DNA of 64,000 nt from Yinghuangia soli (GTDB taxonomy: Bacteria > Actinomycetota > Actinomycetes > Streptomycetales > Streptomycetaceae), in contig NZ_JAKFHA010000024.1 of assembly GCF_021502675.1 (NCBI RefSeq), positions 1 to 64,000 on the forward strand. The letters run 5' to 3'. Under the pieces are notes generated by a model. It had not been told where the DNA came from, did not search any database, and saw nothing but the letters and a program-made list of their open reading frames with translations. Both the position numbers and the translations under genes were made by a program. This document shows positions 1-64,000 of this stretch, piece after piece (positions within the stretch are counted from its first letter, which is position 1; each line of letters begins with the position of its first letter).

Positions 1-1
1 G

Positions 2-1579
2 GGGTTCGGGATCTCGTCGGGGGGCGGCGGCGGCGCCGGGGGGGGGGCCGCCCGGGTCGCCGGGGTGCTGGCGGCGGTGTTCGGCGGGTCGAATCTGCAG
101 GTCTCCGGGCCCACCGGGGCCATGACCGTCGTGCTGGTGCCGATCGTGCACGAGTACGGCGCGTCCGGCGTCCTGACCGTCGGCTTCCTCGCCGGGCTGC
201 TGCTCATCGCGCTGGCAGTGGCACGAGCAGGCCGGTACATGGCGTACGTCCCGGCTCCCGTGGTCGAAGGCTTCACGCTCGGCATCGCCGGTGTCATCGC
301 GTTGCAGCAAGTCCCGGCGATGCTCGGGGTCCCCGCTCCCGAGGGCGACAAGACCGCCGTGGTGGCGTGGCACGCCGTCGAAGAGTTCGCCCGCGAACCG
401 CACGGTGCCGCCTTGGCGTTGGCCGTGCCGGTGGCGCTGATGATGCTGGTGGGCGCGCGGTGGCGGCCGACGATTCCGTTCTCGCTGCTCGCCGTGGCCG
501 CCGCGACCCTGCTTGCGCAGTACACGCACCTGGACGTGGCACGCATCGGCGAACTCCCCGCCGGACTGCCTGCTCCCTCGTTCGGGTTCCTCGACCTGTC
601 CGCGGTCGGCTCGCTGCTCGCGCCCGCGGTCGCCGTCGCGGCCCTGGCGGCGCTCGAATCGCTGCTGTCGGCCACCGTCGCGGACGGCATGACGGTCAAT
701 CAGAAGCACGATCCGGATCGTGAGCTGTTCGGACAGGGCGTGGCGAATTTGGCGGTGCCGCTGTTCGGCGGGGTGCCGGCGACCGCCGCCATCGCGCGCA
801 CCGCGGTCAACGTCCGTAGTGGGGCTGCTTCCAGGTCGGCCGCCATCACGCACGCGCTGGTGCTGGCCGCTGTGGTGTTCGCCGCCGCGCCGCTGGTGGC
901 CCGGATCCCCGTCGCGGCGCTGGCCGGGGTGCTGGTGGCGACCGCGGTGCGCATGGTCGAGGTCGGCTCGGTGCGGGCCATCGCCGGATCGACGCGGTCC
1001 GACGCCGTGGTGCTGGTGCTGACGGCCGCCGCGACCCTCGCCCTCGACTTGGTCAAGGCCGTGGTCCTCGGCTTGCTGGTGGCCGGCGCGCTGGCGCTGC
1101 GCGCGGTGGCGAAGAACGCGCGCGTCGACCAGGTCCCCCTGGGCGACGACCTTCCCGAGGACCACCGCGCGGAGGAACACGCCCTGCTGGCGGAGCACAT
1201 TGTGGCGTACCGGATCGACGGGCCGCTGTTCTTCGCCGCCGCGCACCGGTTCCTGCTGGAACTGACCGAGGTCGCCGACGTCCACGCCGTCATCCTGCGG
1301 ATGTCCCGGATCAGCACCATCGACGCGTCCGGCGCCCTCGTCCTCAAAGACGCGGTCGACCGCCTCGGACGCCGTGGCATCGCCGTGTACGTGTCCGGCA
1401 TCCGCGAGGGCCACCACCGCACCCTGGACGCCCTCGGTGTCGTGGACGAACTACGTGTCTCCGGAAGGGTGTTCGACAGCACTCCGGAAGCGATCGCCGC
1501 CGTTCGGCGGCACCTGCACGACAGCGGGATCCTGCCCGCCGACGCCCTCGGCCCCGTACCTGTGGAGAGCACCCGATGA
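2..1579 (+). CDS. SulP/SLC26-family anion transporter with STAS domain (5' partial)
   Basis: This is a membrane transporter of the SulP family, which moves sulfate, bicarbonate or other small anions. The reading frame is open to the left edge, so the true start lies outside the window; a GTG at 65 is only an internal codon. The first residues match the family's second-helix region, with the motif GGSNLQVSGPTGA. About ten hydrophobic segments follow up to roughly residue 370. A cytoplasmic STAS domain (about residues 390-490, with the conserved STIDASG patch) closes the protein. The first 60 bases are an extreme G/C run and may contain sequencing errors. The stop overlaps the next ATG by four bases (ATGA), so the two genes are probably translationally coupled. 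The ArsR gene at 3066 may regulate the unit. Confidence 0.9.
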   Translation, partial: GFGISSGGGGGAGGGAARVAGVLAAVFGGSNLQVSGPTGAMTVVLVPIVHEYGASGVLTVGFLAGLLLIALAVARAGRYMAYVPAPVVEGFTLGIAGVIALQQVPAMLGVPAPEGDKTAVVAWHAVEEFAREPHGAALALAVPVALMMLVGARWRPTIPFSLLAVAAATLLAQYTHLDVARIGELPAGLPAPSFGFLDLSAVGSLLAPAVAVAALAALESLLSATVADGMTVNQKHDPDRELFGQGVANLAVPLFGGVPATAAIARTAVNVRSGAASRSAAITHALVLAAVVFAAAPLVARIPVAALAGVLVATAVRMVEVGSVRAIAGSTRSDAVVLVLTAAATLALDLVKAVVLGLLVAGALALRAVAKNARVDQVPLGDDLPEDHRAEEHALLAEHIVAYRIDGPLFFAAAHRFLLELTEVADVHAVILRMSRISTIDASGALVLKDAVDRLGRRGIAVYVSGIREGHHRTLDALGVVDELRVSGRVFDSTPEAIAAVRRHLHDSGILPADALGPVPVESTR

Positions 1580-2037
1580 CCAAGCACAGCTCCTCGGCGC
1601 CACGGCTGGTGGAGGTATCCGGCGCCGAAGCGCTGTGGCTGCTCGAAGGCGCCCGCATCGGACGCCTGGTGTTCACGCTCCACGGCCTGCCCGCGGTCCG
1701 TCCCGCCGGCCATGTCCTGGAGCACGGCACGCTGGTCGTGCGCGCCGCCGTACCGCTCGTCGCGCTGAGGATCCCCGGCGGCGGGCCCGCGGTCCTGAGC
1801 TATCACGCCGACGAGGTCGATCCGGGCTCCGGGCGCGGTTGGACGGTGACTGCGCACGGCCCTGCCGAACCGCTCACCGAGCCGCACGCCGAGGCGCACT
1901 ACCGGCGCGTGCTGCCCGGTTGGGCGCACGGCCCGCACGACACGCTGCTGCGTCTGCGCCCGCAGAGCACCGCCGGGTACCGGCTCGGCCGCCTACTGGC
2001 TCCGGTGCCGGACCCGCATCCGGGTGCCACACCGTGA
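1576..2037 (+). CDS. Pyridoxamine 5'-phosphate oxidase-like flavin-binding protein
   Basis: This 153-residue protein resembles the small PPOX-fold proteins (Pfam Pyridox_ox_2 type) common in actinomycetes. The diagnostic part is the N-terminal stretch with LLEGARIGRLVF followed by a Gly/Pro-rich strand region. Such proteins bind FMN, F420 or heme as split-barrel dimers; the substrate here cannot be read from sequence. The ATG overlaps the transporter stop, and the TGA overlaps the GTG of the downstream ATPase gene, so it lies in a tightly packed operon. No signal peptide or membrane segment is visible. Confidence 0.75.
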   Translation: MTKHSSSAPRLVEVSGAEALWLLEGARIGRLVFTLHGLPAVRPAGHVLEHGTLVVRAAVPLVALRIPGGGPAVLSYHADEVDPGSGRGWTVTAHGPAEPLTEPHAEAHYRRVLPGWAHGPHDTLLRLRPQSTAGYRLGRLLAPVPDPHPGATP

Positions 2038-2453
2038 ACGTGCTGACCCCACGGCACCGCCGCCACGTACTGACTGCGCCCTCGGTCCCCGCCACCGTCA
2101 CTCTGGCGCGCCGGACCGGCGAGCAGACCTGGGCGGCGTGGGGCGTCAATCCCTCCCACACGATGCTCGGCCCCGCACTGCTCATCCTCACCGAGTTGGT
2201 CACCAACAGTGTCCGGCACGCCGCCGAGGCCTCCCCCACCCTCGACGTCATCTACGCCCACGCCGACGGCGTGCTCGCGTTCGCGGTCCACGACCGCCAC
2301 CCGTTCCTGCCGCGCTTCGTCCGCGGCGCCGCCCCGCACGGGCACGGTCTCGAACTGACCGCCGAACTGGTCGCCGAACACCGCGGCGTGCACATCGCCC
2401 GCCCGGACATCGACGGGGCCGGCAAGACCGTCTGGATCACCCTGCCGCTGTGA
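2034..2453 (+). CDS. Anti-sigma-factor-type ATP-binding protein (HATPase_c_2)
   Basis: This 139-residue protein has the single-domain GHKL ATPase fold used by RsbW/SpoIIAB-like serine kinases and by the many Streptomyces regulatory ATPases. The N box is visible as LTELVTNSVRHA, and a G-rich loop follows as PHGHGLELTAELV. I chose the GTG at 2034 because it overlaps the preceding TGA. The protein starts with a typical short basic leader before the domain. It probably binds a sigma factor or anti-anti-sigma partner. The partner is not encoded nearby, except that the SulP transporter upstream carries a STAS domain, the fold such kinases recognise. That link is inference. Confidence 0.8.
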   Translation: MNVLTPRHRRHVLTAPSVPATVTLARRTGEQTWAAWGVNPSHTMLGPALLILTELVTNSVRHAAEASPTLDVIYAHADGVLAFAVHDRHPFLPRFVRGAAPHGHGLELTAELVAEHRGVHIARPDIDGAGKTVWITLPL

Positions 2454-2502
2454 CACCCGCAATCCACCCGACCGCTGGACCCATGCGAAAGAGGTGCCGT
2501 CC

Positions 2503-2703
2503 GTGTCCTTCGAAATCACCGTGATCACCCCCGACGGCAAACCCGCCGAACCGCGGCGCGTGGACGCCGCGACCGCGCGCACGCTCATCGACCAAGCCGC
2601 CGCGGACGGGCAGCAACTGCGGATTCGCCCGACCTCTGCAGCGCACGCCGCCGAACCGGAGTCCGGACGCGAGTCCCTGCCGGCAGCCGGGGCGCCGCAA
2701 TGA
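2503..2703 (+). CDS. Small hypothetical protein (66 aa)
   Basis: This short protein has a predicted beta-rich beginning (SFEITVITPDGKPAEPRRVD) and an Ala/Glu-rich tail. I chose GTG 2503 because an AAAGAGG ribosome site lies eight bases upstream; a GTG at 2494 would overlap that site. I do not recognise a family. Its stop overlaps the ATG of the next gene (ATGA), so the two small genes are probably made together. Codon use is ordinary for the region. Confidence 0.6.
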   Translation: MSFEITVITPDGKPAEPRRVDAATARTLIDQAAADGQQLRIRPTSAAHAAEPESGRESLPAAGAPQ

Positions 2704-2885
2704 ACGACGACACCCCTGAGGCACCGGAACGGCAGATCCCGCCGCCGCCCGTGCGGCGAGGCGAGTCGCAGCGCGACATCGAACGCGGGATCCTCCGCTG
2801 GATGTTCGTGTTCTTTTTCGGCACCCACCTCATCGGCGGCGCCATCTGGCTGGCCATCTATCTGTCCGGGCGCGGCGGACGCTGA
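2700..2885 (+). CDS. Small single-span membrane protein (61 aa), DUF6126-like
   Basis: The first 30 residues are acidic and proline-rich, followed by an Arg/Glu-rich stretch. A single hydrophobic helix (FVFFFGTHLIGGAIWLAIYL) and a short basic end (SGRGGR) complete the protein, suggesting an N-in or N-out single-span membrane protein. The layout recalls the actinobacterial DUF6126 small membrane proteins, but this assignment is from memory of the pattern. It is coupled to the gene before it by an ATGA overlap. The 180 bases after it contain a short coding-like stretch (about 2890-3057) without a start, possibly a gene remnant. Confidence 0.6.
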   Translation: MNDDTPEAPERQIPPPPVRRGESQRDIERGILRWMFVFFFGTHLIGGAIWLAIYLSGRGGR

Positions 2886-3065
2886 CCCGTTTCGGAAGCC
2901 GCCGCCACCGAACGCCGGGCACACTCCGTCGACGCTCGCGTGCGCGCTGGGCGCCCTGCAGGACGCGCTTCGGCAGGCGCAAGCCGACGGGGTAGCGTTT
3001 CCCGCACCGGGCGAGCACATGATCGTCGAGTCGGAGCTGTGTGAGGGCGGAAAGGGTTGAGCGCG

Positions 3066-3407
3066 GTGGCGGTTCCGCTGTACGAAGCGAAGGCGGAGTT
3101 CTTCCGGATGCTCGGGCACCCCGTCCGCATCCGGGTGCTGGAGCTGCTCCAGGAGGGGCCGATGCCGGTCCGCGATCTGCTGGCCGCGATCGAGATCGAG
3201 CCGTCCAGCCTGTCGCAGCAGCTCGCGGTGCTGCGCCGGTCCGGGATTGTCACCGCCGAACGGGACGGGTCCACGGTGGTGTACCGGCTCGCAGGCGGCG
3301 ACGTCGCCGACCTGATGCGGGCCGCCCGGCGCATCCTCACCGAGATGCTCGCCGGACAGAACGAGCTCTTGGCGGAACTGCGCGACGCCGAGTCCGCCGC
3401 GTCGTAG
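3066..3407 (+). CDS. ArsR/SmtB-family transcriptional regulator
   Basis: This 113-residue winged-helix repressor has the family core AEFFRMLGHPVRIRVLELL followed by a helix-turn-helix with SSLSQQLAVLRRSGIV. It has no cysteines, so it does not look like a thiol metal sensor. Similar proteins are often found beside SulP transporter genes in streptomycetes, and the SulP gene lies at the start of this window. Start choice: a GGAAAGGG ribosome site directly abuts a TTG at 3057, so the GTG at 3066, about nine bases downstream, fits better. It ends the first gene block, just before the integrase remnant. Confidence 0.8.
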   Translation: MAVPLYEAKAEFFRMLGHPVRIRVLELLQEGPMPVRDLLAAIEIEPSSLSQQLAVLRRSGIVTAERDGSTVVYRLAGGDVADLMRAARRILTEMLAGQNELLAELRDAESAAS

Positions 3408-3484
3408 AAGGGCGTCCAACAGCTCGCCGGCCTTGTGGGTGCCGAGAACTCCATCCGTGCAGATGGCAGCTGGTAAGGCTGCGT

Positions 3485-3880
3485 ATGACCCGTTCGCCGG
3501 CTGAGCCCACAGAAGTGATCACTGTTGCGGCAGCATGCTCAGCTGTGCTGCGCCGATTCGCCTACCTCGCCGTGACGAACGCGTTCGCCGCGCTGCGGCT
3601 GCTGCCCATCAGCGACCGCGACAAAGATGCCGAGATCCTGGCTCTGCGTCACCAGATCACCGTCCGCGAACGCCAACTCGACAACCGGCAAACGCGGTTC
3701 ACGGGGCCGGACCGGGCGATGCAGCGCCAGTACATCCTCGCGGTCATCGAGCACACCACCCGGCGCATCCGCGACCGGGACGGCAAGTTCCCGGCTCTGT
3801 TCGACGAGATCCGCGCCGACGCACGGATCCGCACCGTTCTGACCGCGGTGCGCACCCCTCGGATGAACGCGGTCGAGGCT
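3485..3880 (+). pseudogene. Decayed IS481/IS3-type integrase (internally deleted)
   Basis: The frame from ATG 3485 reads like the N-terminus of a streptomycete integrase-core transposase (LLPISDRDKDAEILALRHQI). It then jumps directly to the later motif [15 protein letters not shown] and again to RDGKFPALFDEI and RTPRMNAVE. The segments between these motifs, which normally make up over half of a protein of about 350 residues, are missing. The frame continues past the similarity to 4075 without sense. This is therefore a deletion remnant and not an active element. No clear terminal inverted repeats were found. A second relative lies at 50.6-51.1 kb. Confidence 0.75.
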
Positions 3881-3960
3881 GGACGGGCTCAGGGCATACG
3901 CGCCGCTGAGCTGCCTGCCGGTGGGCGGCGCGGGCGACGGGTGCTCCCGAGACGGGCTGC

Positions 3961-4338
3961 TCAGCTGCAGTCGCCGTCGGCGGTGCGGCAGGCGTCCAGG
4001 CCTTCGGGGCTGGAAGAGGCGAGGGTGGCGAGCAGGCGCATGGGGGTGACGAGGGCGTCGCAGCACAGGGCGTAGACGTTGGCGCGGCCGCGGGGGGTGA
4101 CGGTGACCAGTCCCTGGTCGCGCAGCGGCGCGAGGTGGTGGCTGACCAGGGTCTGGCCCAGGCCGGTGGCGTCGGTGAGTTCGCGGACGGTATGGGGGCG
4201 TTCGGCGAGCAGGAGGACGAGGGTGAGGCGGTGCTCGTCGCCCAGCGCCTTGAGGAGCGGCGCGAGGGTCGCGGCACGGGTGGCTGCGGTCTCCGGCTCC
4301 AGGAGGTGGATGTCCAGCGTCTGCGTCATGTCCGCCAT
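3961..4338 (-). CDS. arsR: ArsR-family repressor, first of four in the arsenic island
   Basis: This 125-residue winged-helix protein has recognition helix GQTLVSHHLAPLRDQGL. It has a Cys-Cys pair at residues 92-93 and two more cysteines near the C-terminus (117, 124), a plausible trivalent arsenic site away from the DNA-binding helix. It is divergent from the arsO-like gene. The operator lies exactly between the -35 and -10 boxes of that gene, so it most likely represses arsO and perhaps itself. An alternative start at 4329 (MTQTLDIH) is equally possible because neither start has a strong ribosome site. Confidence 0.85.
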   Translation of the reverse strand: MADMTQTLDIHLLEPETAATRAATLAPLLKALGDEHRLTLVLLLAERPHTVRELTDATGLGQTLVSHHLAPLRDQGLVTVTPRGRANVYALCCDALVTPMRLLATLASSSPEGLDACRTADGDCS

Positions 4339-4354
4339 TGTGCCACAGCACTTA

Positions 4355-4384
4355 TTGGCATCAACAGCATTTGCTGTTTATAGT
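4355..4384 (+). promoter_or_regulatory. arsO promoter with an ArsR operator in its spacer
   Basis: A -35 box TTGGCA (4355-4360) and a -10 box TATAGT (4379-4384) are separated by 18 bases. Both boxes match consensus in five of six positions. The spacer contains a perfect inverted repeat, AACAGCA/TGCTGTT (4363-4369 and 4372-4378), with a two-base centre. A repressor bound there would block RNA polymerase. The adjacent divergent ArsR is the obvious candidate. Confidence 0.75.
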
Positions 4385-4434
4385 TGCCGTCGTTGTCAGG
4401 ACCCGTTTCCCGTGAACGACCGAGGAGTCATGCC

Positions 4435-5961
4435 ATGAGCACCGCCCAGGACCAGGCCGCGGCCCAGCTGCCCGTCGTCGTCATCGGGGCCGGCCCGATC
4501 GGGCTCGCCGCCGCGGCGCACCTCGTCGAGCGCGGCCTGGAGCCGCTGGTGATCGAGGCCGGGGCGAGCGTCGGCGCCGCGATCCAGGAGTGGGGGCACG
4601 TGCGGCTGTTCTCGCCGTGGGAGTTCGACACCGACGCGGCAGCACGCCGGCTCCTGGAGCCGACCGGCTGGACCGCGCCGCCGGCGGAGATCCTGCCGAC
4701 CGGCGCCGAGCTGGTCCGCGACTACCTCGCCCCGCTGGCCGCGACCCCGCAGCTGGCCTCGCGGATCCGCACCGGCACCCGCGTCATCGCGGTGTCGCGG
4801 CGCGGCGTCGACAAGACCCGCACCATCGGACGCGAGGACCACCCGCTGTTCGTCCGCACCGTCGACGGCGAAGGCGTCGTCCGCGACATCGAGGCCCGCG
4901 CGGTCATCGACGCGTCCGGGACCTGGGGACGAGCGAACCCGCTCGGGGACTCCGGCCTGGCGGCGGTCGGCGAGGCGGAGGCCGCGCCGTACCTGAGCGG
5001 CGCGCTGCCGGACGTGCTGGGCCGCGACCGCGCCCGGTTCGCGGGCAAGCACGCGCTGGTGGTCGGCATGGGCCACTCGGCGGCGAACACGCTCCTGTCC
5101 CTGGTCGAGCTGGCGGAGACCGAACCCGGTACGCGGATCACCTGGGCGGTGCGCGGTGCCTCGGTGGCGCGGTTGTACGGCGGCGGTGACGCGGACGGGT
5201 TGCCGGCGCGCGGTGCGCTCGGCTCGCGGGTAAGGGCGGCCGTGCAGGCGGGCGTGATCACCCTGGTCCGCAGCTTCACCATCGCCAGGTTCGAGGTGCC
5301 CAAAGGTGCTTCAGGCCCGGTGCAGGTTGTCGGCAGCACTCCCGAGGGTGTGCAGAGCATCGCTGCGGACGTCGTCGTCGCGGCGACGGGGTTCCGCCCG
5401 GACCTGGACATGCTGCGCGAAGTCCGGCTGGAGATCGACGCGAGCACCGAAGCGCCGGTCAAGCTCGCGCCGATGATCGACCCGAACTTCCACAGCTGCG
5501 GCACCGTACCCCCGCACGGCGAACGCGAACTCGCGCACCCCGAGCAGGACTTCTACATCGCGGGCATGAAGAGCTACGGCCGCGCGCCGACATTCCTGAT
5601 GGCGACCGGCTACGAGCAGGCACGCTCGATCGTCGCCGCCATCGCCGGCGATCGCGAAGCCGCCGACAACGTCGAGCTGGAGCTGCCGGAGACCGGCGTC
5701 TGCTCGACGAACCTGCCCGGCGAGGACGAGGCCGGCAACTGCGGCAGCTCGTGCGGGACCACCGCCGAACCGGTCACCGTGTCCTCCTGCGGCGATGCCG
5801 CGGAGTCTGCGGCGTCGCCGTGCGGAACGGCCGAGGCTCCTGCCATCGAGGGCGACGGGTGCTGCGGTCCGTCCGTTCCGGAGCCGGTGAAGATCGGCGT
5901 CGGGTTCGCCACCGGTCTGCCGAACGGCCTTGCAGGCGCGCTCGAACGCGGCGACGCCTGA
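4435..5961 (+). CDS. arsO: ArsO-like flavin-dependent monooxygenase with Cys-rich tail
   Basis: This 508-residue oxidoreductase has an N-terminal FAD dinucleotide motif (VVVIGAGPIGLAAAAHL), a second NAD(P)-type Rossmann motif in the middle (ALVVGMGHSAANTLL) and the ATGFRPD motif near residue 335. Flavoproteins of this kind are encoded in streptomycete ars clusters and called ArsO; the reaction is thought to be oxidation or detoxification of arsenicals but is not fully established. After about residue 420 the enzyme domain ends and an unusual tail of about 90 residues begins. It contains CSTNL, NCGSSCG, SSCG, PCG and GCCGPS motifs, which could bind As(III). ATG 4435 has a GAGGAG site seven bases upstream. 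Transcription is probably controlled by the operator at 4363. Confidence 0.8.
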   Translation: MSTAQDQAAAQLPVVVIGAGPIGLAAAAHLVERGLEPLVIEAGASVGAAIQEWGHVRLFSPWEFDTDAAARRLLEPTGWTAPPAEILPTGAELVRDYLAPLAATPQLASRIRTGTRVIAVSRRGVDKTRTIGREDHPLFVRTVDGEGVVRDIEARAVIDASGTWGRANPLGDSGLAAVGEAEAAPYLSGALPDVLGRDRARFAGKHALVVGMGHSAANTLLSLVELAETEPGTRITWAVRGASVARLYGGGDADGLPARGALGSRVRAAVQAGVITLVRSFTIARFEVPKGASGPVQVVGSTPEGVQSIAADVVVAATGFRPDLDMLREVRLEIDASTEAPVKLAPMIDPNFHSCGTVPPHGERELAHPEQDFYIAGMKSYGRAPTFLMATGYEQARSIVAAIAGDREAADNVELELPETGVCSTNLPGEDEAGNCGSSCGTTAEPVTVSSCGDAAESAASPCGTAEAPAIEGDGCCGPSVPEPVKIGVGFATGLPNGLAGALERGDA

Positions 5962-6339
5962 CCTTGACCCGGTCGCGACGGAGCGGGCAGGCGTCGATGT
6001 CGGCGTCCCGCCCGCTCCGCGTACCCCGGCGACCGCACCTCCCGCGCCTGAAGCCGCGGCCGACGCACTTCTTCGGCCGCGGCTCCGTGCTGTGCTGATC
6101 GCGCTGTGCGTCACCGAGATCACCAGCTGGGGCATCCGCTACGGGGCGCCGCGTCGTACGGGACGCTGTCGGGCATCCGGTCCGCACCGGCGATGGCCGC
6201 CTCCGCGCTCGCGCCGTGGGCGGGTGCGGCGCTTGCCGGGCCGCTCGGCGGCGATCCGCACATGTTCGCGCTGCCGGCGGCGCTCGACTCGCCGCCGCGC
6301 TGCCCGCGTTCGGCCCATCCCGCTCCGAGGAACGACCGC
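5930..6339 (+). pseudogene. Deleted MFS transporter remnant after arsO
   Basis: The first part (to about 6150) reads LRPRLRAVLIALCVTEITSWGI, typical of the first helix of an MFS permease. After that the frame changes and the sequence resumes with YGTLSGIRSAPAMAASALAPWAGAALAGPLGG, a late-helix MFS segment, followed by an Ala-rich end with a further frameshift near 6290. The middle of the protein, perhaps 250-300 residues, is missing. The frame overlaps the arsO end by 32 bases. An MFS permease directly after arsO would be a plausible arsenical exporter in the ancestor. The two fused ends show a deletion and not a simple frameshift. Confidence 0.7.
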
Positions 6340-6474
6340 ATGAGCGTCCCGCACCGCCACAATGTCGTCGTCATCAGGACCGGCACCGCGTCAGCCACCC
6401 TCAACGGGGCCGCGCGCACCGCCAAGCCGGCCGTCGCCGAGATCGTCCGGCAGCTGCAGGAAGGCGCGTTCTGA
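6340..6474 (+). pseudogene. 44-codon remnant of a nucleotide-binding oxidoreductase
   Basis: ATG 6340 has a GAGGAA site seven bases upstream. The first residues (HNVVVIRTGTASATL) resemble the N-terminal dinucleotide-binding strand of an FAD or NAD protein, with an Arg where the first Gly would normally be. The frame then passes directly to a helical end (KPAVAEIVRQLQEGAF) and a stop. A real enzyme would be at least 300 residues, so this looks like another head-to-tail deletion product. The tail's family is not recognised. It could still be translated as a small peptide. Confidence 0.5.
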
Positions 6475-6480
6475 CGCAGG

Positions 6481-6533
6481 CAGCACGAAGGCCCGGGACG
6501 CACCGTCCCGGGCCTTTGCCGTGCTTCGTGCTG
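6481..6533. terminator. Nested bidirectional terminator hairpin
   Basis: An inner perfect 13-bp stem (6488-6500 with 6504-6516, loop CAC) ends in a short T run. An outer pair of 10-bp arms, CAGCACGAAG (6481-6490) and CTTCGTGCTG (6524-6533), can form an alternative or extended structure. It lies between the convergent arsO-side genes and arsI, so it can stop transcription from both sides. Confidence 0.8.
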
Positions 6534-6538
6534 CCGTG

Positions 6539-7021
6539 TCAGCAGCAGCCGCCACTACCGGCGGGCTGCAGCTCGAGGGCCTGCACACCTTCCGGCGCGT
6601 CGGCGGATGCGGCCGGGAGGCAGCAGGCGCTGCCTTCGTCGCGGGGGAGCTGGTCGGCGTCGGCCTTGACGACGTAGACCTCCCAGGGCTCGGCGCCGGG
6701 GCCGTGCACCCAGACCTTGTCCTGGACGGCGTAGCAACAGGTGGTGTCGTTCTCCTCGACGGTGGCCAGGCCCGCGCCGGCCAGCCGGGTGGTCGCGGCG
6801 GAGACCTGCTCGGCCGTCTCGACCTCGACGCCCAGGTGGTCCATGACGGTGGGCTCGCCCTCGGCGCCCTGGATCAGGACGAGCTTGAGTGGCGGCTCGG
6901 CGATCGCGAAGTTGGCGTAGCCGTCGCGGAGCTTGGCGGGCTCGGTGCCGAACAGCTTGCTGTAGAACGCGATCGAGGCGTCGAGGTCGGCGACGCGGAG
7001 CGCGAGCTGGACACGGGACAT
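6539..7021 (-). CDS. arsI: ArsI/CadI-family C-As lyase (VOC metalloenzyme)
   Basis: This 160-residue vicinal-oxygen-chelate protein resembles ArsI, the Fe(II)-dependent dioxygenase that cleaves carbon-arsenic bonds of trivalent methyl or aromatic arsenicals, and the mycobacterial CadI proteins. The family metal ligands are visible as Gln5, His62 in DHLGVEV and Glu114 in EPWEVYV. The vicinal thiol pair that binds organoarsenicals is Cys95-Cys96 in TTCCYAVQDKVW. Three extra cysteines lie in the C-terminal tail, including a terminal GGCC. A strong AGGAGGTC site precedes the ATG. It is the second gene of a small operon driven from the divergent ArsR promoter at about 7.3 kb. Confidence 0.88.
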   Translation of the reverse strand: MSRVQLALRVADLDASIAFYSKLFGTEPAKLRDGYANFAIAEPPLKLVLIQGAEGEPTVMDHLGVEVETAEQVSAATTRLAGAGLATVEENDTTCCYAVQDKVWVHGPGAEPWEVYVVKADADQLPRDEGSACCLPAASADAPEGVQALELQPAGSGGCC

Positions 7022-7087
7022 GGTGCGACCTCCTGGAGGTGTGGGCCGTGCTCGGATTCGGAGTCGGTCCGGGTCGGGCGGGGCGGA

Positions 7088-7264
7088 CTAGAACGCGCCG
7101 TGGATCGCGGACAGCTGGTTGCGCGTGCGCTGGGCGTCGGCGCGGCAGGCGCTGTCGCAGACCCGGCTGCAGCAGTCGCTGAAGCTCACCGACGCGAGCC
7201 GGCGTGCGCTGCGGCGGGCCGCTGCGGCGGCGAAGGTGCTGCGTACGCGCTGGATGCTGTTCAT
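7088..7264 (-). CDS. Small Arg/Ala-rich protein with CC-x3-C-x3-C motif (58 aa)
   Basis: This 58-residue basic protein carries four close cysteines (SDCCSRVCDSACRAD), a spacing suited to binding a thiophilic metalloid. ATG 7264 has an AAGGGG site just upstream. It lies between the ArsR gene (divergent) and arsI (same strand, 66 bases downstream), so it is co-transcribed with arsI. I do not know its function. Possibilities are an arsenic chaperone, a buffer protein or a regulator. There is no signal peptide. Confidence 0.7.
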   Translation of the reverse strand: MNSIQRVRSTFAAAAARRSARRLASVSFSDCCSRVCDSACRADAQRTRNQLSAIHGAF

Positions 7265-7301
7265 GTCCGCCCCTTGGAGTGCTGTTCCGACGCCTTGTTT
7301 C

Positions 7302-7369
7302 GACGTCTGTCGATATCCAGAAGCTTGCCTCGGGAATCGACGGCTGTCAATATTGACGTATGTCGAATC
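7302..7369. promoter_or_regulatory. ArsR operator region with three direct repeats
   Basis: Three copies of a 15-base element GACGnnTGTCRAtat are present at 7302-7316, 7339-7353 and 7355-7369; the third is the weakest. A perfect 12-base palindrome GTCAATATTGAC (7346-7357) ends two bases before the ArsR ATG. A -35-like TTGCCT (7325-7330) and a -10-like CAATAT (7348-7353) with 17-base spacing would start transcription at about 7360. The arsR mRNA is therefore probably leaderless. The same region must also hold the divergent promoter of the small Cys-rich gene and arsI. Confidence 0.65.
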
Positions 7370-7725
7370 TGCGAGAGCTTCCGATAGTCGAGACCGCCGC
7401 CGCCGGCGTCGTGCCGTGCTGCGCGCCACTGGCCCGCGAGCCGCTGACCGCGCCCGACGCGGAGCGCCTCGCGGTGATGTTCAAGGCGCTCGGCGACCCG
7501 GTGCGCCTGCGGCTGTTCTCGATGGTCGCCTCGCACGAGGGCGGCGAGGCGTGCGTGTGCGACATCCAGGACGTGGGCGTCTCGCAGCCGACGGTCTCCC
7601 ACCACCTGAAGAAGCTGCGCGACGCCGGCCTGGTCACCTCCGAGCGGCGCGGCACCTGGGTCTTCTACAAGGTCGTCCCCGAGGTCATGGCGACGCTGTC
7701 GGGACTGCTGGGCCAGAAGGTGTGA
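7360..7725 (+). CDS. arsR: ArsR-family As(III) sensor with CxC motif
   Basis: This 121-residue repressor has the classical ArsR site: Cys65 and Cys67 in EACVCDIQ at the start of the DNA-binding region, where As(III) binding disrupts DNA contact. A further Cys20-Cys21 pair in the N-terminal arm may supply the third thiol. The recognition helix reads SQPTVSHHLKKLRDAGLV. It is divergent from the Cys-rich gene and arsI. The operator repeats touch its start codon, so it is very likely autoregulated and controls that operon. Confidence 0.9.
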   Translation: MSNLRELPIVETAAAGVVPCCAPLAREPLTAPDAERLAVMFKALGDPVRLRLFSMVASHEGGEACVCDIQDVGVSQPTVSHHLKKLRDAGLVTSERRGTWVFYKVVPEVMATLSGLLGQKV

Positions 7726-7787
7726 CGCCGCTCCGGGACCGCGGGTCCGTCACCGGATGTTCACCCGGCGGGACTGGCATCAGCCGT

Positions 7788-7834
7788 GACTGATCTGTGA
7801 GCATCAGTTCATGCTGACGTCAGTTGAAACTGAT
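7788..7834 (+). promoter_or_regulatory. Operator for the third ArsR (TCAGTT/AACTGA half sites)
   Basis: A palindrome TCAGTT-GA-AACTGA (7820-7833) lies inside the first codons of the following arsR gene. Further half sites occur upstream: GACTGATC (7788-7795) and ATCAGTT (7803-7809). This half-site family differs from the operators of the other three ArsR genes in the island. The overlap with the start codon suggests a very short or absent leader. Confidence 0.6.
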
Positions 7835-8116
7835 CTGATCCGGGTGCTGGCCGATCCGCTGCGCCTGCAGATCGTCCAGCTGCTGGCCAAGGAGACCCTG
7901 TGCACCACGCACCTGGTCGAGATCACCGGCGCCAAGCAGACCAACCTGTCCAACCACCTCAAGGTGCTGCGCGACGCGGGGGTCGTGGAGACCGAGCCGT
8001 GCGGACGCTTCAAGTACTACCGGCTGCGCCCGGACGTCCTGGAGTCCGTCGCCGCCTCGTTCACGGACCTGGCCGCCACCGCACGGGCCAACGCCGGCGC
8101 CAAGCGCGTCTGCTGA
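7811..8116 (+). CDS. arsR: ArsR-family repressor of the aquaporin/arsC module
   Basis: This 101-residue protein has the compact ArsR fold with recognition helix KQTNLSNHLKVLRDAGVV. Its cysteines are at 31 (TLCTTHL), 64 (EPCGRF) and 101 (the last residue), a different arrangement from the CxC sensor just upstream. This supports independent recruitment of arsenic-binding sites. It is followed at a 62-base distance by the aquaporin gene, then arsC genes, probably as one operon. The palindrome at 7820 indicates autoregulation. Confidence 0.88.
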   Translation: MLTSVETDLIRVLADPLRLQIVQLLAKETLCTTHLVEITGAKQTNLSNHLKVLRDAGVVETEPCGRFKYYRLRPDVLESVAASFTDLAATARANAGAKRVC

Positions 8117-8178
8117 CCCGCCGCACCCGCACCGCCTTGCCCTGCCCAGATCGACCTGCCCGGTTCCCAGGAGTCCCG

Positions 8179-8955
8179 TTGACCGCCACGCACCCCGCCG
8201 ACCCTGCGGAGCCCGCCATAGCCGCCGCCCCGCAGCCCGCCCCGGGAGCGACGCCGCCGCGCGTCCCGCTCGCCCGCCGCGCCGCTGCGGAGTTCGTCGG
8301 CACCGCTGCGCTGGTCGCCGTCGTGGTCGGCTCCGGCATCCAGGCCACCGAGCTATCGAAGGACGTCGGGGTGCAGCTGCTGGCGAACTCCCTCGCCACG
8401 GTGTTCGGCCTCGGCGTGCTGATCCTGCTGCTCGGGCCGGTCTCCGGCGCGCACTTCAACCCGGTCGTCACCCTCGCCGAGTGGTGGACGAAGCGCCACG
8501 GCGGCGGCGGGGTCACCTCGCGCGAGGTCGCCGCGTACGTCCCCGCCCAGGTCGCGGGCGCGATCGGCGGCGCGGTCCTCGCCGACGCGATGTTCGACCG
8601 CGCGCTGGTGGAGTGGTCCACCAAGGACCGCTCGGGCGGCCACCTGCTGCTCGGCGAAGTCGTCGCCACCGCGGGCCTGGTGCTGCTGATCTTCGGGCTC
8701 GCCCGCACCGACCGGCTTCAGTACGCGGCCGTCGCGGTCGCCTCCTACATCGGCGCGGCCTACTGGTTCACCTCGTCCACGTCGTTCGCGAACCCGGCCG
8801 TCACGGTCGGCCGCGCGTTCTCCGACACCTTCGCCGGGATCGAACCCGCCTCCGTCCCCGGCTTCGTCGCCATGCAGCTGATCGGCGGCGCCGTCGGACT
8901 CGCGCTGGTCGCCATGGTCTTCGGCCGCGGCAGTGGGAGCGGGAAGGACTCGTGA
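8179..8955 (+). CDS. MIP/aquaporin-family channel, probable arsenite facilitator
   Basis: This 258-residue channel protein starts at TTG 8179, with an AGGAG site six bases upstream. An Ala/Pro-rich cytoplasmic leader of about 35 residues precedes six hydrophobic helices. Both half-helix signatures are present: HFNPVVTLAEW and FANPAVTVGR. In other bacteria, aquaglyceroporin-type AqpS channels sit in ars operons and let As(III), produced by arsenate reductase, leave the cell down its gradient. The position between arsR and arsC supports that role. Water or glycerol transport cannot be excluded from sequence. The stop overlaps the next ATG. Confidence 0.85.
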   Translation: MTATHPADPAEPAIAAAPQPAPGATPPRVPLARRAAAEFVGTAALVAVVVGSGIQATELSKDVGVQLLANSLATVFGLGVLILLLGPVSGAHFNPVVTLAEWWTKRHGGGGVTSREVAAYVPAQVAGAIGGAVLADAMFDRALVEWSTKDRSGGHLLLGEVVATAGLVLLIFGLARTDRLQYAAVAVASYIGAAYWFTSSTSFANPAVTVGRAFSDTFAGIEPASVPGFVAMQLIGGAVGLALVAMVFGRGSGSGKDS

Positions 8956-9529
8956 TGGCCTCCGTCGCGGACCTCGTCCCCAAGGCGCTGACCGCAGGCG
9001 CCGTCCAGCGCCTCGCTGCCGCGTACGCCGGGGTGTTCCCGGGACGGGCCGTGCGCGCGATGGTCGAGGACTCCTATCTGCCGCTCGCCGCGTATGCCAG
9101 GGTCCCGAACCATCTGCCGCGGCCGGCCGGGCGATTCGCCGCCCAGCGCCTGGACCCCCTGGCCCACAGCAGCGCCGACGCCGCCGAGCGCGGCGCTCGT
9201 GCGCTGTTCGTGTGCACCGCGAACTCCGGCCGCTCCGAGTCGGCCGCCGCCCTGTTCAACCACCGCGCCCAGGGCACTGCGCACGCCTGGTCGGCCGGCA
9301 CCGCCCCGGCAACGGAGATCGAGCACGCAGTCGTCGCTCGCTGCGCGAGATCGGCCTGGACACCGGCGAGGAGTTCCTCAAGCCCATCAGCGCCGAGGCG
9401 GTCCAGGCTGCCGACGTCGTCGTCACCCTCGGCTGCGCCGACGCACCGCCGCTGCTCGAAGACGGAACACCCGTGACCGCCGCACCGCCCGACCCCCTGC
9501 ACCACACCCCGGAAGGAACCCCGATCCCC
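8955..9529 (+). pseudogene. Frameshifted arsC-like gene with N-terminal extension
   Basis: The frame from ATG 8955 encodes a helical extension of about 75 residues followed by the phosphatase loop FVCTANSGRSE, a variant of the usual VCVHNAGRSQ. At about 9340 the similarity moves to another frame (SLREIGLDTGEEFLKPI). It stops after TLGCADAPPLLEDG, so the conserved CPVYPGKRYEDW end is absent. A single base change could restore the middle frame, but the C-terminus would still be missing. The second frame continues without stop into the intact arsC below. It probably represents the three-helix-extended ArsC paralogue often found in actinomycete clusters. Confidence 0.7.
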
Positions 9530-9934
9530 ATGTCCGACAAGCCCTCCGTGCTGTTCGTCTGCGTCCACAACGCGGGCCGCTCCCAGATGGCCGCCGGGTT
9601 CCTCCGCCACCTCGGCCGCGACCGCATCGAGGTCCGCTCCGCCGGCTCCGTCCCAGGCAACCAGGTCAACCCCGTCGCGGTGGAGGCCATGAAGGAGGTC
9701 GGCATCGACATCGCCGACCAGACCCCCAAGGTGCTCACCACCGAGGCGGTCCAGGCGTCCGACGTCGTCATCACCATGGGCTGCGGCGACGCCTGCCCGA
9801 TCTTCCCCGGCAAGCGCTACCTCGACTGGGCCCTCGACGACCCGGCCGGCCAGGGCATCGACGCGGTGCGGCCGATCCGCGACGAGATCGAGCAGCGGGT
9901 CAGGGTTCTGATCGGCGAACTCGTCGGCGAGTAG
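9530..9934 (+). CDS. arsC: Arsenate reductase, low-molecular-weight phosphatase type
   Basis: This 134-residue protein reduces As(V) to As(III). The catalytic loop C11-x5-R17 (VCVHNAGRSQ) is intact. The second cysteine region reads MGCGDACPIFPGKRY, with Cys85 and Cys89, and the conserved aspartate follows in LDDPAGQ. Whether electrons come from thioredoxin or mycothiol/mycoredoxin cannot be decided from the motif alone; actinobacteria use both. A GGAAGGAA site lies 11 bases before ATG 9530. It is the last gene of the arsR-aquaporin-arsC unit. Its product would feed the aquaporin channel upstream. Confidence 0.92.
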   Translation: MSDKPSVLFVCVHNAGRSQMAAGFLRHLGRDRIEVRSAGSVPGNQVNPVAVEAMKEVGIDIADQTPKVLTTEAVQASDVVITMGCGDACPIFPGKRYLDWALDDPAGQGIDAVRPIRDEIEQRVRVLIGELVGE

Positions 9935-9949
9935 CGCGGCGACGTCGCC

Positions 9950-10400
9950 GCGGCCGCCGCCCACCGCATGGTCGGCGGCCACCGCTCCTGCGGGACGACC
10001 TCGCCGCCGACGGGCACCGGAAGCAGGTGGACCGGTTCGCCGTTCGGGGCAACCAGACGGTGGTTGCCGGTGGCGCCCCAGGTGTGCACCGGGCCGTACG
10101 CGTCCAACGCCCGCAGTTGGGTGCGCGCGAACGGCTCGAACAGCAGGTGCTCGGGCTCACCCCCGGCGAACGCCGCCACCACCTCGTCCGGCGCGTACCC
10201 GTCGGCTCGGGCCCGGTCGCAAAGGGGAAGCAACCACTGCTGGGCCCAGCAGCGGCGCATCAGCGGATCCAGGCCGAGCCAAGCCGCCCCGCGGGTCCCG
10301 GGCCCGCCAGGCGGGATTGGCGGAGTCGGACACGCCGCCCACCACGTGCACGTGGGCGGCCATCTCCTCGAAGTCCGTGGCTTGATGGTGCGCGGCCCCA
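9950..10400 (-). pseudogene. Decayed gene of unknown family
   Basis: Reading leftward, one frame gives FEEMAAHVHVVGGVSDSANP and, after a one-base shift near 10280, another gives AAWLGLDPLMRRCWAQQW and LLFEPFARTQLRALDAYGPV. Together they look like a genuine soluble protein of about 150 residues. No clean start or stop is present: the second frame runs on into the arsC end. I do not recognise the family. It is convergent with arsC and shares the strand of the TauE gene. Confidence 0.45.
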
Positions 10401-10453
10401 CCGACACCGCCCGCCGGCCCGAGCCCGGCGCCTGGAGCCGGGACGGGGGAGGT

Positions 10454-11278
10454 TCAGCCGTGCCGGGCGAGCTTGACCGCGGACACCAGCAGGATCAGCG
10501 CCAGCGCGGGGATCAAGACGAGGTTCGGGAACACCCCGAGCAGCAGCCCGCCGCCCACGGCGCCGGCGACCGAGCCTGCGGCCATGACGGCCGCGAAGCG
10601 CCAGTTGGCGCCGAGCACGGCGAAGCTCCCGTCGCGGCTGTAGCGGGCGAACGCCACCAGCATCGTCGGCAGGGAGACCAGCAGGGACAGGCTTCCGGCG
10701 GTCTTGATGTCGACCGCGAACAGCAGCACGATCGTGGGGATCAGCAGCTCGCCGCCGGCCACACCCATGATCGCCGCGACGACCCCGATCCCGAAGCCCG
10801 CCACCACCCCGGCCGGGATCTGCGCCCACCGCGCCAGGTCGAGGGCGCCCGCGGTGGAGGTATGCGTGGCCAGCAGAGCCGCCGCCATGAGCACCATCAG
10901 CGCGGCCAGCACCTTGTACAGGGTGGCGCTGCGCATCCGCACTGCCCAGGACGCACCGGCCCACGCCCCCAGCAGGCTCCCCGCCAGCAGGTTGACCACC
11001 ACCGGCCACTGCGCCGCCACCTGAGACGCGGACACCGCCGCCAGCCGGGCGGGCAGCGCGACCAGGACCACGACCAGGCTCATCGCCTTGTTCAGGATCA
11101 CCGCCGAGAGTGCCGCGAGGCCGAACAGGCCGATCAGCAGCGGCAGGCGGAACTCCGCGCCGCCCAGCCCGATCATCCCGCCCAGGACACCGATGCCCGC
11201 CCCCGCACCGAACACCAGCGGTATGGAGTGCAACGAGCGTGGGGCGGCGACAGCGCTTTCCGTGGTCACGACGGGCAT
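10454..11278 (-). CDS. TauE/SafE-family membrane transporter
   Basis: This 274-residue integral membrane protein has about eight hydrophobic segments in two repeats. The family glycine motifs are visible as GVLGGMIGLGGAEF near the start and AAIMGVAGGELLIPT in the second half. TauE/SafE proteins are thought to export sulfite, sulfoacetate or related organic anions. Its position inside an arsenic island, divergent from an ArsR gene with an operator between them, suggests export of an arsenical or a sulfur compound, which is inference. ATG 11278 is the start chosen. A GTG nine bases further in has better spacing to a GCGAGG site. Confidence 0.82.
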   Translation of the reverse strand: MPVVTTESAVAAPRSLHSIPLVFGAGAGIGVLGGMIGLGGAEFRLPLLIGLFGLAALSAVILNKAMSLVVVLVALPARLAAVSASQVAAQWPVVVNLLAGSLLGAWAGASWAVRMRSATLYKVLAALMVLMAAALLATHTSTAGALDLARWAQIPAGVVAGFGIGVVAAIMGVAGGELLIPTIVLLFAVDIKTAGSLSLLVSLPTMLVAFARYSRDGSFAVLGANWRFAAVMAAGSVAGAVGGGLLLGVFPNLVLIPALALILLVSAVKLARHG

Positions 11279-11356
11279 CCTCGCCGCTGCCGGCCCCCAA
11301 CCGCCACTGTGCGTTCGCACCACCAACAACGGGCGCGGAAGGGCTTCACACCCGCC

Positions 11357-11382
11357 CGTCAATCTATTATCGTCGATTGACG
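11357..11382 (+). promoter_or_regulatory. ArsR operator enclosing a -10 box
   Basis: Inverted repeat CGTCAATC (11357-11364) and GATTGACG (11375-11382) with a ten-base spacer. The spacer begins with TATTAT (11365-11370), a five-of-six match to the -10 consensus. The repeat ends directly at the arsR ATG 11383. A TTG codon in frame at 11377 would be the start of a leaderless transcript. No convincing -35 box is seen. Confidence 0.7.
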
Positions 11383-11742
11383 ATGAAAGAGAACGCTGCC
11401 CGCCCGCACCTGCTCGACGCCGACACCGCCGCCACCTACGCCGCCTGGTTCAAGGCGCTCGCCGACCCGACCCGGGTCCGGCTCGTCAACCTGCTGGCCG
11501 TAGAACGCCGCCCCATGAGCGTCGGCGAAATCGTCGAGCGCTCCGAGGTCGGCCAGTCGACGGTCTCGCATCACCTCAAGCTGCTCGCCGAGGTGCGGTT
11601 CGTCCTCGCCGAGAAGCGCGGCACCTCCACCTTCTACCGCGTCAACGAGAGCTGCCTGTCCTGTTTCCCCAGCGCCGCCGACGCCGTCATGGGCCACCCC
11701 GCCCCCGACCCCGCGGCCGTCCCCTGCGAGGAACCGACATGA
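11383..11742 (+). CDS. arsR: ArsR-family repressor of the arsM/arsN module
   Basis: This 119-residue winged-helix repressor has core FKALADPTRVRLVNLL and recognition helix GQSTVSHHLKLLAEVRFV. Its cysteines lie at 91 and 94 (ESCLSCF) and at 115 (PCEE), a C-terminal thiol site different from the other three ArsR proteins of the island. It overlaps the following arsM remnant by ATGA. It is divergent from the TauE gene, so the operator may serve both directions. A TTG two codons upstream is a possible leaderless start. Confidence 0.88.
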   Translation: MKENAARPHLLDADTAATYAAWFKALADPTRVRLVNLLAVERRPMSVGEIVERSEVGQSTVSHHLKLLAEVRFVLAEKRGTSTFYRVNESCLSCFPSAADAVMGHPAPDPAAVPCEEPT

Positions 11743-11912
11743 GCGACCACGACAACACTGCCGCCAAGGCGGACGTCGTCGCCCGCGTACGCGACCGCTA
11801 CGCGCGGGCACCCGCGGCATCAGGCGAGACCGTCCTGGAACTCGGCTACGGCATCGACGTTCTGCCCGCCACCCGCCGCGTCGGCATTGCCCCCAGACCG
11901 GGCCCGGCCTGA
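11739..11912 (+). pseudogene. Internally deleted arsM (arsenite methyltransferase) remnant
   Basis: ATG 11739 has a GAGGAA site and overlaps the arsR stop. The first 25 residues (AKADVVARVRDRYARA) fit the ArsM N-terminus. The sequence then jumps to GETVLELGYGIDVLPATRRVG, which resembles the SAM-binding motif I region GETVLDLGSG-x-GIDVL-x-xARRVG with two glycines lost. It stops at 57 codons. Missing are the Cys-rich segment between these parts and the remaining 200 or so residues. No methyltransferase activity can be expected. Confidence 0.7.
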
Positions 11913-11949
11913 CCGCCGCCGCCCTCCGCGCCCATCGACCGGAGCACAC

Positions 11950-12477
11950 ATGACCGCCCCCACCACCACACCCGCCGGCGCCGGAACCGCCTTCCACATC
12001 ACCTCGATGCGGCCCGAACACGCCGAGCAGGTTCTCGCGATCTACCAAGCCGGTATCGACACCGGCGACGCCACCTTCGAGACCAGCGCGCCGACCTGGG
12101 ATGCCTTCGACCGGTCCAAGCTCCCCGACCAACGCTACGTCGCCGCTGATGCCGACGGCCGCCTGCTCGGCTGGGCCGCCGCCTCGGCCGTCTCCGACCG
12201 CTGCGCCTACGCCGGCGTCGTCGAACACTCGGTCTACGTAAGCCCCGACGCCCAAGGCCGCGGCATAGGCCGCGCCCTCCTCGACACCCTGATCGCTTCC
12301 ACCGAGGCCGCTGGCATCTGGACTGTGCAGTCCGGCGTCTTCCCCGAGAACACCGCCAGCCTTGCTCTCCACCACGCCGCCGGATTCCGCATCGTCGGCA
12401 CCCGCGAACGCCTCGGCCGCCGCGACGGAGTCTGGCGCGACGTCGTCCTCCTCGAACGTCGCAGCACGACGCACTGA
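11950..12477 (+). CDS. arsN: ArsN1-like GNAT N-acetyltransferase (phosphinothricin/arsinothricin type)
   Basis: This 175-residue GNAT protein belongs to the phosphinothricin acetyltransferase-like group. Key features are the N-terminal MRPEHAEQVLAIYQAGIDTG, the substrate-region TFETSAPTWDAFD, the acetyl-CoA loop QGRGIGRALLDTLI and the C-terminal HHAAGFRIVGTRERLGR. ArsN1 proteins acetylate the amino group of arsinothricin, an organoarsenical antibiotic, and often also phosphinothricin. The location at the end of an arsR-arsM module strongly supports ArsN1 over a general acetyltransferase. A GGAG site lies five bases before ATG 11950. Confidence 0.8.
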   Translation: MTAPTTTPAGAGTAFHITSMRPEHAEQVLAIYQAGIDTGDATFETSAPTWDAFDRSKLPDQRYVAADADGRLLGWAAASAVSDRCAYAGVVEHSVYVSPDAQGRGIGRALLDTLIASTEAAGIWTVQSGVFPENTASLALHHAAGFRIVGTRERLGRRDGVWRDVVLLERRSTTH

Positions 12478-12860
12478 ACGCGGTGGGGGCGCAGGTTGGC
12501 CCATCGCATTCCCCTGGAGCCTTCCAATTGGGTGCGCCGGAAGGTGCAGCCAGCCCGCGCCGCCTCGTCTGCCCGCAGCTCGCCGATCTCCGCACCATCA
12601 CGGAGGACGCCGACGCTGCCCGCCACGGAGTTCATGACGAACAGCAGGATCGGCAGGGACCGACGCGGCGGCGGCGAGCTGGGAGAACTCCTCGCGGGGG
12701 CTGGTCCCGCCGAGGATCTGGATTGGCGGGGCAGTGTGTACCGGGAGTCCGGAACCGGTCCCGGGGGCGCGGATCGGGGGTAGCCCCGATGGTCCGGGAT
12801 CGCTCTGCGTCAATACGCTGGACCCGGTCGGCACAAGGGAGTTCACTCAGGGGGTAGGCG
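12478..12860. other. Intergenic stretch without a convincing gene
   Basis: About 380 bases between arsN and the next membrane protein gene. Frames are open on both strands because of GC content, but none shows a family pattern or a good ribosome site. It may be a worn-down gene on the minus strand (12.48-12.64 kb reads GELRADEAARAGCTFRRTQL), but support is weak. Confidence 0.4.
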
Positions 12861-13442
12861 ATGAACCGCACCGCTTTCGCCGACCGGGTGGAGTGGCGCT
12901 GCGCGCACTGGCAGATGTTCCGGACGCTCGCGGTGCTGACCGGACTGTCGGCGATCCTCGCCTTGGTCGCGGGGCTGGTGCTCGACGACATGGCACCGGC
13001 GCTGGTGCTGGCCGTCTTCCTGGGCGCCATGGCCGCAGGGACGGCCCTGGTCGGCAACGAGCGCAGCAAGCGGCTTCTGACGCTGGACGCGGCGGGGCTG
13101 ACGACGGTCAAGGCCGGCGCTGCGACCCGCCTCGGGTGGCACGAGATCGCCGCGGTCCACCTGAGGCTGCGCTCCGCGGTGAACCCCATGGCGGGAGCTG
13201 CGTTCGTCCGCGCGACCGCACGCGACGGGCGGATGGCCGAAGCAGCCCTGGTGTTCGTCGAAGTGGGCGTATTCCTCGACCTGCTGATCGACCTGAACAC
13301 GCCGCTCGCCGCACACGGCCTCCCGCTGACACTCGAAGGCCCGCAAGCACTGCAAGACGAACTCGCCTCCCTCCGCGCGAGCGCCGCACCCCGGTCCCCG
13401 ATCCCGCCGCGCCCCACCACGGACCCGCCCGGACCACGCTGA
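12861..13442 (+). CDS. Hypothetical protein with two membrane helices and a PH-like body
   Basis: This 193-residue protein has two hydrophobic helices at about residues 22-42 and 44-62. A soluble part (LLTLDAAGLTTVKAGAATRL, then WHEIAAVHLRL) follows that resembles the membrane-associated PH-like domains of actinobacterial membrane proteins. The C-terminal 30 residues are Pro/Arg-rich. ATG 12861 follows a GGGGGTAGGCG stretch. Function unknown. It stands alone between the arsenic island and a decayed region. Confidence 0.65.
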   Translation: MNRTAFADRVEWRCAHWQMFRTLAVLTGLSAILALVAGLVLDDMAPALVLAVFLGAMAAGTALVGNERSKRLLTLDAAGLTTVKAGAATRLGWHEIAAVHLRLRSAVNPMAGAAFVRATARDGRMAEAALVFVEVGVFLDLLIDLNTPLAAHGLPLTLEGPQALQDELASLRASAAPRSPIPPRPTTDPPGPR

Positions 13443-13479
13443 CCTGCCCGCGGTCCCGCAAGCCTCACCGAGCCGCGAT

Positions 13480-13995
13480 CGGGGCGCACATCGGGCTTTC
13501 GTAAGCCGCCCGTGCGGACGATCCACGGGCTGCCGCCCGGGAGTTCCGGGCAGGCGGGGACCATGACGACGGACACCGCCTCGCGAACTCCGCCCCATGG
13601 AAGGCCAGACGTTCCGCAGCCTCACCGGGGATGCTCATCCCGAACTCCGGACCAGGGGGGACGAGCAGGCCCGTCTCGACGAGAGTCAGCCCGTTCTCCT
13701 TCGCGGTGGCCGGTGGCAACGTGAGCGGCTGACGGGGTCGATGACGGCGACGACTCCGAGCAGGCTTGTGCAGTCGTCCGGGGCGTGGTCGGCGGTGTCG
13801 ATCGCGGTCACGCAGTCGAGCCATTCGTCGCCGATCCCGGTGACCGGCGCAGCGGCATCGTCAAGGTCCAGTCGGTTCGCCCTGTCGGCTCAGGCCTGGT
13901 TGCGGAGCTGGGCGAGGACCACCGTGCCTGCGGCCTTGCCGCCCTGGTCGCCGCCCATGCCCCCGATCGGGATGGACACCGTCGCGCGGCCGGGC
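13480..13995 (-). pseudogene. Decayed minus-strand gene with several frameshifts
   Basis: Three consecutive minus-strand segments in different frames look like ordered protein: VSIPIGGMGGDQGGKAAGTV (about 13980-13900), then DDAAAPVTGIGDEWLDCVTA and DCTSLLGVVAVIDPVS (about 13870-13740), then NGLTLVETGLLVPPGPEFGM (about 13710-13620). Between them lie a stop codon and frame changes. The family is not recognised. The remaining bases up to 14251 show no convincing gene on either strand. Confidence 0.45.
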
Positions 13996-14251
13996 CGCGG
14001 CGTGCAGGTCGCCGGTCACGTGTCGTTGGTCCGCTGCAGCACGCCCTGCCTCACGGGAGGGCCCCTGCCTTTTCGCCGTAGGTTCCGGGCCCGGATGCCG
14101 GCGACGCTCGGTGGTCGGCAGGATCGGGCAAGGTTCCGCGAGGATCCGCCGGGGACCTCAGCGCGCGGAGCTGCTGTGATGGTTGCAGTCTGGCCGCGAG
14201 GGCGCGGGCCGCGACGTGGGTGGCAGGCCCAGCCCTGCCGGGGGGCGCGAA

Positions 14252-15370
14252 GTGCTGAGTGAGGTATGGCCGTTCGTTCGCGAATGCGGTCACGAGGGGC
14301 TGCCGGTGGTACTGGCCCGGCTCGTGGGGCGGGACGGGAGCGGGTCACGGCCGCTGGGGTCCACGATGGCCGTCGCGGCCGACGGCCGGTGGCGGGGCTC
14401 GCTGTCCGGTGGATGCGTGGAAGGAATCGTGCTGGACGCTGCCCGGGCACTGTTCGGTGGCGCCCCGGCCCGGGTGCTGAGTGTGATACCGGGCGAGGAG
14501 ATGTTGCCTTGGGAGGAAGCGCCGGCGTGCGCGGGCGAGTTGCGTGTCCTGGTGACGCCGGTGCCGCCCCGACCGGTGTTCGCGGCCGTCGACCGGGCGT
14601 TCACGGAGGATCGGCCGTTGACCCTCGCGGTCGGACTGCGCCCTCCGCACCGGTGGTCGTGCGCCGAGGGGATCGGTGCACTGCCGCGGGTCGAGGACCG
14701 GTTCGTGGAGGAACTGCGCCCGCGTCGTCGCCTGGTGCTGGTCGGCGCGACCGATCTGGCTGCGGCCCTCGCGGGGTTCGCCGACCCGTTGGAGCGCGCG
14801 GTGGTAGTGCTCGATCCGCGACCTGGGCATCTCGCCTCGGGCGCGTTCCCGTCCGGGGTCCAGGTGGTGCGGACATGGCCGGACGCGTGGCTGGCTGCCC
14901 ATCCGCTGCGCGAGGACGACGCCGTGGTGGTGGTGAGCCACGATCCACGCATCGACGACGCGGCGCTGCGGGCGGCGTTGCCCGGGCCGGCGGGCTACGT
15001 CGGCGCGTTGGGAAGCCGCGCCACGCACGCGCGGCGTCTGGCTCGGCTGCAAGGCACGCCTGGACTGGCCCGGTTGGTGGGCCCGGTGGGACTGGACATC
15101 GGCGGTGTGTCGCCCGCGGAGACGGCACTGTCGATCCTGGCCGAGTTGGTCGCGGTCGAGCGTGGTCGTGCGGGGCGGCCGTTGCGGGAGGGTCGGTTCT
15201 CGATCCGGCCAGAGGCGGCGGGTGCACGCCGACGCGAACCGGGCGGGTCAGGGCCGAACGCGCCGGCAGGCAGGGTCGTCAGTCGGCCGTCGGAGGACTT
15301 TCGGGCTGCCGGAGACGCAGGGCGTCCCGGCTCGGCGGGACACCGAACTGGCGGCGGTACTCGCGGCTGA
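14252..15370 (+). CDS. XdhC/CoxI-family molybdenum cofactor insertion protein
   Basis: This 372-residue protein is of the XdhC family, which sulfurates and inserts molybdenum cofactor into xanthine/aldehyde oxidoreductases. The N-terminal XdhC domain has the conserved GSTMAV and GSLSGGCVEG motifs. The C-terminal Rossmann-like domain carries VVVSHDPRIDD, GYVGALGSRATHARR and the ending GLDIGGVSPAETALSILAELVA. GTG 14252 was chosen; a G-rich stretch precedes it. The last 45 residues (from about 15240) look like read-through beyond the family end. They overlap the convergent AraC gene by 92 bases. The client is most likely the PaoABC-type enzyme at 17.8-21.5 kb, as with PaoD in E. coli. Confidence 0.85.
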   Translation: MLSEVWPFVRECGHEGLPVVLARLVGRDGSGSRPLGSTMAVAADGRWRGSLSGGCVEGIVLDAARALFGGAPARVLSVIPGEEMLPWEEAPACAGELRVLVTPVPPRPVFAAVDRAFTEDRPLTLAVGLRPPHRWSCAEGIGALPRVEDRFVEELRPRRRLVLVGATDLAAALAGFADPLERAVVVLDPRPGHLASGAFPSGVQVVRTWPDAWLAAHPLREDDAVVVVSHDPRIDDAALRAALPGPAGYVGALGSRATHARRLARLQGTPGLARLVGPVGLDIGGVSPAETALSILAELVAVERGRAGRPLREGRFSIRPEAAGARRREPGGSGPNAPAGRVVSRPSEDFRAAGDAGRPGSAGHRTGGGTRG

Positions 15371-16175
15371 ACTGCGAGGGGCTGTCGTAGCCGACGCGAC
15401 GGCTGACCCCGGTGATGTCGCCCGGACGGGCGGCCAGTTGGATCCGCGCCTCCTGGAGCCGGATCTGCTTCTGGAACTGGATCGGGCTCATCGCGGTGGC
15501 GGCCTGGAAGCTGCGGTAGAACACGGATGCGCTCATCCCGGCCTGACGGGCGATGTCGTCGACGCGGAAGGACTCGTGGTAGTTCTCGCGGATCCAGCGG
15601 ACCGCCCGGGCGATGTGCGTGATGCTGCTGTCCGCGAGGCCGAGCTGCCGTACGGTGGCGCCCTGTTCGCCGGTGATCAGGTACCACAGCATCTCGCGGA
15701 TGATCAACGGCGCGAGCACGTCGCGCCCCTGCGGGCGGTCGAGAAGGCGCAGAAGTCTGAGGGCCGCGTCGAGGAGTTCGGGAGTCGCGTCGCAGACCGC
15801 CATGGCCGACGGCGTTCCCTCGGGCTGCGGCAGGTCGCCGGGGGCGGCTTGGAGGAGCAGTTCGGCGACGGCGTTGGGGTGCAGCGTCAGCCCGATGCCG
15901 AGCGCGGGACGGTCTTCGTCGGCCTCGGAGAAGTAGCCGGTGATCGGCATGTCGACGGAGGCGACAAGGTACTGCCCTGCGCCGTATTCGTAGACCCGGT
16001 CGCCAAGGGCGATGTGCTTGGCGCCCTGGACGATCAGCGCCATCACCACACCGGTCCGCTCCGGGGCCGGCGGCGAGGTGCGCGTGACCTTCGCGATCCG
16101 GAATCCGTCGATGCCGGTGCTTGCGTCCGGTCGCACGTGGCGTTCGATCAGGCTGCGCATCTCCTCGAGGCTCAT
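15279..16175 (-). CDS. AraC-family regulator with N-terminal cupin-like domain
   Basis: This 298-residue regulator has an N-terminal ligand domain of the AraC_N type (about residues 20-165, with FRIAKVTRTSPPAPERTGVV) and two helix-turn-helix motifs (SFRVDDIARQAGMSASVFYR and ITGVSRRVGYDSPSQFSREY). Such regulators often respond to aldehydes or quinone-like stress and activate neighbouring reductases. It is divergent from the small monooxygenase gene, and its 162-base upstream region should hold the control sites for the aldehyde oxidoreductase operon. The ligand is not known. Confidence 0.85.
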   Translation of the reverse strand: MSLEEMRSLIERHVRPDASTGIDGFRIAKVTRTSPPAPERTGVVMALIVQGAKHIALGDRVYEYGAGQYLVASVDMPITGYFSEADEDRPALGIGLTLHPNAVAELLLQAAPGDLPQPEGTPSAMAVCDATPELLDAALRLLRLLDRPQGRDVLAPLIIREMLWYLITGEQGATVRQLGLADSSITHIARAVRWIRENYHESFRVDDIARQAGMSASVFYRSFQAATAMSPIQFQKQIRLQEARIQLAARPGDITGVSRRVGYDSPSQFSREYRRQFGVPPSRDALRLRQPESPPTAD

Positions 16176-16337
16176 CCCGGAAGTGAATCAACGCTGCCCC
16201 GCGCCGCGCCAGGATTCCGCGAGGATCAGGCAAGCACGCGATGCCATCGTTCTAACGTTTCCGCAGGTCAGGCTGCTTCGATTGTGAGGTCGGAAAGATC
16301 CGGGCGCGACGACCGCGCCGACCTGAAGGAGACTCCC

Positions 16338-16643
16338 ATGACCGTCGCTCACGGCTTCCAGGCGACCATGACGGCTTTGCCCGGCAAGGGCGACCGACTC
16401 GTCGAGCTGCTGCTGGACGCGCCGTCGCTGCCGCACGAGGACTGCCTGGTCTTCCTCGTCGCCCGCTCCGCCACCGCGCCGGACACGGTCCACGTCACCG
16501 AGGGCTGGACCAGCAGCGAGGCGCACGCCGCATTCTTTGCGACCGCCGAAGCCGCCTCGCTGGTCGCGCAGTTGCAGCCGCTGCTGTCTGGCGAGCCGGA
16601 GTACTCCGACGCGATCCCGGTCGGCGGCAAGGCCGCGTTCTGA
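16338..16643 (+). CDS. Antibiotic biosynthesis monooxygenase (ABM)-like small protein
   Basis: This 101-residue protein has the dimeric ferredoxin-like fold pattern of ABM/YgiN proteins: AHGFQATMTALPGKGDRLVE at the start and VTEGWTSSEAHAAFFATAEA in the middle. Members oxidise quinols or anthrones or act as degradation helpers, often beside AraC genes. An AAGGAGA site precedes ATG 16338. It is the first gene of the putative operon with the esterase and Pao genes, all on the plus strand with gaps of about 110 and 36 bases. Confidence 0.8.
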   Translation: MTVAHGFQATMTALPGKGDRLVELLLDAPSLPHEDCLVFLVARSATAPDTVHVTEGWTSSEAHAAFFATAEAASLVAQLQPLLSGEPEYSDAIPVGGKAAF

Positions 16644-16753
16644 GCCGTTCGCGCCGCCGCTCCGCCGCGCCCCGCACTGTGCCCCCGGAGCGCGGCCGAG
16701 CAAGGCCTCCGACGCCCCAGCCCTCGATCTCGCCAGCCTCAAGGACGGTTGCC

Positions 16754-17737
16754 ATGCCACTGCTTGCCCCCGCACTCGACCCGGAACTGAACGACCTCCT
16801 GGCCGGCCTCCCGCCCGGTGGCCGACTCGACGTCGAACTCCTGTCCGCGATACGCCCGTTCTCCGTCACCCCCGCAGAGACCGCCCTGCGCGGCCACGCA
16901 GTCGAGCGGCGCGACGCGGCCGCGCCCCGTCCGGACGGAACGGCCGTCCCACTGACCGTGCTGACCCCGGCGGGCGGTGCGCCCGCCGGGGCCCCGTGTG
17001 TGTACTGGATCCACGGGGGCGGGATGGTGATGGGCGACCGCTTCTCCCAGATCGATGTCCCGCTGGACTGGCTGACCGCGTTCGGCGCCGTCGTGGTCAC
17101 CGCCGAGTACCGGCTGGCGCCTGAGCACGGCGGCACAGCGCTCGTCGAGGACTGCTACCACGGGCTGCTGTGGACGGCCTCCCACGCTGCCGAACTGGGG
17201 GCCGATCCGGACCGGGTGGTCGTCGCCGGGGTAAGCGCGGGCGGCGGACTGGCCGCCGGCACCGTGCTGATGGCGCGTGACCTGGGCGGACCGCCGGTCG
17301 CCGCGCAGGTGCTGGTCTGCCCGATGCTCGACCATCGCAACTCCACAGTGTCCGCCCGCCAGTTCACCGGACGGCCCGCGGTCTGGACCGGCGAGATGAA
17401 CGCGTTCGGCTGGGCAAGTGTGCTGGCCGGACTGGGCTCGGCCGAGGTTCCGGCGTACGTTTCGCCCGCGTTGGCCGCCGACTTGTCCGGGCTGCCGCCC
17501 ACGTATGTCGACGCGGGAACCGCCGAGGTCTTCCGGGACGAGGACGTCGCCTTCGCCAACGGCGTCTGGGCGGCCGGCGGCGACGCCGAACTGCATATCT
17601 GGCAGGGCGGGTGCCACGGTTTCGACGCGCTGTTCCCGCAGGCACGCCTCTCCGCGGCGGCGCGCCGCACCCGCCGCGACTGGCTCGCCAGGGTCCTGGA
17701 CAGCACCGCCCGGCCGGACATCGCCGCCCGGGCCTGA
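16754..17737 (+). CDS. Alpha/beta hydrolase, hormone-sensitive-lipase-type esterase
   Basis: This 327-residue carboxylesterase is of the HSL (bacterial type IV) group. The oxyanion motif HGGGMVMGD and the nucleophile elbow GVSAGGG are visible. The remaining triad is Asp in YVDAGTAEVFRDED and His in GGCHGFD. No signal peptide, so it acts in the cytoplasm. An AAGGAC site lies just before ATG 16754. Its product ester could release an alcohol or aldehyde precursor for the oxidoreductase genes that follow 36 bases downstream, which is inference from order. Confidence 0.88.
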   Translation: MPLLAPALDPELNDLLAGLPPGGRLDVELLSAIRPFSVTPAETALRGHAVERRDAAAPRPDGTAVPLTVLTPAGGAPAGAPCVYWIHGGGMVMGDRFSQIDVPLDWLTAFGAVVVTAEYRLAPEHGGTALVEDCYHGLLWTASHAAELGADPDRVVVAGVSAGGGLAAGTVLMARDLGGPPVAAQVLVCPMLDHRNSTVSARQFTGRPAVWTGEMNAFGWASVLAGLGSAEVPAYVSPALAADLSGLPPTYVDAGTAEVFRDEDVAFANGVWAAGGDAELHIWQGGCHGFDALFPQARLSAAARRTRRDWLARVLDSTARPDIAARA

Positions 17738-17773
17738 GTCGGGCTGAACCAACCTCCGAAGAAGGGAACACGC

Positions 17774-18373
17774 ATGTCCGACCGCACCCGCAGTGCCATC
17801 ACGCTGCACGCGAACGGAGACGCCCGCGCACTGACCGTCGACAACCGCCGGACCCTCCTCGACGCGCTCCGCGACGACCTGGGGCTGACCGGCGCGAAGA
17901 AGGGCTGCGACCACGGGCAGTGCGGAGCGTGCACGGTCCTGGTGAACGGCCGCCGCGTCGTCTCCTGCCTGACCTTGGCCGCGGCCGCCGACGGCAGCGA
18001 GGTCACCACGGTGGAGGGACTCGCGGGCGCGGACCGCCTCTCCCCGCTCCAAGAGGCATTCGTCCGCCTCGACGGCCTCCAGTGCGGATTCTGCACACCC
18101 GGCCAGTTGTGCTCGGCTACGGCGGTCCTCGCCGAGCACGCAGCCGGCTGGCCCAGTGCGGCGACCCGGCCCGACCGGCCCTATGCGCCCGGTCGTCCGA
18201 CGCCCGCACTCGACGCCGCCGAGATACGCGAGCGCATGAGCGGCAACCTGTGCCGGTGCGGTGCGTACCCGCAGATCGTGCGCGCGGTCCTGGAGGCGGC
18301 GCGCGACACCGCCGCCGAGCACGCACACACCCCGGAGACCGGCGCGGCCGACCTCGAGGAGTCGCACGCATGA
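17774..18373 (+). CDS. paoA: Aldehyde oxidoreductase, 2Fe-2S subunit (PaoA/YagT-like)
   Basis: This 199-residue small subunit of a molybdenum hydroxylase binds two 2Fe-2S clusters. The plant-type cluster motif is GCDHGQCGACTVLVNG and the second is QCGFCTPGQ with NLCRCGAYPQI. It has no Tat signal, unlike periplasmic E. coli PaoA, so the enzyme is likely cytoplasmic. The region from residue 120 to 155 has an inserted Pro-rich loop. The stop overlaps the next ATG by four bases. Confidence 0.92.
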   Translation: MSDRTRSAITLHANGDARALTVDNRRTLLDALRDDLGLTGAKKGCDHGQCGACTVLVNGRRVVSCLTLAAAADGSEVTTVEGLAGADRLSPLQEAFVRLDGLQCGFCTPGQLCSATAVLAEHAAGWPSAATRPDRPYAPGRPTPALDAAEIRERMSGNLCRCGAYPQIVRAVLEAARDTAAEHAHTPETGAADLEESHA

Positions 18374-19398
18374 AGGAGTTCGCCTACCTGCGGCCCACCC
18401 GAATCCACGATGCGCTGACCGCCGCCGCAGGCCGGGACGACGTCCGCTACCTGGCGGGCGGCACGAACCTCGTCGACCTGATGAAGGACGAGGTCTACCG
18501 CCCCGCCGTGCTCGTGGACGTCCGGCATCTGCCGCTCGACGGCGTCCGCGACGCGCCGGACGGCGGTCTCGTCATCGGCGCCACCACGACCAACAGCGAC
18601 GTCGCCGCGCATCCGCACGTGCGGCTGCGCTACCCCGCGTTGAGCCAGGCGATCCTGGCCGGCGCCTCCGGCCAGCTGCGCAACATGGCCACCGTCGCGG
18701 GCAACCTGCTCCAGCGCACCCGGTGCGGCTACTTCGCCGACCCCTCCCAGCCGTGCAACAAGCGGGCGCCGGGCAGCGGTTGCCCCGCGATCGCCGGCGA
18801 GCACCACAATCACGCGATCCTCGACTGGTCCGAGCACTGCGCCGCCACGCACGCCTCGGACATGGCCGTCGCATTGGCCGCCTTCGACGCGGTGGTCCAC
18901 TACGAGACCCTCGACGGCCCCGGCATCGTCACCCTTGCCGACCTGTACCTGCCACCCGGCACCACACCCGACCGCGAGACCACGCTTCCGGCCGGGGCGC
19001 TGATCACCGCCGTCGCGTTGCCGGGCGCGGCGGCGTCGAGGCGGTCCCGGTACCGCAAGGTCCGCGAACGGGCCTCCTACGCCTTCGCCACCGTCTCGGC
19101 CGCCGCCTCGCTCGACGTCCGTGACGGACGGGTACACGACGTGCGGATCGCCTTGGGCGGCGTCGCGGCCCGCCCCTGGCGCGCCCGCCACGCCGAGGCC
19201 GTCCTCGCCCAGCAGGCCGCCACCACCGAGCACTTCCGCGCGGCCGCACGCGCCGAACTGGAGGCTGCCCGGCCGCTGCGCGGCAACGCCTACAAGGTCG
19301 CGCTGGCGGAGAACCTCATCACCGCGGTCCTCGACGACCTGGCCGCGTCTCATGACGGGTCCGCCGCCCCGTACGACACCCAGGAGGGTTCCCGGTGA
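18370..19398 (+). CDS. paoB: Aldehyde oxidoreductase, FAD and 4Fe-4S subunit (PaoB/YagS-like)
   Basis: This 342-residue FAD subunit has the flavin loop YLAGGTNLVDLMK and GNLLQRTRCGYF. The following insertion with Cys residues in RTRCGYF, SQPCNKR and GSGCPAI is the hallmark of PaoB-type subunits, which bind an extra 4Fe-4S cluster not present in xanthine dehydrogenases or CO dehydrogenases. The C-terminal CO_deh_flav_C domain (YRKVRERASYAFATVSAAA) is complete. ATGA overlaps on the left and GTGA on the right make it the middle of a coupled operon. Confidence 0.92.
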   Translation: MKEFAYLRPTRIHDALTAAAGRDDVRYLAGGTNLVDLMKDEVYRPAVLVDVRHLPLDGVRDAPDGGLVIGATTTNSDVAAHPHVRLRYPALSQAILAGASGQLRNMATVAGNLLQRTRCGYFADPSQPCNKRAPGSGCPAIAGEHHNHAILDWSEHCAATHASDMAVALAAFDAVVHYETLDGPGIVTLADLYLPPGTTPDRETTLPAGALITAVALPGAAASRRSRYRKVRERASYAFATVSAAASLDVRDGRVHDVRIALGGVAARPWRARHAEAVLAQQAATTEHFRAAARAELEAARPLRGNAYKVALAENLITAVLDDLAASHDGSAAPYDTQEGSR

Positions 19399-21515
19399 AG
19401 ATCCCCGCCCCGCAGCACTCCGGCGCGGTCGGAGTGGCCCGGCCCCGGCTCGAGGCCCCGGACAAAGTCGCGGGGAAGGCCCGCTACGCCGCCGACGCGG
19501 CCGTCCCAGGCTCAGCGTTCGGCTACGTCGTCACGGCCCCCGTCGCGCGCGGACGTGTCAGGCACATCGACAGCGAGGCGGTCCGCGGCATGCCCGGGGT
19601 GGTCGGCGTCCTCGACCACCGCAACGCCCCTCGGCTCAACCCGGAGGCCGGCAACTTCTTCGGACCCGACGGCAGCCTGCGTCTCCTCCAGGACGACGCC
19701 ATCCCCTACGCCGGACGCCCGGTCGCGCTGGTAGTCGCGGAGACCTTCGAGCAGGCCCGCACCGCCGCTGCCGCGCTCCGCATCGACTATGCCACCGCTA
19801 CCCACGACACAGGCTTCGCTGCCGACCACCCCTCGGCCCGACCGGCCTCGACCGCATTCGGCCCCGACGCCGAGATCGGCGACGTGGAAGCCGAACTCGC
19901 CGCGTCCGCCGTCATCGTCGACGAGCGCTACCGCACCCCCGAACAGCACGGGGCCGCCATGGAGCCGCACAGCGCCACCGCCTGGTGGGAGGACGGGCGC
20001 CTCCAGGTCCTCGACTGCAACCAGGGGCCCTTCACGATGGCCATGACCCTGGCCGTGCTGCTCCGGCTCGACCCAGCCCAAGTCCGGATCCGGGCCGAAC
20101 ACGTCGGCGGCGGCTTCGGCTCCAAGAGCATGCTCGGTCCCCACCTGGTCCTCGCCGCGATGGCCACGACCGTGCTCGACCGTCCCGTGCGCGTCACCCT
20201 CACCCGCGCCCAGGTGTTCCAGACGGTGGCCATGCGTCCGGCCACCGAACAACGCCTGCGCATCGGCGCAGATACCGACGGGCGGCTGCGCGCCCTGCAC
20301 CACGAAGCCGCGTTCGCCGGTTCCCCGATCGCCGAATACGTCGAGAACTGCCCCGAACCCAGCAAAGTCCTGTACGCGGCGCCGGCGATCCGCACCCGCC
20401 TGACCACCGTGCCGCTCGACATCCTGCCGCCCTACTCGGTGCGCGGACCCGGCCTCACGCCGGGCTCGTTCGCCCTGGAATCCGCCATGGACGAGGTCGC
20501 CGAACGCCTCGGCATGGACCCCGTCGACGTGCGGCTGCGCAACGAACCCGCCGCCGGCCCCGTCACCGGGTTGCCCTTCCGAGGCCGCAACCTGGCCGCA
20601 TGCCTGCACGAAGGCGCCCGCCGGTTCGCCTGGCACACCCGCGACCACCGCCCGCGCCGCCGTCGGGAAGGCGGCCTGCTGATCGGCACCGGCATGGCCG
20701 CGACCTGCTTCAGCACCGGCGCACTGCCTTCCTCCGCCACCATCACCGCCGAAACGGACGGCACGTACACGGTCGCAATCGGGGCCTCCGACATCGGCAC
20801 CGGTGCCCGCACCGCGCTGACCGCGATCGCCGCCGACGCCCTCGATGTCGGCCCCGAACGCATCCGGCTCCGCATCGCCGACAGCGACCTCGGCCTCGCC
20901 TGGGCCGCCGGCGGGTCGCGCGGCACCACCTCGTGGGCCTGGGCCATCACCATGGCCGCCGCCGAACTCCGCGCAGCCGCTCCGGCCACCCGCCCGTTCA
21001 CCGTCTCGGCGGACACCAGCGAAGCCTTCGCCGCCCTCCCGTACGCCGAGCGCCACGCCTACAGCGCGGTGTTCACCCAGGTCGCGGTCGACCCGGCCAC
21101 CGGCGAGATCCGGGTACGCCGCCTTCTTGGCGTGTTCGCCGTAGGCCGCATCGTCAACCCGCTGCTGGCCCGCAGCCAGGCCGTCGGCGGCCTGATCACC
21201 GGCCTGTCCACGGCCCTGCACGAGGACGGCACCCGCGACCGGGTCACCGGCCGCAACGCCAACCCCGACTTCGCCGGCTACCACATCGCCGCCCACGCCG
21301 ACGTGCCCGGCATCGAGGCCCACTTCGTCCCCGACCACGACCCCGACGACCCCTCTGGCATCAAGGGTATCGGCGAGATCGGCACCGTCGGCACCGCGGC
21401 GGCCATCGCCAACGCGGTGTGGCACGCCACCGGAACCCGTCAACGCACTCTGCCCCTACGCCTCGACCGTGTCCTCGAACCCGGGCGAACCGAGGGGGAT
21501 CTTCCGGTCCGGTGA
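19395..21515 (+). CDS. paoC: Aldehyde oxidoreductase, molybdenum-binding subunit (PaoC/YagR-like)
   Basis: This 706-residue large subunit carries the molybdopterin cytosine dinucleotide site and the active site. It has the aldehyde oxidase N-terminal domain (KVAGKARYAADA), cofactor loops EHVGGGFGSKSM and SVRGPGLTPGSFALES, a glycine loop TWAWA-like region near 20930 and the catalytic glutamate motif GIGEIGTVGTA near the end. The enzyme oxidises a range of aldehydes to acids. GTG 19395 overlaps the previous TGA. The subunit is of normal length and intact. Confidence 0.92.
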   Translation: MKIPAPQHSGAVGVARPRLEAPDKVAGKARYAADAAVPGSAFGYVVTAPVARGRVRHIDSEAVRGMPGVVGVLDHRNAPRLNPEAGNFFGPDGSLRLLQDDAIPYAGRPVALVVAETFEQARTAAAALRIDYATATHDTGFAADHPSARPASTAFGPDAEIGDVEAELAASAVIVDERYRTPEQHGAAMEPHSATAWWEDGRLQVLDCNQGPFTMAMTLAVLLRLDPAQVRIRAEHVGGGFGSKSMLGPHLVLAAMATTVLDRPVRVTLTRAQVFQTVAMRPATEQRLRIGADTDGRLRALHHEAAFAGSPIAEYVENCPEPSKVLYAAPAIRTRLTTVPLDILPPYSVRGPGLTPGSFALESAMDEVAERLGMDPVDVRLRNEPAAGPVTGLPFRGRNLAACLHEGARRFAWHTRDHRPRRRREGGLLIGTGMAATCFSTGALPSSATITAETDGTYTVAIGASDIGTGARTALTAIAADALDVGPERIRLRIADSDLGLAWAAGGSRGTTSWAWAITMAAAELRAAAPATRPFTVSADTSEAFAALPYAERHAYSAVFTQVAVDPATGEIRVRRLLGVFAVGRIVNPLLARSQAVGGLITGLSTALHEDGTRDRVTGRNANPDFAGYHIAAHADVPGIEAHFVPDHDPDDPSGIKGIGEIGTVGTAAAIANAVWHATGTRQRTLPLRLDRVLEPGRTEGDLPVR

Positions 21516-21599
21516 TCCGGACGGCGGCACCTTGTCCGGCTGGAGGCGACGGCCGCGCCATGGGCTCCGCGCCGACGATGACGACGCCGCAGTGGGGGC

Positions 21600-22097
21600 G
21601 GCGAGGTGTCGGGCACATGCGGAACGGTCCGATCCGGCGCGGCTGGTGCGCCGGTCACGGCGGTGCCCACAGCCGCCTCCGATTCCGCCATCGCACCCGC
21701 GTACCAGCTCGCGACGTCGCGATGGTCGACTGCGGCCTCCACCGCCGCGACCGTCCGGGCGGGCTCCGCTCGCAGCTCGACGTCGATCGGCGCCGGGTCG
21801 GGCCGAAGCAGGCGGCGCAGCGACACGACCGCGGCCCGAGTGCGATCGAGCACGTCCTCGAGGCGTTGCAGGTGGTCCCTGATCAGGGCCGCCCGGACAC
21901 CAGGGTCGGGGCTCCGCAGGATCCGCCGCACGTCGCTCAGGGGCACGTCGAGCTCGCGGAGCCGGTGGATGACCTGCGCGGTCGGAATTTGGTCGACGCC
22001 GTAGTAGCGGTAACCGGTGGTCTCGTCCACAACGGCGGGTTCCAGCAAGGCCGCCTCGTGATACCGGCGCAGGGTCCGTACGCTCAAGTGGGTCAGC
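21600..22097 (-). pseudogene. MerR-family regulator, truncated at both ends
   Basis: Minus-strand frame begins abruptly with LTHLSVRTLRRYHEAALLEP, the second part of a MerR DNA-binding domain without the first beta strand and start codon. It continues through TGYRYYGVDQIPTAQVIHRL and a coiled-coil (DHLQRLEDVLDRTRAAVVSL) into the beginning of an effector domain. After about 21620 the sequence loses protein character and runs antisense into paoC. The first residues directly abut the PucR-like fragment, so the N-terminus was lost by fusion. Confidence 0.65.
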
Positions 22098-22230
22098 CCA
22101 GGGCGTCGAAGTAGGCGATCACCCGGACCGCGGCCTCCGCCTCCGGATCCAGCGCGGACAACCGCAGCAGAAGTCCCTCCACGCCGGCCGAATCCACGCT
22201 TGAGCAGCCCAGCGACGGCACACCAGCAGC
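22090..22230 (-). pseudogene. Fragment of a PucR/CdaR-like regulator
   Basis: Minus-strand frame reads SAGVEGLLLRLSALDPEAEA and AAVRVIAYFDALG, then stops at a TGA created where the MerR fragment begins. This sequence resembles the N-terminal region of actinomycete PucR-type helix-turn-helix regulators. Upstream it has no start codon or further similarity. The remaining bases to 22436 hold no recognisable gene. Confidence 0.5.
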
Positions 22231-22436
22231 GCTTCTGCGTCGAGGACGCCTCGGCGAAGGCGCGGGCCGGAGCGGGTCGCCACAGGTCGTCCCCGATGCG
22301 AGACCACTCCGGCCTCCTCCCCACGTGCCGCGGAACCCGCACGCAGCGGGCGAGCGCTGTCACCGTCTGCCCCGCAGCACCAACTACGGGGCCCGCACAT
22401 GTCTCGCCCACTGCCCGGCGGGGGAACCGTAGGGGG

Positions 22437-23414
22437 TCAGCTGTCGTGGAGTGCCTTCTTCAGTGCGTCGATCGCCAGGCCCCGGGCAACGTTGGCGGCG
22501 CGGGTGTCGCGCAGGCTGTCCAGGAGCAGGAAGTCGTGGACCATGCCCGCCACGCGGACGGAGGTGACGTCCACGCCGGCTTCGCGGAGCTTGTTGGCGT
22601 ACATCTCGCCCTCGTCGCGCAAAACGTCGGCCTCATCGGTGATCACCAGCGTGGTCGGCAGGCCCTGGAGTTGGTCGAGGGACGCCTGGAGCGGCGAGGC
22701 GTAATGCTGCTTCCGCTCGGCGGGGTCGGCGGTGTAGGCGTCCCAGAACCACTTCATGCCGTCGCGGGTGAGGTAGTAGCCCTCGGCGAACTGCAGGTAC
22801 GACGGGGTGTCGAAGTCGGCGTTCGTCACTGGGTACAGCAGGACCTGCGCCTTGAGCTCGAGGCCGTCCTGGCGTTCCTTGTTCATGAGCGCGAACACCG
22901 CAGACATGCATCCGCCGACGGATTCGCCGGTGACCGCGACGCGGGAGGTGTCCAGGTCGTGGTCGGCGCCGTTCTTGCGCAGCCACTGGCCGACGGCGTA
23001 GTTCTGCTCAACCTGGGTGGGGTATTTCGCTTCCGGGGCCCGGTCGTACACCGGGAACACGCCGGCGGCGCCGGCGCCGACCACCAGTTCGCGGAAGAGC
23101 CGGTCGTGGGTCTTGTCGTCGCCGAAGACCCAGCCCGCACCGTGGATGTAGACCACGACCGGCAGCGGGCCGGTCGCGCCCTTCGGCCGGATGATCCGGG
23201 TGCGGACCTTGCCCCACTCGCCCGCGTCGACGTCCACCCACTCCTCGTCGACCTCGGGGCGCGCCACGCCCTCGCCGCTCTGCAGACCTGCGAGGATGTC
23301 GCGGCCCTGCTCCGGGGGGACCTCGTAGATCCGCGGGTGCGGGTCGGTCGCGTCGGCCAGCGCCTTCGCGGCGGGCTCCAGATACGGCGTGACGGGCGGC
23401 GGAAGCTGCGTCAT
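22437..23414 (-). CDS. Alpha/beta hydrolase (esterase), paralogue of the 31.1-kb gene
   Basis: This 325-residue esterase of the alpha/beta hydrolase-3 family has the oxyanion motif YIHGAGWVFGD (HGAG variant of HGGG), nucleophile elbow GESVGG, Asp in ITDEADVLRDEGE and His in GMVHDF. The N-terminal region (YLEPAAKALADAT) is shared with the gene at 31073, with many identical stretches such as TPSYLQFAEGYYLTRD versus TASYDQFAEGYFLRRD. ATG 23414 has a GGAG site; a longer frame from 23456 is less likely. No signal peptide. It is divergent from the amidohydrolase at 23829. Confidence 0.88.
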   Translation of the reverse strand: MTQLPPPVTPYLEPAAKALADATDPHPRIYEVPPEQGRDILAGLQSGEGVARPEVDEEWVDVDAGEWGKVRTRIIRPKGATGPLPVVVYIHGAGWVFGDDKTHDRLFRELVVGAGAAGVFPVYDRAPEAKYPTQVEQNYAVGQWLRKNGADHDLDTSRVAVTGESVGGCMSAVFALMNKERQDGLELKAQVLLYPVTNADFDTPSYLQFAEGYYLTRDGMKWFWDAYTADPAERKQHYASPLQASLDQLQGLPTTLVITDEADVLRDEGEMYANKLREAGVDVTSVRVAGMVHDFLLLDSLRDTRAANVARGLAIDALKKALHDS

Positions 23415-23828
23415 GTGCACTCCAGTTATGTGAACGTGCCCAGGTCCAGGGCACACGGCCCCCGGTGCTCTCCCCTCACTTCATCGTCCTCGGCCGGTGC
23501 CGCCCCGCAACCGGCAGCGGCCCCTGCCGGAAACGGCGGCCGACGGAGCGGCAGCCCGCAAGGCCTGCTCCCCTGGGGCCGTCGGGCCGTCCGCATGCCC
23601 GGCGTTGCCCGCGGCCCGGTTCGGCCGAACGGGTAAGGCGGAGCCGTTCCTGGAAGCCCGACCAGCCCCGCAGCCCCGCGCCTCGCCCGCCTCGACGGCC
23701 CGAGCGCAGGCGCGCCTTCCCGTTCGGGCGGTGCAGGCCGGTTGAAGAGTCGACGGCCGGGGCACCGGAGCCGTCCAGGCACCCCGTGCGACGGCGCACG
23801 GGCCACCCTCGACGAGGACGGCGACTCG
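23415..23828. promoter_or_regulatory. Intergenic region of divergent hydrolases with a palindrome
   Basis: About 410 bases with no gene supported on either strand. A perfect 12-base palindrome GTTCGGCCGAAC lies at 23619-23630, midway between the two divergent genes, and is a candidate operator. No clear -35/-10 pair was found. Confidence 0.4.
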
Positions 23829-25106
23829 ATGGCCGAGAACGGCGACACCCGCAGTGCGACCTTGTTGACCGGCGCCGTGCTGTGGGACGGACTGACCTCC
23901 GCGCCGGCGGGTGTACGGGATGTCCTCGTCCGCGACGGCCGCCTCGAGCGCATCGCGGTGCGCATCGCTCCGCCGGAGCCGGAACGCGTGCGGGTGGTCG
24001 ACCTGTCGGGGCGCACGCTGTGCCCCGGGTTCATCGACTGCCACACCCACGTCGCCATCGACGCGCGTTCACCGGCCCGGGCGTTCACCGACTCGACCGC
24101 GGCGAAGACACTGGCCGCGGTCCCGGTGCTGGCCACGCTGCTGCGCAACGGCTTCACGACCGTCCGGGACCTTGGCTGCGCGGACGTCAGCCACCACACG
24201 ATCGCGTTGCGCGACGCCGTGGCGTCCGGCGCCGTGGCCGGGCCCCGGATGCTCGTCGCGCCGCACATCATCTCCGCGCGGGGCGGCCACGGCGACGGCA
24301 GCGGCCTGCTCTCCGACGAAATGCAGGGGTGCCGCCGCCTCGCCGAACTCGCCTGCGCGGACGGTCCGGACGAGATCCGCCGGAGGGTGCGCGAGGAGAT
24401 CCGCGCGGGGGCGGACTGGATCAAGTTCGCGGCCACCGGAGGGTTCTCCACGCCGTCGGACGCGCCCGACCAGGTCACCTATTCGGCCGAGGAGATGGCC
24501 GTGCTCGTCGCGACGGCCCGCGACCTCGGCGTCCCGGTGGCCCCGCACTGCTACGGCGACGAAGGCGTCAAGCGGGCGGTGCGCGCCGGGGTGCGCAGTA
24601 TCGAGCACGGCAACCTCGCTTCGCCCGAGGCGCTGCGGATGGTCGAGGACGCCGGGGTCTTTCTGGTCCCGACCCAGTACACGGTCACCACTCACGCCCG
24701 TATCGCGTTCGACGACGACGCCTGGCGCGGCGCACCGGCGTTCAAGCAGCGCAAGTACCAGCGCTACCGGCGGGCGATCCTGGACTCCGCGGAGCATGTC
24801 GCGGCCAGCGGCGTGCGCATCGCGTTCGGCAGCGACTGCGGGATGTTCCCGCACGAGGACAACTGGCGGGAGTTCACCGCGATGGTCGCCAACGGCATCA
24901 CCCCCGAACGGGCGCTGAAGGCCGCGACCAGCACGGCGGCGGACCTGCTGGGACTGCCCGACACCGGGGTGATCGCCGAGGGGAACAGGGCCGACCTGGT
25001 GGCCATGCCCGGTGACCCCTTCACCGACATCGAGGCCACCGGACGCGTCGACTTCGTGATGAAAGCCGGGACGATCCACCGCCTCCCCGAGCAGCCGGCC
25101 GCATGA
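23829..25106 (+). CDS. Metal-dependent amidohydrolase (Xaa-Pro dipeptidase-like group)
   Basis: This 425-residue amidohydrolase has the metal motif GFIDCHTHVAID, a lysine in WIKFAATGGFS that is carbamylated in this group, histidines in APHCYGDEG and SIEHGNL and the catalytic aspartate in AFGSDCGMFPHEDN. The pattern fits imidazolonepropionase/prolidase-like enzymes that cut dipeptides or N-acyl amino acids, and also ochratoxinase-like amidases. The substrate is unknown. ATG 23829 was chosen because the family's N-terminal beta strands begin at once; the upstream GAGGACGGCGAC is a weak ribosome site. Confidence 0.85.
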   Translation: MAENGDTRSATLLTGAVLWDGLTSAPAGVRDVLVRDGRLERIAVRIAPPEPERVRVVDLSGRTLCPGFIDCHTHVAIDARSPARAFTDSTAAKTLAAVPVLATLLRNGFTTVRDLGCADVSHHTIALRDAVASGAVAGPRMLVAPHIISARGGHGDGSGLLSDEMQGCRRLAELACADGPDEIRRRVREEIRAGADWIKFAATGGFSTPSDAPDQVTYSAEEMAVLVATARDLGVPVAPHCYGDEGVKRAVRAGVRSIEHGNLASPEALRMVEDAGVFLVPTQYTVTTHARIAFDDDAWRGAPAFKQRKYQRYRRAILDSAEHVAASGVRIAFGSDCGMFPHEDNWREFTAMVANGITPERALKAATSTAADLLGLPDTGVIAEGNRADLVAMPGDPFTDIEATGRVDFVMKAGTIHRLPEQPAA

Positions 25107-25276
25107 CCGGGTGCCGCAGGATCCGGTGCAGCTCACCCGGTTCCGCTGATCGGGTGCCGCAGAATGGGTGACGAAGAGGGCGGCGGCACGGGACACGGGC
25201 GGCGAATGCCGCGGCGCCGACGCGAAGGCTGCGACGGTTGCCGAAGCGGCGCGTTCGCCGCGGAACGGAGCACAGC

Positions 25277-25876
25277 GTGAGCGGGTTCTCGCCGGGATTC
25301 AAGCGGTTCCACCGCAGCGACGACCCCCGGCTGCCACCAGGCCAGTTCGTCGCGGACGGGTTTCCCGTACTCTCCGCCGGCCCCACTCCGCGGATCGAGC
25401 GGGACACGTGGACGTTCACCGTCACCGATGCATCCGGCGGCGAGCGCCGGTGGACGTGGGCCGAGTACCAGGCACTGGCCCAGGAAAGCCCGACCGTGGA
25501 CATCCACTGCGTGACGCGCTGGTCGAAGTTCGGCACCTCGTGGCGGGGCGTGCCGGTCGACGCGTTCCTCGCGCACGTGCCCAACGGTGCCGGGTACGCC
25601 ATGGTGGAGTCCTACGGCGGCTACACCACCAACGTGCCGCTCGACGACCTCGCGAACGGGCGGGCGTGGATCGTCCACGAGTACGACGGGGCGCCGCTTG
25701 CGCCTGAGCACGGTGGCCCGGCGCGGATGCTGATCCCGCATCTGTACTTCTGGAAGTCCGCGAAGTGGGTGCGCGGCATTCGCTTGATGGAACGCGACGA
25801 GCAGGGCTTCTGGGAGTCGCTCGGCTACCACGACCGCGGCGATCCGTGGCGCGAGCAGCGCACGTGGGGGGACTGA
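25277..25876 (+). CDS. Sulfite-oxidase-like molybdopterin oxidoreductase, copy 1
   Basis: This 199-residue protein consists of one oxidoreductase molybdopterin-binding domain (sulfite oxidase/YedY type) and lacks a dimerisation domain. The Mo-ligating cysteine is in DIHCVTRWSKFGTSWRGV. The rest of the cofactor pocket is visible in YGGYTTNVPLDD and PHLYFWKSAKWVRGI. It has no Tat signal. GTG 25277 has a GGAG site. It is followed after two bases by the flavin reductase gene, which likely supplies or takes electrons. Substrate unknown. Closely related to the copy at 27114. Confidence 0.88.
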   Translation: MSGFSPGFKRFHRSDDPRLPPGQFVADGFPVLSAGPTPRIERDTWTFTVTDASGGERRWTWAEYQALAQESPTVDIHCVTRWSKFGTSWRGVPVDAFLAHVPNGAGYAMVESYGGYTTNVPLDDLANGRAWIVHEYDGAPLAPEHGGPARMLIPHLYFWKSAKWVRGIRLMERDEQGFWESLGYHDRGDPWREQRTWGD

Positions 25877-25878
25877 CG

Positions 25879-26595
25879 GTGCCCGGGGCGTGGCTGCGGG
25901 CCCGGCTGACCACGCGGACCGCGGAGACCGCGACGGCGCGGACGCTGGTGTTCTCGGTGCCCGACTGGCCCGGGCATCTTGCAGGCCAGCATGTCGACGT
26001 GCGGCTGACCGCGGACGACGGCTACCAGGCGGTGCGCAGCTACTCCCTGTCGGCGCCGGCCGGCGAGGGGGTGGCGATCTCGGTACAGCCGGTTCCCGAC
26101 GGGGAGGTCTCGCCGTACCTGGCGCAGGAGTTGCCGGTGGGTGCGGATGTGCAGCTCCGCGGTCCGCTGGGCGGGTGGTTCGTCTGGCGTCCCGAGTCCC
26201 CCGACCCGGTGCTGCTGGTCGCGGGCGGATCGGGGGTCGCGCCGCTCATGGCGATGCTGCGGGCCCGCGAACGGTCCGGAGCCGCAACGCCGTTCCGGCT
26301 GGTCTACTCGCTGCGCGAACCCGGTCAGCGGTGGTTCCGCGACGACCTGGACCGGTACGCGGGCCGCGACGGCGGCGCCGATGTGCACTACGTGTACACG
26401 CGCGTCTCCCCGGACGGTGTCGTACGCCCGGCGGGACGGCTGGCCGCCGCCGACCTGTCCGCCCCGGGCTGGCTCCCGCAGGACCGGCCGCTGTGCTTCG
26501 TCTGCGGCCCCACCGGATTCGTCGAACACGCCGCGAACCTGCTGGTCGGGCTCGGGCACGACGCGGGCCGGATCCGCACCGAGCGGTTCGGCTGA
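25879..26595 (+). CDS. Ferredoxin-NADP reductase-like flavoprotein
   Basis: This 238-residue FAD/NAD oxidoreductase has the FAD-binding RSYSLSAP motif, the pyrophosphate region LRGPLGGWFVW and the nucleotide-binding VAGGSGVAPLMAML, followed by CGPTGFVE near the end. It has no iron-sulfur domain, so the partner carrier must be separate. Its GTG start two bases after the molybdoprotein stop indicates a coupled pair, electron transfer between NAD(P)H and the molybdenum site being the likely role. Confidence 0.9.
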   Translation: MPGAWLRARLTTRTAETATARTLVFSVPDWPGHLAGQHVDVRLTADDGYQAVRSYSLSAPAGEGVAISVQPVPDGEVSPYLAQELPVGADVQLRGPLGGWFVWRPESPDPVLLVAGGSGVAPLMAMLRARERSGAATPFRLVYSLREPGQRWFRDDLDRYAGRDGGADVHYVYTRVSPDGVVRPAGRLAAADLSAPGWLPQDRPLCFVCGPTGFVEHAANLLVGLGHDAGRIRTERFG

Positions 26596-26657
26596 CCAGC
26601 CCCGCGCCCGTGGACCGTGCCGCTCCCGGCCGCCCCGGGACGCCGGCCCGCGGGCGC

Positions 26658-26933
26658 TCAGGGCCCGTCCGGGACGGTGAACCGCAGTGCGCCCCCGCCG
26701 CCGAAGTCCACCCACACCGTGTCGCCCTGCCTGGCGACGCGCAGCGCGACGCGGTCGCAGCCCGCGCAACGCGCCACCGCGCCGGGGCCGGCGTCGTACA
26801 CGCAGAGCGCGGCCACCGGAGCCTCGCAGCCGCAGTCAGGGCAGCGGAGCCAGGCCGCGGTCACGTCGGCGGCGAAAACTCCCGACAAAGGGCCGGCGAG
26901 GACATTCCCGTCGCGGAACGTGGGAAGGGGCAT
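26658..26933 (-). CDS. DUF6510-family zinc-ribbon-like small protein
   Basis: This 91-residue protein has two Cys-x2-Cys pairs (LRCPDCGCE and ARCAGCDRV) separated by about 25 residues, which fits a zinc ribbon. The start DGNVLAGPLSGVFAADVTAAW is typical of DUF6510 proteins, which often accompany sulfite-oxidase-like enzymes and their flavin reductases in actinomycetes. ATG 26933 has an AAAGGAGA site. It lies on the opposite strand between the reductase and the second molybdoprotein. Its role is unknown. Confidence 0.8.
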   Translation of the reverse strand: MPLPTFRDGNVLAGPLSGVFAADVTAAWLRCPDCGCEAPVAALCVYDAGPGAVARCAGCDRVALRVARQGDTVWVDFGGGGALRFTVPDGP

Positions 26934-27113
26934 GGGTCTCCTTTGGCCTGGCCGGGCGCGTTCGGGTCGCGGACGTGCCGCCGGATTGTCGGACCGGGGC
27001 CGTCCGGCGGCGTATACCCGGCGGCGGCGGTCCGGATGCGCGGCCGCCGCCGCCGTGTTTGCCTGAACGCATCGCACGACGCGGCACCACGTCGCAGAGC
27101 AATGGGAGCGACC

Positions 27114-27704
27114 ATGTCCGTCTCACCGGGATTCCGCGGCAAGCGGGGGTTCGACCTGACCCGGCTGCCGCCCGGCCAGTACCCGACCGAGGACTTCCCG
27201 GTCCTCAGCGCCGGCCCCACGCCGCAGGTCGCCGAACAGGACTGGCGGTTCACCGTCACGAACGAGGCCGGGCTGGAGAAGACCTGGTCCTGGGCGGACT
27301 TCATGCGGTTGCCTCAGGAGGACGTGACGACCGACATCCACTGCGTGACCCGCTGGTCGAAGTTCGACACGACCTGGCGCGGCGTCGCTTTGGACACCCT
27401 GCTCGCCGACACCGCCGCCGACTTCGCCGTCGCGCACTGCCACGGCGGATACACCACCAACCTCCCCCTCGAAGACCTGCTCGACGGCAAGGCCTGGCTG
27501 GTCCACGAGTTCGATGGGTTCCCGCTGTCCCCCGAGCACGGCGGGCCGGTTCGACTGCTGGTCCCCCACCTCTACTTCTGGAAGTCCGCCAAGTGGATCC
27601 GCGGCATCACCCTCGCCGACACCGACGAACCCGGTTTCTGGGAAGCAGGCGGCTACCACAATTACGGCGACCCCTGGCGGGAGCAACGCACCTGGAACGA
27701 CTGA
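27114..27704 (+). CDS. Sulfite-oxidase-like molybdopterin oxidoreductase, copy 2
   Basis: This 196-residue protein is a close paralogue of the gene at 25277: both contain FPVLSAGPTP, DIHCVTRWSKF, GGYTTN-PL, PHLYFWKSAKW and the ending GDPWREQRTW. The Mo-ligating cysteine is conserved. ATG 27114 has a GGGAG site. A CHGGYTTN variant replaces SYGGYTTN of copy 1, adding one more cysteine near the cofactor pocket. It stands alone, followed by a hairpin. Duplication of a whole molybdoenzyme on both sides of one reductase is unusual and suggests different substrates. Confidence 0.88.
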   Translation: MSVSPGFRGKRGFDLTRLPPGQYPTEDFPVLSAGPTPQVAEQDWRFTVTNEAGLEKTWSWADFMRLPQEDVTTDIHCVTRWSKFDTTWRGVALDTLLADTAADFAVAHCHGGYTTNLPLEDLLDGKAWLVHEFDGFPLSPEHGGPVRLLVPHLYFWKSAKWIRGITLADTDEPGFWEAGGYHNYGDPWREQRTWND

Positions 27705-27710
27705 ACCGAC

Positions 27711-27737
27711 GCGGCGGGACCCGCGAGCTCCCGCCGC
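27711..27737 (+). terminator. Hairpin after the second molybdoprotein gene
   Basis: Nine-base arms GCGGCGGGA (27711-27719) and TCCCGCCGC (27729-27737) with a nine-base loop, seven bases after the stop. No T run follows, as is usual for actinomycete terminators. Confidence 0.55.
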
Positions 27738-28209
27738 CGGCGCGGCACCGCAGCCCCTCCCCGGCACGTGCGAGTCCGGGCTCCCCGCATCGCCGTCCGC
27801 ACGGAAGCCGCATCGCCGGCGGATGCGTGCCGGCACCGCCCGCCCCGGAGCTCCGACGTCGACCGGCGCCCGGTCGGCCCCTGAACCGGTGTCCCAGGCA
27901 CTGCATCCCCCCCGGACGCGCCCCCGCTGCGCGAGCATGCTCCCAGGCTCTCCCGAAAGCCTCGTCGAATCCGGCGCAACCGAACCCCGAGTGGTTCCGT
28001 TCCTCGGGGTCGCCCCTGCGGCTGCACACGACGGGCCCGACAGTTCGTCTGAGCCGACGCGACTACGGGTGCCGAGCCCGCACATGCACGGCGGAATCTC
28101 GCCGGCGGCGACGGCACGGGCGGCTGGGCGCCCCCTGCCGGACCGCGCAGCGGTGGTACGCCGCCTACCGGGGCGGCGGGTGGCCGCCGCGCCCCGGGGC
28201 AGGAACTGC
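27738..28209. other. Intergenic stretch between convergent genes
   Basis: About 470 bases between the convergent molybdoprotein and surface-protein genes. All frames that stay open have Pro/Arg/Ala composition without domain patterns. I see no gene, RNA or repeat here. Confidence 0.5.
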
Positions 28210-30414
28210 TCAGGTGCGCCGCCGGTTCCGGGTCGCTGCGAGGGCCAGCGCGCCGGCGGCCAGCAGGGCGCACCCCACGACGATGCCGGTGAACAGGTGG
28301 GCCGCACCCGTGCGCGGGAGGGCGCCGCCGCTGCGGGCCTGCTCTGCCGGGATGGCGGGCGCGGGAGGTGAGGGGATGTGTGTGGACGGCCCCGGCGTGG
28401 GTGTCGGAGTGGGCGTGCCGGGAGTGGGGGTGGGTGACGGGGTCGTAGTGCAGGTGACGGTATTGCGGACGGTGAAGGTGTTGTGCGCCAGGGGCAGTTG
28501 CGCGGTGTACGGCAGGGGTGCCGCGACTTGCGTTCCGTTCGCGGTGACGACGCGGCTGTCCACGAGCGTGCACGAGTCCGGCAGTGTGGCGGTCTCGGCC
28601 AGGGTTGTTGCGGAGCCGGCCGTGTAGCCGGTGCGGACGGTGTCCCAATCCTGCGCGGAGGCACCGGCGTCAGCCGCCGGGCCGGTGAGGGTCAGCGCTG
28701 CGTCGTACCCGGGAGGCCGGGCGGAGTGCGTGTAGGTGACGCCGTCGATCGACCACTGCTTGGACACGGCGACGTCGGCGGGTAGCGGCGGCCGGTTGTG
28801 GACGACGCAGCTGACCGCTGCCAGGCGGGGAACGTCGACGGTGAAGCCGGGTGCGTCCGCGGTCCCGGTGTTGGTCACCGGCAGCGGGGCGCCGGTGTCG
28901 AGGTTGGTGCAGACGGCGTTCTTGCCGCCCCTGGTCACCAGGGTGTGCCCCGGCTGCTGGGCTTCGGTGACGGTGATGTCGGCCTCGGGTACGGCCGGCG
29001 GGAAGGTCGGTTGAAAGACCACGCCGCCGACCGCGCGGGTGTTGGGTGTGCGCTGGGTGTCGGGCAGCCCGCCGATGCCGGCCGTGGTGCTCGTCGCGGT
29101 GAACTCCCAGCCGCCGCCGGCCGAGGTCGATCCGGTGACGTCCTCGCCGGTGTTGCCCGCCGGGACGATCTGCTTGATGACCGACAGGGTTCCGTCGCAG
29201 TGGGTCAGCGCGATGTCGTGCAGCGCCTGTCCGGCGGTGTCGAAGTCGGCGGTCTGGAAGTAGTCGGCGGTGGTGGGGTTGGTTCCGTCGAAAGCCGTCG
29301 GCCCGCTGATGGCGCGCAGGTTCAGGCCCGAGACTCCTTCGACGCCCTTGCCCACACCCAGGGCGACGACCCTGGTGTTCTCCGCCTTGACGGCGTTGGC
29401 GGCGAAGATGCCGCCTTCGACGTCGGCGAAGTGCGTGTGCGAGCCGTCGCCTTCGCGCGGGTTGTTCCAGTAGGTGGGGTTGCCGTCGGTGAGCACGACC
29501 ACCGCGTCGTAATGCGGGGCTGCCTTTGCCACGGCGTACAGTCCCTGGTCCCAGTTCGTCCCTGACCCGAGCGACCACCCGGCGTACAGCTGCTTGAATG
29601 CCGTCGCCCCCTCGGTAGTGGACACCGACATCAGGTCGGGGTGGTTGGCGTCCGCGCCCGCGCTGGGCGAGGAGCGGTCGAACGAGAACAGCGCGAGCCG
29701 CGAGGGCGTGCCGGTGAGGGCGTCGGCGAACCCGTCGGCGGCTTTCTTCAGCGAGGGCAGCGCACTGCCGACCGAGGCCGAGAGGTCCAGGACCAGGGCG
29801 ATGTCCAGCCCGCATGCCTGGGGCAGCGGCGGATTCGTCCGCGACTGCTGCCAGATCCCGCCGGATGCGACGTAGGGCGAGGCCGCGTAGTCGGTGCTCC
29901 GCATGAAGTCACCCGTGGACCTGTAGGTCTGACCGCCCACGAGCGCAGGCGTGGGGAACCGGTACGGCGACTGCACCGAGCCCGAGCCGCTCCCGGCCCC
30001 GGTCCGCAGCGAGGTGCTGGTGAACCACCCGGCCGGCACACCGTCGGCAGGCTGGCCGACATGCAGGACGCGGGCCGCATTCGCGCCGCCGCGCCCGGTG
30101 TCGGGGATCGTGAACGAGCAGTCCCCGTCGGCGTCCGACGTGCATGCGGCCCAGGATTCGGGCAGCGGCGCGGCGGCGTCCGCGTCCGCGTAGAGCGCCA
30201 GCCGCACACCGGCCAGCGGACCGACCACCGCGTCGCCGGCGCGGTCCCCACCTGTCCGGACCGTCACCACCGACGTCGCCGGGTCCGCCGGAGGCACTGC
30301 GGCCGGCGCCGCCGCCGTGAGCAGGCCGCCGACGAGGGCTGCCGCAGCAGCCTGCACCGTACGCCGGGCGGTCCTGCGCCGCCGTACCGTCAGGGCTTCG
30401 CTTGTCGGGTGCAC
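28210..30414 (-). CDS. Secreted VWA-domain protein with LPXTG-type sortase anchor
   Basis: This 734-residue surface protein begins with a signal peptide (RRRRTARRTVQ, hydrophobic core to about residue 37). It contains a von Willebrand factor A domain with the metal-site motif LVLDLSASVGS near residue 205 and a later AVVVLTDGNPTYW. Further on come repeated transthyretin/SdrD-like beta domains (VIKQIVPAGNTGED, DVAVSKQWSIDG). A Pro/Thr repeat stalk (TPTPGTPTPTPTPG) leads to the anchor LPRTG, a hydrophobic helix and RNRRRT. It would be displayed on the cell wall by a sortase; no sortase gene is in the window. GTG 30414 has a GAGGAG site, whereas a start at 30507 would place 31 non-signal residues first. 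Confidence 0.88.
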   Translation of the reverse strand: MHPTSEALTVRRRRTARRTVQAAAAALVGGLLTAAAPAAVPPADPATSVVTVRTGGDRAGDAVVGPLAGVRLALYADADAAAPLPESWAACTSDADGDCSFTIPDTGRGGANAARVLHVGQPADGVPAGWFTSTSLRTGAGSGSGSVQSPYRFPTPALVGGQTYRSTGDFMRSTDYAASPYVASGGIWQQSRTNPPLPQACGLDIALVLDLSASVGSALPSLKKAADGFADALTGTPSRLALFSFDRSSPSAGADANHPDLMSVSTTEGATAFKQLYAGWSLGSGTNWDQGLYAVAKAAPHYDAVVVLTDGNPTYWNNPREGDGSHTHFADVEGGIFAANAVKAENTRVVALGVGKGVEGVSGLNLRAISGPTAFDGTNPTTADYFQTADFDTAGQALHDIALTHCDGTLSVIKQIVPAGNTGEDVTGSTSAGGGWEFTATSTTAGIGGLPDTQRTPNTRAVGGVVFQPTFPPAVPEADITVTEAQQPGHTLVTRGGKNAVCTNLDTGAPLPVTNTGTADAPGFTVDVPRLAAVSCVVHNRPPLPADVAVSKQWSIDGVTYTHSARPPGYDAALTLTGPAADAGASAQDWDTVRTGYTAGSATTLAETATLPDSCTLVDSRVVTANGTQVAAPLPYTAQLPLAHNTFTVRNTVTCTTTPSPTPTPGTPTPTPTPGPSTHIPSPPAPAIPAEQARSGGALPRTGAAHLFTGIVVGCALLAAGALALAATRNRRRT

Positions 30415-30619
30415 GCTGCTCCTCGGCGCCAGGGATCGGCCTGCCAGCACATCAAGACCGCGTGCGGGAGACCGGCATTGAGCCACTTGTGGGCGCGTAC
30501 CCGGCAACGAAGCGAGTCGACCGCAGCTTGACGCCGGCAGCCTGCAGAAGGAGGAGCCCGCGGCGGTTTCGCACGTCCGATCGGGATCCGATCAGGGCAG
30601 GGCGGGCCGTGACGGACAT

Positions 30620-30790
30620 GGTTCGTCCACCTGATCAGGGACCGGACGCGAAGTTCACCGCAGCCTTCGACGCCACGTTCGCCCTATCGACATCGTGACG
30701 CTCCTCACCGCCACAGGCGCTGCGGATGAACGCGTTGCCGCTCGGCACCCACACCGTCACGGTGGGGTCGTCCATGGCCCCACTATCCCC
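30620..30790 (+). pseudogene. Short fragments of an IS integrase
   Basis: In the 658-base gap before the esterase gene, one frame reads HLIRDR and after a one-base shift DAKFTAAFDATFA. This is the conserved catalytic-region stretch LIRDRDAKFTAAFDAVFA of actinomycete integrases. About 60 bases on, a third frame gives RMNALPLGTH, which resembles the RMNAFAERWIGT block. Everything else of the element is gone. The remaining bases of the gap (30415-30619 and 30791-31072) show no gene. Confidence 0.55.
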
Positions 30791-31072
30791 CCTGCCAGGG
30801 TCTGACATTCAAGCCTTCAGGTGACCGAGTTGCACGAGTAGGTCTGTGCTGTCGAAGGCGACGCCCGACCGCCTGGGACGCAGCGCTGCACCGGCTTGGA
30901 GGCGCTGCCTCCGGCCTGGCGTTCGCAGTTGCGAGTTGGTGCACGCGCAGTCAAAGCGGTCCGGGGAAGCGCTCGTAGCTTCGTTCTCGGGCGGCCGGTC
31001 CCGGCCGCCGCAGAGGTAGTGGGGGCAGCCGCGTACAGCTCAGGCGGGGTGCGCCCAAGCGAGGAGGCAGAC

Positions 31073-32038
31073 ATGAGTGATCCGCTCACCGGTCCGGTGC
31101 TGGAGCCGGCGGCTGCGGCGTTCGCCGAGGCTACGGCTCGCCCGCCGTTCCTGTACCAGGTGCCCGTCGAGGACGGCCGCAAGGCCGTCGACGAGGTGCA
31201 GTCCGGCACGGTCGCGAAGCCGGACATCGACGAGGAGTGGGTCGCCGTCGAGGGCGGTCCCACCGGCAATGTGCGCGTCCGGATCGTGCGGCCGCGCGGT
31301 GCGGTGGGTGTGCTGCCGGTGGTGGTGTACATCCACGGGGCGGGTTGGGTGTTCGGGAACGCGCATACGCACGACCGGCTGGTGCGCGAACTCGCGGTCG
31401 GGACCGGCGCGGCGGTGGTGTTCCCCGAGTACGACCGCTCGCCCGAGGTGCGGTACCCGGTCGCGCTGGAGCAGAGCTATGCCGTTGCCCAGTGGGTGGT
31501 CCGCGATGGCGCGTCCAAGGACCTGGACGGGACGCGGATGGCTGTGGTCGGCGACTCGGTCGGCGGCAACATGGGGGCGGCGCTGACGCTGCTGGCCAAG
31601 GAGCGCGGGGACGTGCAACTGCGCCACCAGGTGTTGTTCTACCCGGTGACGGATGCGGCGTTCGACACGGCCTCCTATGACCAGTTCGCCGAGGGCTACT
31701 TCCTACGCCGGGACGCGATGCACTGGTTCTGGGACCAGTACACGACCGACGAGGCCGAGCGCGCGCAGATCACCGCGTCGCCGCTGCGGGCGAGCGCCGA
31801 ACAGCTGGCGGGGCTGCCGTCGGCAACGGTGATCACCGCCGAGGCGGACGTGCTGCGCGACGAGGGCGAGGCGTACGCGGCGAAGCTGCGCGAGGCCGGA
31901 GTCCCGGTCGCGGCCGTCCGCGTCCTCGGGGTCATCCACGACTTCGTCATGCTCGACGCGCTGCGGGAGACGGCCGGTGCGGAACTGGCGGTCTCCGTCG
32001 CGGTCCGCGCGCTGCGCGACGCCCTGGCCTCGGACTGA
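31073..32038 (+). CDS. Alpha/beta hydrolase (esterase), paralogue of the 22.4-kb gene
   Basis: This 321-residue esterase has YIHGAGWVFGN (oxyanion loop), GDSVGGN (nucleophile elbow), Asp in ITAEADVLRDEGE and His in GVIHDFVML. It is the same subfamily as the gene at 22437, with which it shares the N-terminal helix, the HGAGWVFG loop and long stretches around FDTASYDQFAEGY. A strong GAGGAGG site lies before ATG 31073. No signal peptide. It is followed after three bases by the SsgA-like gene, so both are probably on one transcript. Confidence 0.9.
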   Translation: MSDPLTGPVLEPAAAAFAEATARPPFLYQVPVEDGRKAVDEVQSGTVAKPDIDEEWVAVEGGPTGNVRVRIVRPRGAVGVLPVVVYIHGAGWVFGNAHTHDRLVRELAVGTGAAVVFPEYDRSPEVRYPVALEQSYAVAQWVVRDGASKDLDGTRMAVVGDSVGGNMGAALTLLAKERGDVQLRHQVLFYPVTDAAFDTASYDQFAEGYFLRRDAMHWFWDQYTTDEAERAQITASPLRASAEQLAGLPSATVITAEADVLRDEGEAYAAKLREAGVPVAAVRVLGVIHDFVMLDALRETAGAELAVSVAVRALRDALASD

Positions 32039-32041
32039 CGC

Positions 32042-32500
32042 ATGAGCGCCGTGCACACGATCGACCACCGCATCCACGCCGGGATCATCACCGACCTGCC
32101 CGGTGTCCTGCCCGTCCGCGTGAGTCTGCGCTACGCCACCCCGGACCCGTACGCCGTCGCGCTGGTGTTCACCGACCACGCGACGCCCCAAGCCCCGGAA
32201 ACCTCTTGGGTGTTCTCTCGCGAGCTTCTCGCGCGGGGCGTCGACGCCCCGGAGGGCGCCGGCCAGGGCTGCGTGTCCGTGGTCCCGCTCTGCTCGCGGC
32301 ACACGGCCGTGGAACTGCGCACCGCGGACGGCACCGCGGTGGTCCGGTTCCCGACCGGGGACGTGCGCCGCTTTCTCGCCGACTCCTACCGCCTGGTGCC
32401 TGCGGGAGCCGAGCGGGCGGACGAACACCTGGACATCTTCCTTGCCGCCCTGACCACGCTGGGCGCGCCGCCGTCCACTGGGCGAGGTGAACTCCCGTGA
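32042..32500 (+). CDS. SsgA-like sporulation/cell-division regulator
   Basis: This 152-residue protein is of the SsgA-like (SALP) family, found only in sporulating actinomycetes, where members control septum site selection, peptidoglycan processing and spore wall thickening. Typical blocks are VRVSLRYATPDPYAVALVF, TSWVFSRELLARG, a strand with VVRFPTGDVRRFLADSY and the helical end LDIFLAALTTL. No ribosome site is seen before ATG 32042, so it may depend on coupling to the esterase gene three bases upstream. Its GTGA overlap with the next gene continues the chain. Confidence 0.88.
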   Translation: MSAVHTIDHRIHAGIITDLPGVLPVRVSLRYATPDPYAVALVFTDHATPQAPETSWVFSRELLARGVDAPEGAGQGCVSVVPLCSRHTAVELRTADGTAVVRFPTGDVRRFLADSYRLVPAGAERADEHLDIFLAALTTLGAPPSTGRGELP

Positions 32501-34389
32501 CCTCCATGCCCGTCACTGGTCTCAGCCCCGGCGCAGGCGCCGCCGAGCCCGCGGACCTGCTGGTCCGCAACGCCAAGGTCTTCACCGGGGACCCGAGGCG
32601 CCCCGAGGCCGACGCGGTCGCCATCCGCGGCGGACGCGTCCAGGCGCTGGGCGGAGACCGCGAGCTGCACCGGCACGTCGGGCCCGCCACGCGCGTCGTG
32701 GACGCGCTGGGACGCCGCGTCGTCCCGGGTCTCAACGACGCGCACCTGCACGTCATCCGCGGCGGTCTGAACTACGTCCTGGAACTGCGCTGGGACGGCG
32801 TGCCCACGCTGCGCCAGGCGCTGGCGATGCTCAAGGAGCAGGCCGGCCGCACGCCGCGCGGCCAGTGGGTGCGTGTTGTCGGTGGTTGGACCGCCGACCA
32901 GTTCGCCGAGCGCCGGATGCCGACGGTCGCCGAGCTGAACGCGGCCGCCCCGGACACCCCGGTGTTCGTGCTGCACCTGTACCAGTCCGCGATCCTCAAC
33001 CGCGCCGCCGTCGCCGCGGCCGGATTCACCCGCGAGACACCCGACCCGCCGGGCGGGCAGATCGTCCGCGGGCGCGACGGCCGCCCCAACGGCGTCCTGC
33101 TCGCCGCGCCCAGCGCCCTGGTGCTCTACTCCACCCTGGCCAAGGCACCGCGCCTGGACGAGGACGACCAGCGGCTGTCCACCCGGCACTTCCTGCGTGA
33201 GCTCAACAGGTTCGGCCTCACCTCCGCGGTCGACGCAGCGGGCGGGTTCCAGAGTTTCCCCGACAACTACCGCACCGTCATCGACCTGGCCGAGGCCGGG
33301 GAACTGACCGTGCGCATCGCCTACCACCTCTTCCCTCAGGAAGCCGGACAGGAGATCGCCGACCTGAACCGGTGGATCGAGACCGTGCGCCCCGGCGACG
33401 GCGACGCGTGGCTGCGCCTGAACGGTGCGGGCGAGAACCTGGTGTGGGCCGCGGCCGATTTCGAGAACTTCGCCGAACCCCGGCCCGAGCTGAACGCCGG
33501 GTACGAAGCGCAGTTCGAGAAGGCCGTGCGGCTGCTCGCGGAGAACGGCTGGGGCTTCCGGCTGCACGCCACCTACGACGAGACCATCCGCCGCGACCTG
33601 GGGGTGTTCGAGAAGCTCGCCGCGGACGGCCTGTTCCCCGGGACGGGGCGGTGGCTGTTCGACCATGCCGAGACCGTCTCGCCCGGCAGCCTGGACCGCA
33701 TCGCCGCGCTCGGCGGCGGCATCAGCGTGCAGAGCCGGATGTCCTTCCAGGGCAAGGCGTTCGTGTCCCGGTACGGCGCCGAGGCAGCGGCCCAGGCGCC
33801 GCCGGTGCGGCGGATGCTCGATGCCGGCATCGCGGTCTCCGGCGGCACGGACGCCACCCGCGTGTCCTCGTACAACCCGTGGGTCGCCCTGCACTGGCTG
33901 GTCACCGGGAAGACCGTCGGCGACCTGTGCCTGTACCTCCCGGACAACCGGCTCACGCGCGAGGACGCCCTGGAGCTGTACACCCGCGGCGGCGCCCGGC
34001 TGACCGGCGAGGAGCACGTCAAGGGCGTCCTGCGGGAGGGCTGCTATGCCGACCTCGCCGTACTGTCGGACGACTACTTCGCCGTACACGAGGACGACAT
34101 CGCGCACATCGAGTCGGTCCTGACCGTCGTCGACGGCCGGATCGTCTACGCCGCCGCCGAATACGAGGGCTGCGACGAGGAGTTGCCGCCCATCAGTCCC
34201 GCGTGGAGCCCGGTGGCGTACTTCGGCGGCTACCAGGCCACCCCCAAGCCGAGCCTGTCCGGCGCCCGGCAGGCCGACCTGCTCGCCCAGGCCGTCGCCG
34301 AGTCCGAGCAGCACCGCCAATGGCGCGTCCAGCGCGGCTTCACCCCGGAGGCCCGAACCCCGGCGTTCGACGCCTGCTTCGTGCTCTGA
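32497..34389 (+). CDS. YtcJ-like amidohydrolase (630 aa)
   Basis: This 630-residue metal-dependent hydrolase belongs to the amidohydrolase-3/YtcJ group. The N-terminal domain begins LLVRNAKVFTGDP; metal-binding NDAHLHVIRGG follows, with DAAGGFQSFP, LHATYDETIR, FDHAETVSPG and GGTDATRVSSYNPW supplying the remaining metal and catalytic residues. It ends in a C-terminal extension of about 60 residues with YFGGYQA. Related enzymes hydrolyse N-substituted formamides or other amides; the substrate here is unknown. GTG 32497 overlaps the SsgA-like stop. Confidence 0.88.
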   Translation: MTSMPVTGLSPGAGAAEPADLLVRNAKVFTGDPRRPEADAVAIRGGRVQALGGDRELHRHVGPATRVVDALGRRVVPGLNDAHLHVIRGGLNYVLELRWDGVPTLRQALAMLKEQAGRTPRGQWVRVVGGWTADQFAERRMPTVAELNAAAPDTPVFVLHLYQSAILNRAAVAAAGFTRETPDPPGGQIVRGRDGRPNGVLLAAPSALVLYSTLAKAPRLDEDDQRLSTRHFLRELNRFGLTSAVDAAGGFQSFPDNYRTVIDLAEAGELTVRIAYHLFPQEAGQEIADLNRWIETVRPGDGDAWLRLNGAGENLVWAAADFENFAEPRPELNAGYEAQFEKAVRLLAENGWGFRLHATYDETIRRDLGVFEKLAADGLFPGTGRWLFDHAETVSPGSLDRIAALGGGISVQSRMSFQGKAFVSRYGAEAAAQAPPVRRMLDAGIAVSGGTDATRVSSYNPWVALHWLVTGKTVGDLCLYLPDNRLTREDALELYTRGGARLTGEEHVKGVLREGCYADLAVLSDDYFAVHEDDIAHIESVLTVVDGRIVYAAAEYEGCDEELPPISPAWSPVAYFGGYQATPKPSLSGARQADLLAQAVAESEQHRQWRVQRGFTPEARTPAFDACFVL

Positions 34390-34532
34390 ACCGGCCCGTT
34401 TCGGCATCCGTCACGCGCCTGCGGCCGGCGCGCCTCCGAACCGTCCGCGTGCCCGTGCTCGGGGCGCCGATGCTCCGAGCCCGCGGGCACTGCTGTGCCC
34501 ACCCTTACGCATCCATGAAGGAGACAACCCTG

Positions 34533-35195
34533 ATGGTCAACCTCGCCGACGTCACCGCGGCCCCGAGCCCGGACCTGCTCACGCCGGACAACGCCATGAT
34601 GCTGTTCGTCGACCACCAGCCGCAGATGTTCTTCGGCTCCGGCAGCGGCGACCGCACCTCGATCATCAACGGCACCGTCGGCTTGGCCAAGGCCGCCAGG
34701 CTCTTCGACGTGCCCACCGTCATCACCACCGTCGCCGCCGAGTCCTTCTCCGGCCCCGTGCTGCCGCAACTGCTCGAGGTCTTCCCCGACGCCAGGCCGA
34801 TCGACCGCACCACCATGAACGCCTGGGAGGACCCCGCCCTGGTCGACGCGGTCAAGGCCACCGGCCGCAGCAAGATCGTCATCGCGGGGCTGTGGACCGA
34901 GGTCTGCCTCGTCCTGCCGGTACTGTCCGCGCTCGACCAGGGCTACGAGGTGTACGTCGTCGGCGACGCGTCCGGCGGCGTGACGCCTGCCGCCCACGAG
35001 CACGCGATGCAGCGCATGCTCGCCGCCGGCGCCGTGCCGGTGACCTGGGTCCAGGTCCTGCTGGAGCTGCAGCGGGACTGGGCGCGCGCGACGACCTACG
35101 ACGGGGTGATGGAGATCGTCAAGGCCAACGCCGGGGCCTACGGGCTGGGCGTGGTGTACGCCAAGCACTTCATCGGCGCCCACGCGGCCGGCTGA
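34533..35195 (+). CDS. Isochorismatase-family hydrolase (YcaC-like)
   Basis: This 220-residue cysteine hydrolase has the catalytic Asp in MLFVDHQPQMFF, a Lys region around the TTVAAE strand and the nucleophile Cys in AGLWTEVCLVLPVLSAL. The TEVC signature and length fit the YcaC group of the isochorismatase superfamily, hydrolases of unknown physiological substrate. AAGGAG lies nine bases before ATG 34533; an in-frame ATG at 34515 lacks such a site. It is a stand-alone gene in front of the poly-C stretch. Confidence 0.88.
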   Translation: MVNLADVTAAPSPDLLTPDNAMMLFVDHQPQMFFGSGSGDRTSIINGTVGLAKAARLFDVPTVITTVAAESFSGPVLPQLLEVFPDARPIDRTTMNAWEDPALVDAVKATGRSKIVIAGLWTEVCLVLPVLSALDQGYEVYVVGDASGGVTPAAHEHAMQRMLAAGAVPVTWVQVLLELQRDWARATTYDGVMEIVKANAGAYGLGVVYAKHFIGAHAAG

Positions 35196-35260
35196 CCCGC
35201 GGGCGCGGACCCACCCCCGCCGCGCCCGCCCGCGGCGTCGGCGGCCGGGCGACCTGCCCG

Positions 35261-35275
35261 CCCCCCCCCCCCCCC
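35261..35275. repeat. Poly-C homopolymer tract and surrounding hairpins
   Basis: Fifteen consecutive C residues in a 60-base region of almost pure G/C that can fold with the following GGCGGGGCGGGCGG. It lies between the isochorismatase-like and DoxX genes. Base-calling in such tracts is unreliable. It may be a natural terminator region or a slippage site outside genes. Confidence 0.7.
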
Positions 35276-35396
35276 GCCCGGCGGGGCGGGCGGCCGGCCC
35301 CCCGCCCGGGCCCCCGACGCCGTCTTCTCGCCGCGCCCGATCGGCAACGCTCAGCGCGGCGGCCCGGAGTTGCTTCCCAGACAGGAGAGATCTGCC

Positions 35397-35921
35397 ATGG
35401 ATGCTGGACTGCTGGTCCTGCGTCTCGCCATCGGCCTGCTCATCGCCGGCCACGGGATCCAGAAGGTCACCCCCTGGATCGGGGGGAAGGGCCTGTCCGG
35501 CGGCGTGCGGGAGTTCCGCGACGACGGGTTCCGCGGCGGAACAGCCACCGCGGTCATCGCCGGTGGCAGCCAGATCGGCGCCGGCCTGCTGCTCGCCGCA
35601 GGAGCGCTGACCCCGCTGGCCGCGGCCGGGGCGATCGGCGTCATGACCGTGGCCGTCACCGTCAAATGGCGGCACGGGCTGTGGGTGCAGTTCGACGGGT
35701 ACGAGTACCCGCTCGTCCTCGTCGTCAGCTGCGCCGCTCTGGCCATGACCGGGCCCGGGCAGTACGCCGTCGACAGCGCCGCGGACCTTGGCTGGCCGGA
35801 TTGGAGCGCCGGCGCGGCAATCGCCCTCGGGGTGGGCGGCGGGTTGCTCGCCCGCGTCGTCCTCGCCGACCGGCGCAGACCCTCGGCCGCGGACTGGGAG
35901 GCCGAGTCCCGTGCCATGTGA
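35397..35921 (+). CDS. DoxX-family membrane protein
   Basis: This 174-residue protein has four hydrophobic helices: VLRLAIGLLIAGHGIQK (with the family His-Gly-Ile pattern), GGSQIGAGLLLAAGAL, AAGAIGVMTVAVTVKW and PLVLVVSCAALAM. DoxX proteins are small quinone-linked or redox-related membrane proteins; the precise task is unknown. An AGGAGAG site precedes ATG 35397. It ends just before the DUF1275 gene. Confidence 0.88.
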   Translation: MDAGLLVLRLAIGLLIAGHGIQKVTPWIGGKGLSGGVREFRDDGFRGGTATAVIAGGSQIGAGLLLAAGALTPLAAAGAIGVMTVAVTVKWRHGLWVQFDGYEYPLVLVVSCAALAMTGPGQYAVDSAADLGWPDWSAGAAIALGVGGGLLARVVLADRRRPSAADWEAESRAM

Positions 35922-35982
35922 TCCTCGACAAGGAACCTGGCCGCGCGCCCTGGTCGCGGGGTTGCGGGGCACGGTGTGGCCG

Positions 35983-36669
35983 ATGGCGGGCACTGCGCAC
36001 CGCCGGTTCGTGCCGGCGCTGCTGCTGCTCACGGTGGTGACGGGGTTCGTCGACGCGGTCAGCTATCTCGCACTCGGGCATGTCTTCGTGGCCAACATGA
36101 CCGGCAACGTGGTCTTCCTCGGGTTCGCGTGGGCCGGGGCACCGGGGCTGTCCGCGCAGGCGTCGCTGGTCTCGCTCGGCGCGTTCCTGGTCGGCGCCCT
36201 CCTTGGCGGACGGGTGCATGCCCGGTCGGCCGTCCCGGTGCGCAGGGGCCGCCTGTTCGCGACCGCAGTGACCGTCCAGGCGGTCCTGATGGCGGCCTCG
36301 ACCGCGCTCGCCTTGCCGGACGCCCCTCCCGGGACGGCCGCGCGATACGCGTTGATCGCCGTGCTGGGAGTGTGCATGGGCCTGCAGAACGCCGTGGTCC
36401 GGCGCCTGGCTGTCCCGGACCTGACCACCACCGTGCTCACCCTCACGCTGGCCGGGATCGCGGCCGACCCGGCGGAGAAACGCAACCCGGCACGGCGCCT
36501 GGCCTCGGCGGTGTGCATGTTCGGCGGGGCGCTCGCCGGCGCGGTCCTGGTGCTGCGCGTCCATTTGGCGTGGGCGCTCGGCATCTCCGCCGTGCTGCTC
36601 GCCGGCCTGGCCGCGGTCTCGCTCCACGTGCTGCGCGCCGAGGGCAGGCGGCTTGGAGGCTCCCACTAA
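35983..36669 (+). CDS. YoaK/DUF1275-family membrane protein
   Basis: This 228-residue membrane protein has six predicted helices. The family signature is visible as VVTGFVDAVSYLALGHVFVANMTGN (read in two parts), later GVCMGLQNAVVRRLAVPDLTTTVLT and LAGIAADPAEKRNPARR. The function of the family is not established; it is often near oxidoreductase or stress genes. A GTG at 35974 is an alternative start, since neither has a strong ribosome site. The gene is convergent with the AraC gene nine bases away. Confidence 0.85.
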   Translation: MAGTAHRRFVPALLLLTVVTGFVDAVSYLALGHVFVANMTGNVVFLGFAWAGAPGLSAQASLVSLGAFLVGALLGGRVHARSAVPVRRGRLFATAVTVQAVLMAASTALALPDAPPGTAARYALIAVLGVCMGLQNAVVRRLAVPDLTTTVLTLTLAGIAADPAEKRNPARRLASAVCMFGGALAGAVLVLRVHLAWALGISAVLLAGLAAVSLHVLRAEGRRLGGSH

Positions 36670-36678
36670 GCGGCGCGC

Positions 36679-37644
36679 TCACGGCGACGCCGTCGCCGCC
36701 GTGGGCGTGCGCGTGTGCCGCCACTGGGTGGGGGACAGGCCGTAGGCGGAGCGGAACGCCCTGCTGAAGTGGGCCGTGCTCACGAATCCCCAGCGCTGCG
36801 CGACGGATGCGACCGTCGGGCCCGACGGACCGCGCATGGCCAGCTCCCGCGCGCACTCCTCGAGGCGGCGGCGCTGGACCAGACGGCGCACGGTGATGCC
36901 TTCTCCTTCGAAGACCTTGTGCAGGTGGCGCACCGAGATGCGGTGCGCCCGCGCGATCAGCTCTGGGGAAAGGTCGCGGTCGGCCAAGCGCGAATTGACG
37001 AAATCCCTTATACGCAAAGCCAGTTGGGCTCGCGCTGCGTCAGGTTCCGGCGGCGGGCTGTGGCCCTGGTCCGCGACGAGGGCGGCGAGCAGGCCGTGGA
37101 TGCTGTCGGCGAGGCGTTCGCCGACCTCGGGGGTGAACGAGGACGCGGACCGGGCGAGGGATGCCAGGAACGGCCCGAAGACGCACGCCACGGTGCTGTC
37201 CGGCTCCACCGCGACGGCGACCATCCGCGCGATCGTCGCCTCCGGTAGCCCGGTGGCACGCCGCGGAAGATGGAACGCGTACAAGCGCAGCGCCTCGTCG
37301 TGTGCCAGCCGGAAAGGCCGGCTGGTGTCGACCAGGACCATGCCGCCCGGCCGCACGACCGCGCGCCTGCCTTCCTGCGCCAGCGACATGGTGCCCTCGG
37401 CGGCGATGACGACGGTGATGCATCCGTCCGGCGACGGCGCCGCCGCCGCGGTGACCTCCTGCGCGTCGGCTTCCAGTGCGAGGACCCGCACACCACCGAG
37501 GCGGTAGCTGCGGACGCTGCCCGCGAACGGCACCTCTGCCTGCGCGGTCACCGTCACCGGCGCCCACGTCCGACTCAAGGCCTGGTTCCAGAACGGCAGC
37601 CCGTGCGCGGGCGGTACGGACGCGGTGCTCAGCACAAGGCTCAC
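36679..37644 (-). CDS. AraC-family regulator with AraC-binding-like domain
   Basis: This 321-residue regulator has an N-terminal domain of the AraC_binding_2 type (about residues 30-190, with VVIAAEGTMSLAQEGR and PGGMVLVDTSRPF) and a C-terminal double helix-turn-helix (LSPELIARAHRISVRHLHK and ASVAQRWGFVSTAHFSRAF). It starts at GTG 37644. It is related in layout to the gene at 43498. Divergent to the Dps gene with 250 bases between, it may control stress genes there. The inducer is unknown. Confidence 0.88.
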   Translation of the reverse strand: MSLVLSTASVPPAHGLPFWNQALSRTWAPVTVTAQAEVPFAGSVRSYRLGGVRVLALEADAQEVTAAAAPSPDGCITVVIAAEGTMSLAQEGRRAVVRPGGMVLVDTSRPFRLAHDEALRLYAFHLPRRATGLPEATIARMVAVAVEPDSTVACVFGPFLASLARSASSFTPEVGERLADSIHGLLAALVADQGHSPPPEPDAARAQLALRIRDFVNSRLADRDLSPELIARAHRISVRHLHKVFEGEGITVRRLVQRRRLEECARELAMRGPSGPTVASVAQRWGFVSTAHFSRAFRSAYGLSPTQWRHTRTPTAATASP

Positions 37645-37894
37645 GACTGGCTCCTGGGCGGAAGTGCGGTGGTCAACGACAGGCCGCCGTCGTAGCGGCC
37701 TCTCCGCTGATCCTGTGTCCGCCTCGCACGCGCGCCGTAGGTCAATCGACCGTGCATCGGCTCTCGGTGACTTACGTCATCCGCCGTCGCGGTGGGGCGC
37801 ACTCCCAGGCATGCCTCCGTGCGCGGCCAGGCACGTGGGCGCAGGCGCCGTCCCTAGCGTCTTCAGGGAACCCCCACCCAGAACCGGAGGCACC

Positions 37895-38491
37895 ATGCCC
37901 ACGGACACCGGCACGGCGACCGGCACGCTCGCGGCCGGTGCGGCACAGCCACTGCTGCACCAACACGGCCACGAGATCCACAGGTTCGGCACCGTCAAGC
38001 AACTGCCGATCGGGCTGTCCCACGACACCCGGCTCTACGCGTGCCGGCGGCTGAACCGCATCCTCGCCGACACCCAGATGCTCCACGGCCTGTACAAGAA
38101 GCACCACTGGCTCATGCGCGGCGCCACGTTCCACCAACTGCACCTGCTGCTCGACGCGCACGCCGGCGAGCAGCTCGCCCTCGTCGACGACCTTGCCGAA
38201 CGCGTCCAGAGCCTGGGCGGCGTCGCGGTGGGCGACCCGCGGCACGCCGCCGAGATCACCCGTATCCCGCGCCCGCCGGACGGCGCCGAAGAGGTCCCCG
38301 CGATGCTCTCGCGCTTGCTGGAGGCGCACGAAGTGATCCTCATGGAAGCGCGCGACGCGGCTGTGCGGCTGACGGAGTTCGGCGACGACGGCAGCAACGA
38401 CCTGATCGTCTCGTCGGTGATCCGTACCGGCGAGAAGCAGGTGTGGTTCCTCGTCGAACACCTGGTCGACACCCCGCTCGTCCGCCTCTGA
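37895..38491 (+). CDS. dps: Dps-family ferritin-like protein
   Basis: This 198-residue DNA-binding protein from starved cells stores iron and protects DNA against peroxide. The ferroxidase signature is intact: KKHHWLMRGATFHQLHLLLD followed by AHAGEQLALVDDLAER, containing the His, Asp and Glu ligands shared between two subunits. An N-terminal tail of about 40 residues may contact DNA or be flexible. A CGGAGG site lies four bases before ATG 37895. In streptomycetes, Dps proteins condense spore DNA, which fits the SsgA-like gene nearby. Confidence 0.9.
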   Translation: MPTDTGTATGTLAAGAAQPLLHQHGHEIHRFGTVKQLPIGLSHDTRLYACRRLNRILADTQMLHGLYKKHHWLMRGATFHQLHLLLDAHAGEQLALVDDLAERVQSLGGVAVGDPRHAAEITRIPRPPDGAEEVPAMLSRLLEAHEVILMEARDAAVRLTEFGDDGSNDLIVSSVIRTGEKQVWFLVEHLVDTPLVRL

Positions 38492-38590
38492 CCCCCTGTC
38501 GGCGGGCCGCCGCCGATCCAGCCACGACAGGTCACGCATCCTTCGGCCGACGCCGTCTCGGCCACCTGACCCCTGGGGAGAGCAACCACC

Positions 38591-39439
38591 ATGTCCGACC
38601 GTGAAACCCCCTCGCGCCGCCGCATCATCGGGCTTTCAACCGCTACTGTGGCCGGCGCGACCCTCCTGGGCACGACCGGCACCGCGGCCGCGGACTCCGC
38701 CGCGAGCGCCGACCACGGCGCCCGCAGGAAGCCGACGGTCGTCCTCGTGCACGGCGCGTTCGCGGACGCCTCCAGCTGGAACCCGATCATTCCCAAGCTC
38801 CAACGCGCCGGCTACCCGGTCCGCGCGGTGGCCAACCCGCTGCGCGGCCTGGCGCACGACGCCGCCCACCTCGCCTCCGTGCTCGCTGCGGTGACCGGAC
38901 CGGTGGTCCTGGCCGGGCACTCCTACGGCGGCGCGGTCGTGAGCGAGGCCGGCGCCACCAGCCCGTCGGTCGAGGCCCTGGTGTACATCGCCGCGTTCGT
39001 CCCCGACGCCGGGGAGGTTCTCGGCGAACTCGCGGGCCGGTACCCCGGGTCGGAGCTGCAACCCGCGCTCGACGCGATCCCGGCGCCCGGCCCGGACGGA
39101 ACACCGGGGCTGGACCTCTACATCAAGGCCGACCGCTACCACCGCGTCTTCGCCGACGACGTGCCGGCCTCGACCGTACGGGTGCTCGCCGCGTCCCAGC
39201 GACCCCTGTCGGCGACCGCGTTCAGCGACCACGCGACCACGGCGGCGTGGCGCAGCGTACCGTCCTGGGTGCTGGTGTCCACGCAGGACCGCGGCATCGC
39301 GCCGGAACTTCAGCGCTTCCAGGCACGCCGCGTCGGCGGCGCCACGGTCGAAGTACGCAGCTCCCACCTGCCCATGTACTCCCGTCCCGACGCGGTGGTC
39401 TCCCTGATCACCGCCGCCGCACGCTCCGTCCGCGCCTGA
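38591..39439 (+). CDS. Tat-exported alpha/beta hydrolase
   Basis: This 282-residue protein starts with a twin-arginine signal (SRRRIIGLSTATVAGATLL, cleavage probably after TAAADSA). The mature enzyme has VVLVHGAFADASSW, the nucleophile elbow GHSYGGAVV and a His in SSHLPMYSRPDAV. The fold fits the salicylate esterase/hydroxynitrile lyase-like group; the substrate is not known. The Asp of the triad is probably in VSTQDRGIAP. It is 99 bases after the Dps gene and 31 bases before the next hydrolase. Confidence 0.88.
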   Translation: MSDRETPSRRRIIGLSTATVAGATLLGTTGTAAADSAASADHGARRKPTVVLVHGAFADASSWNPIIPKLQRAGYPVRAVANPLRGLAHDAAHLASVLAAVTGPVVLAGHSYGGAVVSEAGATSPSVEALVYIAAFVPDAGEVLGELAGRYPGSELQPALDAIPAPGPDGTPGLDLYIKADRYHRVFADDVPASTVRVLAASQRPLSATAFSDHATTAAWRSVPSWVLVSTQDRGIAPELQRFQARRVGGATVEVRSSHLPMYSRPDAVVSLITAAARSVRA

Positions 39440-39470
39440 CCGCCGTCCATTTCGAGAAGGAGACCGCATC

Positions 39471-40313
39471 ATGTCGACCGCATCCGACCTTGCCGCGATC
39501 GAGCGGGCCAACGCCTCCGGACGGCCCCCGGTGGTGTTCGTCCACGGCCTGTGGCTGCTGCCCTCCAGTTGGGACCGCTGGGCCGCCGTATTCGAAGCGG
39601 CCGGCTACACCGCCCTGACGCCCGGCTGGCCCGACGACCCGGACACCGTCGCGGAAGCCAACGCCCACCCCGAGGTGTTCGCCCGCAAGAGCGTCGGACA
39701 GGTCGCCGACCACTTCTGCACCGTCATCGGGAAACTCGACGCCAAGCCGGTGGTCGTCGGCCACTCCTTCGGCGGCCTGATCACCCAGATGATCGCCGGC
39801 CGCGGCCTGGCCGCGGCGTCGGTGGCCATCGACCCGGCGCCGTTCCGTGGCGTGCTGCCGTTGCCGATCTCCGCGCTCCGCGCGGCACGCCCGGTGCTGG
39901 GGAACCCGGCCAACTATCACCGGGCCGTGCCGCTGACGTACGAGCAGTTCCGGTACTCGTTCGCCAACGCGGTCGAGGAGGACGAAGCCCGCGCCCTGTA
40001 CGAGGAGTTCGCGGTGCCCGCCCCCGGGGAGCCGCTGTTCCAGGCGGCCGCCGCCAACATCAACCCCTGGACCGAGGTCAAGGTCGACACCCGCGCCCCG
40101 GACCGCGGCCCGCTGCTGATCATCTCAGGCGAACGCGACAACACCGTCCCATGGTCGATTGCCCACGGCTCCTACAAGAAGCAGGCCCGCAACGAGACCG
40201 CGGTCACCGAGATCGTGGAGATGCCGGGCCGCGGCCACGCCCTGACCATCGACCACGGATGGCGAGAAGTCGCCGACACCGCATTGACGTTCGTCCAGCG
40301 ATTCACCAGCTGA
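39471..40313 (+). CDS. Cytoplasmic alpha/beta hydrolase
   Basis: This 280-residue hydrolase has VFVHGLWLLPSSWDRW at the start, nucleophile elbow GHSFGG, Asp in ISGERDNTVPW and His in GRGHALTIDHGW. It has no signal peptide, in contrast to the preceding Tat-exported hydrolase. An AGAAGGAGAC site lies before ATG 39471. It ends 33 bases before the convergent LuxR regulator, which may control it. Substrate unknown. Confidence 0.88.
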   Translation: MSTASDLAAIERANASGRPPVVFVHGLWLLPSSWDRWAAVFEAAGYTALTPGWPDDPDTVAEANAHPEVFARKSVGQVADHFCTVIGKLDAKPVVVGHSFGGLITQMIAGRGLAAASVAIDPAPFRGVLPLPISALRAARPVLGNPANYHRAVPLTYEQFRYSFANAVEEDEARALYEEFAVPAPGEPLFQAAAANINPWTEVKVDTRAPDRGPLLIISGERDNTVPWSIAHGSYKKQARNETAVTEIVEMPGRGHALTIDHGWREVADTALTFVQRFTS

Positions 40314-40346
40314 TCAACGCCACGGAGAACGCCCTGCGCCCTGGGA

Positions 40347-43091
40347 CTACCTCCGAGGACGCAGGGCGTCCGCGAGCGCCGCCCGGGAGGTCACCCCGAG
40401 CTTGGGGAAGATCTTGTACAGGTGTGCGCCCACGGTCCGCGGGGACATCCGCAGCTGCGCGCCGATCTCCTTGTTGGTCAGCCCCTTCGCCGCGAACTCG
40501 GCGACCCGCAGCTCCTGCGCGGTCAGCAGTGCCAAGTCCACGACTCTTCCCGAGTGTTCGGTGAGGACATGTCCGGCCGCGCGCAGCTCCTCCTCTGCCC
40601 GGCGCACCCAAGGCTGGGCCTTCAGCCGCACGAACTCGGCGTATGCGGCAAGCAGCATCTCCCGGGCGGCACGCCGGCTGTGCCGACGGCGCAGCCACGC
40701 GCCGTGGACCAGACGCAGCCGCGCCAGCTCGAACGGCCACTTGTGACTGCCCGGCACCGCGTACGCGGCCTCGCATGCCTCTCCGACCGTGTCCTCCTGC
40801 GCCGTGAAGGCGTGCCCGGCGGCGACGACGAAGGCGTGGAACGGCGCGACGGACGGCACACCGGCGCTCCGCGCCGCGGCGACGTGGCGGCGCGCCTCCG
40901 CGGCGCGGCCGGTGTGTACCGCGGCCTCGACCAGGGTCAGGAAGACGCGTTGGAACTGCGGGGCCGACGGCGGGAATTCGCCCGGCGGGGTGATCGCGCA
41001 CGCCAGCCGGTACGCTTCCTCGTGGTCCCCGAGGCTGAGCGAGCACAGAGCCCGTGCGCCGCGCAGCTGGTGTTGTACGAACACCGGCGCCGCGCCGTCG
41101 CGCCACGGTCCCAGCAGGGCCTCGATCTCGTCCAACGCGGCGCTGTCCCCGCGCGCGCCGTGCACACTGCCGACGTTGACGATGAACGCCAGCCGTTGCA
41201 GCAGATTGCCGTGCGCCGCCGATTCCGCCGCGCTGGCACGGGCCAGTTCCAGGCTGTGGTCCCAGCGTCCGCGCAGGAATCCGTCGTGGACGATGCACAG
41301 GTTCATGAAGGACAACGTGACGTACGCGGAGCGCTCCGCGATGCGCTGCCAGACCTCCTCGTGGTCACCGAACACCTCCAGCGCGATGGAGCTCCACAGC
41401 AGCATCCACGAGGCACCGATTTCCTCGTCCGGTCCCAGGGTGGCGAGCAGTCCGGCGAGCCGGTCGGCTCCGCGGTGCGCGGTGCGGGCCGGATCCCGCC
41501 ACACGTCCGCGCACAACCGCATCGGCGCCGAGGTCTTGGCGAGTTCGGCGTCGGCGGCCTCCCACAGCTCGAGTGCGCCCGAGTACGATGCCGAGAACGC
41601 CGCCTCGAACACCACCGCCTCGCGCATCGGTGCCTTCCACGGCTCGTCGGGCAGGGTGCCCAACGCCCGCAAGGCCCGCGGGTAGAGCCGGTTGGTGGTG
41701 CCGAAGTCGGCCTCCATGTGCTGGCGGACGTAGCACAGCGACGACGCGTACAGGATCTCGTGCACGGGACTCAGGCCCTCAGGCGCCACCTTCCCGATCA
41801 GGTCCGCGGCCAGATCGGCCCGCCCACCGCGCATCGCCGCGGCCGCGGCATCGGTCAGCCGGCGGTTCCGCTCCATCGGCTCGCTGCCCAACTCTGCCGC
41901 CCGCGCCAACATCAGCGCCGCCTCCGCGTCACCGCCACGGCGCATACTCCGCTGCGCGGCCTCGTCCAGCAGCGCCGCGACCGCATCGTCAGTGCCGAGC
42001 ACCGCCGCAGCCAGGTGGGTGACCCGGTGCGCATCGCCGTCCGGCAGGACATCAGCCCAGGCCGCGTGAGCGCGGCGCAGCTCCGCGGACGGCGTGCTGT
42101 TGACCAGCGCCGCACGGATGAGAGGGTGCCGGAACACCGGCAGACTCGCGTCCCGGACCCGTGCGATGAGCCCGCCCTCCACCGCCTCGTCCAGATCCTC
42201 CGGTCCCACCGGGGCTCTGAGCGCCTCCGCCGTCGCACGCAGCAACGCGGGAAGTCCCACGGACGCCCCGGTCAGCGCCGCCATCAACAGCAACTGCCGC
42301 CCGGCAGGCGACAGCCGACGGAGCTGACTGCCGAACGCCCGCGCCAACCGCTCGTCCAGCGAGACCGACGACAAGTCGAACGACCCTCCCAGGCCCTCCC
42401 CGTCCGACAGCTCGACCAGCGCCAAAGGGTAGCCCGCCGACTCCGCAACCACACGTCCGCGGCCCACCGCCGACAACCCCGGCCTCCGCAACTCCAGCAG
42501 CTCCCGCGCATCCGCTTCCCCCAACGGCGCCAGATCCACCACCCGCGCCCCGTCGGTGGCCACCCGAACCCCGTCGGTGCGCGCCGCGCCGATCACCGCC
42601 ACCGGTAACCCGGCGGTGCGCCGCTGCACGAACGCGAACACGCCCCCGCTGGAAGCGTCCACCCAGTGCAGGTCGTCCAAGACCAGCAGCAGCGGCTGCG
42701 TCCCGGCGGCCAGCTCCAACAGCCGCAGCACTGCGGCCGACAGCAAGAAGGCACTGGGCGGATCGCCGTCCACGACACCCAGGGCATGCTCCAGCGCGGC
42801 CCGCTGCGCCGCCGAAAGCCCGTCCGTCAGCCGCATCAGCGGCCATACCAACTGATGCAGACCGGCGAACGCGTGCTGCGCCTCGGTCTCCACACCCGTC
42901 ACCCGCAGAGCCCGAAAGCCCATCTGCTCACCGCGCGCCACCGCCCAGTCCAACAACGCGGTCTTCCCGATCCCCGCGCCACCGCGCACCACGGCGGCCG
43001 AAGGCGCCGCCGGGGCAGCCGCAAGGACTTCCTCCAGGACGTCCTGTTCACGGCGGCGGCCCACCAACCGCAGATCCACGCCCCTGGACAC
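40347..43091 (-). CDS. LAL-type LuxR regulator with AAA ATPase domain (914 aa)
   Basis: This large ATP-binding LuxR protein has an N-terminal AAA domain with Walker A RGGAGIGKTALLDWA and Walker B LLLVLDDLHWVD (about residues 35-150). A long helical middle part of TPR-like character is followed by a C-terminal LuxR helix-turn-helix (LTAQELRVAEFAAKGLTNKE, then SPRTVGAHLYKIFPKLGV). LAL regulators activate secondary metabolism or sugar and hydrolase genes when bound to an inducer. I chose GTG 43091 because a GGGGGA site precedes it and the family start VGRRREQ follows closely; a GTG at 43124 is possible. Targets are probably the hydrolase genes to its left. Confidence 0.88.
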   Translation of the reverse strand: MSRGVDLRLVGRRREQDVLEEVLAAAPAAPSAAVVRGGAGIGKTALLDWAVARGEQMGFRALRVTGVETEAQHAFAGLHQLVWPLMRLTDGLSAAQRAALEHALGVVDGDPPSAFLLSAAVLRLLELAAGTQPLLLVLDDLHWVDASSGGVFAFVQRRTAGLPVAVIGAARTDGVRVATDGARVVDLAPLGEADARELLELRRPGLSAVGRGRVVAESAGYPLALVELSDGEGLGGSFDLSSVSLDERLARAFGSQLRRLSPAGRQLLLMAALTGASVGLPALLRATAEALRAPVGPEDLDEAVEGGLIARVRDASLPVFRHPLIRAALVNSTPSAELRRAHAAWADVLPDGDAHRVTHLAAAVLGTDDAVAALLDEAAQRSMRRGGDAEAALMLARAAELGSEPMERNRRLTDAAAAAMRGGRADLAADLIGKVAPEGLSPVHEILYASSLCYVRQHMEADFGTTNRLYPRALRALGTLPDEPWKAPMREAVVFEAAFSASYSGALELWEAADAELAKTSAPMRLCADVWRDPARTAHRGADRLAGLLATLGPDEEIGASWMLLWSSIALEVFGDHEEVWQRIAERSAYVTLSFMNLCIVHDGFLRGRWDHSLELARASAAESAAHGNLLQRLAFIVNVGSVHGARGDSAALDEIEALLGPWRDGAAPVFVQHQLRGARALCSLSLGDHEEAYRLACAITPPGEFPPSAPQFQRVFLTLVEAAVHTGRAAEARRHVAAARSAGVPSVAPFHAFVVAAGHAFTAQEDTVGEACEAAYAVPGSHKWPFELARLRLVHGAWLRRRHSRRAAREMLLAAYAEFVRLKAQPWVRRAEEELRAAGHVLTEHSGRVVDLALLTAQELRVAEFAAKGLTNKEIGAQLRMSPRTVGAHLYKIFPKLGVTSRAALADALRPRR

Positions 43092-43497
43092 CCGTATCCC
43101 CCGTCTCCGTACGCCCTGTGCCACAGGCCCTCAACGCCCGGCCGACCCCGCAGGGTCGCGATCATCGAGCCGTCGCCCTCGCAGGTCAACGGCCCGGCCG
43201 CCCCGGCGCTCCACGCCGCGGCCCCACGCTAGACGCGCAAACACGACCGACTCCACCTCCCGTGCACGAAACTTGCCCCTGTGTGCACAGAACGCTCGTG
43301 GCACCGGGAGGAACGCCGTTGCAGATGTACGAATCCGCCTGCACCCCGGACCGACCGCGGCCCCGTACCCGGCCCGGAGTCCGAACGACTTGTACACGCG
43401 CTGTCGGCGCTTCTAGCGTTACCGGCAGCCGCCCACACCTGAGCAATGCGTCGAGCGGCACAGCGACGCGGTGGAACTTCGGCACGGGGAGGCGCGG

Positions 43498-44475
43498 ATG
43501 ACCGTCACCATCGACACCACACACGTCCCCCCGGACGACCGCGCCGAGGCCGTGCGCAACGTCATCTGGGACAAGGTCGTCCGCGTCGACATCGACCATC
43601 ACCCGGAGAACGCCAAAATCTCCGCCGTCGGCAGCATCAGCCACGTCGGGCGGCTCGCGATCTGCTCGGTGCGCTCCAACGCCACGACGATCCGCCGCAC
43701 CCCGATGCTGGTCCGTGACGACACCGAGCCGTACATCTTCCTGGGACTGCAGATCTCCGGCTCAAGCATGGTCGTCCAAGGCAACCGCGAAGCCGTGCTG
43801 AACCCCGGAGATTTCGCGCTCTACGACACCACCGCGCCGTACACCCTGCTCAACGACGGCGGCATCCACCAGCACTACTTCCGCATACCCCGCGCGGACC
43901 TCGCGCTCCCGCACCACGCCCTGGAACGCGTCACCGCGGTCCGTCTGAGCACCGACAGCCCCGTCGCCGCCCTCGCCGCGACCTACTTCGGCAGACTCGC
44001 CGACTGCCGGCACGAGCTGAGCGCCGACGACGCCGAAGAGATCAGCACCCCCAGCATCGAACTGCTCCGCGCTGTCGTCGCCACTCGACTGCGCGACCGC
44101 CGGCTCGCACACGAACCCCTCGAAGCCACCCTGCAGTACCGCATCATGGAGTACGTGCGCGCGCACCTGGCCGAACGCGACCTGACCGCTGCACGCATCG
44201 CCCGGGCCCACAACATCTCCGTCCGCTACCTCTATGCCACACTCGCCCGCTCGGGCATCTCCCTCGGCGACTGGGTGCGAACCCGCCGCCTGGAGGAATG
44301 CCGCAAAGACCTGGCCAGGCCCCGCGCCCAGTCGATGACCATCGAAGCCGTCGCGCACCGCTGGGGCTTCACAAACGCCGCACACTTCAGCCGCGTCTTC
44401 AAAGACGCCTACGGCGTCACCCCACGCGAATGGCGCGCCGTCAACGCACGGCGTGGACACCGCCCCCAGAGCTGA
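43498..44475 (+). CDS. AraC-family regulator with AraC-binding-like domain
   Basis: This 325-residue regulator has a ligand-binding domain of the AraC_binding_2 type (about residues 40-200, with NPGDFALYDTTAPYTL) and a C-terminal DNA-binding domain with TAARIARAHNISVRYLYATL and EAVAHRWGFTNAAHFSRVFK. A GGGGAGG site precedes ATG 43498. It is divergent from the LAL regulator. Its domain order and length match the AraC gene at 36679, but the ligand region differs, so it likely senses another signal. It marks the left border of the degenerate region. Confidence 0.88.
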   Translation: MTVTIDTTHVPPDDRAEAVRNVIWDKVVRVDIDHHPENAKISAVGSISHVGRLAICSVRSNATTIRRTPMLVRDDTEPYIFLGLQISGSSMVVQGNREAVLNPGDFALYDTTAPYTLLNDGGIHQHYFRIPRADLALPHHALERVTAVRLSTDSPVAALAATYFGRLADCRHELSADDAEEISTPSIELLRAVVATRLRDRRLAHEPLEATLQYRIMEYVRAHLAERDLTAARIARAHNISVRYLYATLARSGISLGDWVRTRRLEECRKDLARPRAQSMTIEAVAHRWGFTNAAHFSRVFKDAYGVTPREWRAVNARRGHRPQS

Positions 44476-44601
44476 CCCGCAGGCCGGCGGGACCCTGTGC
44501 GGCCGTCCGGGTGCCGATGACGCGTGCCCCGCTGCCACACCGCAGCTCCAAGGGACGCGCCGCGGCACGCTCGGCGGGGAGCACCATGAGGAGAGCGAGC
44601 G

Positions 44602-45085
<484 letters not shown>

Positions 45086-45124
45086 TAGCGAGTCTTGGTC
45101 GGCGAAGCGGGCAGCCTCACACGG

Positions 45125-45346
45125 TCACAGCATGTGCAGTCGCGTGTAGGGGCTGGCGATTCGGACTTCGCGCACGCCGAAGTCGACGAGAATCGTGTTC
45201 TCGCTCTCGATCTCGATGACCTTGCCCAGGCCGTAGCGGTCGTGAGAGACCCGATCCCCTGGGGCAAAGCGTTTGGCCGGCGGAGCAACCGGGGCATTGA
45301 AGGGGCTCGTGGACAGGTGGCGCCGTGGGGCGGATTGTCTCGTCAT
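45125..45346 (-). CDS. Small conserved actinobacterial protein (73 aa)
   Basis: The last 45 residues (RFAPGDRVSHDRYGLGKVIE then ESENTILVDFGVREVRI) form an SH3-like beta fold similar to the C-terminal domains of PcrA/UvrD helicases and CarD-like proteins, which contact RNA polymerase. Stand-alone proteins with this sequence are common in streptomycetes and end, as here, in SPYTRLHML. ATG 45346 was chosen because the basic leader MTRQSAPRRH is also typical. No partner gene is adjacent. It is probably the only intact gene in this 2-kb stretch. Confidence 0.7.
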   Translation of the reverse strand: MTRQSAPRRHLSTSPFNAPVAPPAKRFAPGDRVSHDRYGLGKVIEIESENTILVDFGVREVRIASPYTRLHML

Positions 45347-46646
45347 TTAAGGCCAGTATGGGCTGCCGAGATTGCGGAACGGTCACGCCGGAAGCCACGG
45401 CGCCGGGTCGACCTGTCAGGGCGTGGCATCGGCGCGGCGCCGAGGTCCGACTCGCGCCTGCAGACCGCCGGGGCGCGCGAACGGCGTCGAACGCCGTACC
45501 CTCGCCCGCCTTCGTGTCGTACGCCGGCCACCAGTCGAGGTCGCTGCCGGCGGACGCGTGACCGCGCCTGCACCAGCCGGCAGTCGCTGCGGCGCGATGC
45601 CCGACCGCCGCCTTTGGACACAACGCCTGGCCGACGCCGACGGCCGGTAGTCGCCCGTACCTGCGGACGCCGCGGTCGCCGATCAGCTGCCGTGGCCCGG
45701 CCGGGAGCGCGGGGCGGGCGTGCCGTCGTCGGCGCGCCCGGGGATGCGGCCCGCCACACGCTCGTCGCCCAGATCCGGGACGCGGCCGTCCGTGCCATAC
45801 GCCCCGCCGCTGTCCGGCGGTCGGCCGGCACCCCCACCCGGCCTCTTCCGCACACCCGTCTCCGTTCGCGTTCGAATACCTCGTTGCCGCGTACGCAGAA
45901 ATCTATGCTCGTGAGAGTAGACATTGGGCTGCAGCATGGTTATGGTTTCTCTCGTAGCCAGAAGACAGCAGGGCCTGGCAGAGGATGAACTGCCGGCATC
46001 AAGACGAGAGTTGCAGCATGCAGGACGGTGCGCCGGTGGAGTCCCGAAGCCGCGGTTGATGCGGGAAGGCGACGGGACTGACAGCCGCACCGGGCGCCCG
46101 CAGGAGCGGGAGCCGCCGCAGGAAGGACCGAATGGACGCGGTCCGCAGGAACAGCAGCGAAGACAGATTGAGCAGCACCTCGGTGAAGGCGTCGGCTGCG
46201 GGCGCGCGCACCGGGAGGTTCGGCAGCGGGGTTCCAAGCCAGGACCCAGATGCAGGACAGGGCGACGGGGCTGGCTGCCGAAAGCGTGGCGCCGTCACGG
46301 GCCACCGAGTGGTTCGCATCACCCGCAGTACGTAGTACCCCCGCAGTGCCCCCGTTCGGCAAGGAAGTTGATCACCGAGGAACGAACGGAGGAGTGAAGC
46401 GCCATCAGGATCGCCCGGGCGCGGTTGAGTCCGGGTACCGCAGGACATCGATAGTGAGGTGGTCTTCGGTCAAGCAGCAGCGATCCCCGCACAGCCGACG
46501 GCATCACAGTCGGGCTCGCGGATACAGGAGGCCGGCGCAGGACTAGGCCGGCAGATGGTGTGGAAGTTCCTTCGGGGCTCTGGTGCCGCTACGGTGCCAG
46601 AGCCCCTCCACGCGTTCCACGGACACGTTTCACGAAGAAAGTGCAG
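45347..46646. other. 1.3-kb stretch without an intact gene
   Basis: No frame on either strand has both a good start and a family pattern. Minus-strand pieces such as DLDWWPAYDTKAGEGTAFDA (about 45.53 kb), ATLSAASPVALSCIWVLAW (about 46.28 kb) and ALHSSVRSSVINFLAERGHC (about 46.39 kb) look protein-like but lie in different frames with stops between them. The region 45.87-45.97 kb is distinctly poorer in GC than its surroundings. It is best described as several worn-down genes, of families I do not recognise. Confidence 0.5.
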
Positions 46647-46985
46647 ATGACAGCAGACGACTCGTTCGGCCGTCTCGACGACGACGACTACCCCGCCTAC
46701 ACCATGGGCCGCGCAGCCGAGCTGCTCGGCACCACCCAAGGTTTCCTCCGCGCTATCGGCGAAGCGCGCCTGATCACCCCGCTGCGCTCCGAAGGGGGCC
46801 ACCGCCGCTACTCCCGCTACCAGCTGCGCATCGCCGCCCGCGCCCGTGAACTCGTCGACCGCGGCACCTCCATCGAGTCCGCCTGCCGCATCGTCATCCT
46901 CGAGGACCAACTCGAAGAAGCGCTGCGCATCAACGCCGAACTCCGCAAGGACCGCCCGCCCCACCCTGGCGGTGCCGACACCTGA
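46647..46985 (+). CDS. MerR-like helix-turn-helix regulator (SCO5917-like)
   Basis: This 112-residue protein has a MerR-type DNA-binding domain (TMGRAAELLGTTQGFLRAIG, then RSEGGHRRYSRYQLRIAARA) and a short C-terminal coiled coil (CRIVILEDQLEEALRINAEL) for dimerisation. It lacks an effector domain. Very similar small regulators lie beside DEAD-box helicase and cold-shock genes in streptomycetes, as here. The weak GAAAG site before ATG 46647 and a possible GTG two codons upstream leave the start slightly uncertain. It probably controls this cold-shock block. Confidence 0.82.
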   Translation: MTADDSFGRLDDDDYPAYTMGRAAELLGTTQGFLRAIGEARLITPLRSEGGHRRYSRYQLRIAARARELVDRGTSIESACRIVILEDQLEEALRINAELRKDRPPHPGGADT

Positions 46986-47052
46986 TCCGTCCCGCCCGCC
47001 CCGCAGGAGGAGCGTCGGGATTCCCCCGAGAGCACAGCGCGGAGGCAAAGGA

Positions 47053-47256
47053 ATGGACCACGACGCGCTGGCCCGGCAACTGGCCGCGGTTGCCGGGCAA
47101 CTGCGGCTCTTGGTCTTGGCCATGGACGATCTGGGTGTGTCGACCGACAGCTACGGCAGGCAGCACCTGCACCTTCTCGCCGACTGCCTCGACGACACTG
47201 CTCGCCAGGTGGGCGCTCTCTTGCGCCATCCGGGTCCGCCGTCCCCTCCCGCTTGA
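47053..47256 (+). CDS. Small helical protein (67 aa)
   Basis: This short protein has two amphipathic helices: LARQLAAVAGQLRLLVLAMD and GRQHLHLLADCLDDTARQVG. It begins at ATG 47053, with GGAGG seven bases upstream. It follows the MerR-like regulator by 67 bases on the same strand. I do not recognise a named family. A small dimerising or regulatory protein is possible. Confidence 0.55.
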   Translation: MDHDALARQLAAVAGQLRLLVLAMDDLGVSTDSYGRQHLHLLADCLDDTARQVGALLRHPGPPSPPA

Positions 47257-47350
47257 ACAACCGCGGCGCTCGGCTTCGGCGGGTCCGGCGGTATCCAGTG
47301 GGGAGCCGGCGCCGCAGGGACGACGTACCCCGGGGGATGCAGCGCGGCCC

Positions 47351-47710
47351 TCACACAGGGACAGCGGCGTCGAGGATGCCGCGGCGCCCGTCCGTCTGGT
47401 TGTGCAACACCGAAGGCGCGGGGCCGAGCAGTGCCGAGGCGATCTGGAGCGGTGTCTGCCCGCTCGGTGGTGTGGTGCCGGAGGCGTGGCACGTGAAGCC
47501 GAGGCGGGCCATGGCCCTGGTGACTTCTTCCGCGGTGAAGTCACGGTGGTCCTGCCGGGTGAGGATGCCCCCGACCTGCTTGACCGGGTACCGGCGGCGG
47601 CCGATGACGACGGAGCTGCTGGTGATGGGCTCGGGCTTGACGCCTTTCATGGATTCCAGCACGCCGTGCTTGGAGAGCTCGAACGCGAAACCGGCGATGA
47701 TGCAGCGCAT
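47351..47710 (-). CDS. SCO5918-family protein
   Basis: This 119-residue protein resembles SCO5918-family proteins of streptomycetes. Conserved stretches are MRCIIAGFAFELSKHGVLES, GVKPEPITSSSVVIGRRRYP and VKQVGGILTRQDHRDFTAEE. The function is unknown. The family is found beside the DEAD-box helicase and cold-shock protein, as here, and may be part of the cold response. The gene lies 114 bases downstream of the CBS-domain gene and is read in the same direction. Confidence 0.85.
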   Translation of the reverse strand: MRCIIAGFAFELSKHGVLESMKGVKPEPITSSSVVIGRRRYPVKQVGGILTRQDHRDFTAEEVTRAMARLGFTCHASGTTPPSGQTPLQIASALLGPAPSVLHNQTDGRRGILDAAVPV

Positions 47711-47824
47711 GTTGCCTCACAGAAGAGAGAAGAAGGCCGACCGGAGCGGGGAAGCGGCGGCAGAGGCCGGGAAGACCCCGCGACACGGCGCTCCCGACGG
47801 GATGCTTGCCACGCGGCTGCGTGG

Positions 47825-48217
47825 TCACACGACGGGTTCGGCACCGAAGGCCGCCATCTCGTGCCCGGCCAAGGCATCGTTCGTGTCGATGACGTCCTGG
47901 AGGCGGACGCGGTCCGTGTACGAGGGGCTGTCGCGTATGGCGGCCAGTTGGGCCCGCGTGACCACGCCGGTGCGCTGGTCGTCCTCGTCGCACAGGAACA
48001 GGTGATCGGAAAGGGCGCTGAACATCACTGACAACGCCACTTCGACGGTCATGTCGACGCTGACCCGCGGCCCGGACGTGCGCGAGAGACCGGCCCAGGA
48101 CACAGGATCATCCCTGTAGGCCGTCGGCCGTGCGGCAGGCGGTGACATGCGCACGGCTGTCAAAGGTGCCGCCTCGGCTTCGGACGCCGACGCGGGCCTT
48201 CCAGGGCTCAGGCGCAT
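47825..48217 (-). CDS. CBS-domain-like protein coupled to the helicase
   Basis: This 130-residue protein has one CBS-like unit: VSVDMTVEVALSVMFSALSD, then HLFLCDEDDQRTGVVTRAQL and the helix SYTDRVRLQDVID. CBS domains usually come in pairs and bind adenine nucleotides, so this may be a half unit that dimerises. Its ATG overlaps the helicase stop as TGATG, a classic coupling signal. The first 40 residues are low-complexity; a start at 48148 (MSPPAARP) would remove most of them. Confidence 0.65.
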   Translation of the reverse strand: MRLSPGRPASASEAEAAPLTAVRMSPPAARPTAYRDDPVSWAGLSRTSGPRVSVDMTVEVALSVMFSALSDHLFLCDEDDQRTGVVTRAQLAAIRDSPSYTDRVRLQDVIDTNDALAGHEMAAFGAEPVV

Positions 48218-49752
48218 CAGGCCGCCGCGGTCGGGATGGATTCGTACGAGGACGCGCGCTCCGGGGCGCGCCCGATGGTGCGGTCCTGGACGGGACGGCT
48301 CTGTCGGTCCCGAATCGGGGACGCGCCGCCACCCCCGGAACGCTTGCGGGAACGGTCGGCCGGCGGCGAGCTGACAATGACGGGGATGCCCGAAGGAGCT
48401 TGCGCGCCGGTGATACGGCTGAGCTCGGCGTCGCCGCAACGTACCTGGGTGGTCCGCGCGGTGACACCGGCGGCTGCCATCAGCCGACTCATGCTGCGGC
48501 GCTGGTCGGGGGTGACCAGAGTGACGACGCTGCCGGACTCGCCGGCACGGGCGGTGCGGCCGCCGCGGTGGAGGTAGTCCTTGTGGTCGACGGGCGGGTC
48601 CACGTTCACGACCAGGTCGAGGTTGTCGACGTGGATGCCGCGCGCGGCGACGTTGGTCGCCACCAGAACCGTCACGTGGCCGGACTTGAACTGGGCGAGA
48701 GTACGGGTGCGTTGCGGCTGGGACTTGCCCCCGTGCAGTGCCGCGGCGCGTACCCCGCTGATCAGCAGATGCCGCGTCAGCCGGTCGACCGCGTGCTTGG
48801 TGTCCAGGAACATGATCACCCGGCCGTCGCGTGCCGCGATCTCGGTGGCCGTCTGGTGCTTTTCCGCGGTGGGCACATGCAGGACGTGGTGCTCCATGGT
48901 CGTGACCACGCCCGCCGAGGGGTCGACGGAGTGCACCACCGGGTCGGTCAGGTAGCGGCGCACCAACCGGTCGACGTTGCGGTCCAGCGTGGCCGAGAAC
49001 AGCATCCGCTGCCCGCCCGGCTGCACCTGGTCGAGCAGCGCGGTGACCTGCGGCATGAATCCCATGTCGGTCATCTGGTCGGCCTCGTCCAGGACGGTGA
49101 TGCCGACCTGGTCCAGGCGGCAGTGCCCCCGGTCGACGAGGTCCTTGAGCCGGCCCGGAGTCGCGACGACGACCTCCGTGCCACTGCGAAGTGCGCTGGC
49201 CTGCCTACCGATCGGCATTCCGCCGACGACCGTGGCCAGCCGCAGCTGCAGAGCACGGGCGTACGGAGCGAGCGCCTCGGTGACCTGCTGGGCGAGCTCG
49301 CGCGTGGGGACCAGGATCAAGGACAGCGGCTGCCGCGGATCGGCGCGCATGCCGGCCGTACGTGCCAGCAAGGCGAGGCCGAACGCGAGGGTCTTGCCCG
49401 ACCCGGTGCGTCCGCGGCCCAGTACGTCACGGCCGGCAAGGGTGTTCGGCAGGGTCGCCGCCTGGATCGGGAACGGCACGGTCAGACCCTGCCGACCGAG
49501 CGCCGCCAACAACGTTTTCGGAAGGGCGAGTTCCGCGAAGGCCGCAACGGCGGGAAGCGAGGGGGTGACCGTCTTCGGCAACGCGAACTCGCCCTGCGGT
49601 GCGGGCTGCGGACGTTGGCGGCCTCCCGTACGGCTCTGGGCTCCGGAGTGCCCGGGCACCGCGGATTCGGGCCGGGTGCCGCCGCGTTGCCCGGAACCCG
49701 AACGGCCGGTGCCGGTGCGGGTCGAGCGGTCGTTCGTACGTGTGCGGTTCAT
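48217..49752 (-). CDS. DEAD-box RNA helicase
   Basis: This 511-residue RNA helicase shows the complete motif set: Q motif PFPIQAATLP, Walker A GRTGSGKT, PTRELAQQV, ATPGRLKDLVD, DEAD in VLDEADQM, SATL, and in domain 2 HGGKSQPQRTRT, ATNVAARGIHVDNLDLV and HRGGRTARAG. It is RhlE/cold-shock-like and unwinds RNA structures at low temperature. A basic Arg/Gly/Ser tail of about 70 residues on each side of the core probably binds RNA. ATG 49752 has an AAGGAAGG site. The longer frame from 49974 contains only random-looking residues. Confidence 0.92.
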   Translation of the reverse strand: MNRTRTNDRSTRTGTGRSGSGQRGGTRPESAVPGHSGAQSRTGGRQRPQPAPQGEFALPKTVTPSLPAVAAFAELALPKTLLAALGRQGLTVPFPIQAATLPNTLAGRDVLGRGRTGSGKTLAFGLALLARTAGMRADPRQPLSLILVPTRELAQQVTEALAPYARALQLRLATVVGGMPIGRQASALRSGTEVVVATPGRLKDLVDRGHCRLDQVGITVLDEADQMTDMGFMPQVTALLDQVQPGGQRMLFSATLDRNVDRLVRRYLTDPVVHSVDPSAGVVTTMEHHVLHVPTAEKHQTATEIAARDGRVIMFLDTKHAVDRLTRHLLISGVRAAALHGGKSQPQRTRTLAQFKSGHVTVLVATNVAARGIHVDNLDLVVNVDPPVDHKDYLHRGGRTARAGESGSVVTLVTPDQRRSMSRLMAAAGVTARTTQVRCGDAELSRITGAQAPSGIPVIVSSPPADRSRKRSGGGGASPIRDRQSRPVQDRTIGRAPERASSYESIPTAAA

Positions 49753-49974
49753 ACGGAACCTTCCTTGATGCGGCGCGCGCCAAGGAATTCCCGCGGCAGG
49801 AAGCCGGGAGGGGGAATTGCAGGGACGAGCCGAAATAGTTCGTCGGAGACGGGCCCACATGGCCGACCGGTCCGCGGGTCCAGAAAATCGGAAAGGGATA
49901 CCACCCGGGCCGGGTCCCGGAAATTCGGGCGCGGCGGCGTGGCGATGCACGGCCTGCGGGCACCCGAACAGCAA

Positions 49975-50009
49975 GCCGGGGCCCGCACCCCAAAGGTGCG
50001 GGCCCCGGC
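49975..50009 (-). terminator. Perfect 15-bp hairpin after the cold-shock gene
   Basis: Arms GCCGGGGCCCGCACC (49975-49989) and GGTGCGGGCCCCGGC (49995-50009) with a CCAAA loop, 20 bases after the cold-shock stop. It separates the cold-shock gene from the helicase gene downstream on the same strand and would act as a strong terminator or attenuator. Confidence 0.85.
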
Positions 50010-50028
50010 TGCGAAGTACGCGAAGGCG

Positions 50029-50232
50029 TCAGGCGGTAACGATGTTCTCGGCGGTCGGGCCCTTCTGGCCCTGCGCGATGTCGAAGGTCACCTTCTGGCC
50101 TTCCTGGAGCTCACGGAAGCCCTGGGCGGCGATGTTCGAGAAGTGGGCGAAGACATCGGGCCCACCGCCGTCCTGCTCGATGAAGCCGAAGCCTTTTTCC
50201 GCATTGAACCACTTGACGGTACCGGAAGCCAT
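50029..50232 (-). CDS. cspA: CspA-type cold-shock protein
   Basis: This 67-residue OB-fold protein binds single-stranded nucleic acids. RNP1 (KGFGFIEQ) and RNP2 (VFAHFSNI) are intact, and the start [20 protein letters not shown] is that of streptomycete CspA/SC7.0-like proteins. The ribosome site AAGGAGAT is very strong. Together with the DEAD-box helicase and MerR-like gene it forms the cold-response block. Expression is likely controlled at RNA level by its leader. Confidence 0.95.
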
Positions 50233-50599
50233 GTCAGATCTCCTTGAAAGGGGCAGGGCCCGGAGCCCGCACCATGCGGACCCCGCGTCGCCGCGATGAT
50301 CGCCCCACCGGAGATTTCCGGACCTATGAAAGCACGTCACACCGGGACAGCACGGTGGAAGTACTCGAAGATTTTGGGAACCACAACTGCAACTGGAATT
50401 GACAGTAGCACGTTGCCGCCGAGTTACCGAAACGAGTTGACTCGCTCGGCTTGCCGCGAAAGAAATTCCTGTCACGCACCGCGGATAATTCTCACCCCGC
50501 AACCGCAGATTTTCCTTGTGCTCGGGCTCAAGGTCTCCACCCGGCGCATCGCCGTGCAGGCGGTCATCGGCGTGGGTTGAGCCCTGCTCCTCACTGCAG
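50233..50599 (-). promoter_or_regulatory. Leader and promoter region of the cold-shock gene
   Basis: About 370 bases without a gene and noticeably richer in A/T than the surroundings at 50.33-50.52 kb. Small hairpins lie at 50267-50279 (CCGCA/TGCGG) and 50308-50321 (CCGGA/TCCGG) in the presumed leader. A promoter for the minus-strand cspA gene should lie here, but I could not fix its boxes. The right end merges into the integrase remnant. Confidence 0.5.
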
Positions 50600-51116
50600 A
50601 CTCCGGCGCACGGCTGTTCGTCGTGGCGAACACCTGGGCCGACTTCCTCCGCTCCCAAGCCGACGCCATCCTGGCGTGCGACTTCATCGAGACCGTCACC
50701 CTGACCGGCGGACCCAGTACATCCTCGCCGTGATCGAGCACGCCACCCGCCGGATCCGGATCCTGAGCACCACCGCCCACCCCACGGCTGGGTCGCCCAG
50801 GCGATCCGCAACCTGGCCATGGACCTGGAAGACGCGGGCACCACCGCCAAATTCCTCATCCGCGATCGAGACGACAAGTTCCTCGCCCTCGCCGACGAGA
50901 TCCTCGCGGATGCCGGCATCCGCGGCATCTCCTCAACGCGCTCCGCGAGTTCGAACCGCACTACAACGGACATCGCCCACACCGAACGCTTCAACAGGCA
51001 GCGCCGCTCCGCACGCTGCCCGCGCCGATCGCCGATCCCGAGCGCATCGCGCACCTCGACATACACCGACACGACCGACTCGCGGAACTCTCCGCGAATA
51101 CCGGCATGCCGCTTGA
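50600..51116 (+). pseudogene. Frameshifted IS481/IS3-type integrase remnant
   Basis: Consecutive blocks of one integrase appear in changing frames: [20 protein letters not shown] (50.64 kb), [20 protein letters not shown] (50.72 kb), [20 protein letters not shown] (50.81 kb) with [20 protein letters not shown], then [20 protein letters not shown] (50.93 kb), and the typical end LREYRHAA at 51116. At least three frameshifts and loss of the N-terminal part rule out function. It is a relative of the 3.5-kb remnant, which shares the QYILAVIEH and RRIR blocks. Up to 51266 nothing else is recognisable. Confidence 0.75.
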
Positions 51117-51266
51117 CCTGCACGGACGCGATTATCGGCACCCACAGGGTCCCGTCCGTCGTCGGGGGTCACCAGAGCAGGCCCCGACGCCGTTGCGGCG
51201 CGGGACGCCGCACGCGTCCCCACGCTGCCCTCGAGGTCCGCGGACCGACAAGGTTGCAGCGGGTGC

Positions 51267-51782
51267 TCACTGCGCGGACGTGCTCGAATCCCGGGCGAGG
51301 AAGGCGCGGTAGGCGTCGGCGACGTTGTCGAGGTAGCGCTGCGCGCCGGCTCGCTCTGCGGGCGAGAGGTCTGCCGAGGCCTCGGCCAGCAGCGCGAACA
51401 GCGGCAGGAGCTCGCCCATGACGTGGCGGCGGCCGCTGCCGGTGACGCCGAGCAGTTGGCGGCGGCCGTCGCCGGTGTGGCGGACGCGCGTCAGGTGGCC
51501 TTCGCCGACCAGCCGGTTGACGGTCTGGGTGGCGGCCGCCGACGTCACGCCCAGTCGGCGTGCGAGCTCGCCCGGACCGAGCGTCTCGCCGGCTCGCCCG
51601 GCCATCATCACGTGCTCCATCGCCTCCACGTCGGTGGCCGGCATCTGCAAGGCGCGGCCCAAAGAGACCCGGACGAGGGAGGTCAGCGTCAGCACGTCGC
51701 GGAGGGAGCGCGACAGTTCGTCGTTCGGCCCCCGCGTCTCGTCGGCGGGTTCCTGATGCTCCCGCCTCTTTTCTTGCGCCAT
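51267..51782 (-). CDS. MarR-family repressor
   Basis: This 171-residue winged-helix regulator has ETLGPGELARRLGVTSAAAT followed by QTVNRLVGEGHLTRVRHTGDGRR, which is the MarR recognition helix and wing. The C-terminal helices for dimerisation (LPLFALLAEASADLSPAERA) are present. It is divergent from the MMPL transporter gene, with an inverted repeat between the two starts. The usual logic would be repression of the pump until a lipophilic compound binds. The ligand is unknown. Confidence 0.9.
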   Translation of the reverse strand: MAQEKRREHQEPADETRGPNDELSRSLRDVLTLTSLVRVSLGRALQMPATDVEAMEHVMMAGRAGETLGPGELARRLGVTSAAATQTVNRLVGEGHLTRVRHTGDGRRQLLGVTGSGRRHVMGELLPLFALLAEASADLSPAERAGAQRYLDNVADAYRAFLARDSSTSAQ

Positions 51783-51804
51783 GGCGATCAGTCTGCCACG
51801 CTGG

Positions 51805-51827
51805 AATAGCTAAGCAACTTAACTATT
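51805..51827. promoter_or_regulatory. MarR operator between marR and MMPL genes
   Basis: Inverted repeat AATAGCTAAG (51805-51814) and CTTAACTATT (51818-51827) with a three-base centre and one mismatch. It is in the 60-base gap between the two divergent starts and is strikingly A/T-rich compared with its surroundings. The MMPL start lies only 15 bases after it. Confidence 0.75.
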
Positions 51828-51842
51828 TCCGTCGGAGTCGCG

Positions 51843-53957
51843 GTGCCTTCCCCTTCCTCGCTCCCTGCCCGCTCCGGCCGACATGATGCGAACACGTTCG
51901 AGCACGCAGAACCGGCACCGCGGCGGCGGTTCACGGCGTGGCTGGCCGTCCTGCTGGCCCTGGCCGCGGTCGGTGCCGCCTTTGCCTGGGGACCGAGCGA
52001 ATCAGAGGGGGGCGGGGACCGGTCGTCGGCGCCGTCAGCCTCGCAGGCGGGCCGGGTCGCCCAAGCGCTCCGGGAGCAGCCGGCCGGCGTCTTCGTCCCC
52101 GCCATCGTGGTCTTCAGCCGCGGCGACGGCGCAGCGCTCGACGGCGCCGACCGGGCCGCCGTCGCCGACCGGGCCGCCGGACTGAGGCCGCTTTCGGCCG
52201 ACGGGGCCGCCGAGGCGGACTTCGCCGGCGACAAGGTCGCCACGGTCGCGGTCGCGCTGCCGGCGCAACTGGAGGACGAGCAGCGTGACAGCCTCGTCGC
52301 GGCCGTCAGGCAGACGGCTTCGGCCGACCTGCCCGGCGGGTTGAGGGCACAGGTCACCGGCGGCCCCGCCTACGCGGCCGACCTGTCCAAGGTGTTCGAC
52401 GGCGCGGACACCACCCTGCTCATCGCCACCGCATCGGTGGTCGCGCTGCTTCTCCTGGTCACCTACCGCAGCCCCTTCCTCTGGCTGGTGCCGCTGACCG
52501 TGGTCGCCGTCGCCGACCGCTTTGCCGCCATCGCGGTCAGCCGACTGGCCGGACCGGCAGGCATCGACATCGACGGGTCGGCCGCCGGCATCACTTCCGT
52601 GCTGGTGTTCGGCGCCGGGACCAACTACGCACTCCTGCTCGTGGCGCGCTACCGCGACGAACTCCGCAGTGAGTCCGACCGGTTCGCGGCCATGCAACGT
52701 GCGGTACGCCGGACCGCGCCGGCGGTGATCGCCAGCGGGACCACCGTGGTGCTGAGCCTGTCGACTCTGCTCGCCGCCGACCTCACGTCCAACCGCGGCA
52801 TCGGCTTCGGCGGGGCGGTCGGGGTGCTCGTCGCCATGGTGTTCGGCCTCGTGGTCCTGCCGGCTTGCCTGGTCCTTCCGCGCCGCGGACTGTTCTGGCC
52901 GTTCGTCCCGATTCCGGGCGACCGGGTCGCGGCCGACCGCGAGGGGCTGTGGGCCCGCCTCGGCCGGTTTGTGGCGCGCCGCCCGAAGGCGACTGCCGTC
53001 GCGTGCGTCGGCCTGCTCGCGGTGTGCGCCGCCGGACTTCTTGGCGCCTCCACCGGACTCGCCCAGAACGACGCGTTCCGCGACACTCCCGAATCCGTAC
53101 GCGGCCAGCGCACCCTCGAGTCCGTCCTCCCGGCCGGAGCCGCGACGCCGCTGACCCTGCTGTCGGCGCCTCCCTCCGGAGAAGCCGCAGCCGCCGCGGC
53201 ACGCGGCGTGGACGGCGTCGTATCGGTCTCGCCCCCGCAGACCACCGGAACCTACGCACGTTCCCGCATCGTGCTGGCCGCAGCTCCGGGCACTTCCGCT
53301 TCGGACCGCACCATCGAGCGGCTGCGGGACCGGCTGGCCGGGCTTCCCGAAGCCGATGCGCTGGTCGGCGGAACGACGGCAGAGGCCTACGACGTGGACC
53401 AGGCCGTCGCGCGCGACACCCGAGTAATCGTGCCCATGATCCTGCTCATCGTGCTGGCGGTACTGGTATTCCTGCTCCGTGCCCTGCTCGGCCCGATCCT
53501 CCTCGTGCTCACCGTGATCGCCTCGTATTTCGCGGCCCTGGGCGCCAGTTGGCTCGTCTTCGAGCACCTGTACGGCTTCCCCGCTCTCGACAGCACCGTC
53601 CCGCTGCTGTCGTTCATCTTCCTGGTCGCGCTCGGCGTCGACTACAACATCTTCCTCATCGCCCGCACCCGGGAGGACACGGAAGAAGGCCGTGACACGC
53701 GGACCGCCGTCCTGCGTGCCCTCGCGTCGACCGGCGGCGTGATCACGAGCGCGGGAATCCTGCTCGCCGCGGTTTTCACCGTGCTGGGCGTGCTGCCGTT
53801 GATCACGCTGACCCAGATCGGCGTCATCGTGTGTGTGGGCGTGCTGATCGACACGCTGATGGTCCGGAGCGTCCTGGTCCCGGCTCTGGTCCTGCTGACC
53901 GGGGAACGTTTCTGGTGGCCCAGGGCAACCGGAAGTCCGCTTCGCCGCAAAGCCTGA
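51843..53957 (+). CDS. MMPL/RND-family membrane transporter
   Basis: This 704-residue transporter has the 1 + 5 + 1 + 5 helix layout of actinobacterial MMPL proteins, with two periplasmic domains (about residues 60-180 and 400-515). The proton-relay region is visible around FGAGTNYALLLVARYRDE and, in the second half, FLVALGVDYNIFLIARTRED. Such proteins export lipids, siderophores or drugs. GTG 51843 has a GGAG site. The adjacent MarR gene and operator indicate induction by a substrate. No gene for a lipid synthesis enzyme is adjacent. Confidence 0.92.
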   Translation: MPSPSSLPARSGRHDANTFEHAEPAPRRRFTAWLAVLLALAAVGAAFAWGPSESEGGGDRSSAPSASQAGRVAQALREQPAGVFVPAIVVFSRGDGAALDGADRAAVADRAAGLRPLSADGAAEADFAGDKVATVAVALPAQLEDEQRDSLVAAVRQTASADLPGGLRAQVTGGPAYAADLSKVFDGADTTLLIATASVVALLLLVTYRSPFLWLVPLTVVAVADRFAAIAVSRLAGPAGIDIDGSAAGITSVLVFGAGTNYALLLVARYRDELRSESDRFAAMQRAVRRTAPAVIASGTTVVLSLSTLLAADLTSNRGIGFGGAVGVLVAMVFGLVVLPACLVLPRRGLFWPFVPIPGDRVAADREGLWARLGRFVARRPKATAVACVGLLAVCAAGLLGASTGLAQNDAFRDTPESVRGQRTLESVLPAGAATPLTLLSAPPSGEAAAAAARGVDGVVSVSPPQTTGTYARSRIVLAAAPGTSASDRTIERLRDRLAGLPEADALVGGTTAEAYDVDQAVARDTRVIVPMILLIVLAVLVFLLRALLGPILLVLTVIASYFAALGASWLVFEHLYGFPALDSTVPLLSFIFLVALGVDYNIFLIARTREDTEEGRDTRTAVLRALASTGGVITSAGILLAAVFTVLGVLPLITLTQIGVIVCVGVLIDTLMVRSVLVPALVLLTGERFWWPRATGSPLRRKA

Positions 53958-54008
53958 AGCCGCCTCGGGCAACAACCAGGGCACTGCCCTGCGGTACGGC
54001 GCCGGACG

Positions 54009-54340
54009 TCAGTACGCGTGGAAGCCCCGTCCGGTTTTGCGGCCGAGCTGGCCGGCTTGGACCATCCGAAGGAGCAATGGCGGTGCGGCGTAGAGGGGTT
54101 CCTTGAACTCCTCGTACATGGACTCCGCGATGGCGTTCAACGTGTCCAGGCCGATGAGGTCAGCCAGGCGCAGCGGGCCGAGGGGGTGGGCGCAGCCGAG
54201 CACCATGCCGTCGTCGATGTCGTCAGCGGACGCGAAGCCGGATTCGAGCATGCGGACAGCCGAGAGCAGGTAGGGCACGAGCAGCGCATTGACGACGAAC
54301 CCGGCGCGGTCCTGCGACCGGATGACCTCGGGTCCTGTCC
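54009..54340 (-). pseudogene. C-terminal half of a 3-hydroxyacyl-CoA dehydrogenase
   Basis: The minus-strand frame ends with a complete C-terminal dimerisation domain of the 3-hydroxybutyryl-CoA dehydrogenase family: VIRSQDRAGFVVNALLVPYL, GMVLGCAHPLGPLRLADLIG and the terminal LGRKTGRGFHAY. The N-terminal NAD-binding Rossmann domain of about 180 residues is missing; before residue VIRSQ only low-complexity sequence follows. The stop is at the normal position. This is a truncated gene, possibly removed by the same event that placed the hairpin region at 54.4 kb. Confidence 0.75.
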
Positions 54341-54454
54341 GGTGCGCCGTGGGCGCGGAAGTAGGGGGAGCGAGCGCGGCGGGGTGCGACAGCGTCGCGC
54401 CCCGCCGCGCGGTGCACCGGCGGCCGGGCTCGTGCCCCCGGCGGGCGGTGCTGT

Positions 54455-54494
54455 TCCGCCGGATGGGCCACGGGTGGGTGGCCCATCCGGCGGA
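54455..54494. terminator. Perfect 17-bp hairpin
   Basis: Arms 54455-54471 and 54478-54494 pair perfectly over 17 bases with a six-base loop (GGGTGG). It lies 33 bases after the amidohydrolase stop on the minus strand and separates that operon from the truncated dehydrogenase. No T run follows. Confidence 0.75.
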
Positions 54495-54526
54495 GCCTGC
54501 GGTGGGGTGGCGGGCCGCTGCGGACC

Positions 54527-55150
54527 TCAGCCGCGGCCGAGGTTCCGGAGGGCCTCGGCGAGGCTGACGACGTCGGCGTACTTGGCGTCGAGGTCCAGCA
54601 GGTTGGCTTCCTGCAGCCGCGGGTCGCGGTCTCCGCAGGCATCGGCCACCACCATCGGCCGGAAGCCGTGCTGGAGGGCGTCGGTCGCCGAGGCCCGGAC
54701 ACACCCGCTGGTGGTCAGCCCGCAGATGTAGAGCGTGTCGATACCCCAGGTGCGCAGCGTGGAGGCGAGGGACGTTCCGAAGAAGGCGCTGGCGTACTGC
54801 TTGACCACCACGACATCCCCGTCGCGCGGCGCTGGGTCGACGGCGAACGCACCGAGCGGGCCGTCTCCTTCGAAGAGCGCGAGGGCCGGCACCTTGCGCC
54901 GGAACAGCCCCCCGTCCGCGCCTCCGGGCGTCAGGCGCACGGTCGTGAAGACGACGGGCACGTCGGCATCGCGGGCGGCCGAGACCAGTTCGGCGGCTGC
55001 CCGGACGGCATCGTCGACGGGAGCCCGCAGGATCGACCCGTCGTCCAGGTAGGCGCGGACGATGTCGACGACGAGGACGGCCGGCGAGTTCCCCGGTCCC
55101 AGCCTCGCGGCGAAGCCGGACGCGAGGTAATCGGCGCGGAGGTCGGTCAT
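54527..55150 (-). CDS. N-carbamoylsarcosine amidase-like hydrolase (isochorismatase family)
   Basis: This 207-residue cysteine hydrolase has catalytic Asp in VVDIVRAYLDD, Lys in VVVKQYASAFFGT and the nucleophile Cys in GLTTSGCVRASATDALQHGF. The TTSGCVR motif and the end RLQEANLLDLDAKYADVV fit N-carbamoylsarcosine amidases and maleamate amidases. Next to HyuA and HyuB, an N-carbamoyl amino acid product of hydantoin opening would be the logical substrate, giving sarcosine or an amino acid plus ammonia and CO2. This assignment is inference from context. It overlaps the HyuB stop by four bases. Confidence 0.85.
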   Translation of the reverse strand: MTDLRADYLASGFAARLGPGNSPAVLVVDIVRAYLDDGSILRAPVDDAVRAAAELVSAARDADVPVVFTTVRLTPGGADGGLFRRKVPALALFEGDGPLGAFAVDPAPRDGDVVVVKQYASAFFGTSLASTLRTWGIDTLYICGLTTSGCVRASATDALQHGFRPMVVADACGDRDPRLQEANLLDLDAKYADVVSLAEALRNLGRG

Positions 55151-57033
55151 GCGGTCACCGTCCTGACGTCGACCGGAGGAGCGGGCGCCGGCAGGCCGGT
55201 CTCCGCAAGGCAGCGATCGAGGATAGTCGCCAGCGGCGGACCCATGTCGAACAGCGGCGGCTCGCCGCGCTCCTCGGTGAGGCGGGCGCGGAGTTCGCGG
55301 GTGCGGTCGGCGTCGACTGCACCGTCGGGGTCGCACACCACGCCGTAGCCGTCCCGGGCACCTTCGACCGTCACCAGCCCGCGGCGGACCTCGAGGCCCA
55401 CCAGGTCGGTCGGGCGCTGGTACGGGTCGCCCCAGCCCCCGCCGCCCCAGGTGACGAAGTGCAGCACATCCCCTGGAGCGACCGGGATGTCATGGCACTT
55501 GCTGGGGAGGATCCGCACGGTTCCGTCGGGGTGTTCGAGCCACTTGCGCCCGCGGGCGCCGGGGCGGCCGCCGTTGACCCCCCACGGGTAGGTCAGCCAC
55601 CGGTCGTCGTGGATGGCGATCGTGCCGGGCTCGGCGAAGCGGTAGGCGACGTCGACGGCGTTTCCGCCGCGGCGGAGCCCGGCACCGCCGGAGTCGGCGA
55701 CGGTGTCCCAGCGCTCGATGCGCAGCGGGTAGTAGGCCTCGAGGTACTCGCAGGGGATGTTGACGAAGGACGGCCAGAGGGAGTGGCCGTCCGGCCCGTC
55801 GCCGATCGGTCGGCCGGGGATCCCGCCGAATCCGATCGAGTACAGCTGGAACCACTCCCCTGCTTGTTCGCCGGCGGTGCGGTAGCCGGAGTACATGAAG
55901 TGCGGGGAGGACGAGAAGCCGGCGGCGTTGAGGATTGCGGGATTCTTCTGGCCCAGCAGCCCGCCGAAGAGGTCGAAGACCCGCCCGATGCCGTGGTTGC
56001 GGGCGTTGAGCGCCGCGGGCCTGCGCGGCTTCCAGAAGGAGTCTTCGGGGATGGTCACGTCGATGAGCGGATAGAAGCCGTCGTTCCAGAGGATCTGCGG
56101 ATCGGCGACGGTGATGACGTAGATGCCGAAGAACATCCGTACGAGGTTCTCGTTGATGTAGTAGTTGACGGGGCCGACGGCCTGCGGCGCGGCCTTCCCG
56201 AAGTCCAGGTGGATCTTCTCGCCATGGCGGGTGAGGGCGATCGTCAGCTCGTAGGGGCCGTATCCGCAGCCGTCGTCGCAGATCCAGTCGGTGAACTCGA
56301 GCGTCTCGCCGTCCTCGAACAAGGTGGCCAGCAGGGCCTTCATGGCCTGGTAGTTGCGCTCCAAGAGGGCATCGAGCGCGGACAGGTAGACCTCGACGCC
56401 GAAGCGCTCGCAGAGCTCGGAGATCCGCCGGGAGGCGGTGCGGCAGGCGGCGACGAGCCCGTTGAGGTCGGCCCGGTTCCAGTCGGGCATACGGACCTGG
56501 TTGAGGATGACGGCAAGCGCGTCCTCGTTGAGGTCGCCGGCGTCGTACAGCTTGAACGGCGGTATGACGACGCCCTCTTCGTAGATGGTCCGGGCGTCGG
56601 ACGGCATCGACGAGGGTGTCTTGCCGCCCACGTCGGCCATGTGACCGAACATCGAGGCCCAGCCGACAAGGCGGCCTTGGTGGAAGATGGGCAGGACCAC
56701 CAGCCAGTCGTTGGCATGGCTGATCGCCGCGCCGCAGGCGTAGGGGTCGGAGGTCAGGAGGACGTCGCCTTCGCCTATCGTGCCGCCGAATCCGTCGAGG
56801 AAGTCCGGGACGGACAGCCCGAACTGACCGACGACCATGCGCCCTTCGGGATCCGCGATGAGCGGGAACTCGTCGTGCTGTTCGCGGATACCCGGGGACA
56901 GCGCCGTACGGAAGAGGACCTCGTCCATCTCGTGGCGGGCATTGCGCAGCGCGTTCTCGATGATGTCCAGGGTGACCGGGTCGACCGGCACCGCGGCCAC
57001 GGGAGCGGTGTTGCTCTGGATGATGGTGGCCAC
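55147..57033 (-). CDS. hyuB: Hydantoinase/oxoprolinase subunit B
   Basis: This 628-residue HyuB-type subunit has typical blocks VDPVTLDIIENALRNARHEM, then EGDVLLTSDPYACGAAISHA, MFGHMADVGGKTPSSMP and SGGAGLRRGGNAVDVAYRF. With HyuA it forms an ATP-dependent cyclic amidase (hydantoin, N-methylhydantoin or 5-oxoproline) or, in related enzymes, a carboxylase for ketones. GTG 57033 lies two bases after the HyuA stop with a GGGAG site inside the HyuA end. It is intact and of usual length. Confidence 0.9.
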   Translation of the reverse strand: MATIIQSNTAPVAAVPVDPVTLDIIENALRNARHEMDEVLFRTALSPGIREQHDEFPLIADPEGRMVVGQFGLSVPDFLDGFGGTIGEGDVLLTSDPYACGAAISHANDWLVVLPIFHQGRLVGWASMFGHMADVGGKTPSSMPSDARTIYEEGVVIPPFKLYDAGDLNEDALAVILNQVRMPDWNRADLNGLVAACRTASRRISELCERFGVEVYLSALDALLERNYQAMKALLATLFEDGETLEFTDWICDDGCGYGPYELTIALTRHGEKIHLDFGKAAPQAVGPVNYYINENLVRMFFGIYVITVADPQILWNDGFYPLIDVTIPEDSFWKPRRPAALNARNHGIGRVFDLFGGLLGQKNPAILNAAGFSSSPHFMYSGYRTAGEQAGEWFQLYSIGFGGIPGRPIGDGPDGHSLWPSFVNIPCEYLEAYYPLRIERWDTVADSGGAGLRRGGNAVDVAYRFAEPGTIAIHDDRWLTYPWGVNGGRPGARGRKWLEHPDGTVRILPSKCHDIPVAPGDVLHFVTWGGGGWGDPYQRPTDLVGLEVRRGLVTVEGARDGYGVVCDPDGAVDADRTRELRARLTEERGEPPLFDMGPPLATILDRCLAETGLPAPAPPVDVRTVTA

Positions 57034-57035
57034 GG

Positions 57036-59138
57036 CTACTCCCTGGCGTCGGCGGTGTCGGTGGGGTCGAAGCCGGCGGGCGCCGCGGCGGGGCGGATCA
57101 GCAGGCAGCCTCCGGCGTCGACCGTGGCGGTGTGCCCGGGGAGGACGAGCGTGGTGGAGTCCATCTCGGTGACGATGGCCGGCCCCGGGACCACGTTGCC
57201 GGCCTGGAGCTTGTCCCGGTCGTAGACGGCCGCACGGGTGTACGCGCCGTCCGCCCACACTTCGGTCTCGCGGACGAAGGCGCCGCCGGGGTCGGTGCCG
57301 CCGGCCGCCAGCGCGCGTCCGGCGATGTTCGGACGCGGGCCGGTGACGGCCACCCGCAGGTTGATGATCTCCTTTTCGTTGCGCAGGAGGAAGGAGAACA
57401 GCCGCTCGTGCTCGACGTCGAAGGCCTCGCCGACTGCGGCCAGGAGGTCGTCCGCCTTGAGCATGGCGTCCGTGAGAGTGACCGGGATTTCGAACCCTTG
57501 GCCGTGGTAGCGCACGTCGATCTCGTGGACGGTGTGCTGGAGGGCGCGCGGCACGCCGTCCGCGGCCAGCCGGGTGCCGGCCGCATCGGCGAGTTCGGCG
57601 AGCAGGGCGCGCAGGTCGTCGGAATCCAGCATGGAGAATCGCCGCACCACGGTGCGGGCCGCCTCGCTACGGGGGCTGGTGGTCGCGTCGCCGTAGGCGC
57701 AGAGGACTCCCGGAGACGGCGGCACGATGACCGGCCAGGCACCGGTCAGCTTGCCGAGCGCGTTGGCGTGCAGCGGGCCCGCGCCGCCGAAGGCGACCAG
57801 GGCGAAGTCGCGCGGGTCGTAGCCCTGTTGGACGCTGACCAGGCGCAGCGCGCCGAACATGTTCTCGTTGACAATGTCGACGATGCCCGCGGCGGCGGCC
57901 TCGACGGATTCCAGCCCCATCGCGTCGGCGACCTCGGCCACCGCGCGGCGGGCGGCCTTCCGGTCGAGGGTGATCTCGCCGCCGGCGAGTTCGTCCGGCA
58001 GGTAGCCGAGGACCACGTTGGCGTCCGTGACGGTCGGCGCGGTCCCGCCGTGCCCGTAGGCTGCCGGACCGGGGCTGGCTCCGGCCGATTGCGGGCCGAC
58101 GCGCAGGGCCTTGGTGAGTTCGGGGACGTGGGCGATGGAACCGCCGCCTGCGCCGACGGTGCGCACGTCCACGCTGGACGCGCGGACGTTGAGGTCGCCC
58201 ACCGTTGTGTCGCGGCCGATCCGCGGCGTGCCGTCGAGGACCAGGGCGACGTCGGTGGACGTTCCGCCCATGTCGAAGGTGAGCAGGTCTCGGTAGCCCG
58301 CCTGTTCGGCGAACCACACGGCGCCGGTGACACCGCCTGCCGGTCCGGACAACAGGAGCGCCACGGGATCCTGGGCTGCCTTGTCGGCGGAGGTCAGGCC
58401 GCCGTCGCTGCGCAGGATCGACAGCGGCGCCTCGATCCCGCTGTCCCGCAGGGCCGCGTCGAGGTTGCGGACGTAGCGGGCGACTTCGGGCTGTACGTAG
58501 CTGTTGGCGACGGTGGTGATCGTGCGTTCGTACTCGCGCATCTCCGGGAGGACCTGGCTCGACAGCGAGACGGGTACCCCGGGGATCTCGTCGGCGGCCA
58601 ACGCGGCCAGGGCCTTCTCGTGAGAGTCGTCGGCGTACGAGTTGACCAGCGCGATGGTCAGGGCTTCGATGCCGGACGCGGCCAGCCGCCGCAGTGCCCG
58701 GCGCGCCGAGTCGACGTCGAGGGGTTCGACTTCCCGGCCGTCCGCGGCTATGCGCCCGGCGACCTCCACGGTGTGCTCCAAGGCCGCCAGGGGCTCGGGT
58801 TTGGGCCAGACGATCCAGCCCGCCAGGCCTCCGGGCACGTAGGAGCGGGCGATTTGCAGGATCTGCCGGAAGCCCGCCGTGGTGACGAGTCCGACCCGCG
58901 CGCCGCGGCCCTCGAGGATCGCGTTGGTGGCGACGGTCGTGCCGTGCAGGACCTGGTCGACCTCGGCGAGGGGGATCCCGGCCTCGCCGCACGCCTTGCG
59001 GATGCCTGCCAGGACGCCCTCGGACTGATCGCGAGGCGTGGTCGGTGTCTTCGCGCGGAAGGTGGCGCCGGTGGCCTGGTCGACGAGGAGCACGTCGGTG
59101 AACGTGCCTCCGACGTCGACGCCGAGGCGGTATCCCAT
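57036..59138 (-). CDS. hyuA: Hydantoinase/oxoprolinase subunit A (ATP-binding)
   Basis: This 700-residue HyuA-type subunit has the ASKHA ATPase phosphate-1 motif GVDVGGTFTDVLLVD, LHGTTVATNAILEGRGARVG, the LSGPAGGVTGAVWF and TFDMGGTSTDVALV loops and the FGGAGPLHANALG motif. It supplies ATP-driven phosphorylation of the cyclic amide for opening. The family includes N-methylhydantoinases (EC 3.5.2.14), 5-oxoprolinases and acetone carboxylase subunits, which cannot be separated by motif. ATG 59138 has a GGAGAACC site. It follows the CoA transferase gene by 68 bases. Confidence 0.92.
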   Translation of the reverse strand: MGYRLGVDVGGTFTDVLLVDQATGATFRAKTPTTPRDQSEGVLAGIRKACGEAGIPLAEVDQVLHGTTVATNAILEGRGARVGLVTTAGFRQILQIARSYVPGGLAGWIVWPKPEPLAALEHTVEVAGRIAADGREVEPLDVDSARRALRRLAASGIEALTIALVNSYADDSHEKALAALAADEIPGVPVSLSSQVLPEMREYERTITTVANSYVQPEVARYVRNLDAALRDSGIEAPLSILRSDGGLTSADKAAQDPVALLLSGPAGGVTGAVWFAEQAGYRDLLTFDMGGTSTDVALVLDGTPRIGRDTTVGDLNVRASSVDVRTVGAGGGSIAHVPELTKALRVGPQSAGASPGPAAYGHGGTAPTVTDANVVLGYLPDELAGGEITLDRKAARRAVAEVADAMGLESVEAAAAGIVDIVNENMFGALRLVSVQQGYDPRDFALVAFGGAGPLHANALGKLTGAWPVIVPPSPGVLCAYGDATTSPRSEAARTVVRRFSMLDSDDLRALLAELADAAGTRLAADGVPRALQHTVHEIDVRYHGQGFEIPVTLTDAMLKADDLLAAVGEAFDVEHERLFSFLLRNEKEIINLRVAVTGPRPNIAGRALAAGGTDPGGAFVRETEVWADGAYTRAAVYDRDKLQAGNVVPGPAIVTEMDSTTLVLPGHTATVDAGGCLLIRPAAAPAGFDPTDTADARE

Positions 59139-59206
59139 GGGGTTCTCCGGGGGTGGGGCGGCGCCCGGGACGGTCGGGCGGCCGCACGGGCGGATCGTGT
59201 GGGGTG

Positions 59207-60439
59207 TCAGACGACGCCGCGGGCGGCCAGGTCGTCGAGCTGGGCCGCCGTGAGGCCGAGCAGGTCTCGGTACACGTGGTCGTTGTGCTGCCCCAGTTCC
59301 GGCCCGAGGTGCCGGACGCGGCCGGGTGTGGCGCTGAGCTTCGGGAAGACGTTGTGCAGGGGGAACTCGCCGAGTTCCGGGTGCATGAGCTTGACGATCG
59401 CCTCGCGGGCCGCGAAGTGCGGGTCGGCGAACATGTCCTTGGCGGTGTAGATGCGTCCCGCCGGGACTCCTGCCTCGTTCAGTGTCGTCAGCAGGTCCTC
59501 TGCGGCGTGCTGCGCGGTCCACTCGGCGATGATGCCGTCCAGGTCCTCCATGTTCGCGCCGCGCGCGGCATGGCCGGCGTACCGGTCGTCGGCCGCCAGG
59601 TCGGGGCGGTTCATGGCCGCGGCGAGCCGGGTGAAGACGGTGTCTTGGTTGGCGGCGATCAGGATCATGTCGCCGCCCTTGGCCGGGTACACGTTGCTCG
59701 GCGAGACGTTCGGCAGGACCGGTCCGGTGCGTTCGCGCTGGTATCCGCCGATCGCCCATTCGGGCAGCAGCGACTCCATCATGCCCAGGACGGCTTCGTA
59801 GATGGCCGAGTCGACGACCTGTCCCTGGCCCGTCCGTTCGCGGTGGTGGAGGGCGGACAGGGCGCCGATGGCGGCGAAGACCGCGGCAAGCGCGTCGCCG
59901 ATCGAAATGCCGGTGCGCGAGGGGTTCTTGTCGGGGTCGCCGGTGATGCGCCGCAGGCCGCCCATGGCCTCGCCGATGGACCCGTAGCCCGCCTGGGGCG
60001 CGTAGGGTCCGGTCTGGCCGAAGCCGGTGACCCGGACCACGATCAGTCCGGGATTGGTGCGGGCGAGGTCCGCCGGGTCCAGTCCCCAGCGTTCCAGGGT
60101 GCCGGGCCTGAAGTTCTCGACGAGGATGTCGGCGCCGTCGATGATCTGCCGGGCCAGCCGCTGGCCTTCCGGGTCCCGCAGGTTGCAGGTCACCGACATC
60201 TTGTTGCGCGCGACGACCGGCCACCACAGCGACTTGCCATAGGGGCGTTCGCGGCCCCACTGCCGCATCGGGTCGCCGGTCCCCGGCGGTTCGAGCTTGA
60301 TCACGTCGGCGCCGAAGTCGCCGAGCAGTTGTCCGCAGAACGGGCCGGCGAGAAGCTGGCCCATTTCGACCACGCGCAGCCCGGCAAGGGGACCGCTCGG
60401 TTCCTCCGCACTGCGCGGGGACGGGTCAGTGGTGTTCAT
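59207..60439 (-). CDS. CaiB/BaiF-type (class III) CoA transferase
   Basis: This 410-residue CoA transferase has the N-terminal GLRVVEMGQLLAGPFCGQLL and GDFGADVIKLEPPGTGDPMR, the catalytic Asp in SRTGISIGDALAAVFA and the C-terminal AARGANMEDLDGIIAEWT. Class III transferases move CoA between carboxylic acids. The gene overlaps the GntR stop by four bases. Pairing of such a transferase with an HMG-CoA-lyase-like enzyme, divergent at 61.2 kb, is common in pathways where an acid is activated and then cleaved. The acid is not known. Confidence 0.92.
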   Translation of the reverse strand: MNTTDPSPRSAEEPSGPLAGLRVVEMGQLLAGPFCGQLLGDFGADVIKLEPPGTGDPMRQWGRERPYGKSLWWPVVARNKMSVTCNLRDPEGQRLARQIIDGADILVENFRPGTLERWGLDPADLARTNPGLIVVRVTGFGQTGPYAPQAGYGSIGEAMGGLRRITGDPDKNPSRTGISIGDALAAVFAAIGALSALHHRERTGQGQVVDSAIYEAVLGMMESLLPEWAIGGYQRERTGPVLPNVSPSNVYPAKGGDMILIAANQDTVFTRLAAAMNRPDLAADDRYAGHAARGANMEDLDGIIAEWTAQHAAEDLLTTLNEAGVPAGRIYTAKDMFADPHFAAREAIVKLMHPELGEFPLHNVFPKLSATPGRVRHLGPELGQHNDHVYRDLLGLTAAQLDDLAARGVV

Positions 60440-61143
60440 CGGGGCTCCGGGATCGAGTCAGGAACGAAGTGGGTCGGCGGGTGTTCTGCCGGCTGTCCGG
60501 CCGGGTGTTCGCGGGTCCGCATAAGTACGTCTTTCGCCGCGGCGATGTGTGCGGTCATCACCGCACGGGCCCAGCGCCCGTCCTTCGCCCGGAAGGCCTG
60601 GACGAGTTCGCGGTGATGCGCGCAGCTGCGCCGCAAGTCCTCGGGGCTGTAGCGGTGGTAGGTGCTCAGGACCAGCGGTACGCGGACCACGGAGCGCAGG
60701 ACAGCGGCCAGGCGCCGGCTGCTTGCCGCCGCCTGAATGCAGTCGTGGAAGTCGGCGTTGATCCGGGCCACCGCCTCCAGGTCGGGCTGCGCCCGGCGCG
60801 CCTGCTGTTCGAGCTGGTCCGCCAGTCCGGCGAGGCGGACCAGGTCCTCCTCGCCGACGCGGGTGGCGGCGCGCTCGGCGGCGTGGGCTTCCAGTTCGCT
60901 CCGCAGGTCATAGAGCTCCTCCAGATCGTGCGGAGTCCAGTCGGTGACGCGGGCGCCCTTGTGGGGCGCGGTATCCACGAGGCCTTCGGCGGCCAGGCGC
61001 CGCAGCGCCTCCCGGACAGGTGTCCGGGAGGCGTTCAGCTCCTCGGCGAGACCGGTCTCCGTGAGCCGGGATCCGCCGCGGCGGGAGCCGTCGAGGATGC
61101 CGGCGCGAAGGGCTTCGTACACGCGGTCCGCGGCACGGTCCAT
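60436..61143 (-). CDS. GntR-family regulator, FadR/FCD type, first gene of the Hyu operon
   Basis: This 235-residue regulator has the N-terminal winged helix DRVYEALRAGILDGS, LTETGLAEELNASRTPVREA and RRLAAEGLVDTAPHKGARV, then an FCD ligand domain (LYDLRSELEAHAAERAATRV, INADFHDCIQAAASSRRLAA) with metal-binding His residues. It probably represses its own operon and the divergent lyase gene through TTGTATGCAA sites. It is about 40% similar in pattern to the second GntR at 62183, from which it differs in the C-terminal tail. Confidence 0.9.
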   Translation of the reverse strand: MDRAADRVYEALRAGILDGSRRGGSRLTETGLAEELNASRTPVREALRRLAAEGLVDTAPHKGARVTDWTPHDLEELYDLRSELEAHAAERAATRVGEEDLVRLAGLADQLEQQARRAQPDLEAVARINADFHDCIQAAASSRRLAAVLRSVVRVPLVLSTYHRYSPEDLRRSCAHHRELVQAFRAKDGRWARAVMTAHIAAAKDVLMRTREHPAGQPAEHPPTHFVPDSIPEPR

Positions 61144-61162
61144 CCGGCACCCCCTTGCCGAG

Positions 61163-61257
61163 TTGTATGCAACTTAGGCTCGCCGCTTGCCTTGACACAA
61201 GACTTTGGCAGGGAAATTCTCATAGGAGCACGTGAAGATGCCTCATATTGCATACGA
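61163..61257. promoter_or_regulatory. GntR operators and promoter between the Hyu operon and the lyase gene
   Basis: Two FadR-type half-palindromes are present: TTGTATGCAA (61163-61172), which is near perfect, and TTGCATACGA (61248-61257), inside the start of the lyase gene. A TTGACA box (61192-61197) is followed at 17 bases by AATTCT (61215-61220), a weak -10 candidate for the lyase gene. The spacing of 85 bases between the two sites would allow one regulator to control both directions. Confidence 0.65.
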
Positions 61258-62161
61258 TCTGGAGGGCCGGATGGAGATCCTCGAAGTGGGACCGCGCGAC
61301 GGGCTGCAGAACGAGCCGGTGGTCCTGGCGGTCGCGGACAAGGTCGAGCTGATCGCGCGGGCAGTCGCCGCGGGTGCGCGGCGGGTCGAGGCGGTGAGCT
61401 TCGTCAACCCCAAGCTGGTCCCGCAGATGGCGGACGCCGCGGAGGTCATGGCCGAAGTCCCCCGGCAGGAGGGGGTCTCCTACAGCGGACTGGTGCTCAA
61501 CCCTCGCGGCCTTGACCGGGCCCTCGCGGCCGGGGTGGACGAAGTGAACGTCGTCGTGGTGGCCACCGAGACGTTCAGCCGGCGCAACCAGAACCGCGGC
61601 GTCGACGACATGTTGGCGGCGTGGGCGCAGATCGCCGGCGACGCCCGAGCGGCAGGGGCGCGCACCACGGTGACGATCGCGGCTGCGTTCGGCTGCCCGT
61701 TCGAGGGCGAAGTCGCCGCCGAGCGCGTGCTGGACATCGCGCGCCGCGCGGCCGAGGCGGGGCCGTACGAGATCGCCCTGGCCGACACGATCGGCGTGGG
61801 CACACCGGACCGGGTCCGCGTCCTCCTCGACGGCCTCGCCGAGGCCGCCCCGGGCGTCCGGCGCCGCTGCCATTTCCACAACACACGGAACACCGGCTAT
61901 GCCAATGCCCTCACGGCTGTTGCCCTCGGCGTCGACACTCTGGACGCAAGCATCGGCGGCATCGGCGGATGTCCTTTCGCCCCCGCCGCGACCGGCAACA
62001 TCGCCACCGAGGACCTGCTGTACGCCCTCGACCGGATGGGCGTGCCGACCGGCCTCGACCTCGCCTCGGTGATCGCCGCGGCGGACTGGCTGGCCGGTCG
62101 CCTGGGCAAGGCGGTCCCTGCGCAGCTGGGCAGGGCGGGCGTGTTCCCGGCGACGGGCTGA
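61238..62161 (+). CDS. Hydroxymethylglutaryl-CoA lyase-like enzyme
   Basis: This 307-residue TIM-barrel lyase of the HMGL/DRE-TIM family begins EILEVGPRDGLQNEP, in which the Arg and Asp are catalytic and metal-binding. It continues with SFVNPKLVPQMADAAEVM, metal ligands in CHFHNTRNTGYANAL and the conserved GGIGGCPFAPAATGNIATED with the catalytic Cys. It cleaves 3-hydroxy-3-methylglutaryl-CoA or a related hydroxyacyl-CoA. ATG 61238 is nine bases after AGGAG, better than GTG 61232. Expression is probably controlled by the GntR operators in front. Confidence 0.9.
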   Translation: MPHIAYDLEGRMEILEVGPRDGLQNEPVVLAVADKVELIARAVAAGARRVEAVSFVNPKLVPQMADAAEVMAEVPRQEGVSYSGLVLNPRGLDRALAAGVDEVNVVVVATETFSRRNQNRGVDDMLAAWAQIAGDARAAGARTTVTIAAAFGCPFEGEVAAERVLDIARRAAEAGPYEIALADTIGVGTPDRVRVLLDGLAEAAPGVRRRCHFHNTRNTGYANALTAVALGVDTLDASIGGIGGCPFAPAATGNIATEDLLYALDRMGVPTGLDLASVIAAADWLAGRLGKAVPAQLGRAGVFPATG

Positions 62162-62182
62162 CCGGCTCGGCTGCTTCCGCGG

Positions 62183-62842
62183 TCAGACGTCGTCCGGCGT
62201 AGGCGGAAGAGATCGCAGAAGCGACGACTTGGCCGCCGCGACGTGCGCCCGCATGGCCGATTGCGCCCACCGCGCGTCACGGGCCTCCAAGGCGTCCACC
62301 AGGTCGCGGTGGTGTGCCGCGCTGCGGGCGAGCTCGGATTCGGCGTACCGGTGGAAGGTGGTCAGGACGAGCGGCATCTGCACGACCGCGCCCAGCATGG
62401 TGAGCAGGCGGGGACTGTCGGCGGCCGTACGGATCAGCATGTGGAACTCGGTGTTGAGACGGGCCAGGAGTTCCAGGTCGCGGTCCTCGCCGGGGGCCGC
62501 AGCGGCTTCCATGGCCGCGGACAGTTCGCGCAGCCGGGTGACGTCGGCGTCCGTGACCCTCGTCGCGGCGCGTTCGGCGGCGAAGGACTCCAGGATCAGC
62601 CGCAGATCGTAGATCTCCGCCACGTCCGCACGCGTCCAGTTCGTCACCCTGGCGCCGCGGTGCGGGGCGACCTCGACGAGGCCTTCGGCTTCGAGGCGGC
62701 GCAGAGCCTCCCGCACCGGGGTGCGGCTCGTGCCGGTGGCGTCCGCGAGTTCGGACTCGCCCAACCGCTCCCCCGGGCCGAAGCTCCCGTCCAGGATTCC
62801 GGCGCGCAGCACCTCGTATGCGTGATCCGCGGCACGGACCAT
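62183..62842 (-). CDS. GntR-family regulator, FadR/FCD type, second copy
   Basis: This 219-residue regulator has AYEVLRAGILDGSFGPGERL, ESELADATGTSRTPVREALR and an FCD domain with IYDLRLILESFAAERAATRV and LNTEFHMLIRTAADSPRLL. It is clearly a paralogue of the GntR gene at 60436: both share SRTPVREALRRL, EGLV-xx-APH-GARVT-WT and ER-AATRV. Both flank the lyase gene, which suggests a local duplication followed by specialisation. It is convergent with the lyase gene with a 21-base gap. Confidence 0.9.
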   Translation of the reverse strand: MVRAADHAYEVLRAGILDGSFGPGERLGESELADATGTSRTPVREALRRLEAEGLVEVAPHRGARVTNWTRADVAEIYDLRLILESFAAERAATRVTDADVTRLRELSAAMEAAAAPGEDRDLELLARLNTEFHMLIRTAADSPRLLTMLGAVVQMPLVLTTFHRYAESELARSAAHHRDLVDALEARDARWAQSAMRAHVAAAKSSLLRSLPPTPDDV

Positions 62843-63196
62843 GGTCGACCACCTCCGGCCTGCATGCTACGGAGTGCGCAAGGCTGCGCGGCGCTGCGGG
62901 ATGCGCCCGCGCGCCGCGCAGCCGGCCACGAAGGCAGCAGTGCGGCGCACCGCGCCGCCATTGGCCGTTCGCGACAGGTTCGCCGCACCCCGGCCACCGC
63001 CCCCGGCAAGCCGTATGGCCGAAGTCCTGCGGTGCGAATCCCTGCGGCATGACGGATCCTGCATGGCAGTCGCGTACGGCATGTTCCGCACAGCGGAAAG
63101 TCGTTGACACCTGAGGAACAGGCACGTGAATCTTCCGCAACCGGCTCAGGCCGTATCAACGAACTCCCCACGCACCTCAGCGGAAGGACGTCCTCA
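62843..63196 (+). promoter_or_regulatory. Intergenic region before the DUF1838 gene
   Basis: About 350 bases without a convincing gene on either strand. A TTGACA box at 63104-63109 is the best promoter candidate for the plus-strand gene, with only a poor -10 (GAATCT, 63128-63133). The left end should contain the second GntR promoter. Confidence 0.4.
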
Positions 63197-64000
63197 ATGG
63201 CGCGTCGACGCGCTCTTCGGAGCCGCATTGCCCGAGTGGCCGCACTATCGGCCTTTGCAGTGGCGGCCACAGTGCAGGGCTCGGCACAGGCCGGCGCCCC
63301 GCAAGACCCGACCGACCCGGGCACCCTGTTCAAAACGCTCCAGGACCCCAATGCGCGGCTCTTCCTTCAAACCCTCGGCCGTGCTGACGGCCAGGACATG
63401 GTCTACCGGATCAGCGGTTCCGTACTGAGCCAGGTCCGCGGCAACGCGTACGGACCGGCGCTTCCCCACGGGAAGGTGCTCTTCGGATTCGAGGGCTTCA
63501 ACATCCGCCAGCTCTACCGCAAGCCCGGCACCAATGACATCTACCAGTTGTCCCGGGAGATCGTCTTCTACACGGACCCCGCGACGGGCCAACGGCTCAC
63601 GGAGTGGACCAACCCGCTCGACGGCAAGACGCGCCCGCTGCCTCCGGTGGACAACGAGCACGTCAACGGGCACTACCGCATCAAGGACGGCAAGCTCTTC
63701 TCCGTCTTCGGCGGCACCGAGGTCCCGCTGACGAACGCCACGGCCCCGAAACAGATCCACGACCAACTCGTGTGGACCACAGACGCGCCTCCGCTGTACA
63801 GCCTCCAGCAGCGCTACCAGATCCCCGAGACGTTCGGCCTGACGAACAACTTGTACGCCTCGTGGGAGATGTTCGACTTCATCGTCGACCGCGACGAGGC
63901 CCGCCGCCACGACGACCGCAACCACGTGCCCAAGGGGGCCATGGAGGTCGTGAACTCGTGGACCCGCAACGGCCCTTACATCCCCGCCATGTGCATTCCG
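63197..64000 (+). CDS. Exported DUF1838-family protein (3' partial)
   Basis: The frame from ATG 63197 has no stop before the window edge (268 codons seen). It starts with a basic signal peptide (ARRRALRSRIARVAALSAFA, then Ala-rich core, cleavage probably after GSAQA). The mature part has the pattern of DUF1838 proteins: GKVLFGFEGFNIRQLYR, REIVFYTDPATGQRLTEWTN and NEHVNGHYR. The function of DUF1838 is unknown; members are often exported by Tat, but no twin-arginine consensus with the usual spacing is clear here. A GGAAGGAC site precedes the ATG. Confidence 0.85.
   Translation, partial: MARRRALRSRIARVAALSAFAVAATVQGSAQAGAPQDPTDPGTLFKTLQDPNARLFLQTLGRADGQDMVYRISGSVLSQVRGNAYGPALPHGKVLFGFEGFNIRQLYRKPGTNDIYQLSREIVFYTDPATGQRLTEWTNPLDGKTRPLPPVDNEHVNGHYRIKDGKLFSVFGGTEVPLTNATAPKQIHDQLVWTTDAPPLYSLQQRYQIPETFGLTNNLYASWEMFDFIVDRDEARRHDDRNHVPKGAMEVVNSWTRNGPYIPAMCIP

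Follow-up and report, generated by a model that had tools for sequence, protein, structure and literature searches.

A conserved gene module linking an ATP-dependent cyclic amidohydrolase to C–C lyases in Yinghuangia soli and its relatives: a candidate route of cyclic amide catabolism

Closest described systems

The creatinine/N-methylhydantoin pathway resembles the gene set analyzed here in its HyuA and HyuB homologues and in its amidase, which shares both the fold and the catalytic Asp, Lys and Cys. The module in the window (the whole 64,000-nucleotide stretch of Yinghuangia soli contig NZ_JAKFHA010000024.1) differs in adding a class III CoA transferase (CoAT) and a C–C lyase, with an ICL-type lyase in relatives and no recurrent further family. 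The caprolactamase CapAB also consists of HyuA and HyuB homologues; the window proteins score far below its cut-offs, and CapAB is not known to need an amidase, CoAT or lyase. Nicotinate fermentation includes a branch in which 2,3-dimethylmaleate hydratase is followed by dimethylmalate lyase, the ring being opened by other enzymes. Its succession of a LeuCD-type hydratase and an ICL/PEP-mutase-family lyase acting on an alkylmalate corresponds to gene types found at two related loci (L168 and L121), and no HyuAB module is known from that branch.

Cyclic imide catabolism also occurs in fungal nicotinate degradation, where the imidase HxnM and then the amidase HxnN convert a ring imide through a half-amide to a hydroxy-dicarboxylate, the amidase releasing nitrogen; HxnM, however, is related to PuuE-type allantoinase and not to ATP-dependent HyuAB, and the available sections of the source mention neither a CoA step nor a C–C lyase (PMC9304392, in part). 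The window operon has HyuAB in place of a PuuE-type imidase as candidate ring opener; a PuuE-like gene, under its model's cut-off, lies near plasmid locus L121. Acetone and acetophenone carboxylases share the hydantoinase/ketone carboxylase superfamily, in which ATP activates a carbonyl, and the HyuAB enzymes, made up of alpha and beta subunits, are told apart there from carboxylases with an extra short subunit (PMC5214803, in part). The latter enzymes carboxylate their substrate and carry that subunit, whereas the window operon has no gene for one. Searches of the open-access literature aimed at different points returned, among the matches listed, no description of the gene set, which is shared by soil bacteria and haloarchaea and is apparently undescribed.

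The operon and its divergent promoter

The operon lies on the reverse strand and consists of a GntR/FCD regulator (GntR1, its first gene; 60436-61143, PF00392 and PF07729), CoAT (59207-60439), hyuA (57036-59138), hyuB (55147-57033, GTG start) and an isochorismatase-fold amidase, a cysteine hydrolase (54527-55150), with an HMG-CoA-lyase-family gene (HMGL; 61232-62161) diverging on the forward strand. An earlier note on this DNA had reported these genes apart from the regulator, which was missing from its list, and had placed them in the same arrangement; all of them are present with intact open frames and profile matches, and their coordinates stand.

HyuA, the ATP-binding alpha subunit (PF05378, PF01968 at 301 bits and PF19278), and HyuB, the beta subunit of the ATP-dependent cyclic amidohydrolase (PF02538, 466 bits, the only match to this family in the 9.7-Mb genome), carry full domains and are encoded by alpha and beta genes only, which places them in the ATP-dependent hydantoinase/oxoprolinase superfamily. 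The nearest solved homologue of HyuA is N-methylhydantoinase 7hk5 (460 bits). A carboxylase assignment was set aside, the NCBIfam models ApcC, ApcA and ApcD scoring 325, 181 and 97 bits against cut-offs of 1500, 1250 and 1500 and the operon lacking a gamma subunit or any other short third subunit; the acetone-carboxylase-like activity that the earlier note had named as counting against its proposal is thus unlikely. Caprolactamase was likewise discarded, its two equivalog models, each with a cut-off of 1000 bits, giving scores of 513 and 198.

The amidase (PF00857, 120.7 bits; a proposed half-amidase releasing ammonia) retains D29, K117, C150 and R175, invariant in an alignment of 99/99 family members, and its gene overlaps hyuB, by a median of 4 bp over 69 neighboring pairs. 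Its best solved match is the N-carbamoylsarcosine amidohydrolase 26st (138 bits), a match that would suit a hydantoin-type substrate as well. The N-carbamoyl label given in the earlier note is not secured, because 26st is followed by the putative isochorismatase 3ot4 (121 bits), which we take to be the maleamate amidase NicF. CoAT belongs to the class III CoA transferases by its PF02515 match (415 bits) and catalytic aspartate, the nucleophile D182 being kept in 78/78 proteins; no NCBIfam equivalog model attains its cut-off on it, and its proposed role is to activate the released diacid. The roles given to catalytic residues in the amidase, CoAT and HMGL are presumed from their families.

By fold (PF00682, 144 bits), catalytic residues and the NCBIfam HMG-CoA lyase subfamily NF004283 (326.7 bits, cut-off 246), HMGL belongs to the HMG-CoA lyase family. 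The catalytic E, D, H, H, C and N are kept in 68/68 homologues and a further R and D in 58, the other 10 rows being cut before them. The genome holds a second copy (G000:C1:421063, 45% identical) whose surroundings, read by eye, include carboxylase-like and acyl-CoA-dehydrogenase-like genes and resemble a leucine-degradation cluster. With that copy in the apparent leucine cluster, the window enzyme would be free for another role, and we set aside a leucine-type function for it.

Two palindromes lie between GntR1 and HMGL, both probable operators without strand: TTGTATGCAA at 61163-61172, the sole exact TTGYATRCAA in the genome, and TTGCATACGA at 61248-61257, with one mismatch, 85 bp from the first. 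Since the second site falls between the two candidate starts of HMGL, ATG 61271 is the more likely start than GTG 61232. The 85-bp spacing is repeated in genome G005 (L033, 15939 and 16024). The same palindrome class is found in 26/26 HMGL-GntR and 19/19 ICL-GntR divergent promoters of relatives, against 0/9000 random windows drawn for these 45 promoters (about 3/9000 with one mismatch allowed); the exact motif occurs in just five of the 19 ICL-type promoters, the remainder fitting TTGYRYRCAA. The 18 GntR-CoAT divergent promoters, to which the random windows do not apply, all contain it with one mismatch allowed. The divergent promoters examined have a GntR gene next to their palindromes. As a putative operator, the class TTGYATRCAA marks divergent promoters of both the CoAT+HMGL and the ICL types, and the operon genes and divergent lyase gene appear to be co-regulated. 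Genome-wide searches in two genomes returned one exact site each and no further regulon target; a reversed control pattern gave 1 and 2 sites, so it is the position of the palindrome, not its count, that is informative. A second GntR/FCD gene (62183-62842, reverse strand), a paralogue of GntR1 (126/218 aligned residues identical) with a GntR/FCD counterpart at the same place in G005, is possibly part of the system.

Conservation of the module and alternation of its lyases

Related loci were defined by HyuB identity of about 45% or more, a gene being counted where a tblastn match at E <= 1e-20 covered at least half of the query. The resulting 113 loci comprise the window (its positions 45001-64000), L033, L034, 80 taken from species-representative genomes, 10 on plasmids and 20 found in the phylum; two with identical HyuB (L158 and L044) are both counted. 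At least 80 loci of species-representative genomes have HyuB identity of 76% or more. The module contains hyuA in 112/113 loci (L167 has none between hyuB and CoAT) and the amidase in 99/113. Five of the 14 amidase-less loci end at contig ends (L059, L065, L072, L081 and L168), and nine lack the gene despite full flanks (L085, L087, L096, L100, L102, L115, L118, L119 and L121). Around 20 of 30 places with more distant HyuB, taken as controls, the amidase, HMGL, ICL, LeuC and LeuD were each found in 0/20, and a CoA transferase directly follows HyuAB in three (L188, L190 and L206). The gene mixture of the operon is not accidental, and its linkage is conserved across phyla.

Two lyase arrangements alternate within the module: 65 of the 113 loci carry CoAT with HMGL, 26 carry instead an isocitrate-lyase/PEP-mutase-family lyase (ICL), three are mixed (L082, L121 and, with CoAT and ICL at a contig end, L060), and 18 stretches, several of them short, have neither lyase. 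CoAT accompanies HMGL in 67/68 loci and is missing from 26/29 ICL loci. The exchange takes place in situ: 24 loci have the order HMGL< GntR> CoAT> A> B> iso>, and 18 have ICL< GntR> A> B> iso>. Rearranged gene orders still hold the set together. The ICL of relatives resembles methylisocitrate and dimethylmalate lyases and keeps PK[KR]CGH in 29/29; L057, L082 and L180 (273, 270 and 227 bits) miss the PrpB NCBIfam cut-off of 354 though K[KR]CGH is kept. Seven of the 113 loci, some of them on Geobacillus, Acidiphilium and Novosphingobium plasmids, have LeuC-type hydratase genes, which are of two subtypes and in six cases come with LeuD; none was seen in the other 106 stretches, some of them short. 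The two aconitase-family large subunits of the window genome both lie off this contig.

The module is patchily distributed, the window genome standing alone among 391 of its order (E <= 1e-200) and 30 of 396 genomes of the phylum carrying it at E <= 1e-120; 20 of the 29 others were taken for locus comparison. It occurs on plasmids of Alphaproteobacteria, Geobacillus (Bacillota), Rubrobacter and haloarchaea, 16 of the 20 plasmid matches having been examined (all but H3, H5, H6 and H8), with the content of the unannotated L119-L121 taken from our own gene calls. All seven matching haloarchaeal plasmid records were examined: four have ICL and three CoAT with a LeuA-type enzyme (363 aa), two of these three sharing identical HyuB; six haloarchaeal loci (L178-L183) are additional to the 113. 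HMGL with CoAT, LeuA-type enzymes and ICL are seemingly interchangeable within the module, though three loci carry both types. A 47-row tree (41 of the 113 loci and the six haloarchaeal ones) needs four CoA/ICL changes, and its well-supported branches force at least three changes of the ICL label; a separate tree covers 112/113 loci, one row under 500 aa being omitted. Actinobacterial ICL loci other than L168 cluster together, so the exchange in Actinobacteria may have been one event; the tree is unsure about the haloarchaeal fork and about three long branches (L168, L122 and L117). No shared transporter offers a substrate clue, the types differing between loci (Liv/Urt-type ABC in G005, Rbs-type in L060 and L168, MFS in Acidiphilium); an Opp-type transporter lies further right on the window's contig. 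Gene families outside the module recur in 9/83 stretches at most (clustering at 38% identity or more, not profile search).

Proposed pathway and competing readings

We propose, with a probability of about 0.5, that the operon is dedicated to catabolism, is switched locally by GntR and would take a cyclic amide through a half-amide to an alkylmalate and then, by C–C cleavage, to a 2-oxoacid plus either an acyl-CoA or an acid. This chemistry is our reading of the genes, catalytic residues, co-occurrence, palindrome pair and lyase exchange seen in sequence. HyuAB, with ATP, would phosphorylate and hydrolyze the cyclic amide, most probably an imide with a five-membered ring, to a half-amide, from which the amidase would release ammonia and a C4-backbone diacid. 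An unsaturated diacid (an alkylmaleate) could be hydrated to a 2-alkylmalate by a LeuCD-type hydratase, whose genes lie at the locus in some genomes and away from it in the rest. CoAT would then form the alkylmalyl-CoA, and the HMGL-family lyase would split this into an acyl-CoA and a 2-oxoacid, just as citramalyl-CoA yields acetyl-CoA and pyruvate; in the alternative version an ICL/PEP-mutase-family lyase would cleave the free 2-alkylmalate, making CoAT dispensable. Cleavage of 2-alkylmalate-type acids is a reaction that HMGL, LeuA-type and ICL enzymes have in common, and it is from this overlap that we infer alkylmalate cleavage. As a specific substrate, 3-hydroxy-3-methylglutarimide was set aside, its product being presumably unsuited to an ICL-type lyase.

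The earlier note had proposed a cyclic-amide pathway tied to CoA chemistry and seemingly undescribed, which the linkage across phyla and apparent co-regulation favor, and had built it around a creatinine-type conversion of N-methylhydantoin to sarcosine, which finds no support in the recurrent gene content of the 83 stretches clustered; with sarcosine as the product, CoAT and the lyases would presumably have no function. A carbamoyl substrate is nevertheless conceivable: HyuAB might open a 5-substituted or N-methylated hydantoin and the amidase split off the carbamoyl group, which would yield CO2 and NH3 and leave an amino acid to be degraded via CoA chemistry. The top solved matches, N-methylhydantoinase and N-carbamoylsarcosine amidohydrolase, point this way, as does a gene annotated as the latter in the Novosphingobium capsulatum locus. 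We consider it unlikely, given that the clustering brought up no family, be it of aminotransferases, ammonia lyases or sarcosine oxidases, in more than 9/83 neighborhoods and that CoAT, HMGL, ICL and LeuCD would suit an oxygenated diacid rather than an amino acid.

HyuAB could also act like the gamma-lactamase of anaerobic indoleacetate breakdown, with CoAT activating a succinate-like product, the lyase cleaving a hydroxylated derivative and the amidase acting on a side-chain amide. A gamma-lactamase of the HyuAB family is named in indoleacetate metabolism (PMC5214803, in part), the CoA transferase after distant HyuAB in 3/20 control loci is compatible with it, and JE1-type clusters contain a succinate-semialdehyde dehydrogenase. 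Such a gene adjoins HyuAB 58-60% identical to that of the window in L115 and L118, and since these loci have no amidase, CoAT or lyase, imides need not be the substrates of every member of this HyuAB clade. This lactam chemistry seems quite improbable for the module, leaving unexplained both the amidase of 99/113 loci and the ICL-type lyase standing in for CoAT and HMGL. It is very improbable that the lyases are carried along, HMGL and CoAT cleaving HMG or citramalate of other origin and sharing only regulation with the ring hydrolase. HMGL does exceed the HMG-CoA lyase subfamily cut-off, has a promoter side to itself in the window and is absent along with ICL from the 18 stretches noted above, but HMGL and ICL share palindromes and position, rearranged orders keep the set intact, and the set turns up again on archaeal, Bacillota and alphaproteobacterial plasmids.

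A guess from one locus is now replaced by a pathway signature at no fewer than 80 species-representative loci plus plasmids. The exchange of HMGL, LeuA-type enzyme and ICL within one module would narrow the intermediate to an alkylmalate-type acid, so that the substrate becomes searchable with a small assay panel. The annotated records examined label these genes 5-oxoprolinase, N-carbamoylsarcosine amidohydrolase, hydroxymethylglutaryl-CoA lyase or citramalate synthase, labels that may direct users to the wrong metabolism. At long odds, the module might be a pathway, general to bacteria and archaea, for alkylated maleimides or succinimides, such as the pyrrole-derived maleimides from chlorophyll and haem oxidation; if true, it would constitute a route returning the pyrrole units of tetrapyrroles to central metabolism.

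Operon and genomic surroundings

The window covers positions 1-64000 of a contig 130.8 kb long, from a genome (G000) of 9.7 Mb; its G+C content is about 72%, and the search for close relatives led to Actinomycetota. Five genes occupy the minus strand between 61143 and 54527, with intergenic distances of -4 to +68 bp. In order of transcription they encode a GntR regulator (GntR1), a class III CoA transferase, HyuA and HyuB (the two subunits of the ATP-dependent cyclic amidohydrolase HyuAB) and an isochorismatase-fold amidase. A gene of the HMG-CoA-lyase family (HMGL) diverges from this run on the plus strand, starting at 61232 (probably 61271), and the gene mixture described in the earlier note is thereby confirmed.

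A second GntR/FCD regulator (62183-62842, minus strand) shares 126 of 218 aligned residues with GntR1. Compared with the operon regulator in the seven Actinomadura loci, it reaches 58-65%, and GntR1 only 56-59%. HMGL is flanked by two GntR genes in both G000 and the related genome G005, and a DJ-1/AraC regulator is close to the module in both. A DUF1838 gene (contig 63104-64234, plus strand) adjoins the module, as it does in G005, and Opp-type ABC transporter genes with an allantoinase/dihydropyrimidinase-like amidohydrolase lie to the right (contig C17 64511-75338; L032:4511-15338). Left of the operon are an MMPL-family transporter gene (51843-53957, plus strand) and, divergent from it, a MarR-family regulator (51267-51782, minus strand). 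Immediately downstream of the operon, 54009-54350 (minus strand) looks like a gene remnant: it matches a 3-hydroxybutyryl-CoA dehydrogenase profile at positions 176-286 of 287, the C-terminal third, and lacks the NAD-binding half.

Recurrence of the gene set and its two lyase versions

The module is patchily distributed, the window's own genome being the only match among 391 of the same order (E <= 1e-200), with matches in 30 of 396 genomes phylum-wide (E <= 1e-120). Among 150 related genomes the closest HyuB proteins are 87% (G005) and 79% (G116) identical and the next best only 35%, so the window HyuB forms a distinct branch. G005 keeps HMGL, GntR, CoA transferase, hyuA, hyuB, amidase, the second GntR and DUF1838. 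A scan of species genomes yielded at least 80 loci with 76-83% HyuB identity (the best 80 among the matches listed). Genes were called and clustered in these and in L032-L034; across the 83 stretches, no family occurred in more than nine apart from hyuB, hyuA, GntR, amidase, CoA transferase, HMGL and an isocitrate-lyase/PEP-mutase-family lyase (ICL). One order places HMGL divergently from GntR-CoA transferase-hyuA-hyuB-amidase (24 loci); others have ICL divergent from GntR-hyuA-hyuB-amidase (18 loci), or GntR divergent from CoA transferase-hyuA-hyuB-amidase-HMGL (13 loci). Orders vary among lineages, and the set has therefore been rearranged yet kept together.

A uniform tblastn search covered 113 loci (the window, L033, L034, the 80 species-genome loci, 10 plasmid loci and 20 phylum-hit loci). 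CoA transferase and HMGL occur without ICL in 65, ICL without the other two in 26, mixed lyase types in three (L060, L082, L121), CoA transferase alone in 10, HMGL alone in one and none of the three in eight; the amidase is present in 99. CoA transferase accompanies HMGL in 67/68 loci and is absent from 26/29 ICL loci, as expected if only HMGL needs a CoA ester. As a control, 18-20 kb was taken around 20 of the 30 places in the 150-genome search with HyuAB relatives at 32-36% HyuB identity: amidase, HMGL, ICL and LeuC or LeuD were each found in 0/20, and a CoA transferase (33-41%) in six. In three stretches (L188, L190, L206), distant HyuAB genes (33-36% HyuB identity) are directly followed by another class III CoA transferase, and no amidase or lyase accompanies them, possibly a second, lactam-type pathway. 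At L167 (genome G784), no hyuA was seen in the interval from hyuB to the CoA transferase gene, and the HyuB match is limited to residues 243-625; hyuA and hyuB may have undergone partial deletion or fusion there.

The swap extends to haloarchaea, sampled through the seven plasmid records found. HyuAB and amidase genes are followed by ICL on Natronomonas, Natronorubrum (two) and Halorientalis plasmids, and accompanied by CoA transferase and a LeuA-type enzyme on Haloterrigena and Haladaptatus plasmids (two with identical HyuB); this 363-aa enzyme matched isopropylmalate, citramalate and homocitrate synthase models below cut-offs. Formamidase or acetamidase/formamidase genes lie near the module in haloarchaeal plasmids L123 and L181. 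A 47-row HyuB tree, with an unsure fork within the haloarchaea and long branches for L168, L122 and L117, needs four changes between CoA and ICL types, at least three ICL-label changes being forced by well-supported branches. The actinobacterial swap may be a single event, since ICL-only loci there, L168 excepted, form one group (SH-aLRT 91, separate tree).

Shared promoter palindromes

The interval separating HMGL from GntR contains two TTGYATRCAA-like palindromes, at 61163-61172 and 61248-61257. In relatives, the exact form occurs in 26/26 HMGL|GntR promoters and only 5/19 ICL|GntR promoters, and a looser TTGYRYRCAA in 19/19 of the latter; neither appears in 9000 random windows from the same loci. 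GntR-CoA transferase promoters of the third gene order carry a site differing from the motif at no more than one position in 18/18 cases, the random-window control covering the other two promoter types only. As the loci share ancestry, none of these counts represents independent trials. The genomes of G000 and G005 each hold one exact motif, both at the module's promoter. ICL thus occupies HMGL's position and apparently is regulated in HMGL's stead.

Proposed chemistry

No support was found for the sarcosine core of the N-methylhydantoin route that the earlier note had proposed. Malates with a substituent at C2 and possibly C3 are common ground for the substrates of HMGL, LeuA-type and ICL/PEP-mutase enzymes, and the nearest solved ICL relatives include dimethylmalate lyase 3fa3 and petal death protein 1zlp. 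The amidase retains its triad and the GDR arginine, which in carbamoylsarcosine amidase binds a carboxylate close to the scissile amide. The lyase substrate would be a 2-substituted malate, needed as CoA ester by the HMGL version only; reasoning backwards, the amidase would release an alkylmalate, or an alkylmaleate where LeuCD is present, and the ring substrate would be the corresponding imide. PMC9304392 gives a fungal precedent with the same sequence, from imide through half-amide to hydroxy-diacid. Hydantoinases and oxoprolinases are described in PMC5214803 as alpha-beta enzymes hydrolysing cyclic amides with conversion of ATP to ADP, in a family that turns a carbonyl into an activated phosphoenol or phosphoimidate; ketone carboxylases have an additional short subunit, for which no gene is present at the window operon.

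Several observations count against the imide pathway. The amidase is missing from nine loci despite full flanks, and is closer to solved N-carbamoylsarcosine amidohydrolase than to 3ot4; the two lyase versions are mixed at three loci; and LeuC occurs in only 7/113 loci, with LeuD in six (the L060 stretch stops at a contig end). These are L060 and L082 (Acidimicrobiaceae), L168 (genome G823), Acidiphilium (L117), Novosphingobium (L121) and Geobacillus (L122) plasmids, and an uncultured actinobacterium (L092; order amidase, LeuC, LeuD). Two LeuC subtypes were seen among those scanned, LeuC-like in L082, L092 and L121, and HacA/IPMI type in L168 with a small subunit of the LeuD/DmdB family. Two aconitase-family large subunits are encoded in the window genome, both away from the module's contig, so this organism would have to rely on a housekeeping hydratase or start from a substrate that is already hydroxylated. 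Also adverse are L115 and L118, where HyuAB at 58-60% accompanies succinate-semialdehyde dehydrogenase without amidase, CoA transferase or lyase. The two loci, on plasmids from Sphingomonas sp. JE1 and Sphingobium sp. TomTYG65, have closely similar gene runs: flavocytochrome-c-like FAD enzyme, FAD-binding oxidoreductase, zinc-type dehydrogenase, HyuAB and succinate-semialdehyde dehydrogenase.

The suggestion of an undescribed pathway is probably right; searches of open-access papers found no description of the module. The mixture itself is borne out: it is a real and recurrent catabolic module, apparently co-regulated.
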